From: a virus | Virus record (IMG/VR): IMGVR_UViG_3300032291_002992 | Location: 1 to 40,084 of that record | Reading direction: 5' to 3' (one strand) | DNA: 40,084 nucleotides | Shown: in pieces, positions 1 to 40,084 of the stretch | Layout: the number at the start of each line of letters is the position of its first letter | Position numbering within the stretch: position 1 is the first letter of the stretch | Translations under genes and position numbers: made by a program | Notes under the pieces: generated by a model | Databases searched by the model: none | What the model was told of the DNA's origin: nothing | What the model saw: only the letters and a program-made list of their open reading frames with translations

Positions 1-98
1 AAATTCTGCAAAAAAGGCCTTTCAATTATTTTTTTTGAGCGTTAGAAATGCCTGTTGCTAAAGGTTTTAGCGGGAATAGTGCCAGATTTTTGTATATC

Positions 99-470
99 CT
101 ATTTTAAAAATTCATTCGGCACAAAGCCAGTTTCCCCATTCATTGGCCCTGACTTTATTCTTATTTCTGAAGTAGATGAACCTCCATTAATCACCAGCAC
201 GGTAGTTCCTTGGTCTACCATAAAGCAATCTCCGGCAGCAACTTGCTTTGTAATCCCGTAGTCATCGCCTGCAATTCCAAACTCAATTGTCCTGTCAAGG
301 ATAGCCTTTGTCTTAGGAATAACAACCATCTTACTACTTGAGTACAATGATTTTGTTTGGCCAGATTCTGGCTTTGAGATATCCGCCGTTGTGGAACTTG
401 GATTGTTACATATCAGCCAAAAGCCAAGCATAAGCAATACCAAGGCAGCAATTGGAACGATGTTTTTCAT
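99..470 (-). CDS. Membrane-anchored SH3-like small protein, lysogeny operon
   Basis: A 123-residue protein with one hydrophobic segment at about residues 4-22, then a Ser/Thr-rich linker. The C-terminal half (about 55-123) looks like a small beta-barrel of the bacterial SH3 type, with repeated Gly and a closing GETGFVPNEFLK-type strand. The N-terminus has no lipobox, so it reads as a signal anchor with the globular part outside the cytoplasm. It follows the repressor gene by 17 bases on the same strand, so the two probably share a transcript and this gene would be expressed in the lysogen. A lysogen-expressed membrane protein could act in superinfection exclusion, but that is inference from position only. 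The product family is not recognised. Confidence 0.65.
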   Translation of the reverse strand: MKNIVPIAALVLLMLGFWLICNNPSSTTADISKPESGQTKSLYSSSKMVVIPKTKAILDRTIEFGIAGDDYGITKQVAAGDCFMVDQGTTVLVINGGSSTSEIRIKSGPMNGETGFVPNEFLK

Positions 471-487
471 TTATGATGTGTTTCTGG

Positions 488-856
488 TTACCTGCTTTTG
501 ATCTTTTTCTCTAGCTCATCCAGCAGCTTGCGAATCTTTGAAATGTCCGTGCTAATTGATTTAGCGTATGCTGGAGTAGGTTCGGCGGCTAATGCTTCAG
601 TTAAGATCCCAAACAAAAAGTTTGGACTTAACTGATAATAATCCCAAGCAGCCTGGATATGATCTACAGTTATTCCCTTGTGCCCGTTTCTCAACCCAGA
701 AAAGAACTGCATCTGATTCACTACACTGATGCCAACTCCCATATTCTCAAAGAATTTCTGCCGGTCGATCTCCTGATTCTTGACTTTATCATAGAAATGC
801 CAGTAAAAGTTCCTTGAAGGAATATTCTTAAATCTATCTGGTTCAGTCCGTAACAT
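488..856 (-). CDS. XRE/CI-like transcriptional repressor (lysogeny regulator)
   Basis: A 122-residue protein read from the ATG at 856; an in-frame TTG at 877 would add seven residues. The central part (about residues 35-85) reads as a helix-turn-helix: an SVVNQMQFFSGLRNG-type turn, then GITVDHIQAAWDYYQLSPNFLFG, the usual end of a Bacteroidota XRE-type DNA-binding domain. The C-terminal 40 residues form a short Lys/Leu-rich helix suited to dimerisation. There is no LexA-like protease domain, so induction would not be by RecA-stimulated self-cleavage. It is divergent from the Cro-like gene at 1003, and two copies of CAAACAATTTG lie just upstream. That is the classic layout of a phage immunity region. 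The DNA-binding call is fairly secure; the repressor role is inferred from context. Confidence 0.65.
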   Translation of the reverse strand: MLRTEPDRFKNIPSRNFYWHFYDKVKNQEIDRQKFFENMGVGISVVNQMQFFSGLRNGHKGITVDHIQAAWDYYQLSPNFLFGILTEALAAEPTPAYAKSISTDISKIRKLLDELEKKIKSR

Positions 857-885
857 CTTATTAAAAAAAATATACAATTATTTAC

Positions 886-916
886 ACCAAACAATTTGGT
901 TGATTCAAACAATTTG
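886..916. promoter_or_regulatory. Candidate repressor operators (two CAAACAATTTG palindromes)
   Basis: CAAACAATTTG occurs at 888-898 and 906-916, 18 bases apart. Each is an inverted repeat (CAAA-CAA-TTTG); the first extends to ACCAAA-CAA-TTTGGT at 886-900. They sit between the leftward repressor start (856) and the rightward Cro-like start (1003). The leftward strand also shows a weak TTG...TATATTTT promoter-like pair overlapping this stretch. Near two-turn spacing and dyad symmetry fit cooperative dimer binding by the repressor. Confidence 0.5.
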
Positions 917-934
917 TTTTGGTTTGTACACGTA

Positions 935-977
935 AACGAGCCGTAAAGAAGCCGCTAACAAGCCACGAACGAGCCGT
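935..977. repeat. Short direct repeats AACGAGCCGT in the divergent control region
   Basis: AACGAGCCGT occurs at 935-944 and 968-977, 33 bases apart, with related GAAGCCGCTAAC and CAAGCCACGAAC segments between. The region lies just upstream of the rightward early genes and outside any gene. It could bind a second regulator such as the Cro-like product; no function can be shown from sequence alone. Confidence 0.4.
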
Positions 978-1002
978 TTACAGGACGAATATAAAAATTT
1001 AG

Positions 1003-1254
1003 ATGAATACTTACTTCAAAAGGTTGCGTAAGCAACTTCCTTACCGGTACACATCAGCGATCAGCAATATGGCTGAGGGGATATCTCCAAGGCAGGTGAA
1101 GGGTGTTTTCTCTGGCGAGATCAGCAATATCAACACAGTAGAACGGGTTGTCAAAGCCGCCTTAAAGTTGAGCCACCAGTCAAGAAAAGTAAACCGCGAT
1201 CTGCTGCGCAAGCTAAAAACCGCAACCGCTAAACCTTCAAAAAAAGCCGCATGA
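1003..1254 (+). CDS. Small basic HTH protein, Cro-like early regulator
   Basis: An 83-residue, strongly basic protein. Residues 15-55 read as a helix-turn-helix (RYTSAISNMAEGISPRQVKG, then a VFSGEISN turn, then NTVERVVKAALKL), the pattern of XRE-type domains in which the last helix begins with a conserved Thr-Val. The C-terminus is a Lys/Arg/Ala-rich tail. It is the first gene rightward of the divergent operator region, the position of Cro in many temperate phages. Its stop overlaps the next start (ATGA at 1251-1254). Cro function is inferred from position and size. Confidence 0.6.
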   Translation: MNTYFKRLRKQLPYRYTSAISNMAEGISPRQVKGVFSGEISNINTVERVVKAALKLSHQSRKVNRDLLRKLKTATAKPSKKAA

Positions 1255-1658
1255 GCATAGTACTACCCATCCGCGAAAATCCAGGGCGACTGTTACTCCC
1301 CATGGTGCCAGACATCCAGATCGAAGACCGCTTTCGTTGGTCACAGGAAAAGCTGGTTGATGTCTTCTACATGAACAAGATCGTGGGCCGGGCCCGCCTG
1401 CACTACCGCATACCATTCCAGGCTAAGAATCTGAAGGAATCTCAGACCCTGATGGTTTACAACCGCCTGGTGCCATACGTCAAGAACCGATTCATCAAAG
1501 AACTCGGCGATGCCTTCACCCCTGAAAGCTGGCTGGTGTACATCCTGCTGAAATGGGAAGAGCGCGATCTAATTGCTTTCGAGCAAATAATGAAAGAGCA
1601 CTGGGAAGGCATAGTAAACGAGAACCCCCAGCAACATCAAATGCAACTCGCCATCTAA
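1251..1658 (+). CDS. Hypothetical early protein
   Basis: A 135-residue soluble protein without signal peptide or membrane segment. It begins at an ATG overlapping the stop of the Cro-like gene, so translation is probably coupled. It is rich in aromatic and basic residues (RFRWSQEKLVDVFYMNK, KWEERDLIAFEQIMKEHW), and the second half is predicted helical by eye. I do not recognise the family. Position in the early operon suggests a role in regulation or host takeover, which is not demonstrated. Confidence 0.55.
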   Translation: MSIVLPIRENPGRLLLPMVPDIQIEDRFRWSQEKLVDVFYMNKIVGRARLHYRIPFQAKNLKESQTLMVYNRLVPYVKNRFIKELGDAFTPESWLVYILLKWEERDLIAFEQIMKEHWEGIVNENPQQHQMQLAI

Positions 1659-1669
1659 AACCCCCTTAT

Positions 1670-1972
1670 ATGTTACAGATCATTATTCCATTTGCCTTAG
1701 TTATCTCTTACTTCTTGTACGAAAACATAGTGGTAAAAAACAAAAAGCCTAAGAAAAGCAAAACAGAATTCATGATTCACGTAGCCGAGATACGCGACAT
1801 GATCAACCGCTGTGATAATGTACCCGAATGGTGGACACTTGACCAGGAGATTGACTGGCTGGAACAGACTTGGAAAAACAGAATTGATGACGCTCTGCTG
1901 CTTCAGGAATGCGGACGGCTGTACGACAAATGGTTCAAACGCAGGGATTTTATAACAGAACAAATTGCATAA
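1670..1972 (+). CDS. Small membrane-anchored early protein
   Basis: A 100-residue protein starting at the ATG at 1670, eleven bases after the previous stop; upstream in-frame codons overlap the preceding gene and are unlikely to be used. Residues 1-20 are hydrophobic (LQIIIPFALVISYFLY), followed by a Lys-rich stretch, the layout of an inner-membrane anchor with the rest in the cytoplasm. The remainder is charged and Trp-rich (PEWWTLDQEIDWLEQTW). No family recognised. It lies two bases ahead of the lipoprotein gene and likely shares its transcript. Confidence 0.55.
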   Translation: MLQIIIPFALVISYFLYENIVVKNKKPKKSKTEFMIHVAEIRDMINRCDNVPEWWTLDQEIDWLEQTWKNRIDDALLLQECGRLYDKWFKRRDFITEQIA

Positions 1973-1974
1973 TC

Positions 1975-2253
1975 ATGAAGAAAATTTTATTGATACTCAT
2001 TGTAATAACGCTTGCATCCTGCTCAAAAAAAGATGATTGCATAGGTCCGGGGGAAGTGACCATTACTTCTAAGTCCATCATCGGTTGGTCAAACAATGTG
2101 CCGGTGATCATTGAGGTGAAAGGCCTGGATAATCCATATCATTTTTTCATAGAGCCGGTTTCAAAGAAAGAGCATAGGGTGGAAGGCTATGCACGGATAA
2201 GGGTGAGAACCCAGTGCAGCCCTTGGTCTGAGTGGTTTACGATCAATGATTAA
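1975..2253 (+). CDS. Small surface lipoprotein candidate
   Basis: A 92-residue protein from the ATG at 1975. Residues 1-15 are a lipoprotein signal (MKKILLILIVITLAS) ending at a lipobox with Cys16. The mature N-terminus CSKKDD carries a Lys-Asp-Asp run just after the lipidated Cys, resembling the lipoprotein export signal that directs Bacteroidota lipoproteins to the cell surface (established for Capnocytophaga and Flavobacterium). The rest is a short beta-rich domain with two Cys. Small phage lipoproteins such as T5 Llp block receptors and exclude other phages; that role here is inference. The family is not recognised. Confidence 0.6.
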   Translation: MKKILLILIVITLASCSKKDDCIGPGEVTITSKSIIGWSNNVPVIIEVKGLDNPYHFFIEPVSKKEHRVEGYARIRVRTQCSPWSEWFTIND

Positions 2254-2279
2254 GTTGGTGTTTTTCATAGTTAGCTAAC

Positions 2280-2309
2280 GGGGTGACCTCTCAAGGTGTA
2301 GCCCCTTTT
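2280..2309 (+). terminator. Possible terminator after the lipoprotein gene
   Basis: GGGG (2280-2283) pairs with CCCC (2302-2305), with an inner ACCT/AGGT stem, followed by TTTT and then an A run. It lies 26 bases after the lipoprotein stop codon. The stem is interrupted by internal loops, so strength is uncertain. Confidence 0.4.
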
Positions 2310-2362
2310 AAAAAAGGTTAGGCCACAGAAATACCCCGTACAGTTCTAACGAATTGTTTTTT

Positions 2363-2465
2363 GCCACGGAAGCGGCAGGTGGCGTGGGAAATACGCGGTG
2401 GCTTTTTATTCGGCACAGAGACGACGCCTAAAACGTAACTGGCCTGACAGCCCGGAAAGACGGGC
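2363..2465 (+). other. Intergenic stretch with hairpins ahead of the tRNA
   Basis: No gene is visible between 2254 and 2469. GCCAC (2363-2367) can pair with GTGGC at 2398-2402 just before a TTTTTATT run, or with a nearer copy at 2379-2383. GCCCG (2450-2454) pairs with CGGGC (2461-2465) around GAAAGA immediately before the tRNA. These may be a terminator and a processing or spacer structure. No known RNA family recognised. Confidence 0.3.
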
Positions 2466-2469
2466 ACCT

Positions 2470-2541
2470 TGTGAGGTAGAGCAGCGGTAGCTCGGGTGGC
2501 TCATAACCACCAGGTCGGAGGTTCGATTCCTCCCCTCGCAA
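2470..2541 (+). tRNA. tRNA-Met (anticodon CAU)
   Basis: A full cloverleaf can be drawn. The acceptor is TGTGAGG/CCTCGCA with one G-U pair, the D stem GAGC/GCTC, the anticodon stem GGTGG/CCACC around CTCATAA, and the T stem GGAGG/CCTCC around TTCGATT; the discriminator is A2541. CCA is not encoded (the next bases are CTG), so the host must add it. The anticodon is CAU. The stem lacks the three G-C pairs and the unpaired first position of an initiator, so it is an elongator Met or possibly a lysidine-modified Ile tRNA. It lies between early gene blocks and is transcribed rightward. Confidence 0.9.
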
Positions 2542-2618
2542 CTGTTTTTGGTTATAAGTATTGAGTCACGGGGGCTTTTTTCTAATCGCTCCCTTTTTTA
2601 TCCTTTCAACAAAATTGT

Positions 2619-2897
2619 ATGAAAAAGAAAACCGTGCTGATCACCGTCATCAGCACCACAATCCATTCAAAAAAGTTATACATAGAAGCGCTTTCACGAA
2701 GATCCTGGGACAACCGGTACCTGATCGTAGTCCATACGCCCGATCCTGAGAGTGCCCGCGAATTCCTAAACCCTGGCCACGCCGAAGCTACCATCAAGAA
2801 GCTGGTGAACCACCACTCCCGGGAGTACCTGGTAGAGCAGATCACGGTAGCCGTGTCCAAGCGCCACATCATTATTGACGAAGACGAACTTACCTAA
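2619..2897 (+). CDS. Hypothetical early protein
   Basis: A 92-residue protein with a basic N-terminus and alternating beta and alpha pattern (KTVLITVIST, NRYLIVVHT, REYLVEQITVAVSKRHIIIDEDE). No signal peptide is convincing. It starts after an A-rich leader with no Shine-Dalgarno sequence and ends one base before the next gene. It is the first gene after the tRNA and probably opens the replication operon. Family not recognised. Confidence 0.5.
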   Translation: MKKKTVLITVISTTIHSKKLYIEALSRRSWDNRYLIVVHTPDPESAREFLNPGHAEATIKKLVNHHSREYLVEQITVAVSKRHIIIDEDELT

Positions 2898-2898
2898 C

Positions 2899-3342
2899 AT
2901 GAATCCGGATATACAAAAGCAGCGAACTGAAGACGTTCAGCGCATGAAAGATGCCCTGTCAAAAAGCGCCAACCTGCGCAACCTGGCACTCGAGGATCTG
3001 GAGGCACAGAAAGCCCTGGTGAACGGGATCAAGAAAATGCAACCAGGCGAAGTGATAGATCAAGCCCAGCAGCTGGAAAACATCATCCTCCCCAGGGTGC
3101 TGGCCAAGCACGGCCCCGAATCCACAGAATACAAGTTTTGGAAAGGCGTGCTGGATTCGCTGAACTGGCTGCTGCACATCACTGACTATTCGATCCGGCT
3201 GGAAGAGCGGATCATCAGGCACCGCCACAACCTGGACTACTACAAAAATCTGACGGTGCGCCTGGAAAGGGAGCTGGAGCACTATACCACCGTTGACCGC
3301 GTAATGACAACTGACCTTATAAATTCTTACACCAAGGCATGA
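2899..3342 (+). CDS. Hypothetical coiled-coil protein ahead of the helicase
   Basis: A 147-residue, highly charged helical protein read from the ATG at 2899, directly after the previous stop. Residues 10-55 and 110-140 contain heptad-like patterns with many Glu, Lys and Leu, consistent with coiled coil. Its stop overlaps the ATG of the helicase gene (3339), so the two are translationally coupled and may act together, for example as a loader or accessory of the helicase; that is inference. No family recognised. Confidence 0.55.
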   Translation: MNPDIQKQRTEDVQRMKDALSKSANLRNLALEDLEAQKALVNGIKKMQPGEVIDQAQQLENIILPRVLAKHGPESTEYKFWKGVLDSLNWLLHITDYSIRLEERIIRHRHNLDYYKNLTVRLERELEHYTTVDRVMTTDLINSYTKA

Positions 3343-5528
3343 TGGATCTGGATATACTCGACATAAACCCAACTGACAACTGGAGCGAAGAGAAAAAGAG
3401 ATTCTTTGACCGGCTGCATATACTAACTGCCAGGATCGTTGACAAGAAGATTGACATAACCAGCAATCTCGGCGTTGATTACTATTTGATCCGCTACACC
3501 TACGCTGCCTATGCGGAAAGCAAAGAGGCAAACACCATGTTTCATAAGGTTTGCAGCTTGGCGGCTGACTACCATTATGACCGCTGTGAGGATGAATACC
3601 AAAAAGCCATACCTAAAACTAAATTCAAAACCCTCAGAAAGCTGCTGGAGATCTGCAAATTCCATGGCATCGATACAGATTTTGAAGACGAAGCCACGCC
3701 CGGGGATGCCAGGCAATGCGATTTCCTGCCAGAGGGGGTGAATGAAGAGTTCTTTGATACATACGGATTTTTTGAAAAGAACAACCAGTACTTCACACTG
3801 GAACCTGCCGGAGCAAACAAATACAAGGCGGTGGCTTTTTCAAACTTTGTGATGTATGTGAACTTTCACATGAATAATGGTATCCAGGCAAAGCGGATTA
3901 TTACCATCACCAACATCAAGGGCAAGCGCAAAACGGTAGACATCCCCACGGATAAGCTGGTTTCCCGCAATGAGTTCAAGAAGTTCTGTGAATCCCTGGG
4001 CAACTTCAGGTTCTTTGGTTCAGACGGTAAACTGGATATGCTCAAAGCTTACCTATATGAGCAGGAAAGGGAATGCGCTGTAATCTCTGAACTTGGCTGG
4101 CAGGGAGATGATAAGTTTTGGGCCTGGAGCAATGGGATCTATACCAATAAGTTTCATGCCCTGGATAAGAACGGCTACGTTGAGATAAATGACAAGCACT
4201 TCTACATTGCAGCCGGTAACACCGAGCAACCCAACCGGGTGCGATCTTACAGTGGCCAGATCCGATTCCGCCACTTTGTAGATCATCATGTTACATTTAC
4301 GGAGTATGCTTCGCTGTACTGCCAGGTGTTTCCTACCAATGGTGCAATCATACTATCCTTTGCCATAGCGTGCCTGTTTTCAGATATTGTATATGAGGCT
4401 AAAAACTTCTTTCCGCTGCTTTTCATTTATGGCGAGGGTGGATCAGGCAAGGGGTCTGCCATCAAAATGGCCCAGCGGATGTTCGGCGTTCCCCAGGATC
4501 CACTTACCCTGGTAGGCAAGGCGAACACCGATAAGTCAAAAATTGCTCTTTTTGCTCAGTACCATAATGGCCTTCTTCTTCTGGAAGAGTACGTACCCAA
4601 CCATGATACAGATCAGTTTCTTAAAAATCTGTGGGATAGATACGGCTATAAGCGCAGAACCCTGGATATGGGGTATAATACGGAAAGCGTGCCGATCACA
4701 TCATGCGCTGCGATCACTGCCAACTTCACCCCATCAGATGATCCGCTACTGCAACGGATGATCTACCTGGATCACAATACCAACCAGTACAGCCAGGATG
4801 CTCACCAGCTGTTTAACAAACTGAAAGTGTACACGGAAAGAGGGGTAACCCATTGCACTCATGAATTGCTTTCAAAAAGAGTAGCTGTTGAGAATGAGTT
4901 TCTTGATGTTCAGATGGCCAACTACAAAGAGATAAAGTCCAAGTCAGCCATGGCTCATTGTACTGACCGGATGATTGAGAATATATCGGTACTGGTTTCC
5001 ATATACCAGATCCTCAGCGATCACAACATAGTATTCCCATTCACCAGGGAATACCTGATCGATGAACTGGTGGCTACCACGGCCAAGCAAAATGAGAAAA
5101 GAGATAGCGGCGGCGAGGTGCAGAAGTTCTTTGACATCTTCCAGAGTGCGGTTCAGAAAGGTGATCTGATCGAGGATGTTCACTATAAGCTGGATGAGCG
5201 CCATCTGTTCCTAAACGTGAAGCAGGTTTATTCAACCTATGCCATCTACCACCGGAATTTCTATAACCAGGCTGGCCTGAGCTTACCCAATCTACGAGAC
5301 AAGTTGAGGGTGCACAATGCTTACTCTGGATACAAGGATTCCATCAGGGTAGGGAATAGCAACACCAGTGCTTTTCTCTTCCACTATGATAAGATCGGAA
5401 TTGACCTGATATCGGCTACGTCGATATACAAGGGGGCCAGAAGTTCCAGAAACAATATGCAGCAGAGCTATGAGGATAAGGTCAGTAATCAAAAAGGATG
5501 GGAGCCGGCCGATGGGCCGATAGGTTAA
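3339..5528 (+). CDS. SF3/DUF927-like phage replication helicase
   Basis: A 729-residue protein. The P-loop GEGGSGKG is at residues 365-372 and is followed by a hydrophobic strand ending in two Glu (LLLLEEY, about 412-418) as Walker B. A later Ser/Thr-Ala-Ala-Ile-Thr-Ala-Asn stretch (about 455-465) fits a sensor motif. The ATPase region resembles DUF927-type and superfamily 3 phage helicases, which unwind the phage origin. The N-terminal 330 residues have no visible primase motif, so this seems to be a helicase with a family-specific N-terminal domain rather than a primase-helicase. It lies immediately upstream of the iteron-rich candidate origin and a DnaA-domain gene, fitting an initiation module. 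Helicase call is good; the exact family is less certain. Confidence 0.7.
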   Translation: MMDLDILDINPTDNWSEEKKRFFDRLHILTARIVDKKIDITSNLGVDYYLIRYTYAAYAESKEANTMFHKVCSLAADYHYDRCEDEYQKAIPKTKFKTLRKLLEICKFHGIDTDFEDEATPGDARQCDFLPEGVNEEFFDTYGFFEKNNQYFTLEPAGANKYKAVAFSNFVMYVNFHMNNGIQAKRIITITNIKGKRKTVDIPTDKLVSRNEFKKFCESLGNFRFFGSDGKLDMLKAYLYEQERECAVISELGWQGDDKFWAWSNGIYTNKFHALDKNGYVEINDKHFYIAAGNTEQPNRVRSYSGQIRFRHFVDHHVTFTEYASLYCQVFPTNGAIILSFAIACLFSDIVYEAKNFFPLLFIYGEGGSGKGSAIKMAQRMFGVPQDPLTLVGKANTDKSKIALFAQYHNGLLLLEEYVPNHDTDQFLKNLWDRYGYKRRTLDMGYNTESVPITSCAAITANFTPSDDPLLQRMIYLDHNTNQYSQDAHQLFNKLKVYTERGVTHCTHELLSKRVAVENEFLDVQMANYKEIKSKSAMAHCTDRMIENISVLVSIYQILSDHNIVFPFTREYLIDELVATTAKQNEKRDSGGEVQKFFDIFQSAVQKGDLIEDVHYKLDERHLFLNVKQVYSTYAIYHRNFYNQAGLSLPNLRDKLRVHNAYSGYKDSIRVGNSNTSAFLFHYDKIGIDLISATSIYKGARSSRNNMQQSYEDKVSNQKGWEPADGPIG

Positions 5529-5564
5529 CAAAAGTGGGTGTAGTTCAAAAACCCCTCCATTTGC

Positions 5565-5794
5565 AACCCAACAGAACCCAACAGCCTTTAAATAGATAAA
5601 TAATTAATAATCAATAAATAATAAAGTAAATAAAAGACTAATCGTGTTGGGTTCTGTTGGGTAGTGTTGGAAACGCCTACCCCAAACCCAACAGTTCCCG
5701 ACAAAAAATAGCCACTTTCCCAACAGTCCAAAAATCAAAACCCTTGTCCGTAGCGGGTTTCATAACTGTCGGGTTCTGTTGGGTTTGTTGGGTT
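5565..5794. other. Candidate replication origin: iterons plus AT-rich segment
   Basis: A non-coding interval (5529-5824) holds about ten copies of a 10-bp motif, AACCCAACAG or its complement CTGTTGGGTT. Forward copies are at 5565-5574, 5575-5584, 5685-5694 and 5717-5726. Reverse copies are at 5644-5653, 5654-5663, 5664-5670 (partial), 5766-5775 (one mismatch), 5776-5785 and 5786-5794 (nine bases). Several are exactly tandem. Between the first two groups, 5586-5640 is almost pure A/T and would melt easily. Iterons flanking an AT-rich unwinding element, next to a helicase gene and a DnaA-domain gene, are the hallmarks of a replication origin. No standard TTATCCACA DnaA box is seen. Confidence 0.65.
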
Positions 5795-5824
5795 GGTTTT
5801 AGCCCTTCTTCACCTAAAAAAACA

Positions 5825-6337
5825 ATGTTTTTTATGATTATCTCAGTCTACGCCATCCCCGGAAAGAAGTACACGGAGCCCCTGCCGTCTACCCTTAACC
5901 GGTTAAGACCAGATGAAATGGTCCAGCAAATTAAAAGTGCTGTGCTGCATTATTTTAAAATGACACCTGACGAGGTTTTCCGTAAGTGCCGAAAGCGGGA
6001 GCTGGTACTGGCCCGTCAGATCATGCACTACCTGGCTAAAAAGTACACTTCGCTATCCCTGATAGGTATTGGCGCGGAGTTCCCCCACAAATTAGCCTTT
6101 GACCACACATCTATACGGCACTCCATTGAGACTGTGTTGAATCTGATGGAGACAGATGCCAATGTCAGGAGCCAGGTGAATGCCATCGAATTCAACATGG
6201 GCTGTGATCACAATGAACGGGTAGTAATTGTCACCAATCAGCAACAGATAAAAACCATCGTAAAAAAAGAGCTGGTTGAACAACTAAGGTCAATGACCAT
6301 ATCCGAGCACGAAAAAGTAATGAGTAAATATTTATAA
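5825..6337 (+). CDS. Stand-alone DnaA domain IV-like protein, putative origin-binding initiator
   Basis: A 170-residue protein from the ATG at 5825 (another at 5834). The open frame extends back to 5657, but that part only translates iterons. Residues 32-110 match DnaA domain IV: a basic KCRKRELVLARQIMHYLAKK helix, then SLSLIGIGAEF, then FDHTSIRHSIETV with the Asp-His-Thr signature at residues 93-95 that contacts DnaA boxes. The AAA+ domain of DnaA is absent, so it can bind DNA but not hydrolyse ATP. The C-terminal 60 residues are family-specific. Lying directly downstream of the iterons, it is a strong candidate to bind them, either starting replication with the upstream helicase or repressing it. 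Confidence 0.7.
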   Translation: MFFMIISVYAIPGKKYTEPLPSTLNRLRPDEMVQQIKSAVLHYFKMTPDEVFRKCRKRELVLARQIMHYLAKKYTSLSLIGIGAEFPHKLAFDHTSIRHSIETVLNLMETDANVRSQVNAIEFNMGCDHNERVVIVTNQQQIKTIVKKELVEQLRSMTISEHEKVMSKYL

Positions 6338-6349
6338 AACCACTGCAAC

Positions 6350-7111
6350 ATGACACACAAACTTTCAGAAGTAAAAGTGTACGAAACAACCGACTACAGC
6401 CGCTTTATGCGAATCAACGGGAATCGGGCCCTTAATAACCTCAAGATCAAAAAAATGGTAAAAGACATAGGCGAAGGGTTGAATTTCTTGGCAGACTTCC
6501 CTATTGTGACCAGTGCTTACCAGACCAAGCTGCGCGTGCACGATGGTCAGCACCGGCTGGAGGCGGCCATAAAGGCAAAGAAGCCGGTTTTCTACATTGT
6601 CCGATCAGAGAAGATGGAGCTGGATGAAATGGCCAAGGTTAATTCGCTCCAGGAGAAATGGAAACCAAAGGATTTTGTCAACTGCTATATGGAGCGGGGC
6701 AACAAGGATTACGGAGTGCTGAATGACTTTGTAGATCAGTTTGAGGTACCTATCAATGTTGCGGCAAAGCTGCTGTTCTATGGGGTAACCGGCGCTTCGG
6801 ATTCAGGCAGTTCAAGTGACTTTCGCAGGATGTTCGAGGTAGGCCAATTCAAGGCCAAACATCTGAAGCAGGCCACGGAGATCATGGAGAGCTGCAAACT
6901 ATTCTCTGATTTTGATGGCTGGAATTCCCGCGGATTTATGGTAGCCATCACCAAAATTCTCCAGGCAGATAAGGTGGATTTTGACCAATTGGTAGAAAAG
7001 ATCAATAAGAATCTGGATATGCTGGAGCATCAAAAGAATGCCAAGGCTTATATCTGGAATCTGGAATCGATCTGGAATAAAGGCAAGCAGAAAAGGGAAG
7101 TTATCTATTAA
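6350..7111 (+). CDS. ParB-fold (DGQHR) phage protein
   Basis: A 253-residue protein. The N-terminal 100 residues have the ParB/sulfiredoxin layout: strands around FPIVTSAY, then VHDGQHRLEAAIKAKK with the nucleotide-site motif DGQHR at 65-69, then a strand (FYIVRSE). The rest is helical without a clear HTH. Such proteins occur widely in phages; some ParB-fold members bind or hydrolyse CTP, others act as nucleases or modification factors. It follows the DnaA-like gene by 12 bases and precedes a second ParB-family gene by 23 bases, so it belongs to the replication operon. Exact activity is unknown. Confidence 0.65.
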   Translation: MTHKLSEVKVYETTDYSRFMRINGNRALNNLKIKKMVKDIGEGLNFLADFPIVTSAYQTKLRVHDGQHRLEAAIKAKKPVFYIVRSEKMELDEMAKVNSLQEKWKPKDFVNCYMERGNKDYGVLNDFVDQFEVPINVAAKLLFYGVTGASDSGSSSDFRRMFEVGQFKAKHLKQATEIMESCKLFSDFDGWNSRGFMVAITKILQADKVDFDQLVEKINKNLDMLEHQKNAKAYIWNLESIWNKGKQKREVIY

Positions 7112-7134
7112 AAACATTTATTAAACCAACATTA

Positions 7135-9009
7135 ATGACAAACGCAACATTAGCGGTGCTACCGTTGGACAGAATTGTGTTCGATTCAAAGCAGCCGAGA
7201 AAGTTTTTTGACGAATCAGCGATGACAGAGCTGGTTAATTCAGTTAAGCAAGTAGGGATCCTGCAGCCGATAATGGTAAGACCTGGGAATCTCATTATGA
7301 CCAATAAGAAGACAAATAAGTGGGAGGATGGCTATACAGTAATCTGTGGAGAGCGCAGGCTTCGCGCAGCTTATGAAGCTGAGCTAACGGAAATACCGGT
7401 AGTGATCAGGGAAGGATTAAGCGAAGAGGAGATATTGGAGATCCAGATCACCGAGAACCTTCAGCGCAAAGACGTCAACCCTATGGAAGAGGCGGTGGCT
7501 TTCGATCAGCTGCTATCCAGGTTCAGCATTGAGGATATTGCCAACCGTGTGGGAAAGAGTGCACAGTTCGTCGCTCAGAGGCTTTCGCTTACCAATTTAT
7601 CCGACAAATGGCAGCAAGTTTTATTCGAGGGCAAGATAACGCTTACACAGGCCTATAAGCTGGCCAGAATCGCACCGGAGACACAAGATGAAGGTGCGAA
7701 GGAGTGCCTGGGTAAGGATGGGAGTATGAAAAATCAGTGGGCATTTAGTGATTTCATCCAAAATGAGGATCATAATCTGGATAATGCCACTTTCAAAACA
7801 GACGATGCAGACCTTTATCCAGAGGCTGGTGCATGCGGATCGTGCCGCTACAATTCAGCCAGCAACGCCCTTCTTTTCCCGGACCTGAAGAAAAGGATCT
7901 GCCACAATGGAGCATGTTGGTCCGTTAAAACCACACGCTCGTATAAGAAGTCAATAGCGGAAAAAATCTCCGATCCAACTATGTTGTTTGTGTCTACATG
8001 TTATTCACCGGACAAAGACGATAAATCCCAAATTAAAGCAGCAGAGGAGCTGGGGGCAACGGTTGTTTCTATTGATAAATTTGAGACGATTGAAAAGCCT
8101 GATGAGCCAGCGCCTTACGATGAATGGTTATCGCAAAGCAAGGAGGATAGCTATTTCGACGAGATGGACGAGAAAGAGCAGAAGGAGTTTTTAAAAGATG
8201 CTAAGGCCGAATATGCGGAGTATGAGCACCGGTATAAAGAAGATCTCGCCCAATACGAGCAGGACCTGAAGATTGCAATGAAGGCCTTTGTGGTGGCTGG
8301 GGATACCTGGAAGGGAAGGGCGGGTGAGATAGTTTACGTGAAGCCTAAAAAAGGTAAATCAAAGGAATTGGCAGAAGCATCCGGTAGCCAGGGGAATGCA
8401 GAGCTGATATTGATCAATGAGGAGATATCCGGCATCCAAACCAAAATGGAGCGCAACAGGGAGCTGGACCGGGAGAAGGTGATGAAGGTCTTGGTTGAGA
8501 ATCTAAAGAGCGAGGACGGTGGTTTCCTGACCTCAAAAGATTTCATTACCGGCTATGAAATACAGGCCTTAATCTTCTGCCTGGCGCAAGACTACCGGGT
8601 TAAAGAAGCCCTCAAGGAACTGCACGGAGTGGACAGCTCCGACTACTACCAACAGATCGACCTCTGGAATGCTATCTGCAGTTATGGGCTTTTGGTTAAG
8701 GATGTCAGCAAACTTCTTGGAATCGCAGCCCGACACTACATCCTTTCCCAACTGGCAAAAGGGGATCGAATGGATCCACAGAAATGGGGAAGTGCAGCCG
8801 CCTTACACGCAATTGCCTGCCAACACATGACCCTCACCGTTGAGAAGCTGGAAATAGATCAGAATGGCAAAGCCAGTAAGCGGGAAGCAACAATGAAAGC
8901 CAGGATAGAGGCATTGGAGGCGAAGAAAGCAGAGATCCAAGAGCAGATCACCCGCGAGAAAAACGAAGCCGCTTCCAAGAAAGCTCAGGCCAAGAATAAT
9001 AAAAAGTAA
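7135..9009 (+). CDS. ParB/RepB/Spo0J-family DNA-binding protein, extended
   Basis: A 624-residue protein, about twice the length of a chromosomal ParB. Residues 1-105 are a ParB N-terminal domain with the phosphate-binding box GERR (72-75), followed by ENLQRKDVNPMEEA. Residues 120-150 form a helix-turn-helix (SIEDIANRVGKSAQFVAQRL). Around 233-262 there is a Cys cluster (CGSCRYN, then about 17 residues, then CHNGAC) that could bind zinc. Residues 330-390 are acidic coiled coil and the end is a Lys/Ala-rich coiled coil. ParB proteins load on parS-like sites for plasmid or phage partition; here the role could be partition of an episomal prophage or regulation. No ParA ATPase is seen nearby, which argues against simple partition. 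Confidence 0.7.
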   Translation: MTNATLAVLPLDRIVFDSKQPRKFFDESAMTELVNSVKQVGILQPIMVRPGNLIMTNKKTNKWEDGYTVICGERRLRAAYEAELTEIPVVIREGLSEEEILEIQITENLQRKDVNPMEEAVAFDQLLSRFSIEDIANRVGKSAQFVAQRLSLTNLSDKWQQVLFEGKITLTQAYKLARIAPETQDEGAKECLGKDGSMKNQWAFSDFIQNEDHNLDNATFKTDDADLYPEAGACGSCRYNSASNALLFPDLKKRICHNGACWSVKTTRSYKKSIAEKISDPTMLFVSTCYSPDKDDKSQIKAAEELGATVVSIDKFETIEKPDEPAPYDEWLSQSKEDSYFDEMDEKEQKEFLKDAKAEYAEYEHRYKEDLAQYEQDLKIAMKAFVVAGDTWKGRAGEIVYVKPKKGKSKELAEASGSQGNAELILINEEISGIQTKMERNRELDREKVMKVLVENLKSEDGGFLTSKDFITGYEIQALIFCLAQDYRVKEALKELHGVDSSDYYQQIDLWNAICSYGLLVKDVSKLLGIAARHYILSQLAKGDRMDPQKWGSAAALHAIACQHMTLTVEKLEIDQNGKASKREATMKARIEALEAKKAEIQEQITREKNEAASKKAQAKNNKK

Positions 9010-9031
9010 TTTCTAACCAATTACAAAATTT

Positions 9032-9373
9032 ATGAAACTAAAACAAATCGACTTTAACGCGGAACTGATCGGCCAGGATGGCATCGTAGTGAAAACAAGC
9101 GAGGGCAGAGATGTCAAGCAGCTTACTTTTTTTAAGTGTGATAGTAGGTATCCTTTGTGGGGAACTATTGGTGAGGGGCTGTTCCAATGGGGGCATGATG
9201 GAAAATTCGATTCGGGAGCCACCTTACGCGATGACCTCATCATGTACAAAGAAGTCAAGGTGATGACATTGGATGAGTTTTATGATGAATGTTATGTACG
9301 TGCAGGTAAAAGTGTTCTCCAGTTCGCCCGCGAACTCGCCGCTGCTGTAAAGGCTGGGGAGGTGGAGGCATGA
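9032..9373 (+). CDS. Hypothetical early protein
   Basis: A 113-residue soluble, acidic protein starting after an AT-rich leader with no Shine-Dalgarno sequence. The first half is beta-rich (ELIGQDGIVVKTSEGRDVKQLTFF and similar) with conserved-looking Gly-Trp turns; the end is a short helix. No known motif. It begins a run of five small genes between the ParB gene and the integrase. Confidence 0.5.
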   Translation: MKLKQIDFNAELIGQDGIVVKTSEGRDVKQLTFFKCDSRYPLWGTIGEGLFQWGHDGKFDSGATLRDDLIMYKEVKVMTLDEFYDECYVRAGKSVLQFARELAAAVKAGEVEA

Positions 9374-9414
9374 ACAAGGAATAATCAGTATCGTTCAACA
9401 TTGAAAATTCAACC

Positions 9415-9708
9415 ATGACACCAGAAAGCAATCTCATAAAAGATTACTGCCTTGAAAATCCAGTTGCCATAGTCTTCAGAAGCCGCCAAGATCTGGAAAT
9501 GATATCAGCTTTATTTGACCAGCCTACGCCATCCGGTTACACGTCCGGGGCGGTATCATTCACCCGACTTCAACAGGAAGATGGATTAATCAGGATCTGT
9601 GGAATTTCGATCATCCCGTGGCTGGGCAACAGTTTTGTGCATCTCAGTAGCCAGGAGTTTTTTGCCCTCGCGCTGCCGAATTTATCAATCCTGGAAAAGC
9701 TGAAGTGA
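9415..9708 (+). CDS. Hypothetical small protein
   Basis: A 97-residue protein with mixed alpha/beta character and no signal peptide. Its stop codon overlaps the GTG start of the following mini-gene, suggesting coupled translation. No recognisable family. Confidence 0.5.
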   Translation: MTPESNLIKDYCLENPVAIVFRSRQDLEMISALFDQPTPSGYTSGAVSFTRLQQEDGLIRICGISIIPWLGNSFVHLSSQEFFALALPNLSILEKLK

Positions 9709-9830
9709 CCGACCAGGCAACCATATTGCCCCTGCCACTCACCGAGGATGAGGAAAAATTGGCTAAATTGATAGCCGAGATCCTGGTGGATCATGTATTA
9801 ACTAAAACCAACAAGCATGAAAGCAAATGA
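9705..9830 (+). CDS. Very small acidic protein with GTG start
   Basis: A 41-residue frame beginning with GTG at 9705, overlapping the previous stop (GTGA), and ending at 9830, 14 bases inside the next gene. Residues 10-29 form an amphipathic helix (PLTEDEEKLAKLIAEILVD), a pattern common in tiny Bacteroidota phage proteins. It fills an otherwise empty gap exactly, with overlaps on both sides, which supports it being real. Function unknown. Confidence 0.5.
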   Translation: MTDQATILPLPLTEDEEKLAKLIAEILVDHVLTKTNKHESK

Positions 9831-10158
9831 ATTAAGTACTATCCACGCTGACCAGAATGGGGATATGTCGGCAGTTCTGAAATGTAAAAAAAGTGAGCCC
9901 ATCACTGCCGTTTTTTGGTCTTATGGTAATACCCTCTCAGAGCAGTTTAATCAAGTAGATGAAGCAAAGGAGTTTCTTAAGAACCTTGAGGATAATGACA
10001 ACGGTTTTGCTGTTGGGGTTTTTGACTCTGCCACCAATACAGCATATATAACAACAGAACAACTTGTTATAGGTGTATCAGATCAGGAAATTAAGGCACA
10101 AAAAATAGATAGTATCAAAAGTCTTGGATTGATACCATCCAAAATAGAGTATTACTGA
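9817..10158 (+). CDS. Hypothetical small protein
   Basis: A 113-residue soluble protein, overlapping the upstream mini-gene by 14 bases and separated from the next gene by one base. It has a beta-rich first half (MSAVLKCKKSEPITAVFWSYG) and helical segments rich in Lys and Glu. No family recognised. Confidence 0.5.
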   Translation: MKANELSTIHADQNGDMSAVLKCKKSEPITAVFWSYGNTLSEQFNQVDEAKEFLKNLEDNDNGFAVGVFDSATNTAYITTEQLVIGVSDQEIKAQKIDSIKSLGLIPSKIEYY

Positions 10159-10159
10159 T

Positions 10160-10414
10160 ATGAAAAATGACATCCCTATCTTTTCGCCAACGCCAAACCT
10201 GACCAAACAATGGTTGGATGACTTTATTGATGACGGATTGAAGAAGCTTCCATACGCCACAGTATTGGTTATTCATCCGGATGATCACGCCTCCACAGGA
10301 ATAGGTAAGTACCAGTATAGAAAGTTGAAGATTCAGGTACATCGCTGGACGCCTCCAGGCAGTGTGTATCTGACAACAAAGAAACTCTGGAACGATTCAT
10401 TTTATAAACCATGA
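10160..10414 (+). CDS. Hypothetical small protein upstream of integrase
   Basis: An 84-residue protein with aromatic and Pro-rich segments (PIFSPTPNLTKQWLDDFIDD, VHRWTPPGSVYLTT). Its stop overlaps the integrase start (ATGA at 10411-10414), so it may be translated with the integrase. A recombination directionality factor would be expected near the integrase and be of this size, but nothing in the sequence shows that. Confidence 0.5.
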   Translation: MKNDIPIFSPTPNLTKQWLDDFIDDGLKKLPYATVLVIHPDDHASTGIGKYQYRKLKIQVHRWTPPGSVYLTTKKLWNDSFYKP

Positions 10415-11988
10415 AAAAAGCCATCCGCTACCTCCGCATCTCCAAAGAGAAGCAATCCAACTTTTCACTGGATGCTCAGGATACCTACACGCGCGGATGG
10501 TGTGAGCGTAACGAAGTAGAGGTCAGCGATACCTTCATTGATGATGGCTACACAGCACAAAACTTTGACCGCCCAGATTTCCAAAAGCTCGAAGAATTCA
10601 TCCGTCAATTCCACCGTAGGGTAGACTACCTGGTGGTGAACTCATTCGACCGGTTCTCCCGCGATGCTGGGGAGGCGCTGATGAAGATCAAACAGCTCCA
10701 GAACAAATACTCCATCTCAATCGTGTCCGTAGTGGAAGGGGTGACCTTCGACCGGAACGATCCCGGCTCTTTCTTCTACACCGGTCTGCTGCTGCTGAAG
10801 GGTGAGGATGAGCTTATCCGCCACAAGTACCGCATCAACATGGGGATCTATACCGCCAAAAAGAAGTTTGGCAGATACCTGGGCAAAGCGCCTTGGGGGT
10901 ATATCAACTTTAAAGAGGATTCTGGCCGCCCCATGATCAAGCCAGATCCCGAAAAGGCCGAGGTGATCAAATACATATACAAGCATTTCCTGCTGGGAGT
11001 ACCTTTCTACATCATCCGGGATGACGTGCGGAACATGGCCGGCGACATCATCAAGTCCAATTCAGCTATGCAGCGGATCCTCGCCAACCCTGCCTATACA
11101 TCTTACCTAAACGTGAAGCCAGTGCGGGATCTTCCGGGCGGCATGGTGGACGGATGCTGGGAGCCAATTATCGATCGGCCTACCTGGCACATGGTTCAGG
11201 AAAAGATCAAAGGAGGTAATCAGAAAATCATTATAGACGATCAGCTGCCCCTGCGAGGGGTGCTAAAATGCCACTGTGGAAAGATGCTTACCGGGGCCCC
11301 CTCAAAAGGCAAATCAGGCGCGTGGTTCTACTATTACAAGTGCACCCAGCCACACAACAACCTATCTGCCAAGAAAGCCCACACGCAGCTGTCTGAAGCC
11401 CTTGCCTACCTTTCCCTGCCTGCCAATATGATAGCCAGTATCAACAGCTATGCCGAGGAAACCATGGCCGCCAGATTGCGTGAAAACCAGGTTCTGATCG
11501 AATCCAAGCGCCGGGATCTGGTGAGCTTGGAAAAACAGATCCACAACCTGGAGGAAAAGTATATCCTGGACAAGATCCAGCACGATACCTATTTCCGCTG
11601 GCACTCCGAGTTCACCCAAAAAAGGGTAGATATCCGGCATCAGATGGACAGGCTCGCCGCCGATCAGAGCGAGGCGCTCCTGCTCCTGCGCTCCGAACTG
11701 CCCAAACTGACAGACTTGAAAGGGGTGTACGATCTGGCCAGTACGCTTCAGAAGCAAAGCCTGGTAGGGGAGGTGTTCGATAGACAATTGTACTACCGTG
11801 AGGGGGCTTATCGAACACCCTACATCATGCCGGTATTTCTCCGGAACACCTTGATTTTAAAGGGAAAAAGCCTACTGATTTATGAAGGAAGTTCACAAAA
11901 ACAGCAGGCTTTCCCATCAGGTGGAGCTGCTGGAACTGTAATCGAACACCTCACAAGCTTCCTACAGATCATCCGGAAGATCGCGTGA
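10411..11988 (+). CDS. Large serine recombinase (phage integrase)
   Basis: A 525-residue protein. The N-terminal resolvase domain (1-150) has YLRISKEKQ with the nucleophile Ser11, the DRFSRD motif, and the long connecting helix. A recombinase domain follows (about 165-280, GYINFKEDSGRPMIKPDPEKAEVIKYIYK). Then comes a zinc-ribbon-like region (LRGVLKCHCGKMLTG, then YYYKC) and a coiled-coil segment (about 365-440), the hallmark of large serine integrases. It would insert the phage at attB and, with a directionality factor, excise it. The zinc ribbon is odd: the first pair is Cys-X-Cys rather than Cys-X2-Cys, and the usual fourth Cys appears replaced by His. A candidate attP lies just downstream. 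Confidence 0.9.
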   Translation: MKKAIRYLRISKEKQSNFSLDAQDTYTRGWCERNEVEVSDTFIDDGYTAQNFDRPDFQKLEEFIRQFHRRVDYLVVNSFDRFSRDAGEALMKIKQLQNKYSISIVSVVEGVTFDRNDPGSFFYTGLLLLKGEDELIRHKYRINMGIYTAKKKFGRYLGKAPWGYINFKEDSGRPMIKPDPEKAEVIKYIYKHFLLGVPFYIIRDDVRNMAGDIIKSNSAMQRILANPAYTSYLNVKPVRDLPGGMVDGCWEPIIDRPTWHMVQEKIKGGNQKIIIDDQLPLRGVLKCHCGKMLTGAPSKGKSGAWFYYYKCTQPHNNLSAKKAHTQLSEALAYLSLPANMIASINSYAEETMAARLRENQVLIESKRRDLVSLEKQIHNLEEKYILDKIQHDTYFRWHSEFTQKRVDIRHQMDRLAADQSEALLLLRSELPKLTDLKGVYDLASTLQKQSLVGEVFDRQLYYREGAYRTPYIMPVFLRNTLILKGKSLLIYEGSSQKQQAFPSGGAAGTVIEHLTSFLQIIRKIA

Positions 11989-11991
11989 TGT

Positions 11992-12032
11992 GGATATAGG
12001 GGTAACTTCCTGAGCTGATTTCCCGTATATCC
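11992..12032. other. Candidate attP: inverted repeat next to the integrase
   Basis: GGATATAGGGG (11992-12002) and CCCGTATATCC (12022-12032) form an 11-bp inverted repeat with one mismatch, centred at 12012. It starts 3 bases after the integrase stop. Large serine integrases recognise short attP sites of about 50 bp with imperfect dyad symmetry, usually beside their gene. There is no T run, so a terminator is less likely. Confidence 0.45.
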
Positions 12033-12048
12033 TCTATTATTATACCCC

Positions 12049-12579
12049 ATGAGGACATTTGCGGTTAACATTCCCACCAAATCTTATTTGAGGAAATATC
12101 TGCATAAACGCTACGGCTACCCTGTGGTGATCAACAACCGCACCTTGATCGGGTCGGTACTTGTGGCATTCCTGAATAAGAAAATTTACTCCGACAGATC
12201 CAACGCTACAGATCTGTTTAATACCTACGCCAATCTAAATGATCGGCTGGAATGCGTAGTAGCGCAGAATGAAGTTTTTTTCGGCACTACCGGTCTACAG
12301 ATCGATCCCGCCAAGGTCATCGTGATTAACCGGTACTTTTCTGCTCAGTTCGAGGAAGATGTACACCGGTTCTGCCTGCAGAACATCACCAGTAACGGCA
12401 AGCATCCCGGCTATGATCGCGCCCTGGAGAAATTTGCCGAGATGTTCGACATAGAATTTGACGTTGACATCACCTTTGAGGCATTGAAAAAAATGGAGTA
12501 CCGCTACCGGAAAAAGTTGGAGCAGAATTTAACCGCAAATGTCCCCGCATCAAAATGCCTGCAACAGGCTTTATTTTGA
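12049..12579 (+). CDS. Hypothetical protein after the integrase
   Basis: A 176-residue soluble protein, rich in Tyr, Asn and basic residues, with a helical second half (ALEKFAEMFDIEFDVDITFEALKKMEYRYRKKLEQ). Residues 50-70 (SDRSNATDLFNTYANLNDRLE) look helical. No signal or membrane segment. It is the last gene before the late block and its end contains a terminator-like hairpin. Family not recognised; regulatory function possible but not shown. Confidence 0.5.
   Translation: MRTFAVNIPTKSYLRKYLHKRYGYPVVINNRTLIGSVLVAFLNKKIYSDRSNATDLFNTYANLNDRLECVVAQNEVFFGTTGLQIDPAKVIVINRYFSAQFEEDVHRFCLQNITSNGKHPGYDRALEKFAEMFDIEFDVDITFEALKKMEYRYRKKLEQNLTANVPASKCLQQALF
12557..12577 (+). terminator. Terminator-like hairpin at the end of the early block
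   Basis: GCCTG (12557-12561), loop CAA, CAGGC (12565-12569), then TTTATTTT. It overlaps the last codons of the preceding gene and lies 11 bases before the first TGTCCTTTC element, so it would separate early from late transcription. Confidence 0.5.
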
Positions 12580-12587
12580 TAAAATCC

Positions 12588-12623
12588 TGTCCTTTCACGC
12601 ACTTATAATAGTAGGCAAATTAC
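12588..12623 (+). promoter_or_regulatory. Two-box phage promoter candidate, copy 1
   Basis: Box 1 TGTCCTTTC is at 12588-12596 and box 2 GCAAATTAC at 12615-12623. The next start codon (12628) is 32 bases after box 1. The same arrangement recurs at 18849, 26627, 29723 and 36897 with identical spacing between boxes. Confidence 0.6.
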
Positions 12624-12627
12624 ATCC

Positions 12628-13272
12628 ATGAACCAGTGGGTTAGTTTGGAAAGTCTGCAAAAGGGGCCTGTCAAATCTGGCAATATCTGTCAGATCTGGG
12701 GCATCCCCGTAGATCACCTGGTTAAGTACCCTGAGTTTTCTCCCACCACCCAGTATTTGGATGGAGACATGGTAGTAGGCTGGCAAAAGTACTGGCTGAA
12801 GTTCGCGGCATCTGCATCTGGCAAGGGATTCAAGGAAGAGCTGAAGTACTTGAAAGGATCTCCATACTGGGAGCAATCGCTCACATTCCGGGCATACTGG
12901 CAATCTGGCCAGACTGACGTAATGATCAACAACATGGCCCACCACCGGTGGATCTTCATGTTTAAGGAAGCGGGCACCGGCATGTACTATGTCATCGGGA
13001 AGACTCCCGTAGGCTCGGACCTGGCAGTCACGTACACAAATGGCCAGGGTACGATCACTGAGTTTAAAGCCACATTCAAATCGCTTCATCGGGCACCGCT
13101 CTATACTGGTGTGAACCGAGCAGCTGTACGAATTGTGGATGCAGATGGAAATTTCATCATCGATGCAGAAGGCAACTACCTCTGCACCATTGGAGATATG
13201 ATAACGCCGCCTTCTGGAGCTGGCGACTTCAGCGGAGCGGATTTCACTAACGACGATTTTTATGTAGGATAA
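12628..13272 (+). CDS. Hypothetical tail-associated protein, first late gene
   Basis: A 214-residue protein preceded by the two-box element. It is rich in aromatic residues and Gly, beta-rich, without signal peptide. The end (DADGNFIIDAEGNYLC, then a Gly/Phe/Asp tail GDFSGADFTNDDFYVG) resembles tails of phage structural proteins. One base separates it from the fibronectin-type adhesin gene, so a tail-tip or fibre-associated role is likely. Family not recognised. Confidence 0.5.
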   Translation: MNQWVSLESLQKGPVKSGNICQIWGIPVDHLVKYPEFSPTTQYLDGDMVVGWQKYWLKFAASASGKGFKEELKYLKGSPYWEQSLTFRAYWQSGQTDVMINNMAHHRWIFMFKEAGTGMYYVIGKTPVGSDLAVTYTNGQGTITEFKATFKSLHRAPLYTGVNRAAVRIVDADGNFIIDAEGNYLCTIGDMITPPSGAGDFSGADFTNDDFYVG

Positions 13273-13273
13273 C

Positions 13274-14518
13274 ATGGCAATAGACAAACTCATCGGAGAT
13301 TTAGAAGAAGGCATACCGGCCCCAACGGACTTTGTGATGTACGATCCCGGTGGCACCGGCTTCTACAAAAAATCCCAGGTAGGCAATCTTCCCGGCGGCG
13401 GTGGCGGCGGCGGCACTACACTGGTAGCTCCGACCTTATCAGCAGCGGGTATAGATGCCGACACCATTCGGTTGACCATTGGCACGGTGGCCAATGAAAC
13501 CAGCATCGAGATCCAGCGCAGCAACGATGGATCTACCGGTTGGACAACGATCAACACGGCTGCGGCTAACACTACTACCTACGATGACAATGGACTGGCA
13601 GCAAGCACAACCAGGCATTACCGGGTAAGATCGGTTGGCGATGGGGTGACATACCTCACATCTCCGTGGAGTTCTGTGGCCAATGGAACGACAAGTGCAG
13701 CGGGTGATGTAACCGCCCCTACTGTGGTGAGTGCTACTGTTCCAAATGGTGCAGCTAATACGGTTGTGGTGGTGTTCAGCGAATCAGTTACCGTAACGAC
13801 TGCGGGCTGGTCATTCAGGAGGAATACCTCTAACTGGGCCGTATCATCTGTGGCGGGTTCAGGTACTACTTGGACGTTCACAATGGCTACGAGTGCAGCC
13901 AGCGGTGAGACTATTGACAGGTCTTATAATTCAGCAACAGGAGCAACGGTTGATGCAGCAGCTAATGAGCTTGTATCTTTCACTAATGCAGCCGTTACCA
14001 ATAATATTTTTAGTGGCACTTACCTGACATTCCCGACCTTACCAACGGGCTTCGAGGCTTACAATTCAGCAAAGGGTATTCGCACTCAAGCCGGATATAC
14101 CGAAGCATGGACGGGAATTTTGGCTAACGAGACATTAGCAGTCGGTCAAAGACTTGTTGTAAAAACAGACGGCATCGGGAAGTTTTCATTTTTTGGTGTA
14201 AACGATAACACTACAACCGGGTCGGCTTGGTCGGCACAAACGGGTGCGAGACAGACTGATTCGTCATTAATCGAAGCGCAAAATTTTGCTGCCGCATTTA
14301 GCGAAACCATTAACAACAATTATTACTACGCTGTTTTATACGAGGCAGCGGCATCAGGGGCGGGCAACAATGCAGTTTTAAGATTGCAAAAATCTGCCGA
14401 CGGCACATCATGGACAACGATAGCCAGTACAACAGGTGCGCCTTTTGTAGGTGCGTTATACATGAAAATATTCATCTATTCAGCAAGTCACGGGTTCTCT
14501 GAAATTTTCAAAGCATGA
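13274..14518 (+). CDS. Tail fibre/adhesin with fibronectin type III domain
   Basis: A 414-residue protein. Residues 1-40 are an N-terminal module ending in a Gly run. About 50-137 reads as a fibronectin type III domain (APTLSAAGIDADTIRLTIG ... YRVRSVGDG). About 145-245 reads as a second Ig-like domain of the SwmB type (APTVVSATVPNGAANTVVVV). The last 170 residues look like a lectin-like beta sandwich. Such tandem domains decorate phage tail tips and bind host surface sugars. Base use changes after about 13980, suggesting the receptor-binding end was swapped in. Its stop overlaps the next start (ATGA). Confidence 0.65.
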   Translation: MAIDKLIGDLEEGIPAPTDFVMYDPGGTGFYKKSQVGNLPGGGGGGGTTLVAPTLSAAGIDADTIRLTIGTVANETSIEIQRSNDGSTGWTTINTAAANTTTYDDNGLAASTTRHYRVRSVGDGVTYLTSPWSSVANGTTSAAGDVTAPTVVSATVPNGAANTVVVVFSESVTVTTAGWSFRRNTSNWAVSSVAGSGTTWTFTMATSAASGETIDRSYNSATGATVDAAANELVSFTNAAVTNNIFSGTYLTFPTLPTGFEAYNSAKGIRTQAGYTEAWTGILANETLAVGQRLVVKTDGIGKFSFFGVNDNTTTGSAWSAQTGARQTDSSLIEAQNFAAAFSETINNNYYYAVLYEAAASGAGNNAVLRLQKSADGTSWTTIASTTGAPFVGALYMKIFIYSASHGFSEIFKA

Positions 14519-17097
14519 CGGAATCACAAATTCGAGACCTAATTAATACCAGTAAAGCCTTTGGCGAGGACACTCAGCGAGTAGAGATTTCTGATCTCGC
14601 TAAAGTATTGTACGCTCTGAAAAACTACATTCTGGCCAATAGTACAGGTGGTGTTGATAATGGCGGTAGTGTAAGGATTGCACGACTAAATGGCATCACA
14701 ATAGGTACTGATCAGACGTCTGCTTTGCAAGCGTTGTTCAACAATGCAGCAATTAGCAAGGTCATCATTGATAATGGAGACATCACAATAAACGGTATAC
14801 TAACGATACCGAGTGCAAAAGCATTGCAATTTGACGGTAGTGGGGCAGTTACTGGAACGGGTACTATAACCGGAGGCTCGCTGGTATGCTACGGAGATAA
14901 CCAAATTTTCAAAGGAACGGTAGCTCCCGTTCCGGCAAGGGTATTCCCGAACAACGAATTCAATGCAAGGTGGTTTGGCGCATCTCCTTCAGCAAGTGGC
15001 GCAAACAATGATACGGCTTTTCAAAGATTTGTAACGGCGGGTATAAGTTCTGGTATTCATAATTGGTTTATACCAACGGGGACTTACAACACAACAAAGG
15101 GTATTCTATTCAGGAAGCCCGGTGTAGGCGGAGAGGCTGCTTTTTTGAATAACGCAAAGATTAGAGGTGGATATGTGGCTTATGACAAGGGGGGTCTTGC
15201 AAATTCAACGGTCATAACTGTTGCCGCCAATTCTTTTGGAATAGGAATAGACAGGGGCAAGGGAGTGATCGTTGAAGCGATAGGATTTGAAGGACAGAAT
15301 AACGCCCCGGCATTGTTGTCGGTAGGTCAGGTTCTGGAAGATTATAGTGCAAGTTTTGTTACCGCGGGATGTCGGGATGATAACTACTCACCTCATGCGG
15401 GTCTAGTGATTGATCCTTTTTCAGTTGCAGCAACGCCCGCAGAGAAAAGATACCCGAATTTTAGTGATTATTATGTTGGAGTAGCGGGTCTTGTTGGTGG
15501 ATCGACTGACATTATTGTAAGGAATTGTTATGCCCGATACTTAGTTGTCGGCTTTGCTATCACCCCTCATGACACGCCTCAGAACGGAGATCATATCGAG
15601 ATAAGAGATGTTTGGGTTGAGATTGTGAAGTCCGGGATTACAGTCGGTCAATCGCAAAACAGAACGATATCAATCATAAGAGTTGGCTGCTGGGGCAATA
15701 CTGAGACGGTCATTGATGCAAGGAGGTACGGTGATGGAACTGCCGGAATGCCCGAAGTGATGAACGTAAATATAGCCGGAGGGGTTAGGTACTTGTGCCG
15801 AATCGCAGGATTTGATCAAAACAACGGCATAACTTTCAGAGACGTTCATGCGGAACTTTTGGGCAGCATTGGTGGATCAATCGGTGATGCAGAAAGTGAA
15901 AAGGCCGGGCATATAAAAATTCTGAATTGCTTCATGAATATTTTGGGGGCAAATGACTATGGGATATACGGCGCAAAGACACTTGCTAAGTGCAGAAAAC
16001 TAACAATAGAAAACAGCGTATTTTTGAACCTTGCCGATTCGAACAGGTACAGGGTTCATAACATCGACTGCTTAGAATTGCTTGTCATAAATTCAACACT
16101 TGAAGGGGCTTATACGATTGGGGTTTACAACACCCAGAATATTGATTACAAGTTTATAAACTCCGTGATCAACGGTAAAAAAATTGACACTAATAAAGTA
16201 AATCTCAATCCGTTCTACGCATCTGAATCTTCAGATAAAAATGTATCGGTCTTGGGAGATTTGAAATATGTCGAGCAGTTTTTTAATGCTGAAATACCAA
16301 ACAGGACGGCGCAAAAGGTTGCAATGCGCAAGTCTACTGGGTTTAGAGATGCCAACGGTTATCTATGTTGGAAAGTTGAGACCGTTACTTTTTCATCCGT
16401 CAATTATACAACAAGGACGGCAAGTTTACAATTCACCGCAAACGGTAATGACGTTAAAAGGCTCTATGTTGATCAGCCTTTGTTTACTTATGGCACAAAC
16501 CAATTCGGCGACACGGTGTGGATTGACATTGGCCATGTCGCAAGCATCAATATCGGTACCGGTGTAGTAGGTGTGAAGTTTTTAAACACTACCAACGCGT
16601 TAACAAATACGCAATTCACGAATAGTCAGACATTAGCCGAGTTGTATATCATGCGGATTGAAAGGCACTTTTATACGCTGGTCATGGCTAATTGCACAAG
16701 CGGTAGCGCAAACCTTTCAGTTGTGGAAACAAGCGCAAATGGTAACTTTGTTTTCCCTGTGGATGCTTATATCGACTCAGCATTTTTCCCGCCCTTCACA
16801 CGAATAATAAGCTATAACGCATCTGCAAAAACTGCGGTGATGTCGCACGCTGCGTTGTCAACGAAAAACGACATCATGATCGAAGATGTAGCGGTTATGA
16901 GGCAGGCGTATGGGTCGGATACACCCACATCGAGTATCGGTTGGAGAGAGGGTGATGTCGTGTATAACAATGGCGCAAATTCCGCAAATGACACAGTTCT
17001 ATATTGGGTATGCACAAAAAATGGGTTAAGCGGATCATTGCAGGGCGATGGCGCAAATAGTGCGAGATCGGTAACATGGAAATCGATAACAAAATAA
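14515..17097 (+). CDS. Tail spike with right-handed beta-helix (pectate-lyase-like)
   Basis: An 860-residue protein. Residues 1-50 are a helical attachment segment. About 60-140 is a beta module ending in a NEFNARWFGASPSASGANND turn, typical where phage spikes enter the pectate-lyase-3-like helix. About 160-560 is a right-handed beta-helix, seen as repeated short strands with Asn/Gly/Ile patterns (VIVEAIGF, IIVRNCYARY, HIEIRDVWVEI, LTIENSVFLN). The C-terminal 280 residues are beta-rich. Such spikes bind or cleave capsule or exopolysaccharide. The gene is more A/T-rich than its neighbours. The polysaccharide target cannot be read. Confidence 0.65.
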   Translation: MTESQIRDLINTSKAFGEDTQRVEISDLAKVLYALKNYILANSTGGVDNGGSVRIARLNGITIGTDQTSALQALFNNAAISKVIIDNGDITINGILTIPSAKALQFDGSGAVTGTGTITGGSLVCYGDNQIFKGTVAPVPARVFPNNEFNARWFGASPSASGANNDTAFQRFVTAGISSGIHNWFIPTGTYNTTKGILFRKPGVGGEAAFLNNAKIRGGYVAYDKGGLANSTVITVAANSFGIGIDRGKGVIVEAIGFEGQNNAPALLSVGQVLEDYSASFVTAGCRDDNYSPHAGLVIDPFSVAATPAEKRYPNFSDYYVGVAGLVGGSTDIIVRNCYARYLVVGFAITPHDTPQNGDHIEIRDVWVEIVKSGITVGQSQNRTISIIRVGCWGNTETVIDARRYGDGTAGMPEVMNVNIAGGVRYLCRIAGFDQNNGITFRDVHAELLGSIGGSIGDAESEKAGHIKILNCFMNILGANDYGIYGAKTLAKCRKLTIENSVFLNLADSNRYRVHNIDCLELLVINSTLEGAYTIGVYNTQNIDYKFINSVINGKKIDTNKVNLNPFYASESSDKNVSVLGDLKYVEQFFNAEIPNRTAQKVAMRKSTGFRDANGYLCWKVETVTFSSVNYTTRTASLQFTANGNDVKRLYVDQPLFTYGTNQFGDTVWIDIGHVASINIGTGVVGVKFLNTTNALTNTQFTNSQTLAELYIMRIERHFYTLVMANCTSGSANLSVVETSANGNFVFPVDAYIDSAFFPPFTRIISYNASAKTAVMSHAALSTKNDIMIEDVAVMRQAYGSDTPTSSIGWREGDVVYNNGANSANDTVLYWVCTKNGLSGSLQGDGANSARSVTWKSITK

Positions 17098-17098
17098 T

Positions 17099-17269
17099 AT
17101 GAAAAAGATTTTAGGAGAAAGCTGGCACACAACATTAGCAGGTTACTTTTTAGCCGGTCTTACAGTAGCACAGGACTTGATTGATAAGGGTGAGACTACA
17201 TGGTGGAAAATATTGATCGCCATAGCTATTGCCGTTTTTGGTAGGGTTGCAGGAGATTCTAAAAAGTAA
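17099..17269 (+). CDS. Small membrane protein, holin-like
   Basis: A 56-residue protein starting one base after the spike stop. It has hydrophobic segments at about 12-27 (TTLAGYFLAGLTVAQDLI) and 37-49 (ILIAIAIAVFG), with a short basic tail. Its stop shares bases with the next start (TAATG). Size, two segments and position ahead of the spanin and endolysin genes fit a holin or antiholin. Confidence 0.55.
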   Translation: MKKILGESWHTTLAGYFLAGLTVAQDLIDKGETTWWKILIAIAIAVFGRVAGDSKK

Positions 17270-17499
17270 TGGAAATGGATTTGAAAGAGACCTGGTACTC
17301 CTTTATCGGAGGGTTTTCGATATCAGTCTTAGGTAATTGGACGTGGCTGCAAAACTTGCAAGTACACCCGCCCAATGTCAATAGCCTTTTGTTCGAATGG
17401 ACAATCAAAGTATTCGGCACTCTCATCCTTGGCGTCATTGGTGGTCTCGCAGGTCTATGGGCAAAAGATATTTACAAATGGCTAAAAAAAGGGAAATGA
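17269..17499 (+). CDS. Small membrane protein, holin candidate
   Basis: A 76-residue protein with two hydrophobic segments, about 10-28 (FIGGFSISVLGNWTWL) and 48-66 (VFGTLILGVIGGLAGLWA), and a basic C-terminus (KDIYKWLKKGK), as in class II holins. Start and stop overlap its neighbours (TAATG, ATGA), so the lysis genes are translationally coupled. Which of the two small membrane proteins is the true holin cannot be decided from sequence. Confidence 0.6.
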   Translation: MEMDLKETWYSFIGGFSISVLGNWTWLQNLQVHPPNVNSLLFEWTIKVFGTLILGVIGGLAGLWAKDIYKWLKKGK

Positions 17500-17948
17500 G
17501 ATTACTAATTATCATATTACTTTTTGCCTCTTGCAATCCGGTTAAGAAGGTGCTGAAATCTCAGGAGGCCACCGAAAGGGTGGTGAGGGAGTATGTGAAA
17601 GCAAACCCGCCAAAGAATGATACCACATTTATCCGTGGGAAAGATTCAATTATTGAGCGGGTGGAATTGGACACTATCCCCTTGCCTTATCCGGTCAAAG
17701 AAAGGTATGTCGAAAGGCACTACAAAGAGGTGACCAGGGTGGACACCTCAAAGATCAAGGATAGGGAGCTGCTGGATGCCTTGAATAAGCGGCTGACCGT
17801 GGTAGAGAACCTACTCGTTCAAATGACAACAGAGCGCGACTACTGGCGAAAAGAAGCCCGTACAAGGCTGTATTTTCTTCTGGGGATAGTTGGTTTGTTT
17901 GTTGCCGCACTTGCTTTTCGGGTTGCAAAAATGTTCAAATGGTTATGA
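17496..17948 (+). CDS. Candidate unimolecular spanin (lipoprotein plus C-terminal membrane helix)
   Basis: A 150-residue protein from the ATG at 17496, which overlaps the holin-like stop; the open frame extends upstream but overlaps that gene. It has a short lipoprotein signal with lipobox Cys13 (MRLLIIILLFASC), a charged periplasmic stretch with a likely coiled coil (about 85-118), and a C-terminal transmembrane helix (about 124-143, LYFLLGIVGLFVAALAF) followed by basic residues. Lipid anchor at one end and membrane helix at the other is the architecture of unimolecular spanins such as T1 gp11, which fuse inner and outer membranes at lysis. Position between holins and endolysin supports it. 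Confidence 0.6.
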   Translation: MRLLIIILLFASCNPVKKVLKSQEATERVVREYVKANPPKNDTTFIRGKDSIIERVELDTIPLPYPVKERYVERHYKEVTRVDTSKIKDRELLDALNKRLTVVENLLVQMTTERDYWRKEARTRLYFLLGIVGLFVAALAFRVAKMFKWL

Positions 17949-18003
17949 TAATGCTTTGAATGCTTTTTTTCGTATTGCTGATTGAATACCTAATGGATAA
18001 AAA

Positions 18004-18525
18004 ATGAGCAGGTACAATTTCCTTCAAAGAGTGGGCACGTTGCCCAAGATGGTAACCAAGGGCCTGGAGCTCATGGGTACAGCTGAGATCCCTGGCAAGA
18101 AAAGCAATCCCGTGATCATGAGCTGGGCGAGGTCCCTGGGGATCCACACCATCTATGTGAACGATGACATCGCCTGGTGCGGATTATTCATGGCTTTCGT
18201 GGTGGCAGAAACCAATCGCGAGCCGGTTATCAATCCATTATGGGCCAGAAACTGGGCAAAATGGGGTGTTGCAGCTGACAAACCCAAGCTCGGCGATATC
18301 CTGGTATTTTCTCGACGCACGGGCGGCCACGTGGGGCTTTATATAGCCGAGGATCCAGTGGCTTATCACGTGCTGGGCGGCAACCAGGGGAACATGGTAA
18401 GCATAACCCGCATCCTAAAGTCCAGATTGATCGCTGCGCGAAGGCCCGAATACATTAGCCAACCCACCAGCGTAGATAGCTACCTCGTTGATGCCGGCGG
18501 AGGATTATCTACCAATGAAGCATAG
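18004..18525 (+). CDS. Endolysin, NlpC/P60-CHAP-like peptidase
   Basis: A 173-residue protein without signal peptide. The domain (about 20-150) has AWCGLFMAFVV with catalytic Cys59, GDILVFSRRTGGHVGLY with the probable catalytic His109, and a following GGNQGN as third-site region. This is the pattern of the TIGR02594-type cysteine peptidases common in phage lysis cassettes. It would cut peptidoglycan stem peptides after holin pores form. The C-terminal 25 residues are a loose tail. Lysis neighbours on the upstream side support the call. Confidence 0.75.
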   Translation: MSRYNFLQRVGTLPKMVTKGLELMGTAEIPGKKSNPVIMSWARSLGIHTIYVNDDIAWCGLFMAFVVAETNREPVINPLWARNWAKWGVAADKPKLGDILVFSRRTGGHVGLYIAEDPVAYHVLGGNQGNMVSITRILKSRLIAARRPEYISQPTSVDSYLVDAGGGLSTNEA

Positions 18526-18540
18526 ACAAATTTCATACCT

Positions 18541-18615
18541 ATGGAACTGAATAAAAACAACCCGCAGTGGGTTTGTACCACAACAGATCAACGGGTAGAT
18601 GTCACCTACTCCTAA
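18541..18615 (+). CDS. Short frame, possible N-terminal fragment of a broken gene
   Basis: ATG at 18541 opens a 24-residue frame (MELNKNNPQWVCTTTDQRVD and four more residues). It is in the same reading phase as the fragment at 18676-18843, with about 60 bases of terminator and promoter-like sequence between. It may be the start of a gene that was split, or a chance short frame. Confidence 0.3.
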   Translation: MELNKNNPQWVCTTTDQRVDVTYS

Positions 18616-18640
18616 AGCTTCCTTGCAGTTGGTTTTGATT

Positions 18641-18667
18641 GCCTGGTGTTTCCACACCGGGCTTTTT
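18641..18667 (+). terminator. Rho-independent terminator after the lysis cassette
   Basis: GCCTGGTGT (18641-18649), loop TTCC, ACACCGGGC (18654-18662), then TTTTT. It is a nine-pair stem with one G-U pair and would end the tail-fibre and lysis transcript. A TGTCCTTTC box begins three bases later. Confidence 0.75.
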
Positions 18668-18669
18668 AG

Positions 18670-18843
18670 TGTCCTTTCAGTATTTATGCCGGCACAAATA
18701 CCATCACGCACTTTGGTATCGGCACTGCGCTCTCCGGAGCAGGTAAGTTGCTGTACAAAGGCGCGCTAATCGCTTCGCTGAATGTGTCCAACGGCATCAC
18801 GGTGCAGTTCAATACCAATCAGCTGACAGTAACTGAGGATTAA
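18670..18843 (+). pseudogene. 5'-truncated structural-type gene fragment
   Basis: From TGTCCTTTC (18670-18678) the frame runs without an ATG to TAA at 18841. It encodes about 55 residues that look like a genuine protein C-terminus (AGTNTITHFGIGTALSGAGK, LLYKGALIASLNVSNGITVQ, ending TVTED). No start codon of any common type precedes the conserved-looking part. Unlike the other TGTCCTTTC copies, no second box follows at the usual spacing. It looks like the tail end of a lost virion gene. Confidence 0.45.
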
Positions 18844-18848
18844 AAACC

Positions 18849-18884
18849 TGTCCTTTCATCATTTTTAAGATATCTACAATTTTG
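18849..18884 (+). promoter_or_regulatory. Two-box phage promoter candidate, copy 2 (head operon)
   Basis: Box 1 TGTCCTTTC is at 18849-18857 and box 2 ACAATTTTG at 18876-18884; the start codon at 18890 is 33 bases after box 1. It would drive the protease and capsid genes. Confidence 0.6.
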
Positions 18885-18889
18885 GTATC

Positions 18890-20206
18890 ATGAGTTATTC
18901 CACAATATCAGCAATACTCAGAGGCCGGTGGCTCATTGACACCAGCTATGCGGAAACGCAATTGCCGTTAATTGTTGGGATGATCAAAAATCATCAGGTC
19001 AATTTTGCTTACCGCGGTGAAAACCTTGCGCAAAATGAGCAGAAACAGACAGAAGCCATCCTCATGGCTACCGTTGCAGGTAAAGCTGTTTACAAGGTAG
19101 GCAAGTGGACAGAGATGACATCTCTACCTGATGGCTCCATTGCGTTTGTTGATCTGGTTGGCCCAGTTATGAAGTACGGTGGTATGTGCAGCTACGGATC
19201 TATTGATCATGCCAATATCCTTCGTAAACTCGACAACGCCCCCAATGTATCCGGGGTGATCCTGAACGTGGATTCTCCTGGTGGGCAAGTTGATGGCACT
19301 ACTCTTTTGGCTGACCAGGTGAAAGCCATGGGTAAGCCCATTATAGCCATGGTTGATGATGGCCTGATGGCCAGTGCTGCCATGTGGATCGGTTCAGCCG
19401 CCAATGAGATCTACGCCACCAAGAAATCCGATTCATTCGGATCCATCGGCGTTTACGCCACCCTGTACGATTGGAATGCCTACCTAAAAAAAGAAGGCAT
19501 CCCTGTTCATGAGATCTACGCTCCCCAATCCGAAGAAAAGAATAAGGATTACCGCGATGCCCTCAACGGTGACTATTCGGGTATGAAAGATGACCTTAGG
19601 CAAATCGCTGACACTTTTATAGAAACCATTTCCGAGAACCGGCCCAAGGCAGTATCACAAAAAGACAAATGGAGCAAGGGCGGCATGTTTAACGCAAAAG
19701 AAGCCACAAAAATGGGACTTATAGACGGTATTAAATCATTTGACCAGATCGTAGATCGGATCTCTACGCTGGCCAGCAAGTTTTCAATTAATAAAAAACA
19801 GAATACAATGAGCGCAGGCGCTTTTCAAAAAACAATCGCTGCAGCAAAGGTGGATGCCTTTGAAGTGGTGGAGAATGGTTTTCTTCTGAGCGAAGAAGCC
19901 ATTAACAACATCGACACTGAACTGGCTACCCTTGCCACTCAGGTAGAAGATCTTACCTCGGCTGCTGAGCAATCCCGTATAGCATTTGCCAACGTGGAAG
20001 CCGCCAATACCGAGATCGCCGGCCAGCGTGATGCCGCCCAAGTTCGCATCACAGAACTCGAAACAGAACTGGCCGCGCTCAATGCTGCCACCATAGCCCC
20101 CATCAGCACAGCAAAAAGTGAGGATGAATTTGGTGCAGATCCTGAGGCCAAGTACATGACCAGCATAGATGCCGAAGCGGCAAGGATTCGGGCTCGCAGA
20201 AAGTAA
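18890..20206 (+). CDS. S49-family head maturation protease with C-terminal scaffold
   Basis: A 438-residue protein. Residues 85-290 are an S49 (SppA-like) peptidase domain: GPVMKYGG near residues 91-98 with a possible catalytic Lys, ILNVDSPGGQVDG at 124-136, then MVDDGLMASAAMW with the probable nucleophile Ser162. The last 130 residues are Ala/Glu-rich coiled coil, as in scaffolding proteins. Protease and scaffold in one gene upstream of the capsid gene is the lambda C/Nu3 layout. The protease would remove the scaffold from the procapsid. An internal in-frame ATG at 19808 could make the scaffold alone. Confidence 0.8.
   Translation: MSYSTISAILRGRWLIDTSYAETQLPLIVGMIKNHQVNFAYRGENLAQNEQKQTEAILMATVAGKAVYKVGKWTEMTSLPDGSIAFVDLVGPVMKYGGMCSYGSIDHANILRKLDNAPNVSGVILNVDSPGGQVDGTTLLADQVKAMGKPIIAMVDDGLMASAAMWIGSAANEIYATKKSDSFGSIGVYATLYDWNAYLKKEGIPVHEIYAPQSEEKNKDYRDALNGDYSGMKDDLRQIADTFIETISENRPKAVSQKDKWSKGGMFNAKEATKMGLIDGIKSFDQIVDRISTLASKFSINKKQNTMSAGAFQKTIAAAKVDAFEVVENGFLLSEEAINNIDTELATLATQVEDLTSAAEQSRIAFANVEAANTEIAGQRDAAQVRITELETELAALNAATIAPISTAKSEDEFGADPEAKYMTSIDAEAARIRARRK
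19808..20206 (+). CDS. Candidate nested scaffold protein (internal start)
   Basis: An in-frame ATG at 19808 follows an A-rich stretch and a short basic linker exactly where the protease domain ends, and would give a 132-residue coiled-coil product (MSAGAFQKTIAAAKVDAFEV...). In lambda, scaffold Nu3 is made from such an internal start in gene C. Independent translation is inferred, not shown. Confidence 0.4.
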   Translation: MSAGAFQKTIAAAKVDAFEVVENGFLLSEEAINNIDTELATLATQVEDLTSAAEQSRIAFANVEAANTEIAGQRDAAQVRITELETELAALNAATIAPISTAKSEDEFGADPEAKYMTSIDAEAARIRARRK

Positions 20207-20238
20207 TTCAGACCTATTAAATAAAAAAAAAGAAGAAA

Positions 20239-21123
20239 ATGCCAGATTTATCAGCACTAACCACCAGCTTTGTTGAGCGCGGTGGAGCTATTTTTGAAAA
20301 GAACTTGCTTAACTGGAACTTACGTGGCCAGGGCATCCAGGTTCGCCCAAATGTCAACACGCCCCAGGCAATGACAAAACTTTCTGCCGTTGGTAACCCA
20401 CGTCCGTACACAGCTGCTGATGCGCTGACAAACGGACCCAAGTTCACGGACAGAACGCTGACCGCCTTCCAGTCAAAGTGGGACTACGACTTTGATGCCG
20501 AAGATTTCCGCAACACATACCTGGCATCAGATCCTGACATGCCTTTCTATGAGGCGTCGCTCAATTACATTTCAAGGGCCTTCCTGGATGACATCCAAAG
20601 GAACACCTTGTACCTCGGTGTTCGTAATGCTTCAGGCACAACCGCTGCTGCTATTGCAACCGGTTGGGGTACTGATATCGCTGCCTTGATCACTGCAACA
20701 ACCCTCAGCCCAATTGTTACTGGTGCTATCTCTGATACCACTGGTGTTGACAAATTTGAGTTGATGGTTGCTGGCGTGCCAGCTTGGATGCGGGAAAATG
20801 GTTTCGTCATCTACTGCTCATATGCCAAGTTCGACAACTTCAGGAAAGACTACCGCACCCGGTTCGGCTTCAACTTCGACAAGAATGTTGAAGGCATGTA
20901 CAAGCTGGACAACCTGAATGTTGAGATCCGCCCCGTAGCGTGGATGGGAACTTCAGGCCGCCTTATCGCAACGCTCCAAAACAACCTGGTATTCGGTACC
21001 GATGTTGAGCGTGTGCAAGTTGCCGCATCTCAGCGCAGGAACATCATTGAGGTTCGTCTCATGATGCCCGTTGGCATGGCGATCCAGGACACTGAGGCCA
21101 TCTTCGTCAATGACGTAGCATAA
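20239..21123 (+). CDS. Major capsid protein
   Basis: A 294-residue protein directly after the protease/scaffold gene, with an A-rich leader before the ATG. It lacks signal or membrane segments and has the alpha/beta mix of HK97-fold shells: a helical N-arm, a loop of aromatic and acidic residues (KWDYDFDAEDFRNTY), and a C-terminal domain with VEIRPVAWMGTSGRLIATLQ and MPVGMAIQDTEAIFVN. It is followed by a hairpin terminator, as is usual for highly expressed capsid genes. The call rests on context and overall pattern; no short diagnostic motif exists. Confidence 0.75.
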   Translation: MPDLSALTTSFVERGGAIFEKNLLNWNLRGQGIQVRPNVNTPQAMTKLSAVGNPRPYTAADALTNGPKFTDRTLTAFQSKWDYDFDAEDFRNTYLASDPDMPFYEASLNYISRAFLDDIQRNTLYLGVRNASGTTAAAIATGWGTDIAALITATTLSPIVTGAISDTTGVDKFELMVAGVPAWMRENGFVIYCSYAKFDNFRKDYRTRFGFNFDKNVEGMYKLDNLNVEIRPVAWMGTSGRLIATLQNNLVFGTDVERVQVAASQRRNIIEVRLMMPVGMAIQDTEAIFVNDVA

Positions 21124-21133
21124 ATAATCAATA

Positions 21134-21160
21134 GGGGTAGCCTTACGGGGCTACCCTTAT
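21134..21160 (+). terminator. Terminator or attenuator after the capsid gene
   Basis: GGGTAGCC (21135-21142) pairs with GGCTACCC (21149-21156), extended by one G-U pair, followed by TTATA. The weak T run suggests partial termination, limiting expression of downstream genes relative to capsid. Confidence 0.6.
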
Positions 21161-21173
21161 ACAACCAAATACA

Positions 21174-21422
21174 ATGGCAAAGTCAAAAAACAGCAAACTC
21201 GATTCAGTAGAAGCAGCTCAGGACTTATCACCGGCTTCCGGTCATGAGTTTAAAGTAGGTGAAAAGAAATTCAAATACGTTATCGGAAAGTTCATCCTTC
21301 CATGTGGTGAAAGAACCTCGCTGGAAGCTGCCACAGATGACACCGTATATGAAGAGCTTGGCAATGCTACCATCAATGAGTACATGGTGAAAGCTGGATC
21401 AGCTTGCGTTGAAGAAATCTAA
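21174..21422 (+). CDS. Small virion-associated protein
   Basis: An 82-residue protein between capsid and tail-tube-like genes. A short charged start is followed by a beta-rich core (FKVGEKKFKYVIGKFILPCG) and an acidic helix. Size and position fit a head decoration, head-tail joining or tail chaperone protein, but no motif decides between them. Confidence 0.5.
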   Translation: MAKSKNSKLDSVEAAQDLSPASGHEFKVGEKKFKYVIGKFILPCGERTSLEAATDDTVYEELGNATINEYMVKAGSACVEEI

Positions 21423-21441
21423 CATCAAAAAATAAAATAAC

Positions 21442-21987
21442 GTGCCATACAATTTTTCAAACATTACAACAACCGTGGTGGGCAATGCTGATGTAAAACC
21501 AGGCCACTCAGATGTAGCCCTGTTTGCTCCCATTGAAGAGTTTCTCGTCCTGGCAAACCCATCTACATATGCCGTTGCTGGGGATCGAAAGAAAATCACC
21601 ACCGCGCATACTTTTTCGTCTCCTAAGGGTTTTGCCCAAATGAGGGCTAAATCTGGATCTGTTCGTCAGGAAGGATCCAATGCCGTTGGCGAAAAAGGTG
21701 GCCTGGTACCCGTGTACCAATACCTGATCACAGTCAAAGGTCATTCAGCTGTGATTGAAGAGTGGCTGGAAGAAGCCCTCAACTCAGATGGCATCTGGCT
21801 GTTCAACTCGCCTGAGTGCGGGGTGAATGCTTATGTCCAGCTGGGGTCATCTTGCAACCCCGCCCAGATCAGCGCGTACACTTCAAAGAGTGGATCACGC
21901 AATGACGGTGGTGTGCGCGAGTATGAGATCACCATCCAGAGCAATGACAAGTACTGGTACTCCGGTGCTGTCACCATCAAAGCGTAA
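21442..21987 (+). CDS. Putative major tail (tube) protein
   Basis: A 181-residue protein starting with GTG at 21442 after an A-rich leader. It is beta-rich with many Gly, Ser and Thr and no membrane segment, ending DGGVREYEITIQSNDKYWYSG, a strand pattern typical of tail-tube subunits. It sits between the capsid gene and the tape-measure region. No tail-sheath gene is seen nearby, which fits a siphovirus. The assignment is contextual. Confidence 0.5.
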   Translation: MPYNFSNITTTVVGNADVKPGHSDVALFAPIEEFLVLANPSTYAVAGDRKKITTAHTFSSPKGFAQMRAKSGSVRQEGSNAVGEKGGLVPVYQYLITVKGHSAVIEEWLEEALNSDGIWLFNSPECGVNAYVQLGSSCNPAQISAYTSKSGSRNDGGVREYEITIQSNDKYWYSGAVTIKA

Positions 21988-21995
21988 CCAATTAG

Positions 21996-22018
21996 CCCCG
22001 GTGTAACAGCCGGGGTTT
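21996..22018 (+). terminator. Weak terminator after the tail-tube-like gene
   Basis: CCCCGG (21996-22001), loop TGTAACAG, CCGGGG (22010-22015), then TTT. It is a stable GC-rich stem with a short T run. Confidence 0.5.
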
Positions 22019-22034
22019 AACCAACTCCCAAGCA

Positions 22035-22241
22035 ATGAAAAAAGAAGCATTTGTATTTGCCTTCAAAAATCCGGAAGTAGCGGATAAGTTTGAAGCTGTG
22101 GACTGCCCACAGGACTTTAAGATCAGGGTACCCCAAGCCAATTGGCCAGCAAACGGCGATCCTGGTTGGTTTTCCGACATCACTCCTGAAGCAGCACAGC
22201 AACTTATAGCTGAGGGATATAACCGGGTGAAGGCTAAATAG
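22035..22241 (+). CDS. Small hypothetical late protein
   Basis: A 68-residue protein with an N-terminal MKKEAFVFAFKNPEVADKFE and a compact aromatic core (WPANGDPGWFSD). The ATG follows a leader without Shine-Dalgarno. A terminator follows 30 bases after its stop. It could be a tail assembly chaperone by position; nothing in the sequence confirms this. Confidence 0.5.
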   Translation: MKKEAFVFAFKNPEVADKFEAVDCPQDFKIRVPQANWPANGDPGWFSDITPEAAQQLIAEGYNRVKAK

Positions 22242-22270
22242 TAGTTTTTCACAGCTCATAACAGTTTAAA

Positions 22271-22296
22271 AACCCTTGCATACACAAGGGTTTTTT
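22271..22296 (+). terminator. Rho-independent terminator
   Basis: AACCCTTG (22271-22278), loop CATACA, CAAGGGTT (22285-22292), with a run of six T at 22291-22296. It ends the capsid-tail transcript before the structured element at 22400. Confidence 0.8.
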
Positions 22297-22399
22297 GTTT
22301 GGTGTTTTCCTCACGGTGTAGACGTTTTTTTCTATTTTCGGATCAGCGATGGCATTATACTATTGCCTTATAAAGTATTCGCGAGCTTTCATTTCCAAA

Positions 22400-22474
22400 C
22401 TACCACAATCGAAATCAGGGAAGCAGTGTCACGCTACGGCGTGGAAGTAAGTATTCCCTGATGGGCTGTGGTAG
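22400..22474 (+). ncRNA. Three-stem structured RNA candidate
   Basis: Three nested perfect stems: CTACCACA (22400-22407) with TGTGGTAG (22467-22474); ATCAGGGAA (22414-22422) with TTCCCTGAT (22454-22462); CACGC (22430-22434) with GCGTG (22439-22443) around TACG. The internal loops are asymmetric, 6 and 4 bases between stems 1 and 2, and 7 and 10 bases between stems 2 and 3. It lies in a gene-free stretch (22242-22525) after a terminator and 51 bases before a small gene. It lacks a T run. It could be a small RNA, a cis-regulatory leader or a DNA structure. No known family recognised. Confidence 0.5.
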
Positions 22475-22525
22475 GCCTGGAAAGAGATGCTGAACCCGCG
22501 CCATTTTTATTAAACCTGCACCCCC

Positions 22526-22678
22526 ATGGAAGCACTTGAACACCAACTGCTGCTGCAGTTTATCCACGACCACCGCCCTGAATTGTTAAGAGCCCTGGTG
22601 TACCTGCTCAGCCGCAATGACACGCCCGTGGATCCCGAGACCCTTTACAACCTCTACTGTTTGCTGGAACATACTTAG
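22526..22678 (+). CDS. Small Leu-rich helical protein
   Basis: A 50-residue frame from ATG 22526 to TAG 22678, predicted wholly helical (MEALEHQLLLQFIHDHRPEL, then RALVYLLSRN and a final YNLYCLLEH helix). A terminator begins two bases after its stop codon, as expected for a real gene end. Function unknown; it sits where tail chaperones are often found upstream of the tape measure. Confidence 0.5.
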   Translation: MEALEHQLLLQFIHDHRPELLRALVYLLSRNDTPVDPETLYNLYCLLEHT

Positions 22679-22679
22679 C

Positions 22680-22698
22680 CCCTCTTCGGAGGGTTTTT
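22680..22698 (+). terminator. Terminator, left copy of the 21-bp flanking repeat
   Basis: CCCTC-TTCG-GAGGG followed by TTTTT, with an extra-stable C(UUCG)G tetraloop. The 21 bases at 22680-22700 are identical to 26606-26626. Confidence 0.8.
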
Positions 22699-22727
22699 CA
22701 GTGAGTGAAAAAATAAATTAGAAAAAG

Positions 22728-22758
22728 TTTGCAAAATCAAAAAGTATGTTTATCTTTG
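22728..22758 (+). promoter_or_regulatory. Host-type (Bacteroidota sigma-A) promoter of the cassette
   Basis: TTTG at 22728-22731 and TATCTTTG at 22751-22758 are separated by 19 bases, an exact match to the Bacteroidota consensus TTTG-N19-TAnnTTTG. The first gene starts 28 bases further on. It would allow transcription from a dormant prophage, independent of phage late control. Confidence 0.8.
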
Positions 22759-22786
22759 ATCTATCAAAAAAACAAATACATCTTTT

Positions 22787-23245
22787 ATGGCTAATCAAAT
22801 CGAACTCGGGTACACACTTACAGATTGCTATCACATGAACGCAAACTACGGCGAATCCCAGCAAAAGCAATATGTGGTAATGGTAGATGGAGAAATTAAG
22901 AATATTTTCTTGAAAGGGTTTGTCAACAAGCCAGCTGATGAAGGTAGAAGTAGAACCTATTATAAAATTGTAGATCTTTCACAGGATAAATTTGCAGAGC
23001 TAAAAGAGATATCAGATAGCCATAAAAAAATAGACTGGAACCACGGTAAGTACCATGTATTTTCCAATCTGCTGACAGACAATCAAGTGAAGGAGTTAAA
23101 CGCAGCCGCTGATGCTTATGTTCAAAAGCTTCAAGAGATTTGCGATCCTGTAAATTTTCGCAATGAGGCCGAAACTAAAGGTAAACTGGCAACCTTTGTA
23201 TCTCAGTTTGAGAGTGTGAATGCAAGTTTCATTTGGGTATGGTAG
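22787..23245 (+). CDS. Hypothetical cassette protein 1
   Basis: A 152-residue soluble protein, first gene after the host-type promoter, with an A-rich leader. It has beta-rich first half (KQYVVMVDGEIKNIFLKGFV) and a helical middle (DKFAELKEISDSHKKIDW, VKELNAAADAYVQKLQEI). No catalytic motif is visible. It overlaps the next gene by seven bases. Its constant company with helicase and IbrAB-like genes here suggests a common function, but I do not recognise it. Confidence 0.55.
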   Translation: MANQIELGYTLTDCYHMNANYGESQQKQYVVMVDGEIKNIFLKGFVNKPADEGRSRTYYKIVDLSQDKFAELKEISDSHKKIDWNHGKYHVFSNLLTDNQVKELNAAADAYVQKLQEICDPVNFRNEAETKGKLATFVSQFESVNASFIWVW

Positions 23246-23583
23246 GGAAAATCCGCTGTTACTCCGTGAGGCTTCAAAGCCTCCGGAGCATATCCGATAA
23301 GGCTTTTTTAGCCAAAGGTTTCGATGGATCTGAAGCCATCATACCTAAAAGCCAGGTACTATGTCCAGATGATGACGTGCAGAAAAGTGAGGCATATTGG
23401 ATCTCAGCGTGGATACTCGAAAAAAAAGAGCTTCAATATAGCACGAAAAAAGAAGGCTGGTTCAATCCATCTACCTACCGAATAGAGCCAGTGATCACCA
23501 CGGTGGTTGAGCGTCATATACCGACAAAAATAGAGCCCAAAAACATTTTACCAGATGATTCCCTCGTTAGAAATCCAATCTGA
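23239..23583 (+). CDS. Hypothetical cassette protein 2
   Basis: A 114-residue protein from ATG 23239 (a TTG at 23233 is also in frame). The core FDGSEAIIPKSQVLC, followed by YWISAWILEKKEL, resembles a small domain seen in phage proteins near replication and helicase genes, with a Pro-Lys-Ser-Gln turn and an aromatic helix; the resemblance is from memory and unverified. It overlaps the helicase gene by 29 bases. Possible helicase partner. Confidence 0.5.
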   Translation: MVGKIRCYSVRLQSLRSISDKAFLAKGFDGSEAIIPKSQVLCPDDDVQKSEAYWISAWILEKKELQYSTKKEGWFNPSTYRIEPVITTVVERHIPTKIEPKNILPDDSLVRNPI

Positions 23584-24763
23584 GGCCATTAGCCGCCTTC
23601 AGTCACTAAAGGTAGGCGCACTATTCATGAGGCCGGGAACGGGCAAGACAAGGCCCGCCGTGGAGCTTGTGAATAGCGTTTATGTGGATCGTTGTATTTG
23701 GCTGGCTCCATTTCAATCAGTTAATCCTCCAATTGAAGGATCAGGGATAGCGGACGAGGTGGATAGGTGGGGGATGAATTGCCCGGTAGAATTTGTGGGT
23801 ATTGAGACGCTGAGTAGCAGCGATAGGGAGTATTTAAGATTGTTGGAGATGGTCAAGCGGGAACGGGTATTTCTGGTTTGCGACGAATCGCTGAAAATCA
23901 AGAATTGGGATGCCATCAGAACCAAGAGAATCATCGAACTATCGAGAGAGTGCGAATACAAGCTGATCCTGAATGGCACGCCGATCAGCCGCAATTTGCT
24001 GGATTTGTGGGCACAACTGGAGTTCTTATCTCCGCTTATCCTGCGGATGCAGCAGGCGGAATACAAACGCACATTCTGTGAGACGGTCAAGATAACCAAG
24101 TACAAGGGCAACAGGATCGTTAATCAGCGGGAGTTTATCGCTGGATACCACAATATCGACTACCTGTACAGCATCATCAGCCCTTATATCTACGAAGCTG
24201 ATCTGCATTTGGATGTTGGGGAGCAGGACATTGATCTGGAATATAAGCTGGAAGACGATTTGCAGGCAGAATACAACCGATTGAAGGAACTATATCTTGA
24301 TAATGAGGTGCTGATGCGGATGAACAATAATATCTTTTTAGAGATGACGCAGAAAATGCAGCACATCTACTGTTGTGCAGAAGATAAGTTCACTATTGTC
24401 AAAAAACTACTAACAACGATAGATCCAGAGCGAACGATAATTTTTTGCAAATTCATCAGCAGCCAAGAAGAGTGTCGAAAGGCTTTCCCAAAGTGCCAGA
24501 TATTGAGTTTACAGGCCAATTCTTATAGCTTGAACTTGCAGCACTACCACAACACCATTTACTGGGATCACACCTGGGATTGGGCAGTAGTTGATCAGAG
24601 CAGGCATAGGACAAAGCGAACGGGGCAGGATCAACCGCTGAAATTCTACCGATTGAACGGCCCGAAATTGGACTTGCTGATGGCCAAAAACAATGAGAAA
24701 AAACAATCAATGCTCCAATATCTGAAAGGGAAAACAGGGGCACAAATCAAAGAAGAAATATGA
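23555..24763 (+). CDS. SNF2-type helicase/translocase
   Basis: A 402-residue protein. Motif I is PGTGKT (27-32, Lys31), motif II DES (110-112, VFLVCDESLKIKN), motif III LNGTPIS, and near the end DQSRHRTKRTGQ is motif VI of SNF2/SWI2 proteins with the Arg fingers. It is compact, lacking the large insertions of chromatin remodellers, and resembles phage SNF2 proteins. It would translocate on double-stranded DNA using ATP. Its stop overlaps the IbrB-like start (ATGA at 24760), so the helicase and ParB-like product are made together, consistent with one DNA-acting complex. Confidence 0.8.
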   Translation: MIPSLEIQSEAISRLQSLKVGALFMRPGTGKTRPAVELVNSVYVDRCIWLAPFQSVNPPIEGSGIADEVDRWGMNCPVEFVGIETLSSSDREYLRLLEMVKRERVFLVCDESLKIKNWDAIRTKRIIELSRECEYKLILNGTPISRNLLDLWAQLEFLSPLILRMQQAEYKRTFCETVKITKYKGNRIVNQREFIAGYHNIDYLYSIISPYIYEADLHLDVGEQDIDLEYKLEDDLQAEYNRLKELYLDNEVLMRMNNNIFLEMTQKMQHIYCCAEDKFTIVKKLLTTIDPERTIIFCKFISSQEECRKAFPKCQILSLQANSYSLNLQHYHNTIYWDHTWDWAVVDQSRHRTKRTGQDQPLKFYRLNGPKLDLLMAKNNEKKQSMLQYLKGKTGAQIKEEI

Positions 24764-25320
24764 ATAAAGAATTCAGAAGTCCGGTGTACAGTGTGATCGC
24801 AGTTCCGCTGGACAAAATCGAGGCCAATGATTACAACCCTAACCATGTTGCCAAAAGGGAAATGGATCTGCTGTACCAGTCGATCAAGTGCGACGGCTAT
24901 ACAATGCCCATTGTCTGCTATTATGACGATGTCCGCGACAAATACGTGATCGTTGATGGTTTTCACCGCTATACCGTGATCATGAGGTACAAGGACATTT
25001 TCGAGCGCGAAAAAGGTATGTTGCCGGTGTCAGTCATTCAGAAGGATATCAATGACCGAATGGCTTCCACTGTCAGACACAACAGAGCCAGGGGTAAGCA
25101 TGATGTAGAATTACAGGCTTCATTGGTGGGGATGCTGAAAGCCGGGTGGGATGAATTGAAGATCATGAAAGAGCTTGGAATGACGCTGGAAGAGGTGCAG
25201 AGACTTATAGGCTTGAAGGGGATCGCCTCAGAAATTAAGGGAGTGCCATATTCTATTGAACGGCAGATCGTTGAGGCAGGGGAAGACATAAAACCGGACG
25301 CATGGGAAGAACAGCGGTAA
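24760..25320 (+). CDS. IbrB-like ParB-fold protein
   Basis: A 186-residue protein. Residues 10-75 show the IbrB-type ParB pattern IEANDYNPNHVAKREMDLLY, then SIKCDGYTMPIV, then VIVDGFHRYTVI with DGFHR at 66-70. This is followed by NDRMASTVRHNRARGKHDVE, a very distinctive stretch of IbrB relatives. The C-terminal half is helical with a possible HTH (DELKIMKELGMTLEEVQRLI). In E. coli, IbrA and IbrB form a prophage-borne pair first linked to expression of immunoglobulin-binding proteins; their biochemical role is unsettled. Its gene overlaps the PAPS-reductase-like gene by 19 bases. Confidence 0.8.
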   Translation: MNKEFRSPVYSVIAVPLDKIEANDYNPNHVAKREMDLLYQSIKCDGYTMPIVCYYDDVRDKYVIVDGFHRYTVIMRYKDIFEREKGMLPVSVIQKDINDRMASTVRHNRARGKHDVELQASLVGMLKAGWDELKIMKELGMTLEEVQRLIGLKGIASEIKGVPYSIERQIVEAGEDIKPDAWEEQR

Positions 25321-26432
25321 GGGGTGTGGAAAATGTGCTGGAAGCAGCGGAGAAGCGGGTGGCGTGGTTGTTCGATAACTACGACAACATCCAGCTATCG
25401 TTTTCGGCTGGTAAGGATAGCACCGTGCTTTTCCATTTATTGAACGAAGAGGCAAAAAAAAGAGATCGGAAATTCATCCTCTACTTTCAGGACCAAGAAG
25501 CCGAATACCAGGCTACCATAGATCTTGTAGAATGGGCAATGAGCCAGCCCAATGTGATCCCTTTGTGGTACCAGGTCCCGATCTTCATGACCAATGCGGC
25601 CAGCCAGCAGCAGCTTTTCCTTTGGGCTTGGGGTACAGAAGAAAAGTGGGTAAGAGAAAAGCATCCATTGGCTATCCACTCGATTGATGTGAAGTACCCA
25701 CGGCGGTTCCATAAGTTTAACTTATGGGTTGGCCAGCAGTTGAGAAGGCGAGAAGGGAAAAGTATATCAGTGATTGGTTTACGGGCTGAGGAAAGCCCTG
25801 ACCGGAGATTTGTGATGTTTGGTGAGGATAGTGAGATGTTCTGGATTCGCAAAAAAAACGAGCCTCACAGGGCTTATCCTATCATTGACTGGCTTTACCG
25901 GGATGTATGGAAATACTTGATTGAAGGCGGTTTTCTCTATAACAAAATCTACGACAAAATGTACATGCTTGGGCACGACATTCGAACAATGAGGGTGTCA
26001 AACTTAGTTCATGAAAAGGCTTTTCGATGTCTGGCAGATTTGCAAGAATTAGAGCCAGATACTTACGATAAGCTGGAGGAGAGGTTGCAGGGCGTTCATA
26101 CGGCAGCAATTTACGCTAAGGAAAACCTGATGTACTCAATCAAAAGCTTACCGGATCGGTTCAATAGCTGGAAGGAGTATAAAGACTTTTTACTGCAAAG
26201 CATCCACCCAGACTTAGCTAAATTATTTGCCTATCAATGGAGCCGTTTCGGAAACACAGATGATGTGGGGGCTTGCAAGTACATGGTGAAGCGTATTCTA
26301 CTCTGTGATTGGGAGGGCAGTATCACCTGGGCGCGGGACTATGAGTTCAATTACTCAAAGGATCAGATTTTGCAAAAGAATGTGTTGAAAAGAGAGGATC
26401 AGATCATTAAAAAATGGATGGAAAGCTTATGA
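25302..26432 (+). CDS. IbrA-like phosphoadenosine phosphosulfate reductase family protein
   Basis: A 376-residue protein. The P-loop of the PAPS reductase/adenine nucleotide alpha hydrolase fold is SAGKDS at residues 35-40 (variant of SGGKDS), then strand FILYFQDQEAEY. Further on, VIGLRAEESPDRR and YPIIDWLYRDVWKYL match PAPS-reductase-type enzymes such as DndC and IbrA. The C-terminal third resembles the DUF3440 extension of IbrA. These enzymes activate substrates with AMP; DndC does so in phosphorothioate modification of DNA. Paired with the IbrB-like gene and a SNF2 helicase, it may modify nucleic acid or regulate host genes. The substrate cannot be read. Confidence 0.75.
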   Translation: MGRTAVRGVENVLEAAEKRVAWLFDNYDNIQLSFSAGKDSTVLFHLLNEEAKKRDRKFILYFQDQEAEYQATIDLVEWAMSQPNVIPLWYQVPIFMTNAASQQQLFLWAWGTEEKWVREKHPLAIHSIDVKYPRRFHKFNLWVGQQLRRREGKSISVIGLRAEESPDRRFVMFGEDSEMFWIRKKNEPHRAYPIIDWLYRDVWKYLIEGGFLYNKIYDKMYMLGHDIRTMRVSNLVHEKAFRCLADLQELEPDTYDKLEERLQGVHTAAIYAKENLMYSIKSLPDRFNSWKEYKDFLLQSIHPDLAKLFAYQWSRFGNTDDVGACKYMVKRILLCDWEGSITWARDYEFNYSKDQILQKNVLKREDQIIKKWMESL

Positions 26433-26605
26433 AAAAGAAAAGAAAAAAAGACGGCAGAGGTGGAGTCAGGGAAGGGGCTGGCAGGCCAGCCGAGTGGGCA
26501 ACTCCAACCACAACAATATCATTTAGGGTGCCTATCTATCTGGCACCTGACATAAAGCATCTGGTCAAGGAATTTTTACTTCGGCAAAAAAACGATTCTA
26601 ACTAA
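26429..26605 (+). CDS. Small basic DNA-binding-like protein, last cassette gene
   Basis: A 58-residue protein from ATG 26429, overlapping the previous stop (ATGA). It begins with a Lys/Arg run and GRGGVREGAGRP, a Gly-Arg-rich segment often placed before small ribbon-helix-helix-like domains (TISFRVPIYLAPDIKHLVKE). It could be a regulator of the cassette or a nucleic-acid chaperone. The terminator starts immediately after the stop codon. Confidence 0.6.
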   Translation: MKKKRKKDGRGGVREGAGRPAEWATPTTTISFRVPIYLAPDIKHLVKEFLLRQKNDSN

Positions 26606-26624
26606 CCCTCTTCGGAGGGTTTTT
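26606..26624 (+). terminator. Terminator, right copy of the flanking repeat
   Basis: CCCTC-TTCG-GAGGG then TTTTT, beginning the base after the cassette's last stop codon. Identical over 21 bases to the copy at 22680-22700. Confidence 0.8.
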
Positions 26625-26626
26625 CA

Positions 26627-26662
26627 TGTCCTTTCTCCCGCCGGTTTCATAGCTGAATTTGC
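26627..26662 (+). promoter_or_regulatory. Two-box phage promoter candidate, copy 3 (tape-measure operon)
   Basis: Box 1 TGTCCTTTC is at 26627-26635, directly after the cassette terminator, and box 2 TGAATTTGC at 26654-26662. The start codon at 26667 is 32 bases after box 1. Confidence 0.6.
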
Positions 26663-26666
26663 TGAC

Positions 26667-27047
26667 ATGGTGAACTATGATGAGGCGAACAGTAAGATAG
26701 TAGGGTGGAGCAAAGACATCCTGCTAAAACTGCGTACTGAAATCAACAACCAGGGCATCCGGCACGTGGCCAGCTCCCGATCTCCCCAAGCAGCAGAAAA
26801 AGCTTTGGTGGCGCGCACTCCCAAAAAAGGTGGATTGGTGGAGCGGGTGTCCTACATCATGCCGCGCCACATGATCTACGTTCACAAAGGGGTGGGCCGT
26901 GGCACCAAGATCAGCCAGGTGGGAAACACCAACAGGAAAGCCAAGCCATGGTTTAACCCCATCATTGAGCAAAACATTGATGGGCTGGCGGACATCGTGG
27001 CCGAGGAACTGGGATCAGGCATTGTAAATAACATTTTAATCAGATAA
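26667..27047 (+). CDS. HK97 gp10-like / minor head-tail protein candidate
   Basis: A 126-residue basic protein with RTPKKGGLVERVSYIMPRHM and a final helix near NPIIEQNIDGLADIVAEELG. This layout (central basic loop, then PWFNP and a terminal helix) recalls HK97 gp10-family head-tail or tail-completion proteins. It is one base before the tape-measure gene and preceded by the two-box element. The family assignment is tentative. Confidence 0.5.
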   Translation: MVNYDEANSKIVGWSKDILLKLRTEINNQGIRHVASSRSPQAAEKALVARTPKKGGLVERVSYIMPRHMIYVHKGVGRGTKISQVGNTNRKAKPWFNPIIEQNIDGLADIVAEELGSGIVNNILIR

Positions 27048-27048
27048 G

Positions 27049-29718
27049 ATGGCAGAAGTAGTGAATAGGCGGGTCAATATTTACATTGACGAAAGCGCGG
27101 GGGCGGTGGCACTGGAGCGGCTGACCAGAAAAGAAAATGAACTGGTGGCCGCCATTGAAAAGGGCAAAAAAGCCGGGAAGGATCTCACCAGAGAGATGAC
27201 GGAGCTGGCCAACACCCAGGGGAAGATCGGGCAGCTCAAAGATGTGATGGACGGGAAGGTGCTGCCATCACTCAGGATGGCCGAGGCTGCAGTAAGCAAG
27301 CTGCGTCGGGAGCTGAGAAACATACCTGCAGATAGTGAAGCGGCGGGGAATAAGTTGCAGGAACTCAGAAAAGCTGAAACTACCCTTAACCAGGTAAGAA
27401 AGGCGGTTAGCGGCGTGGATAATTCGCTGAAGGAAGTGGCCAGTGGCAGCGGGTTGAAAAGGCTGATGGAGTTTGCCGGTGGTGCGTTTCTCGGTGGTGG
27501 ATTGCTGGGGGTGGCAGAAGGTGCATTGAGCGGCCTTAAATCTTTCTTTTCTGGTGCCGTGGAAGAGGCATTGCAGGCAGAAGAAGCTACAGCCAGGTTT
27601 CGGGCGCAGCTGGACAACCTGGGGAGGCTGGATGTGTTTGAAAGGCTGACCGCCGCCGCTGATGAATTTGCCAACTCCCTTGGATTTATCGACAATGATG
27701 AAATAGTGGGAGTGTTTGAGCAGCTGATCAATTACGGTAAGCTGACCGAGGATCAGATCAAAGAGCTCACGCCGGTCATCATTGACTTTGCCGCCAAACA
27801 GCGGATAGATCTTTCAGAAGCTACCAACGTAGTGGTGAAGGCATTGGAAGGCAATGGTAAGGCACTCAAAACCTATGGTGTAGATATAAAGGATGCCAAG
27901 GATGTTACAGAAGCGTTTGGTGTCATCATGGAAGATCTCAAGCCTAAGGTGGATGGAGCAGCCCAGGCAGATGGCGAAACCACAGCCGGTCAGATCAAAC
28001 GAAGCAGGCAGGAGATTGCCAATTTACAGGAGGATATCGGGACAAAACTCCTTCCTGCCGTACGCGCTTTTTTCCAAGGTGTTTCAGGAATAACTGATTG
28101 GGTTTCCCGGCTACTCAGTACGGGTACTATCGTAGGTGGCGAAACACAATTCGGCGCAAATATCAGGGCGAGGGAAGAGCAGCTGGTAAGTCTGCAAAAA
28201 GATTTTGAATCCCAAACCAAAGAACGCCAGGGCCGATTGATACAGGGGCAGGCCGGTTTGATTAAAACATTGGGTGAACAGGTAAAAGCGGCCCGTGGTG
28301 AAGAGAGGGCTAAACTAAAGCAGGAATTTGATGAAGAGGTCAAGCTGTTCAATGGTTATGTAGCTGCTTTTAAGAAAACTGCTGACACCCGCGTGGTTGG
28401 CACTTCATCAGATAGGGGTGGCAAAACCGGCGCCGGTAAAACAAAATCCACTCCCGCCGAAACCCGGGCCGAATTTGAGGAAATAGTTCGCCAAAACGAA
28501 AAAATCCTGGCCCCCATTCTCGCAGGCTTCCGGGAGATCAATGAAGCTGCCCTAAAGGATGTTGAAACCATCAAGGATAAGCTGAAGAAAAACCTGATCA
28601 CACCGGCGGAAGCGGAGCAGGCACTCCAAAACATTGAGCGGGTGCTGAGTAGCCAGCGGGATACGCTGGTTAAGAAATTCGACATCAATCCGGAAAGGTT
28701 GGGTGCAGATGTTCGCACCGGCGCCATAGAAGATACATTTGGGAAAGATGCTGAACTGGGAGCCAAGGAGCTGGGCATCAAAGTAGGCAACGCGATCAAA
28801 GATGGTGTGGATGAAGCGCTCCAATCAAGCGGATCCACTTCACCTGTCCAAGATTTTTTGGACAGGGAACAAGCCAACATCCAGATGCTGTTTGCCAATA
28901 TCCAGGAGGTAAGCAACCTGACAACGGCTATCTCGGATATCTTTTCCCAAAACGATAATGCCAGGCTTGAACAAGAAATTGCCAATAACGATAAACGCCG
29001 TGAATCTACCCGCAGGCTTTATGAGAACAAGCTGATCTCTGAAAAAGAGTACAACCGTCGGGTAGACCAGATCAATAGGGAGCAGGAGAAAAAGGAAAAG
29101 GAGATCCGCAAACGCCAGTTTGAGCGTGATAAAAATGCCCAGACCGTGCAGGCATTGATGTCAGGAGCTATGGCCGTTGTGTCTACCCTCGCTGCCCGGC
29201 CCGGCACGTCTGATGTTGCCACTTTTGGAGTGCTAAGAGGCATTCAAGTGGCACTGGTAGCAGCCACTACCGCCGCCCAAATCGCTGCCATCCGCTCCCA
29301 AAAAGCTCCGCAATTTGAACAGGGTGGATTCATCCCCCAGGGTTCATCTCACCGGCAGGGTGGAATTGCCCTTGTCGATAACAGATCAGGGGCTACAGTA
29401 GGCGAAGTGGAAGGAGGCGAGCCTATCATCAGCAAAAAAGTATATGCCGCCAATCGGCCTCTAATTGATTCACTCATTGCTCAGGGAAGCGGCATGAGCA
29501 TGAACATTCCCAGGATCAGCGATTCTTTTAAGACCATGTTTGAAACGGGCGGGTTCATACCCCGGACGGACAATAGCCAAACGGCGGGATTGGTGGAGGC
29601 TGTGCAGATGCTCAATGAAAGGTTGGCAAGACCTATCCGCGCCAACGTGATTTACGGCGAGTATGAAGAAGTGGATGACAGGATCAACACCATCCGGGCG
29701 CAGTCGATGGTGAGCTAA
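27049..29718 (+). CDS. Tail tape measure protein
   Basis: An 889-residue protein dominated by long charged coiled coils (about 20-130, 310-440, 480-560, 640-700) with two hydrophobic Gly/Ala-rich segments (about 140-175 and 700-750), the usual make-up of tape measures. The C-terminal part has Gly-rich turns (FEQGGFIPQGSSHRQGGI, FETGGFIPR). It sets tail length and passes into the host envelope at injection. At roughly 1.5 angstrom per residue it would give a tail of about 130 nm, within the siphovirus range. It follows the gp10-like gene without a gap. Confidence 0.85.
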   Translation: MAEVVNRRVNIYIDESAGAVALERLTRKENELVAAIEKGKKAGKDLTREMTELANTQGKIGQLKDVMDGKVLPSLRMAEAAVSKLRRELRNIPADSEAAGNKLQELRKAETTLNQVRKAVSGVDNSLKEVASGSGLKRLMEFAGGAFLGGGLLGVAEGALSGLKSFFSGAVEEALQAEEATARFRAQLDNLGRLDVFERLTAAADEFANSLGFIDNDEIVGVFEQLINYGKLTEDQIKELTPVIIDFAAKQRIDLSEATNVVVKALEGNGKALKTYGVDIKDAKDVTEAFGVIMEDLKPKVDGAAQADGETTAGQIKRSRQEIANLQEDIGTKLLPAVRAFFQGVSGITDWVSRLLSTGTIVGGETQFGANIRAREEQLVSLQKDFESQTKERQGRLIQGQAGLIKTLGEQVKAARGEERAKLKQEFDEEVKLFNGYVAAFKKTADTRVVGTSSDRGGKTGAGKTKSTPAETRAEFEEIVRQNEKILAPILAGFREINEAALKDVETIKDKLKKNLITPAEAEQALQNIERVLSSQRDTLVKKFDINPERLGADVRTGAIEDTFGKDAELGAKELGIKVGNAIKDGVDEALQSSGSTSPVQDFLDREQANIQMLFANIQEVSNLTTAISDIFSQNDNARLEQEIANNDKRRESTRRLYENKLISEKEYNRRVDQINREQEKKEKEIRKRQFERDKNAQTVQALMSGAMAVVSTLAARPGTSDVATFGVLRGIQVALVAATTAAQIAAIRSQKAPQFEQGGFIPQGSSHRQGGIALVDNRSGATVGEVEGGEPIISKKVYAANRPLIDSLIAQGSGMSMNIPRISDSFKTMFETGGFIPRTDNSQTAGLVEAVQMLNERLARPIRANVIYGEYEEVDDRINTIRAQSMVS

Positions 29719-29722
29719 AACC

Positions 29723-29758
29723 TGTCCTTTCACTGGCTGTTTTTCATGCTGAAATTTA
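29723..29758 (+). promoter_or_regulatory. Two-box phage promoter candidate, copy 4 (portal operon)
   Basis: Box 1 TGTCCTTTC is at 29723-29731 and box 2 TGAAATTTA at 29750-29758. The TTG start at 29763 lies 32 bases after box 1, the same distance as in copies 1 and 3. Confidence 0.6.
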
Positions 29759-29762
29759 TGCC

Positions 29763-30074
29763 TTGTCAAAAATCATTGAACTATATGAAGTAATCAACCA
29801 AATCGACAGCGGCGAGCCGTTCAGCATCACCTACATCACCGCTGACAGAAAGAAAGGGACCGGTGGCCAGATCAAAGCCTGCAAAAACTGGGTGAAATGC
29901 GATCTGGCCACCATGCCTGAACCCATCCTCAGACGTAACAAGATGTATGAGGTGGCCAGAGATCCAAAGCACATCGAGCATAGAACCAAAAATATCATGA
30001 ACCCGGCAACCAGAGACATCCGCAAGGTTCATATCAGATTGATCACAGAGTTTAACGGAAAACGTGTAGTATGA
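29763..30074 (+). CDS. Hypothetical protein, TTG start, upstream of portal
   Basis: A 103-residue basic protein. The first in-frame ATG is near residue 50, and the residues before it look coding (SKIIELYEVINQIDSGEPFS), so the TTG at 29763 is taken as start. Its end overlaps the portal start (ATGA at 30071). No family recognised; a role in portal or head assembly is suggested only by the overlap. Confidence 0.5.
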   Translation: MSKIIELYEVINQIDSGEPFSITYITADRKKGTGGQIKACKNWVKCDLATMPEPILRRNKMYEVARDPKHIEHRTKNIMNPATRDIRKVHIRLITEFNGKRVV

Positions 30075-31405
30075 TTATTCAAAACGGATTTGGCTTTTCA
30101 ACGAGAGGGGTGGCATTTGTCAGCCTCTCGGGTGACCCTAATCAGGCCGCCCCAAAAGAGCCGAAAGAAACGGATTTGCTTGATACCGATAAATGGGCTC
30201 GCTGGGGCCAGGATAATCTTCTGCCCAAGAAGATGGTAGATGATATTGAGAATTGCAGCGTCCTGATGGGCGCTATTGACGGTAAAGCGAGGTTTGGATT
30301 GGGTAAGGGCGTGAAGCCATTCAGATTGATTGAAACCAAGCCATCGGGTGAAGAAGTGCTGGAGCCGGTGAACAACCCCGAGATAGAAGAGTGGCTGGAA
30401 GAAAGCAACATCTTCATGCAGTCTTTTGGTCTGCTGAAAGATGTTATCGGGTTTGCCAATTTCCACTGCCGGGTGAAGTTCAACAACGATGGCACCAAGA
30501 TCGGCCTGATGATCCGCGATGATGTCACCGAGATGCGCTATGCGAAAAAAGACAAAGCCGGCCGCATTACCCACACATACCTGGCAGCTGATTGGACAAA
30601 AACCAATAAAGAGAACGATAACACCCTGCTCAAGTTTACCCTGCTTCCAGAAATAGGCACGGCCAGCTACCTCTTGAACATGAAGCCCGAGCAGCGAAAA
30701 GGAAAGGAGTTTTCTATCACGGGCCGTGTGCCAGGATGGAACCGCCATTACTACTCCATGCCTACATGGTACGCTGCAAAGAAATGGGTGGATATCGCCA
30801 AGAACGTGCCTTCCATGAAAGCCACGATGTTTAAAAACAACATCCGCATCAAGTACCTGGTGACTATATTCGACAGCTACTGGACAAGGGTATTCGGCGA
30901 TGAGTGGAGTGGTTATGATCTGAAAACCCAAGAGGAAAAAAGGGCAGAGGTTTACGATGCCATTGATAAATACCTGGTGGGCAATGACAATGCCTATAAG
31001 TCGATATTTAACTCAGGAGCATTTGATCCTATTTCAAAAACAACCGTTTCGGATCTCAAGATCGAAACCATACAAGATAGCACTGTACCCGGTGAATTAT
31101 TGCCCGACAGCGCTGCCGCCAATTCTGAAATCCTGTTTGCCCTGATGATGAATCCGGCATTAATGGGGGCCGACACGCCAGGCGGCCCATACAGCGGCGG
31201 TGCTGGGTCGGGCTCTAACATCCGCGAAGCTGCACTGGTGCAGGTGATGATCCAGGAATTTGAACGCCAGCAGCTTTCCAGGATCCTTAACATCGTCAAA
31301 AAAGTCAACGGCTGGCCAGCGGATATCGTTTGGCGATTTCCCGGACTGGTTCTCACCACCCTTGATACAGGTGGATCTACAAAAGAAGTAAAAACAGGAG
31401 GATAG
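30071..31405 (+). CDS. Putative portal protein
   Basis: A 444-residue soluble protein. It shows the usual portal order: an N-terminal segment with WARWGQDNLLPKKMVDDIEN, a middle region around MPTWYAAKKWVDIAKNVPSM, then FKNNIRIKYLVTIFDSYW and a stem-like helix (EEKRAEVYDAIDKYL). The late region LPDSAAANSEILFALMMNPA, then a Gly-rich loop and SNIREAALVQVMI, fits the C-terminal helices of phage portals that choose the packaging vertex. It lies far from the terminase, which is unusual. Call by pattern only. Confidence 0.6.
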   Translation: MIIQNGFGFSTRGVAFVSLSGDPNQAAPKEPKETDLLDTDKWARWGQDNLLPKKMVDDIENCSVLMGAIDGKARFGLGKGVKPFRLIETKPSGEEVLEPVNNPEIEEWLEESNIFMQSFGLLKDVIGFANFHCRVKFNNDGTKIGLMIRDDVTEMRYAKKDKAGRITHTYLAADWTKTNKENDNTLLKFTLLPEIGTASYLLNMKPEQRKGKEFSITGRVPGWNRHYYSMPTWYAAKKWVDIAKNVPSMKATMFKNNIRIKYLVTIFDSYWTRVFGDEWSGYDLKTQEEKRAEVYDAIDKYLVGNDNAYKSIFNSGAFDPISKTTVSDLKIETIQDSTVPGELLPDSAAANSEILFALMMNPALMGADTPGGPYSGGAGSGSNIREAALVQVMIQEFERQQLSRILNIVKKVNGWPADIVWRFPGLVLTTLDTGGSTKEVKTGG

Positions 31406-31406
31406 T

Positions 31407-32384
31407 ATGCCACTGATCACATCTATACAACAGGTGAAACAGGTTCTGAGGATTGCGAGTGTAGATTCAGATAGCTCACTTCCCGATATCGCGGAGGCCG
31501 AGTACACGCACATCATACCCAAAATTGGTAAGCCGCTTTATAATCAGATTCTTGCTGCTTACGTGGGCAATACCCTTACCTCCATCCAGGCTCAGCTGCT
31601 GCTGAAGATTCAAAAGCCCCTGGCAGCCTTTGCTTATTACGATGACCTGGCCATGCAGCATGCCATGATCACGGATGCAGGAGTAAGGCGCACCACCACA
31701 GATAACATGCCATCCGCCTTCCGCTGGGAGTTTGACGGCGTCAAAGATGCGCTCGCTATCAAAGCATCCCAAGGCATGGAAGCGCTGTTGGAATGGTTGG
31801 AAGATAACAAAGCATCTTTTCCAACCTATACCTCTTCCCAAGCCTACACTGATCGCAACCGGTTCTTGATAAAATCTGCTCATGACTTTAACGAGTACTA
31901 CCGGATCGATCAAAAATTTCGCACATACCATGCCCTGCTGACCACCATGGATGATGTGGAGCAACTCTATATCAATTCACTGATCGGTGCTCCGTTCTTT
32001 GCGCAGCTAAAAGCATCAGCCGCAACAACCCTGGAAAAAGAAGTGGTGGGCTATTTGAAAAAAGCCATCTGCCATTTTACCATCCATCACGCCTTTGAAA
32101 AGCAGACAGTCACTATGACCGAAAAGGGGCCATCCATCTATGACCGCTACGCCGATCGGGGCGGGAGTGATCGTGCCCAGCCTACTGCTGATATGATGAC
32201 ATTCACCATGAATGCGCTGCAAAGGGATGGGCAGACCTACCTGAAAAAGGCCAAAAAGATCCTGGACACCAATGCCAGCGGCAGTGTGTTCGCCACATAT
32301 TTTTCAAGCGATTTTTACACCAGCCCCACAACAGAGCGGGTAGATCACAATAAAGGCCGCGGATTTTTCACCTTCATCAGATGA
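31407..32384 (+). CDS. DUF6712-like head-completion protein candidate
   Basis: A 325-residue protein starting two bases after the portal gene. Its first 100 residues (ITSIQQVKQVLRIASVDSDS, then LPDIAEAEYTHIIPKIGKPL) resemble a helical adaptor family common in Bacteroidota phages next to portal genes. The second half repeats a similar helical arrangement (YRIDQKFRTYHALLTTMDDV, then LYINSLIGAPFFAQLK). An internal duplication of the adaptor-like unit is possible. It would close the head or join it to the tail. Confidence 0.45.
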   Translation: MPLITSIQQVKQVLRIASVDSDSSLPDIAEAEYTHIIPKIGKPLYNQILAAYVGNTLTSIQAQLLLKIQKPLAAFAYYDDLAMQHAMITDAGVRRTTTDNMPSAFRWEFDGVKDALAIKASQGMEALLEWLEDNKASFPTYTSSQAYTDRNRFLIKSAHDFNEYYRIDQKFRTYHALLTTMDDVEQLYINSLIGAPFFAQLKASAATTLEKEVVGYLKKAICHFTIHHAFEKQTVTMTEKGPSIYDRYADRGGSDRAQPTADMMTFTMNALQRDGQTYLKKAKKILDTNASGSVFATYFSSDFYTSPTTERVDHNKGRGFFTFIR

Positions 32385-33175
32385 GGTCAGCATTTTTCAA
32401 AAAATGGAGCTATGCCGTTCCCGATAGCTGGAACGAGATCAGCAGCAAAAACTACCTGCCGCTGATGAAAGTGTTTTTCACCGAGTATGAAAATGACCGG
32501 GGGGTACTGATGTTGTTCCGGGCACTGGCAGGCATCCCCTGGTGGCAGTTTTTTGGCATGAGATCCCCCAACCTGATCCCGGCGGCACTCGATGCCACGG
32601 AGTTCTTGTTTAAAGGCAATAGTCTATCCAAAAACCTCCTGCCCTTCTATAAGGGATATGCAGGCCCGGCTGAGGAGCTGAAAAACCTGAAAATGGCTGA
32701 GTTTTGCAACGCCGAGTTTTACTATAACAAGTACGATAAGGACAAAAAACTCGAAAATCTGGATGCTTTTGTAGCCATTATCTACCGGCCCAAAAAGAGC
32801 CGGTGGAAGTATAACTACAAGCTGAATATAGATGGGGATTTTCGCACGCCGTTTAACTCCAATACAACCGGCTACCACCAGAAAAGAATAGCCAAATGGC
32901 CCACCCACGTAAAGCTGGCCATCTTCCACTTTTACCAGGGTGCCAGGGCAACGATCATTGCCCGTAACCACAAGGTCTTCGATAACAATGACGGCGGGGA
33001 AAGCCTGTATGGTCTTTGGTCGATCATGCGCTCAGTCGCTAAAGGCGGGCATATGGGCGATATCGACAAGGTAGCGGATCAGTTTGTCGGCACGGTGTTG
33101 ATGGAGCTGAATGAAACGGTTGTCGAGGCCGAAAGAATCGAAATGGAGCGCAATAAAGTAACTGTGGAACGATGA
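32381..33175 (+). CDS. Hypothetical virion-associated protein
   Basis: A 264-residue protein overlapping its upstream neighbour (ATGA at 32381) and its downstream neighbour (ATGA at 33172). It is rich in aromatic residues (FFKKWSYAVPDSWNEISSKN), has no membrane segment despite hydrophobic stretches, and carries a basic middle (IYRPKKSRWKYNYK). The last 20 residues are a charged helix. Family not recognised; late operon position suggests a structural or assembly role. Confidence 0.5.
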   Translation: MRSAFFKKWSYAVPDSWNEISSKNYLPLMKVFFTEYENDRGVLMLFRALAGIPWWQFFGMRSPNLIPAALDATEFLFKGNSLSKNLLPFYKGYAGPAEELKNLKMAEFCNAEFYYNKYDKDKKLENLDAFVAIIYRPKKSRWKYNYKLNIDGDFRTPFNSNTTGYHQKRIAKWPTHVKLAIFHFYQGARATIIARNHKVFDNNDGGESLYGLWSIMRSVAKGGHMGDIDKVADQFVGTVLMELNETVVEAERIEMERNKVTVER

Positions 33176-33639
33176 CATATTTTGAGGACATAGAAAATTA
33201 CCTGAGGGATCTCGCTACCAAGCACAAACAACTGCTGCATGGCAACGGCGGGGTGGCATTCATTCAAATGGGTATAGCCGATGAGGTGACTACTGTGAAC
33301 GGGCGAAAGAAAGTCTACATGAAAATCATGGACGTTTCGAGCTCCATACAGAACGAATACATGATCTGGACGGTTAGCATGGTGTTTCTCAAAGAACTGC
33401 CAGCTATTCGCACCAATGCTGACATAGATGCTGCTTCCAAGCTCACCCAGCAGATCATGTACGATTTTGAGGCCCGGATCCGCGATCAGTACAACGATGA
33501 GTGCTACTTTGTAAAAAGGTTACAACCTCCAACACTGGAGCCGGTAGGCCTTACCGATCAAAGTGCAATAGGTTGGATGTACACCTGGCGCTTTTCAACT
33601 GATCAACCAGATTACGATATAAACGCATGGGAGGAATAG
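33172..33639 (+). CDS. Hypothetical tail-completion-like protein
   Basis: A 155-residue soluble protein with an N-terminal helix, a beta-rich middle (KKVYMKIMDVSSSIQNEYMI, WTVSMVFLKEL) and an end resembling small tail-terminator proteins (IGWMYTWRFSTDQPDYD). It lies between head-joining and tail genes, where tail terminators are found. Tentative. Confidence 0.4.
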   Translation: MTYFEDIENYLRDLATKHKQLLHGNGGVAFIQMGIADEVTTVNGRKKVYMKIMDVSSSIQNEYMIWTVSMVFLKELPAIRTNADIDAASKLTQQIMYDFEARIRDQYNDECYFVKRLQPPTLEPVGLTDQSAIGWMYTWRFSTDQPDYDINAWEE

Positions 33640-33642
33640 GAT

Positions 33643-35085
33643 ATGGTGCTAATGACAGAGCGGCCCTATGAGGTGTGCTTTTCCAGAAACCCGGTAGTGT
33701 ACCGGTTCCAGACTGACACAGCCCTTTCTACGCCGGGCCTGAGAATAGACGTGCGAATGTTCCACCGGAAATTTGGAGCGTTTGGTTTTGTGCAGATTTT
33801 TGAAACTTCCCTGGTGCCGGATAGCGCCGGTAGGGTTTCCATCGATCTGAGGAAAACCGTTGATTCACTCATTGACTACAAGCTTCCGCTGGCTACCTCA
33901 ATAGCCATACAGAGTGCTTTTGATCATGCAGGCACCGTGTATGTGGATTTTCGGGAAGTGACTACCGCTGCCCCGAGCCCGGCATGGACATCCGATCTGA
34001 GCAATAGCATCACCGTGGTAAAAGGCGGTATCCCTTACCAGCAATGGCAGGGCCCCAAATACTTTTTTAACTCAAATGGCATCCTTACCTGGCAGAAAAC
34101 CGGCAGGGGCATCGGGCCAACCGAAAAATCCTGGCTCACCTACCTGCATCTCGGCATGAACAACCAGGAGAATATGTCTGCCAAGGTGAATGTGTACTAC
34201 ACGGACGGAACATCTACCCTGAATGCAGTGACTTTGCCCATATCTGGCGCCGTTCCCAAATACGGCATCTACCACATCCCCACGGGCTCACAGCTGGCCC
34301 TGAAAGACCTCGACAGCGCCAAGGTGATACACTACTACACTGTACGTGTGGTGGCCGGTACCACCAACCTCACTGTAGAGTTTAAGTATGTTGTAGACTA
34401 CCGCAACACCTACAGTGTCACCACGCTGCACTGGTTTAACTCCCTCGGTGGATTTGACAGCATTGTTTTACGCGGTGAGCTCAATAAAAAAACCGTTTAT
34501 GAGCGGCAGTTCGCGGAGAAAATGATTGGCGATGATTACTACTCCATCACCCAGCTGGCCACCATGCAGGAGAACATCAAGAACCAGGAGCAGGAAAGCT
34601 ACTCTGGATCCGTAGGGCTGATGGATGATCCGGATATGTACGACAGGCTTCGAGATCTGATGCTCAGCAACCGGGTGTGGCAGCTGAAGTTCAAACGCTG
34701 GAGGCCGGTCCTGATCACCAACACCAACGTGGATTTGGGTAACGAGGGCGATTCAATTAAGGATTTCCCCGTGGAGTTCACCCCTGGTTATGTGAATGAA
34801 TCATACGCCCCAGATATCTACATGGGTGAGCTGCCCAGCTGTCCACTGATCACCGGCCTGGCCAATGCTGCCGGAGTGATTACCTGGTCATCCAGCGAAA
34901 ACCATGTTCAGTATGTGCTGGAGCGTTGGGATTTGCTGCAAACCTCTGTGCAGGAAGTCATCTATACCTCAGAGCCTACACACACCTTTGACACCTTCGG
35001 TATGGTTGGATTTGTGCGGGTAAAGGCCATTTGTGGATTTTCGGAAACCCCATTCACTGAGTTCGTTAACTTTTCTGTAGGATGA
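33643..35085 (+). CDS. Tail/baseplate protein with C-terminal Ig-like domain
   Basis: A 480-residue, beta-rich protein (start ATG 33643; another in-frame ATG at 33652). Long alternating strands (SLVPDSAGRVSIDLRKTVDS, TVYERQFAEKMIGDDYYSIT) are followed from about residue 400 by a fibronectin-like domain (CPLITGLANAAGVITWSSSE). Such proteins form distal tail or baseplate parts in Bacteroidota siphophages. It overlaps the next gene by four bases. Specific function not recognised. Confidence 0.5.
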   Translation: MVLMTERPYEVCFSRNPVVYRFQTDTALSTPGLRIDVRMFHRKFGAFGFVQIFETSLVPDSAGRVSIDLRKTVDSLIDYKLPLATSIAIQSAFDHAGTVYVDFREVTTAAPSPAWTSDLSNSITVVKGGIPYQQWQGPKYFFNSNGILTWQKTGRGIGPTEKSWLTYLHLGMNNQENMSAKVNVYYTDGTSTLNAVTLPISGAVPKYGIYHIPTGSQLALKDLDSAKVIHYYTVRVVAGTTNLTVEFKYVVDYRNTYSVTTLHWFNSLGGFDSIVLRGELNKKTVYERQFAEKMIGDDYYSITQLATMQENIKNQEQESYSGSVGLMDDPDMYDRLRDLMLSNRVWQLKFKRWRPVLITNTNVDLGNEGDSIKDFPVEFTPGYVNESYAPDIYMGELPSCPLITGLANAAGVITWSSSENHVQYVLERWDLLQTSVQEVIYTSEPTHTFDTFGMVGFVRVKAICGFSETPFTEFVNFSVG

Positions 35086-36896
35086 TCGGCATAAAAAAAG
35101 GATCGGAGAACTTGGATCTGCTGCCGGGAACGCAGCTGCAACGGGAAAGGCAATCACCCATTTTCCTGGAGCAGGCAAGTGATGGGAAAGATGCCATACC
35201 TGGTGAGATCTCATACCCCTTCACGCTGCCGCTCAGTGATAACAATTTGCGGCTGATGAAATTCCCGGATATGCTATCGATCCAAAAAGAGCTGCAGCAT
35301 GATGTGGTGTTAGAGGATTCGGGCATGCAGGTGTCCAACGGCAAACTGGTTTTGGATGGCGTAACTGCTGACCTCAATAAAAACAACGTGGGCAGCCTGG
35401 ACTGCCATTTGCTTTCCAATATCTCGGAGTTCTGGCAAAGGGTGAGGGCTAAAAAGCTCAGTGATCTTTCCCTCGGCGGAAATCGCAGTTTTGCCTGGGC
35501 AGGTTATAGCCTTGTAACGGCTGGCTTTTGGAAGCACTGCCATGATACTTGGGCCTATACTGATGCCGATGATGGAGATTATGTTTTCGATCCCATCGTA
35601 TGCCTGGACTATGAAAAAGAAGGGGTTGAGACGGTGATCAACGAATGGCAGCAGGTATCCGGGAGCTTCCAGCTGGCGCGGGAGAAAAACTTCAATTCGC
35701 TGTGCCCCCAGCCTTTCTTGGTGTACATCATCAAACAGATCTTCATTGAACATGGCTACACCATATCAGGGGCCATCCTGGATGACCCAGATTTCAAGCA
35801 AATATGCCTGGAATCTTACCGCTCTGTGGATTGGCAAGTGCCAACGATCAACGGACCGCTGGCCACGCCTACGTTCACCATCGCGCCTAAAAATCCGGTG
35901 GTGATCAAACTCAGCCAGCACGTGCCGCCGGTGATGACCGTGGGTGAGTTCTTGGTTGAGCTGCAGAAGTTCCTGCCGATCTCATTTTTGATCAATGACC
36001 GTTCGAAATCATGCAAAGTGGTGTTATTGAGTGAGCTCAGCAATGCCGGCGCTGTCGATCGCACCCCGAACTTCAGCCCATCATACTCCCTTAAATTCGA
36101 TAAAGCATCTGAGACCGTTATCTATGGCTTTGAGCGCAATGATGACAACCCGCTGGCCCTAACCGTGGGCGAGGATGAATACAACTTTCAAGGCACGGTC
36201 AACAGTTACGCAGATCTTCCGGCTGCCAATGCTTCCAACCAGCAAAAGATGTATTTCATCAAGAATTTAAACGTCTACATGTATTGCCGGAACTACGCCG
36301 AAATTGGCGGACCTGGCAGCCTGTACACGTGGTGGCTGGTAGGCCATAACGTTGGATCTTATGTCCCTGCAAACAGCACCGATACCATTGTATCTAATTT
36401 TGCGGTCAGCAAGGTTGGCCCAACCACTGTGGCTGGATCCTTTGATGGGTACTTCATTACAAACCAGCGCAAAGGCAATTGGTACGCCAGTGATGGAGAC
36501 AATTTCACACCATGGCCGGCCAGGTTGTTTTTCCATCGCGGCAAACACACCCACTATGCTGGTGGAACTGCACCGGTGGCCACCAATTCCATCTACAATG
36601 TGAACAACACGTTGGCCCTTGGCGGCGTAAAAACGGTGGTAGGTAACTGGTCATTATCCTACAAGATGGGGGATGATGACTTTGGCACCTATGATCGGTT
36701 TTGGAAATACTGGCTGCCCGTACTCGAATTAAACGAAACGATTAAAGGGCGGCTATACCAGAAGTTCCATGAATACATCCAATGGGATTGGGCAGAGGTG
36801 CTGCTGGTTCAAAATACGCCCTACCTCATCAAGAAGATCAGCGAGATCCTTCCCTACACCGGCTACGTGGATATAGAGGCGCAGCGCATCAAATAG
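35082..36896 (+). CDS. Large tail/baseplate protein (Tal-like candidate)
   Basis: A 604-residue protein, mixed alpha/beta, starting within the previous gene's stop. Its first 120 residues contain a beta domain (EISYPFTLPLSDNNLRLMKF); the middle has helical parts around PQPFLVYIIKQIFIEHGYTI; the end is aromatic and acidic. Position after the previous beta-rich tail gene and size fit a tail-hub or tail-associated protein that holds the tip. No lysozyme or peptidase motif is seen. Tentative. Confidence 0.45.
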   Translation: MIGIKKGSENLDLLPGTQLQRERQSPIFLEQASDGKDAIPGEISYPFTLPLSDNNLRLMKFPDMLSIQKELQHDVVLEDSGMQVSNGKLVLDGVTADLNKNNVGSLDCHLLSNISEFWQRVRAKKLSDLSLGGNRSFAWAGYSLVTAGFWKHCHDTWAYTDADDGDYVFDPIVCLDYEKEGVETVINEWQQVSGSFQLAREKNFNSLCPQPFLVYIIKQIFIEHGYTISGAILDDPDFKQICLESYRSVDWQVPTINGPLATPTFTIAPKNPVVIKLSQHVPPVMTVGEFLVELQKFLPISFLINDRSKSCKVVLLSELSNAGAVDRTPNFSPSYSLKFDKASETVIYGFERNDDNPLALTVGEDEYNFQGTVNSYADLPAANASNQQKMYFIKNLNVYMYCRNYAEIGGPGSLYTWWLVGHNVGSYVPANSTDTIVSNFAVSKVGPTTVAGSFDGYFITNQRKGNWYASDGDNFTPWPARLFFHRGKHTHYAGGTAPVATNSIYNVNNTLALGGVKTVVGNWSLSYKMGDDDFGTYDRFWKYWLPVLELNETIKGRLYQKFHEYIQWDWAEVLLVQNTPYLIKKISEILPYTGYVDIEAQRIK

Positions 36897-36932
36897 TGTC
36901 CTTTCTCTTTGTCCGGACAGTTTGCAATTTTA
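36897..36932 (+). promoter_or_regulatory. Two-box phage promoter candidate, copy 5 (terminase operon)
   Basis: Box 1 TGTCCTTTC begins right after the upstream stop codon (36897-36905) and box 2 GCAATTTTA is at 36924-36932. The next ATG (36948) lies 43 bases after box 1, slightly farther than in the other copies. Confidence 0.55.
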
Positions 36933-36947
36933 TAGAAATCAAACTGT

Positions 36948-37268
36948 ATGGCTAAACCAAAAAACTCTATTGGCAAACGTATTGCGGTAGCTGCCTTGGC
37001 AGCTGCATCGTTGGCTGCACCGGCTGCAAAAGTTGATGCCAATGTTGGCTCTTCAGCACCATCTTCCAAAAACATCAGTGTGCGTGATTCGGCTATTGAG
37101 GCTCAGGTTGCCCCTAAGCCCGTAACTGACAATAAGAAGCTGCTGAGTGGTCGCATTCATCGTCATGTGAAGGCCAGTGGTGATTTTTTAAACCAACGCC
37201 AGTATCGTAAAAAGTGCAGGCAGAATCCAACATTGATGAGGTCGAAAAAACACCGTTCCAAAAACTGA
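36948..37268 (+). CDS. Small basic Ala-rich protein
   Basis: A 106-residue, very basic protein. Residues 10-30 are Ala-rich and mildly hydrophobic (KRIAVAALAAASLAAPAAKV), resembling a weak signal peptide ending at Ala. The rest is disordered-looking with a Lys/Arg tail (YRKKCRQNPTLMRSKKHRSK). Its stop overlaps the next ATG (TGATG at 37266-37270). It could coat DNA or be exported; neither is shown. Confidence 0.45.
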   Translation: MAKPKNSIGKRIAVAALAAASLAAPAAKVDANVGSSAPSSKNISVRDSAIEAQVAPKPVTDNKKLLSGRIHRHVKASGDFLNQRQYRKKCRQNPTLMRSKKHRSKN

Positions 37269-37933
37269 TGGAAGCAATCCGCCACTGGCTCCAATCCAAA
37301 GACTACATAGAAGGCGTGCGCCTCTACATCGAGCATGGGCAAGATCCTGTGCTGAAAAACCTATTCACAGCCGAAAAAGGAACACCGTACAAACAGCAAC
37401 GCCTGGAACGTGCCCTGCGTGAAATCCTGGCAGGTACAGAGGTGGTAAAACCAGAAGAACGCCCTGCATCCAGCCTGATGAAGAGCTGGCCGATAGAAGC
37501 TGCCAGCGATGATGTACTGAAGGCTTTGCGGGCAGAGTGGTTGAAAGCCTTTAAAGAAATGCACGATCTGCGTTCACAACTGATGCTGCTGGCCAATGAT
37601 GATCAGCGCGGGGAAGCGGCTCACCGGATCCTTGATCTGGATGATCTATGCTATAGCATCTATTCCAAGCGAAATCACTATCTGGAACACGGAACACTGC
37701 CAGCAGCAAAAAAAGAAGAGTACATCGTTGATCCCCTCAAAGCGGCAAAGCGCATGGAGATCCTTGGACGGTATATCAGGCGGGAGCGTACGGCACTGAA
37801 AAAAGACCCCTCGAACGTAGGCGCTGCCGCCCGTAAACAGAAATTCATGAACGAATACAACCACTATGCGCAAAGATTTGGAGCAGATCATATTCAAGAA
37901 GAAGCTGAAGCAGACAAGGCAGCCCAAAAATGA
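37268..37933 (+). CDS. Hypothetical helical protein upstream of terminase
   Basis: A 221-residue helical protein. The ATG at 37268, overlapping the upstream stop, is preferred; an in-frame GTG at 37214 would overlap that gene by 55 bases. It has charged helices (ALREILAGTEVVKPEERPAS, LKALRAEWLKAFKEMHDLRS) and a long basic C-terminus. Family not recognised. It overlaps the next gene by 68 bases. Confidence 0.5.
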   Translation: MEAIRHWLQSKDYIEGVRLYIEHGQDPVLKNLFTAEKGTPYKQQRLERALREILAGTEVVKPEERPASSLMKSWPIEAASDDVLKALRAEWLKAFKEMHDLRSQLMLLANDDQRGEAAHRILDLDDLCYSIYSKRNHYLEHGTLPAAKKEEYIVDPLKAAKRMEILGRYIRRERTALKKDPSNVGAAARKQKFMNEYNHYAQRFGADHIQEEAEADKAAQK

Positions 37934-38504
37934 TGTAGAGGCAGTGGTGCAGTACCTGGTGAATGATAACATCAAACTCACCCAATCGCAGGATTTTCTA
38001 TGCACCCGGCTGATCCGTACTGATGCCCTTATCCGCAGCAGAAAGCATACCACGGATGAGATCGTTGAAAAACTGATGTCTGAGTTCAATATCACGGCTT
38101 ACCGGGCCGAGCAGGACATGTACGACTGCCATAAGGTATTCGGGGCCACCCGTAAACTGAGCAAAGCATACCTGGTGTCTCACCACATCGAGGAAATTGG
38201 TATGATGATCAAAAAATGCCAGGAAAAGGATCAGCTGGAGCTGCTGCCCAAGTTGTTTGATAACTACACTTATGCGCTCAACTCACTACCCGTTGAAGAA
38301 GATGCCAAAGAAGCACCACCGGCTCAGATCCTGTTTGTATTAAACGGTCAAATACCGGTAACTCAAAAATCACTGGCCGAATCGCTCATTGAAGCTGATA
38401 ACCTACTCAAACCAAGTGCCCATGGAGAATACATCGAATACGATGAAGAAGATAGTGACCTTGAATCTGCCTCAGATGATGGTGCAGATGGTGCAGGCGA
38501 ATAG
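37866..38504 (+). CDS. Putative terminase small subunit
   Basis: A 212-residue protein directly upstream of the large terminase. Residues 20-110 are helical and basic with a possible helix-turn-helix (HTTDEIVEKLMSEFNITAYR), as needed to bind the packaging site. The last 20 residues are very acidic (EDSDLESASDDGADGAGE). The only ATG start (37866) overlaps the previous gene by 68 bases, and its end overlaps the large terminase by about 60. Assigned by position and a possible DNA-binding motif. Confidence 0.5.
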   Translation: MRKDLEQIIFKKKLKQTRQPKNDVEAVVQYLVNDNIKLTQSQDFLCTRLIRTDALIRSRKHTTDEIVEKLMSEFNITAYRAEQDMYDCHKVFGATRKLSKAYLVSHHIEEIGMMIKKCQEKDQLELLPKLFDNYTYALNSLPVEEDAKEAPPAQILFVLNGQIPVTQKSLAESLIEADNLLKPSAHGEYIEYDEEDSDLESASDDGADGAGE

Positions 38505-40011
38505 CACGCTGCTCTTATGGGGTCGGGGTACTGGTAAAACCGTCGGTGGCATTGGCCCATGGATGGCCAGGGTGGCTGAAGCCATGCCCGGGCATCTTTC
38601 CGGGCTATTCGGTAAAGACTATGAGACCCTTGAAAAGAACATACTGCCCAAATTTATCCAAGGCATGGAGATGGTGGGTTACTACCGGGATCAGCACTAC
38701 GTGATCGGTAAGCGGCCACCGGCCAGCTGGCCGAGCTGCCTCTACTCACTAAAAAAATGGGATAAGACCATAGCCTGGCACAATGGAACGGTTTTTCAGG
38801 AGGTGTCGCTATTCAACCGCGGATCTGCCAATGCGTTTGACTTTCAATCTGGCGTGTTTGATGAGGTCAAGTTCATGGACAAGAACCAACTGGAAGATGA
38901 GGTGTATCCCACATTCAGGGGGTTTGATAAACTCTTTGGCCATAAACCTGAGTATCTTTCGAAGATCTATGCCACGGATAAGTATGGTGATTATCTGGAA
39001 CTGAAATGGATCCTGGATATGCGCAAAAAGGTGGACCAGAAGAAAGTTGAGACCGTGATCCGGTTGCAGCTCCACCTCACTGATCTGTACAACGCCTTAC
39101 CTACTGCTGGACGTAACAAAAAGAAAGTGGAAAGCTATATCAGGCACATTCGCCAACGTTTGCAGCTCCTTCGCAAAGATCTGCTATATGTGTCTGAAGC
39201 CAGTGCGGTGGAGAACCAGGATAATCTGGGTGCCAAGTGGTTGGCTGATAAGAAGCGCACCATGAGCAGCTATGAATTTGATGTAGCCATTATGAACGAT
39301 GATCCAATCAGGTCGGAAAATTCCTTCTACCCATCGCTATCCAATACCAATCTCTACAACCATGAGCGCGGCAGCGACTACAACCCGCATAAGCCGTTCT
39401 ACATCAGCATGGATTACCAGCATAGCGTATCACCCATGTGTGTGGTGCAAGATGATAAGATCATTGGCGAGGATAGACCTACCATCAACTTCACCAATGA
39501 ATTCTACACACTACATCCTATGGGCTTAAAGGAGTGCATTGATCTGTTCTGCAATACTTATGCTGGACATCTCAATAAGATGGTGTACTACATCTACGAT
39601 CATACCGCTGTTGGTGAACGTCAGAGCGCACAACGGTACAAGGATATCATAGTCACTCACTTCAGGTCAAAGGGATGGAATGTCATTGAGTGCTACACAG
39701 GTGTACCACCCGAACACTATCTGAAGTTTGAGAAGATGAAAGCCTGGATGGAGGGTACTGATGAGCAGTCTAAGCTTATCCGGTTCAACGCAGACAAATG
39801 CCCAAAGACGCTGATCAGCATGCAGGCATCGGGCGCGATCACTGAGCGAGGTAAGACCAAGAAGGATAAGAAGTATGAGCTCACCCATCGGTACCCATCC
39901 ATTGATCAGTCCGAGACCACACACTTCAGCGACTGTGTTGATCAGCTGCTGTGGTACTTCTTCACCATCCACAAGGCAGTGGCACAAGGTGGAGGGATTG
40001 CAGTGAGGTGA
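38443..40011 (+). CDS. Terminase large subunit (packaging ATPase and nuclease)
   Basis: A 522-residue protein from ATG 38443, which places the TLNLPQMMVQ stretch and Walker A at the usual distance from the N-terminus; in-frame ATGs at 38389 and 38422 would overlap the small subunit further. Walker A is GRGTGKT (27-33). Walker B is the hydrophobic run into GVFDEVKFM. The nuclease half begins near FYISMDYQHSVSP with the first metal Asp, with a later HFSDCVDQLLWYF near the end. It pumps phage DNA into the procapsid and cuts it. It ends the late block, with a hairpin beginning at its stop codon. Confidence 0.85.
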   Translation: MKKIVTLNLPQMMVQMVQANSTLLLWGRGTGKTVGGIGPWMARVAEAMPGHLSGLFGKDYETLEKNILPKFIQGMEMVGYYRDQHYVIGKRPPASWPSCLYSLKKWDKTIAWHNGTVFQEVSLFNRGSANAFDFQSGVFDEVKFMDKNQLEDEVYPTFRGFDKLFGHKPEYLSKIYATDKYGDYLELKWILDMRKKVDQKKVETVIRLQLHLTDLYNALPTAGRNKKKVESYIRHIRQRLQLLRKDLLYVSEASAVENQDNLGAKWLADKKRTMSSYEFDVAIMNDDPIRSENSFYPSLSNTNLYNHERGSDYNPHKPFYISMDYQHSVSPMCVVQDDKIIGEDRPTINFTNEFYTLHPMGLKECIDLFCNTYAGHLNKMVYYIYDHTAVGERQSAQRYKDIIVTHFRSKGWNVIECYTGVPPEHYLKFEKMKAWMEGTDEQSKLIRFNADKCPKTLISMQASGAITERGKTKKDKKYELTHRYPSIDQSETTHFSDCVDQLLWYFFTIHKAVAQGGGIAVR

Positions 40012-40082
40012 TCCCGTGCTGTGGCGCTCCAGGGCGCGTCATATATCCAGCGCTGTGGGGGCTGACCGCACAGCCACGGGAT
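40011..40082 (+). other. Large hairpin at the window end, after the terminase gene
   Basis: ATCCCGTG (40011-40018) pairs with CACGGGAT (40075-40082), extended by CTGTG/CACAG (40019-40023 with 40069-40073) past a one-base bulge. GCGCT (40024-40028) can pair with AGCGC (40049-40053) inside. No T run follows within the window. It may be a terminator, a structured RNA or a packaging-related DNA site. Confidence 0.45.
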
Positions 40083-40084
40083 AG

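Follow-up and report, generated by a model that had tools for sequence, protein, structure and literature searches.

According to PMC7581432, SaPI Rep recognises iterons located directly 3′ of its own gene via its carboxy-terminal domain. The isolated carboxy-terminal domain of Cch2 likewise binds its iteron origin, which lies downstream of the Cch2 operon (PMC7581432). For the P4 α protein, which comprises a Toprim-type primase, a carboxy-terminal winged helix binds short repeats in the origin (PMC4234260). Here we analyzed a stretch of viral DNA of 40,084 nucleotides (IMG/VR record IMGVR_UViG_3300032291_002992), termed the window, in which an array of 10-bp iterons in both orientations (5565–5794) is located between a helicase gene and the gene of a stand-alone DnaA domain IV (DnaA-IV) protein. 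We consider it likely that replication of the phage starts in the interval 5529–5824, with the helicase encoded directly upstream as its initiator.

The helicase gene (3339–5528, plus strand) encodes 729 residues matching phage primase/helicase families (PHROG 22657/1139). Its AlphaFold model, with a mean pLDDT of 86, consists of an AAA+ core and a carboxy-terminal winged helix at about residues 594–690 (5118–5408, plus strand), confirming by predicted fold that the gene preceding the array encodes a helicase, as the sequence-only reading had stated, and placing it among AAA+ proteins. Modelled alone, the winged-helix fragment adopted the same fold with a pLDDT of 87, both models exhibiting the order helix–strand–strand–helix–helix–strand–strand. 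We propose this domain, with its wing at residues 662–682, as the iteron reader of a self-loading initiator. The best PDB match of the helicase in Foldseek was SCCmec Cch (PDB ID: 5dgk; E = 9.7e-14), and SaPIbov1 Rep (PDB ID: 8tch) was matched at E = 1.6e-11, these two matches comprising about 590 columns. The isolated winged helix retrieved mostly winged-helix domains, all with non-significant E-values. At the sequence level, Pfam and PDB searches yielded no detectable similarity to SaPIbov1 Rep, there was no DUF927 match at E ≤ 0.1 and no D5 match, and no primase domain was found in the window helicase. As the kinship is apparent at the fold level only, we did not file the helicase in the DUF927-type (Cch/SaPIbov1 Rep) sequence family. 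The helicases of the window and of four related loci (L041, L042, L005, L017) have 714–736 residues and lack the amino-terminal DnaG-like CHC2/Toprim primase that is fused to many of their relatives (e.g. L006, L066).

With the SaPI Rep-ori system the window shares, as proposed here, a self-loading AAA+ initiator helicase, an iteron origin directly 3′ of its gene and a carboxy-terminal reader, whereas the window family occurs in Bacteroidota, both in tailed phages and in mobilizable elements, uses other iteron sequences and exhibits the fused DnaG-like primase in many of its members. SCCmec Cch, the closest structural match, is comparable in that the Cch2 origin is also iteron-based and lies 3′ of its operon, but the window is a phage element with a bidirectional multi-block array and no DUF927 match. 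P4 α may resemble the window in its helicase with a carboxy-terminal winged helix, predicted in our case, and its Toprim-type primase has a counterpart in many relatives, although not in the window helicase itself; no P4 α structure was among the Foldseek matches listed. DnaA at oriC is reflected in the domain IV fold encoded by the neighboring gene, but this protein lacks an AAA+ domain, DnaA boxes are missing and arrays also occur without any DnaA-IV gene. The replicon is best described as working like SaPI Rep-ori and P4 α-ori, with a helicase outside those families by sequence.

Within 5565–5794, the iteron AACCCAACAG is present in four exact and four one-mismatch copies. At up to one mismatch, the 40 kb contain 13 matches, eight of them in this segment, compared to a mean of 2.7 in shuffles of the whole window, none out of 100 reaching 13. 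Two further degenerate iterons (5695–5704 and 5717–5726) result in a total of about ten. Similarly, the most frequent 9-mer in a 300-bp window occurred nine times against a maximum of three in 100 dinucleotide shuffles. The array starts about 37 bp past the helicase stop codon with block A (5565–5584, plus strand), two exact tandem copies of AACCCAACAG. An A/T-rich spacer of about 55 bp (about 5587–5641; GC content of 0.15 in a 60-bp window), the proposed unwinding element, separates it from block B (5644–5663, minus strand), formed by two tandem copies of opposite orientation with one mismatch each. Block C (5685–5726, plus strand) comprises an exact copy at 5685–5694 along with the two degenerate ones, and block D (5766–5794, minus strand) three copies starting at 5766, 5776 and 5785, with a spacing of 10 and 9 bp. 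Exactly tandem pairs with a 10-bp step are found at 5565/5575, 5644/5654 and 5766/5776. Counts and shuffles thereby corroborate the earlier description of about ten repeats in both orientations, partly in tandem, beside a roughly 55-bp A/T stretch, and the interval 5529–5824 proved to be non-coding as stated. The reported absence of a normal DnaA box also held, with no TTWTNCACA in or near 5529–5824 and two in the whole window versus four expected. Binding of host DnaA to the array was rejected, as boxes are absent there. The GC skew of the window was uninformative.

Searching IMG/VR with the DnaA-IV protein, the helicase or the ParB-like protein alone as query, we found no close relatives. 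The helicase has relatives in phages of Flavobacterium, Cellulophaga, Porphyromonas and ‘Microcystis’. Scans with a helicase alignment yielded 24 genomic and 33 viral loci, every helicase locus being gathered via the helicase itself. To detect arrays, 300-bp windows were searched for 9-mers that recur on both strands, with a threshold of at least six iterons on both strands, which was passed by 6 out of 7396 background windows. Most helicase loci contained an array, usually directly 3′ of the helicase and in most cases starting within about 200 bp of its stop codon, with several loci showing a distance of 2–6 kb. The recurring layout consists of a minus block, the A/T spacer, a plus block, a minus block and a plus block; this block order was observed in 27 of 55 arrays, and most of the remaining ones gain or lose a block. 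Iteron steps within blocks were about 8–11 bp, peaking at 8–10 bp. The iteron sequence, in turn, differs from phage to phage: L041 and L042 have TGTCAGGTT, the cultured Flavobacterium phages laban6-1 and FPSV-D35 carry an array of TGTTGAGAA after a homologous helicase gene without any DnaA-like gene, and further loci exhibit TGTAGGAAG, TGTCCGAAC, TGTCAGAAG, TTGTAACCG and more, TGT being common to many of them. Dozens of phages and mobile elements of Bacteroidota hence exhibit this arrangement of repeats, although the repeats themselves differ in sequence. Six Flavobacterium loci (L026–L028, L034, L035, L037) have nothing but the helicase and the array in common with the phages and look like mobilizable elements; among those tested, L034 and L035 encode a relaxase, L034 also MobC. 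A separate CHC2/Toprim primase gene is present in L026, L027 and L037, the short primase of these elements being encoded 3′ of the array. As a separate observation, the helicase cores of L005 (Microcystis phage Mea-Yong924-1) and L017 (a Sphingobacteriaceae MAG) are about 99% identical; the stated Microcystis host is questionable, a host among the Bacteroidota being more probable.

To which of the two flanking genes the array belongs was assessed by comparing loci containing only one of them. An array reaching the threshold of six iterons on both strands was present in 45 of the 58 helicase loci without DnaA-IV, but within 1.5 kb in only 2 of the 64 phage loci that have DnaA-IV and lack the helicase (Fisher p = 5e-19, with loci that are not fully independent). 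Based on these counts and on the mobilizable elements sharing only helicase and array, we assign the array to the helicase. The claim of an iteron-containing origin is well supported, whereas its second part, DnaA-IV as the initiator, is not supported, with arrays following the helicase; among loci without the helicase, DnaA-IV-only genes beside iterons, for which a search of other phages had been suggested, amounted to these two cases. DnaA-IV gene, helicase and array occur together only in the window, L041, L042 and L052, where DnaA-IV is in all four cases the first gene after the array. This also applies to L052, although its array is located 5.6 kb from the helicase.

The DnaA-IV protein (5825–6337, plus strand; 170 residues) contains PF08299 (Bac_DnaA_C) as its only Pfam domain, the E-value of 2.4e-16 having been obtained on a longer TTG-initiated reading frame, whereas the gene itself starts from the ATG at 5825. 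Together with phmmer matches to 1J1V and other DnaA structures, the DHT motif and the lack of an AAA+ domain, this agrees fully with what the sequence-only reading had noted for this gene. It retains the equivalents of R399, L422, D433, H434 and T435, which we take to be base-contact positions of E. coli DnaA domain IV, while the P423 equivalent is an isoleucine; L041 and L042 have a lysine there. An amino-terminal YxIPG motif is common to the DnaA-IV proteins of the window, L041, L042 and L052. A fifth DnaA-IV protein with YxIPG is encoded at 8001–8285 of L087, a 39-kb record without the helicase.

L041 is the closest relative of the window; their helicases are 68% identical and the A/T spacer is largely identical, and yet the iterons have all shifted together (TGTTGGGTT versus TGTCAGGTT). 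The best reading is that the iterons of an array shift specificity together, as a whole. We next correlated iteron distance with helicase divergence in a strand-free Mantel-type analysis of 40 representatives, with the rest of the protein partialled out. The highest partial correlation was obtained for residues 641–690 (r = 0.305), followed by residues 131–180 (r = 0.27), with Mantel-type p values being inflated by shared ancestry. As this ancestry is common to every helicase segment, the informative part is the ranking of the segments: the region 611–690 came first in 70% of subsamples and residues 131–180 in 27%. The single best column, residue 675, is located inside the wing, and the recognition-helix columns 646–660 alone gave no signal with iteron distance. 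At the level of sequence comparison, iteron divergence thus appears to follow the wing of the winged helix more closely than other parts of the helicase. The site change previously ascribed to DnaA-IV did occur, in concert across the array, but iteron divergence is tracked by that of the helicase, above all in the carboxy-terminal winged helix.

That DnaA-IV is instead the origin-binding initiator, having exchanged the DnaA box for the 10-bp iteron as its site and recruiting the helicase, appears improbable. Its position as first gene past the array in the window, L041, L042 and L052, the contact positions retained except for P423 and an iteron that keeps the ACA/TGT end of the DnaA box would all be consistent with this role. 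However, 45 helicase loci lacking DnaA-IV have arrays of the same layout, such arrays are essentially absent at DnaA-IV genes without the helicase, and the TGT end is also frequent in iterons of phages lacking DnaA-IV. Less remote, though well short of an even chance, is a scenario in which both proteins bind the array and DnaA-IV modulates initiation or autoregulates its own operon from a promoter in or beside the array. The array lies directly 5′ of the DnaA-IV gene, and L041 and L042 share both the iteron and the lysine at the P423 equivalent, the window having another iteron and isoleucine. With only four such proteins beside arrays, the three sequences compared are nevertheless too few to establish covariation, and the L041 and L042 proteins are only 33% identical.

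DnaA-IV could also possibly act on the host, as a DnaA-box competitor blocking host initiation or DnaA-regulated genes, to which we assign a similarly modest likelihood. Stand-alone DnaA-IV genes commonly occur in phages that have neither the helicase nor an array, and DnaA boxes are not in excess in the window, but the placement of the gene directly past the array at four loci argues against it. Finally, we rejected as highly improbable a role of the array as centromere or operator of the ParB-like proteins, whose genes lie at 6350–7111 and 7135–9009. Although ParB_N and HTH_ParB domains are encoded just 3′ of the array, L041 and L020 were the only other loci in which the 6350 gene was found, and none yielded the 7135 gene, whereas arrays are general and occur in relatives lacking these ParB-like genes. 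Based on sequence comparison and predicted structures, the most likely reader of the origin repeats is the initiator helicase of the phage itself rather than the DnaA-like neighbor. The DnaA-IV protein is probably accessory, most likely an optional DNA-binding regulator of the origin, the downstream operon or host DnaA sites.

A self-loading initiator-helicase replicon of Bacteroidota phages, resembling SaPI Rep and P4 α, is the best reading of the locus. The carboxy-terminal winged helix of the helicase would bind the 10-bp iterons in both orientations, and oppositely facing hexamers would probably form around the A/T spacer. The spacer would melt, allowing the helicase ring to load itself on the single strands and subsequently unwind outward. 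As the DnaG-like domain present in many relatives is missing from the window helicase, primers would be supplied by the host or a separate primase. Iteron and winged helix changing together would provide each lineage with a private origin. More tentatively, and with clear doubt as to the whole, the window may represent a widespread, sequence-distinct but fold-related branch of self-loading initiator helicases in Bacteroidota, in phages as well as in mobilizable elements, with a conserved layout, all iterons of an array shifting with the wing and, in one small lineage, a captured DnaA-IV as second reader of the array.

The about 50 origin–helicase pairs, with conserved geometry and differing sites, constitute a natural series on the joint specificity change of an initiator and its array, and the arrays offer origins that can be tested, for mobile elements as well as phages of Bacteroidota. 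A limited literature search yielded no paper on iteron origins of Bacteroidota phages.

Besides the array, the helicase loci share a family of about 160–200 residues, found at 12049–12579 of the window, 6040–6549 of L068, 9308–9820 of L051 and in 30 other loci, often as first gene after the array and without a PHROG or significant Pfam match. This conserved family (about 170 residues; 33 loci) was rejected as iteron reader, as no member was detected in the mobilizable-element loci. The window further encodes a large serine integrase (10411–11988), suggesting a temperate phage, and, in a row at 23555–26432, a SNF2-related helicase, a ParB-like protein and a PAPS-reductase/DUF3440 protein. A different array style was observed in Cellulophaga phage phi19:3 (L012, about 7001–7300), where seven AACCGATAC repeats, all on the same strand as opposed to the bidirectional iterons, are located inside a gene 5′ of the DnaC-like loader gene.

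Follow-up and report, generated by a model that had tools for sequence, protein, structure and literature searches.

IbrA and IbrB are found in phages, in bacterial genomes and on the E. coli K-12 chromosome, while the literature examined, in the portions available, gives no mechanism for them. The K-12 pair, YbdN and YbdM, is homologous in both proteins to the pair of the phage cassette described here, and the two genes are adjacent in both cases; however, the 10-kb stretch containing the K-12 pair has no SNF2 gene, whereas the pair of the cassette is operon-linked to SNF2 and to a small protein. In the Flavobacterium phages FCL-2 and 2A, small protein, SNF2, ParB and IbrA follow one another as in the cassette, with one extra ORF between the small protein and SNF2 in phage 2A. 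The FCL-2 paper, in the parts of its text considered, reports IbrAB and two upstream ORFs as common to a host genome and cites IbrAB as possible virulence factors, with 0 mentions of a helicase (PMC4541368). Among the matches listed, no SNF2-IbrAB system is described in titles or opening abstracts of the open-access literature, and nothing relevant was found there for metaGPA.

The window, i.e., the whole stretch of DNA analysed, comprises 40,084 bp (IMG/VR virus record IMGVR_UViG_3300032291_002992, positions 1 to 40,084). The cassette within it consists of six ORFs (22787-26605) between two identical terminator-like copies:

22681..22699, + strand: left terminator-like direct repeat CCTCTTCGGAGGGTTTTTC, exact two-copy match
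22728..22758, + strand: Bacteroidota-type promoter-like site TTTG-N19-TATCTTTG / TTTG-N19-TANNTTTG, sole match in the window
22787..23245, + strand: 152-aa protein, optional and not core, no confident family
23239..23583, + strand: 116-aa small beta-rich protein, common and fast-evolving, phrog_5809 (ORF from TTG 23233; in-frame ATG 23239)
23555..24763, + strand: compact SNF2-type ATPase/translocase, 402 aa, core, SNF2-rel_dom, phrog_62
24760..25320, + strand: IbrB, ParB/Srx-type, 186 aa, core, phrog_2159
25302..26432, + strand: IbrA, PP-loop protein (PAPS-reductase fold and DUF3440), 376 aa, core, phrog_2302
26414..26605, + strand: 63-aa basic protein, lineage-specific and not core, in the window phage and its sibling L013
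26607..26625, + strand: right terminator-like direct repeat, second copy of CCTCTTCGGAGGGTTTTTC

Adjacent ORFs overlap by 4 to 29 bases, as described for the six genes in an earlier note on this DNA, and the motifs named there were all found, namely MRPGTGKT, DES, LNGTPIS and QSRHRTKRTGQ in the SNF2 protein, DGFHR in the ParB-like and SAGKDS in the PAPS-type protein. A tape-measure gene (phrog_28, 2e-10) starts at 27049. Concerning the bounds, CCTCTTCGGAGGGTTTTTC occurs exactly twice in the window (starts 22681 and 26607), flanking the cassette, with 0.01 expected; the right copy exhibits a 6-base-pair stem and the left copy one pair fewer, and a stricter scan gives the right copy only. Of the promoter and terminator ascribed to the cassette, the terminator-like copies are thus present on both sides, whereas the promoter-like site is unique in the window with 0.88 matches expected by chance. 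Its weight comes not from the match count but from its position and from matches 5' of the module in three of six relatives inspected (L015, L018, L021; chance not estimated); in L039, such a match is situated downstream of the module and not upstream. Foreign composition was rejected as a weak sign of insertion: the G+C content of the cassette (0.442 vs 0.477 in the remainder) lies inside the range of other windows (0.436-0.507), and its tetranucleotide distance ranks 41st among 283.

In the near-identical phage contig L234, the cassette is absent between flanks of 99.5% and 93.5% identity, and the empty site retains a single copy of the repeat, altered at one base (L236 and L242-L244, contigs whose matches to the flanking genes are distant, are excluded from this claim). 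Since exactly this segment is missing and one copy is kept, the cassette is a true moron, which bears out the assignment of the earlier note. Another relative possesses the same cassette at a different place and in inverted orientation. Closely related phages exist without it, such that it is accessory, and its presence differs even between near-identical phages. The cassette is a mobile accessory moron with a copy of the same terminator-like repeat on each side, and the near-identical natural contigs with and without it constitute a ready-made comparison. A role in the lysogen, as had been suggested, is plausible because a large serine recombinase is encoded at 10411-11988 of the window phage, but it is not required: the same gene run occurs in FCL-2, for which integrases and repressors are stated to be absent in the part of the description consulted (PMC4541368), so the cassette need not serve a lysogen. 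One clustered terminase family was found among neighbours in 3 of 60 genomic and 21 of 80 viral loci, and one clustered integrase family in 7 of 60 and 9 of 80, respectively; these counts cover one family of each gene, and the genomic loci are at most candidate prophages.

In an SNF2-only search, counted over loci with 3.5 kb or more of downstream DNA (which leaves out 27 of 80 viral and 14 of 60 genomic loci), all 53 viral loci and 44 of the 46 genomic ones have IbrA and IbrB next to SNF2, the seeds all coming from IbrAB-bearing phages and the viral set being the best 80 of 236 relatives. This linkage makes a single recurrent unit of the helicase, ParB-like and PAPS-type genes. In the IbrA-query viral loci (best 80 of 334 relatives, from at least 600 pattern matches), SNF2 was recorded in 14 of 80 by labelled gene calls or 15 of 80 counting any ORF with a match, and was not found in 66 of 80 within the available flanking DNA. 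The search patterns comprised the DES and NG motifs of SNF2 and the PP loop and PIxDW motif of IbrA; the linkage and conservation loci were not dereplicated (127 distinct among 140 SNF2s, 204 among 219 IbrAs), and conservation counts are given without short ORFs. The 116-aa protein (phrog_5809, 2e-37) belongs to a family present in 87 of 146 SNF2 loci, with a divergent related family in 23; its model reaches a pLDDT of 91.5, and even the closest PDB structure is an unconvincing relative (Z 3.6). A homologue of the 152-aa protein directly 5' of the 116-aa gene was found, among the loci compared, in the 98% sibling contig L013 and otherwise in L048 alone (44%); beyond the window phage and L013, the one match to the 63-aa protein in these loci was a short stretch in L001, at chance level (E = 0.41). 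Because the 152-aa and 63-aa genes scarcely recur, a six-gene unit was rejected, and the earlier proposal of one six-gene system has to be narrowed. The recurrent core, in phages and in bacterial genomes, is the small protein, the SNF2 ATPase, IbrB and IbrA; neither separation of genes nor loss of catalytic sites, the two outcomes named beforehand as speaking against a system, was seen for these four.

Within this core, the evolutionary distances of IbrA and IbrB are correlated at 0.75-0.81, vs 0.14-0.28 for SNF2 with either of them (98, 65 and 45 loci). The SNF2-IbrAB correlation is weak yet above nearly all permutations (reached by 0 and 1 of 500), and the 116-aa protein tracks SNF2 no better (0.28), such that its place in a fixed 'chassis' with SNF2 is a guess. 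The gene-order label changes eight times (four forced) on the SNF2 tree, vs once each on the IbrA and IbrB trees; even on the SNF2 tree the label shows clustering, since shuffles require 15.1 changes instead of 8. The trees comprise 100 dereplicated loci and were built by a quick method with long branches flagged. A terminase control gave 0.59 with SNF2 and about -0.1 with IbrA and IbrB in 11 loci, too few to use. No claim on selection is made from dN/dS, since 11 of the 14 comparisons gave no defined dS. IbrAB is a linked pair exchanged between SNF2 lineages, which is new here.

The SNF2 protein (Pfam SNF2-rel_dom 8e-11, over the cut-off; phrog_62 4e-54) possesses the Walker A motif, the DES/DEAH box and the motif VI arginines. 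The Walker A, DES, NGTP and motif VI residues are kept in at least 90% of 158 relatives (K31 in 157, D110 and E111 in 158, R352 in 157, R355 in 156), conservation at the DES and NG positions being partly built in by the search patterns; free of these patterns, D110, E111 and G141 are present in 14 of 14 SNF2s found via IbrA. An accessory role in phage DNA replication, partition or repair, with SNF2 and ParB acting on replicating DNA and IbrA in nucleotide activation, would agree with the translocase motifs and with the placing of phrog_62 and phrog_2159 under DNA metabolism in PHROGs; it is very unlikely, given that close relatives do without the cassette and that the position of IbrAB varies among other phages. 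The SNF2 core also resembles DpdE, ZorD and DrmD of defence systems, by partial core matches only (PADLOC). Together with the moron architecture (promoter-like site and flanking terminator-like copies), the variable presence and the serine recombinase, this resemblance would suit a prophage defence, as provided by other morons, in which the cassette blocks superinfecting phages through an effector or through sensing. Such a defence seems unlikely: PADLOC gives no match for IbrB or the three small proteins and weak ones for IbrA (BrxP, DndC), no nuclease or toxic effector was recognised among the six proteins, and the gene run of FCL-2 stands in a phage described, in the text seen, without integrase and repressor.

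IbrB (phrog_2159 1e-81; Pfam ParB_N 6e-4, below the cut-off) is 43% identical to YbdM of E. coli over 163 aa, and its residues N26-P27-N28, D66, G67, H69, R70, T104, N108, G112 and H114 are kept in 212 of 212 relatives. IbrA, adjacent on the same strand in the window (PAPS_reduct 3e-15 and DUF3440 1e-9, both over the Pfam cut-off; phrog_2302 5e-117), is 28% identical to YbdN over 313 aa. Its PP-loop residues S35, G37, K38, D39 and S40 are present in 219 of 219 relatives, and the loop is kept also in 128 of 128 loci found via SNF2, i.e., free of the IbrA search pattern. The IbrA model is nearest to APS/PAPS reductases, FAD synthase and CysD (Z about 13-15; APS/PAPS reductases 12.6-15.4), and the best solved profile matches are the FAD synthase PAPS domain and CysD, over short stretches of 36-68 positions. 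FAD synthase and CysD are adenylyltransferases that take AMP from ATP and are not known to need a catalytic cysteine. Compared with a PAPS reductase (CysH), IbrA possesses the fold and the ATP/PAPS-binding loop and lacks the C-terminal catalytic cysteine: the ECGxH motif occurs in 0 of 219 IbrA proteins, which have no family-wide conserved cysteine (commonest Cys column 127 of 219). In the BA clade of the window, all 26 members have C243 and C335, although 196 of the 376 positions are invariant there. 'PAPS reductase' is thus, judged from the residues, a fold name for IbrA and chemically misleading as an activity label, and the modelled fold alone cannot separate AMPylation from other PP-loop chemistry.

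Annotations and papers name IbrA/B co-activators or transcriptional regulators, in the passages seen (PMC4490671, PMC8813620), and the E. coli K-12 chromosome keeps the pair as CitR-repressed ybdNM, according to the excerpt consulted (PMC9068703). Given the homology to YbdM and YbdN, the cassette might accordingly control transcription, IbrA/IbrB activating phage or host genes with SNF2 on transcription complexes like RapA. We regard this as improbable: the invariant enzyme-type centres in both proteins would be needless for a plain activator, and the pair exchange between SNF2 lineages is more like an arms race. The eib-activation work reportedly established a requirement for IbrA/IbrB, not a mechanism.

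In the Dnd system, too, a PAPS-reductase-fold enzyme and a ParB-superfamily protein occur together; IbrA and DndC have this fold in common, and DndB is classed in the ParB superfamily in the text portion available (PMC10853773). However, the DndC model scores 17.6 bits on IbrA against a cut-off of 290.4, and IbrA is devoid of a family-wide cysteine (columns counted within the IbrA family, not aligned position by position with DndC). PADLOC and NCBIfam give no match to DndA, DndD or DndE among the six proteins. DndC exceeds the cut-off in 1 of 50 host genomes (50 of the 60 genomic loci were used); matches at E 0.001 or better occur in 24 of 50, 23 of them below the cut-off only, where the matching proteins are probably IbrA or others of PAPS type. 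Among 14 control genomes, 5 have a match below the cut-off. Lacking a matched base rate, the survey shows rarity, not depletion. On score, cysteines and host genomes, DNA phosphorothioation was rejected as the mechanism, and an abbreviated Dnd-like system, to which the relation to DndC mentioned in the earlier note could have pointed, is barely credible.

Concerning neighbouring genes, of which 10 of 32 families were annotated, a small DNA methylase lies at most four genes away in 20 of the 80 IbrA-query viral loci (21/491 near vs 4/742 far, p=9e-6) and a glycosyltransferase family in 13 of 80 (14/491 vs 3/742, p=6e-4), these counts, drawn from the best 80 of 334 relatives, ignoring shared ancestry of loci. 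Enrichment of equal strength is seen for a small, uncharacterised family (18/491 vs 0/742). The methylase is found in 4 of 14 IbrA-query loci with SNF2 vs 16 of 66 without, and is rare in SNF2-found loci (2 of 80 viral, best 80 of 236; 4 of 60 genomic). In the Fusobacterium phage phiFN37, genes for a queuine tRNA-ribosyltransferase and for a queuosine transporter are found no more than about 4 kb from SNF2.

We infer a role of the cassette in DNA modification or anti-restriction, and our preferred guess, held with modest confidence, is that the cassette protects phage DNA by a motor-driven nucleic-acid modification other than phosphorothioation. The SNF2 ATPase, by its motifs, would track along double-stranded DNA, and IbrB, with its ParB/Srx fold and intact DGxHR pocket, might serve as nucleotide- and DNA-binding specificity partner. 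IbrA may use ATP alpha-phosphate (adenylylation) chemistry as in FAD synthase and CysD, not cysteine-based sulfur transfer, and would attach or activate a group, so that phage DNA or another nucleic acid would bear a covalent mark, distinct from phosphorothioate, that could shield phage DNA from host nucleases. This modification reading draws on the empty site and relocation, the linkage, the intact active sites, the cysteine-less IbrA and its model neighbours, as well as on the pair exchange, the methylase and glycosyltransferase enrichment, the queuosine genes of phiFN37 and the DarB and CasCysH precedents; it is weakened by the published description of IbrAB as a prophage co-activator, the rarity of the methylase in SNF2-found loci and the invariance of C243 and C335. 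More doubtful is an extension in which SNF2 and the small protein are a chassis for interchangeable IbrA-IbrB pairs, each giving a different cysteine-free, ATP-dependent mark or target; the marks might be of adenylyl or nucleotidyl type and the pairs swapped under host restriction pressure. If true, this would be the first biochemical role for IbrAB, including YbdNM of E. coli. The SNF2 link, the misleading reductase label and the pair exchange turn a vague annotation into a testable hypothesis.

Among known systems, Zorya, Dpd and DISARM resemble the cassette in the SNF2 core, whereas full-length ZorD, DpdE and DrmD and their partner genes were not matched among the six proteins. In phage P1 DarB, a DNA-modifying enzyme is coupled to an SNF2 ATPase; SNF2-methylase dyads are described and DarB protects phage DNA, according to the sections available (PMC5512222). 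The logic of the cassette would be akin, IbrAB replacing the methylase, although its modifier is a candidate only and it consists of separate genes without a methylase. CasCysH of type IV-B CRISPR, likened here by description, possesses a PAPS-reductase fold with PP motif and no catalytic cysteine, like IbrA, and the cysteine-less protein is argued, in the part of the paper seen, to stabilise AMPylation (PMC8175902); the partners differ, being SNF2 and ParB in the cassette, with no CRISPR-type family among its six proteins. Finally, the FAD synthase PAPS domain and CysD are, with CysH, among the nearest folds of IbrA, to which IbrA adds a C-terminal DUF3440 domain.

The window, an entire IMG/VR virus record of 40,084 bases, contains a cassette of six + strand ORFs arranged head-to-tail with overlaps of 4 to 29 bases. 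According to profile searches, the second ORF (116 aa) belongs to phrog_5809, the third encodes an SNF2-type ATPase, the fourth a ParB-like protein (IbrB), and the fifth a protein with PAPS-reductase fold and DUF3440 (IbrA); these searches gave no confident family for the first (152 aa) and the sixth (63 aa). The cassette and its surroundings comprise:

10411-11988: large serine recombinase, encoded by the window phage
22681: terminator-like repeat, first copy, flanking the cassette (exactly two copies in the window, 0.01 expected)
22728: promoter-like TTTG-N19-TATCTTTG (by count alone not above chance, 0.88 being expected in the window)
22787-26605, + strand: the six cassette ORFs
26607: terminator-like repeat, second copy, flanking the cassette
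27049: start of the tape-measure gene, downstream of the cassette

Promoter-like matches are also situated upstream of the module in three of six relatives inspected (L015, L018, and L021; chance not estimated). Since a large serine recombinase is encoded, a temperate lifestyle of the phage is plausible. Besides IbrB, the window encodes two further ParB-type proteins (6350-7111 and 7135-9009), the latter of 624 aa and matching ParB_N, HTH_ParB, and, below threshold, KorB, as well as a protein of 226 aa that carries the C-terminal DNA-binding domain of DnaA (5657-6337).

The cassette is a moron, as the earlier note had held. Searching with the flanking genes yielded cassette-free contigs, among them the near-identical L234 (IMGVR 3300044695_006477), to which window positions 18688-22700 align at 99.5% and 26606-35908 at 93.5%. 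In L234 both flank alignments adjoin, their 21-base overlap being the repeat, and the cassette is absent. This single repeat carries the left flank of window copy 1 and the right flank of copy 2, with one base different, as expected from recombination between two repeats or from insertion beside one, in either direction. Three more related contigs (L239, L240, and L241) lack the cassette at the same site, with around 0.57-0.66 kb between the flanking matches versus around 4.7 kb with the cassette. One of these three, 3300027973_000195, possesses an SNF2 79% identical to that of the window, together with IbrB and IbrA, at a different position, on the strand opposite to the structural genes and adjoining a 612-aa gene, and among the cassette-free records searched with both SNF2 and IbrA, the two longest (39,956 and 41,884 bases) gave zero matches. 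The cassette was found at the same site only in 3300034092_002703, a 98% sibling of the window. Apart from the cassette, L234 contains 3.17 kb (2167-5338) absent from the window at 18687/18688, comprising four ORFs (139, 478, 224, and 93 aa) and, from a 146-aa gene, the 5' portion; the window matches just the 3' portion of this gene, such that one of the two records has been altered by natural deletion or insertion.

For the composition of the module, an SNF2 alignment was used alone as query against IMG/VR and a genome collection, so that partner genes were not selected for, even though all six seeds came from IbrAB-bearing phages. Profiles of both IbrA and IbrB were found in 76 of 80 viral loci (the best 80 of 236 relatives) and in 51 of 60 genomic loci; where at least 3.5 kb were available downstream of SNF2, both partners lay close by on the same strand in 53/53 viral and 44/46 genomic loci (counts not dereplicated, with 127 distinct SNF2s among 140). 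The two exceptions are genomic loci, L203 without IbrB and L216 without IbrA and IbrB. Between SNF2 and the module gene that follows, the gap has a median of -3 bases. Of 146 SNF2 loci, 87 contain the 116-aa family and 23 further ones a divergent relative of it (profile-profile probability 94.6%, 17% identity). Among the loci compared, the 152-aa gene recurs, beyond the sibling, only in L048 (44%), and nothing convincing matches the 63-aa gene. Of the six-gene system proposed in the earlier note, the linkage of SNF2, IbrB, and IbrA is thus borne out, whereas the 152-aa and 63-aa genes hardly recur; judged by what recurs together, the core is SNF2, IbrB, and IbrA, usually plus the small upstream protein. 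A further family of around 400 aa with a cysteine-containing N-terminus, phrog_16123, occurs in ten SNF2 loci (L224:68-1279 and nine others), in eight of them immediately upstream of SNF2.

Concerning gene order, SNF2-IbrA-IbrB (AB) is commoner, and SNF2-IbrB-IbrA (BA), found in the window, is rarer. Pairwise distances of IbrA and IbrB are correlated at 0.745 (98 loci), 0.805 (65), and 0.812 (45), whereas SNF2 correlates with either of them at 0.14-0.28 across the same sets, a weak correlation nevertheless matched by merely 0 and 1 of 500 permutations. The 116-aa protein correlates at 0.28 with SNF2 and at 0.08 with IbrA. The order label (84 AB, 16 BA) forms a single clade on both the IbrA and the IbrB tree (1 change, support 100), whereas on the SNF2 tree it requires 8 changes, at least 4 of them forced by well-supported branches, versus 15.1 in shuffles; all trees were made by a quick method and include some long branches. 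Between the window and L018, SNF2 is around 70% identical and IbrA very different (dN 0.27 versus 0.75). The pair has thus been exchanged between SNF2 lineages as one unit.

By record title, the genomic loci belong chiefly to Bacteroidota and Bacillota, with a few others, e.g., Nocardia and Opitutales. Within the phage collection, 90 Flavobacterium records were found for each of IbrA, SNF2, and the 116-aa protein; the records viewed include phages of Fusobacterium and Streptococcus and a fragment of a Listeria phage that carry SNF2, IbrA, and IbrB. IbrA without this SNF2 is commoner, 66 of the 80 viral IbrA-query loci (the best 80 of 334 relatives) having no SNF2 in the DNA examined. IbrAB pairs are already known: the paper on Flavobacterium phage FCL-2 describes IbrAB and two upstream ORFs as shared with a host genome and names no helicase. 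In titles and opening abstracts of the open-access papers listed, we found no account of a conserved SNF2-IbrAB module or its moron behaviour, nor of a cysteine test or pair exchange of IbrAB.

Within four genes of IbrA, 20 of the same best 80 of 334 viral loci carry a small DNA methylase (representative: N6_N4_Mtase, 3e-8, DPPW motif) and 13 a glycosyltransferase-like family (representative: phrog_854, 9e-10). With shared ancestry ignored, near versus far genes number 21/491 versus 4/742 (p=9e-6) for the former and 14/491 versus 3/742 (p=6e-4) for the latter. An uncharacterised small family (L133:1856-2149 and 17 other viral loci; 18/80), whose representative has no match in Pfam or PHROGs, is equally strongly enriched (18/491 versus 0/742), and shared ancestry may therefore inflate all three values. 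The 14 SNF2-bearing loci among the 80 include four methylase loci and one glycosyltransferase locus; among SNF2-query loci the methylase is rare (2/80 viral, the best 80 of 236; 4/60 genomic). Two single cases agree with this context: in the Fusobacterium phage phiFN37 (L004), a queuine tRNA-ribosyltransferase and a queuosine transporter lie within around 4 kb of SNF2, possibly a 7-deazaguanine modification neighbourhood, and in the Microbacterium phage Hendrix, glycosyltransferase, methyltransferase, and acetyltransferase genes adjoin IbrA. In L004 (2822-9878), SNF2-IbrAB is also near a second ParB.

The catalytic centres of SNF2, IbrB, and IbrA look intact. IbrA shows no variation across 219 proteins in its PP loop (S35, G37, K38, D39, S40) or at R19, E66, E164, R168, D196, Y217, and R231; the PP loop formed part of the IbrA search pattern, but its residues are also found in 128/128 IbrAs retrieved via SNF2. 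IbrB is invariant over 212 proteins at N23, N26, P27, N28, D66, G67, H69, R70, T104, N108, G112, and H114. At least 148 of 158 SNF2 proteins retain DES, the arginines of motif VI, and the Walker A residues (G28, G30, K31, T32), and all 14 retrieved via IbrA have K31, D110, E111, R352, and R355.

The reductase motif ECGxH occurs in none of the 219 IbrA proteins, and the commonest cysteine column reaches 127/219. C243 and C335 are invariant in the BA clade of the window (26/26), but so are 196 of 376 positions there; across the family these columns hold cysteine in 38/219 and 27/219. The AlphaFold2 model of IbrA (pLDDT 87) is nearest to the APS reductase 4bwv (Z 15.4, rmsd 3.1, 182 residues), followed by the PAPS domain of human FAD synthase (8ron/8rom, Z 15.3), with CysD about 1.2 units below (1zun, Z 14.2). 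Among solved structures, the sequence profile matches best, over short stretches, two enzymes that transfer adenylyl groups, FAD synthase and CysD, and next CysH. The DndC model scores 17.6 bits on IbrA versus a cut-off of 290 and exceeds the cut-off in one of 50 SNF2-carrying genomes. Going by its sequence, IbrA is not a reductase despite its PAPS-reductase fold. The same cysteine-less argument has been made for CasCysH of type IV-B CRISPR, for which AMPylation rather than sulfur transfer is argued (PMC8175902).

The data show SNF2-IbrAB to be a mobile module of linked genes whose catalytic motifs are conserved and whose IbrAB pair is exchangeable. In the mechanism we propose, the SNF2 motor would travel along DNA, IbrB would supply nucleotide-dependent DNA binding, and IbrA would use ATP to activate a group, such that together they would place a mark other than phosphorothioate on the DNA of the phage or on a different nucleic acid; SNF2 would serve as the chassis, and IbrAB would provide the chemistry or the choice of target. 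This proposal is tentative, possible rather than probable. Control of transcription, from which the name IbrAB derives, is an unlikely function, defence against superinfection by the cassette appears just as doubtful, and a role in replication is very improbable. For the marking of nucleic acid by SNF2-IbrAB, a parallel may be seen in the DarB methylase-SNF2 dyad, which protects the DNA of phage P1 (PMC5512222).
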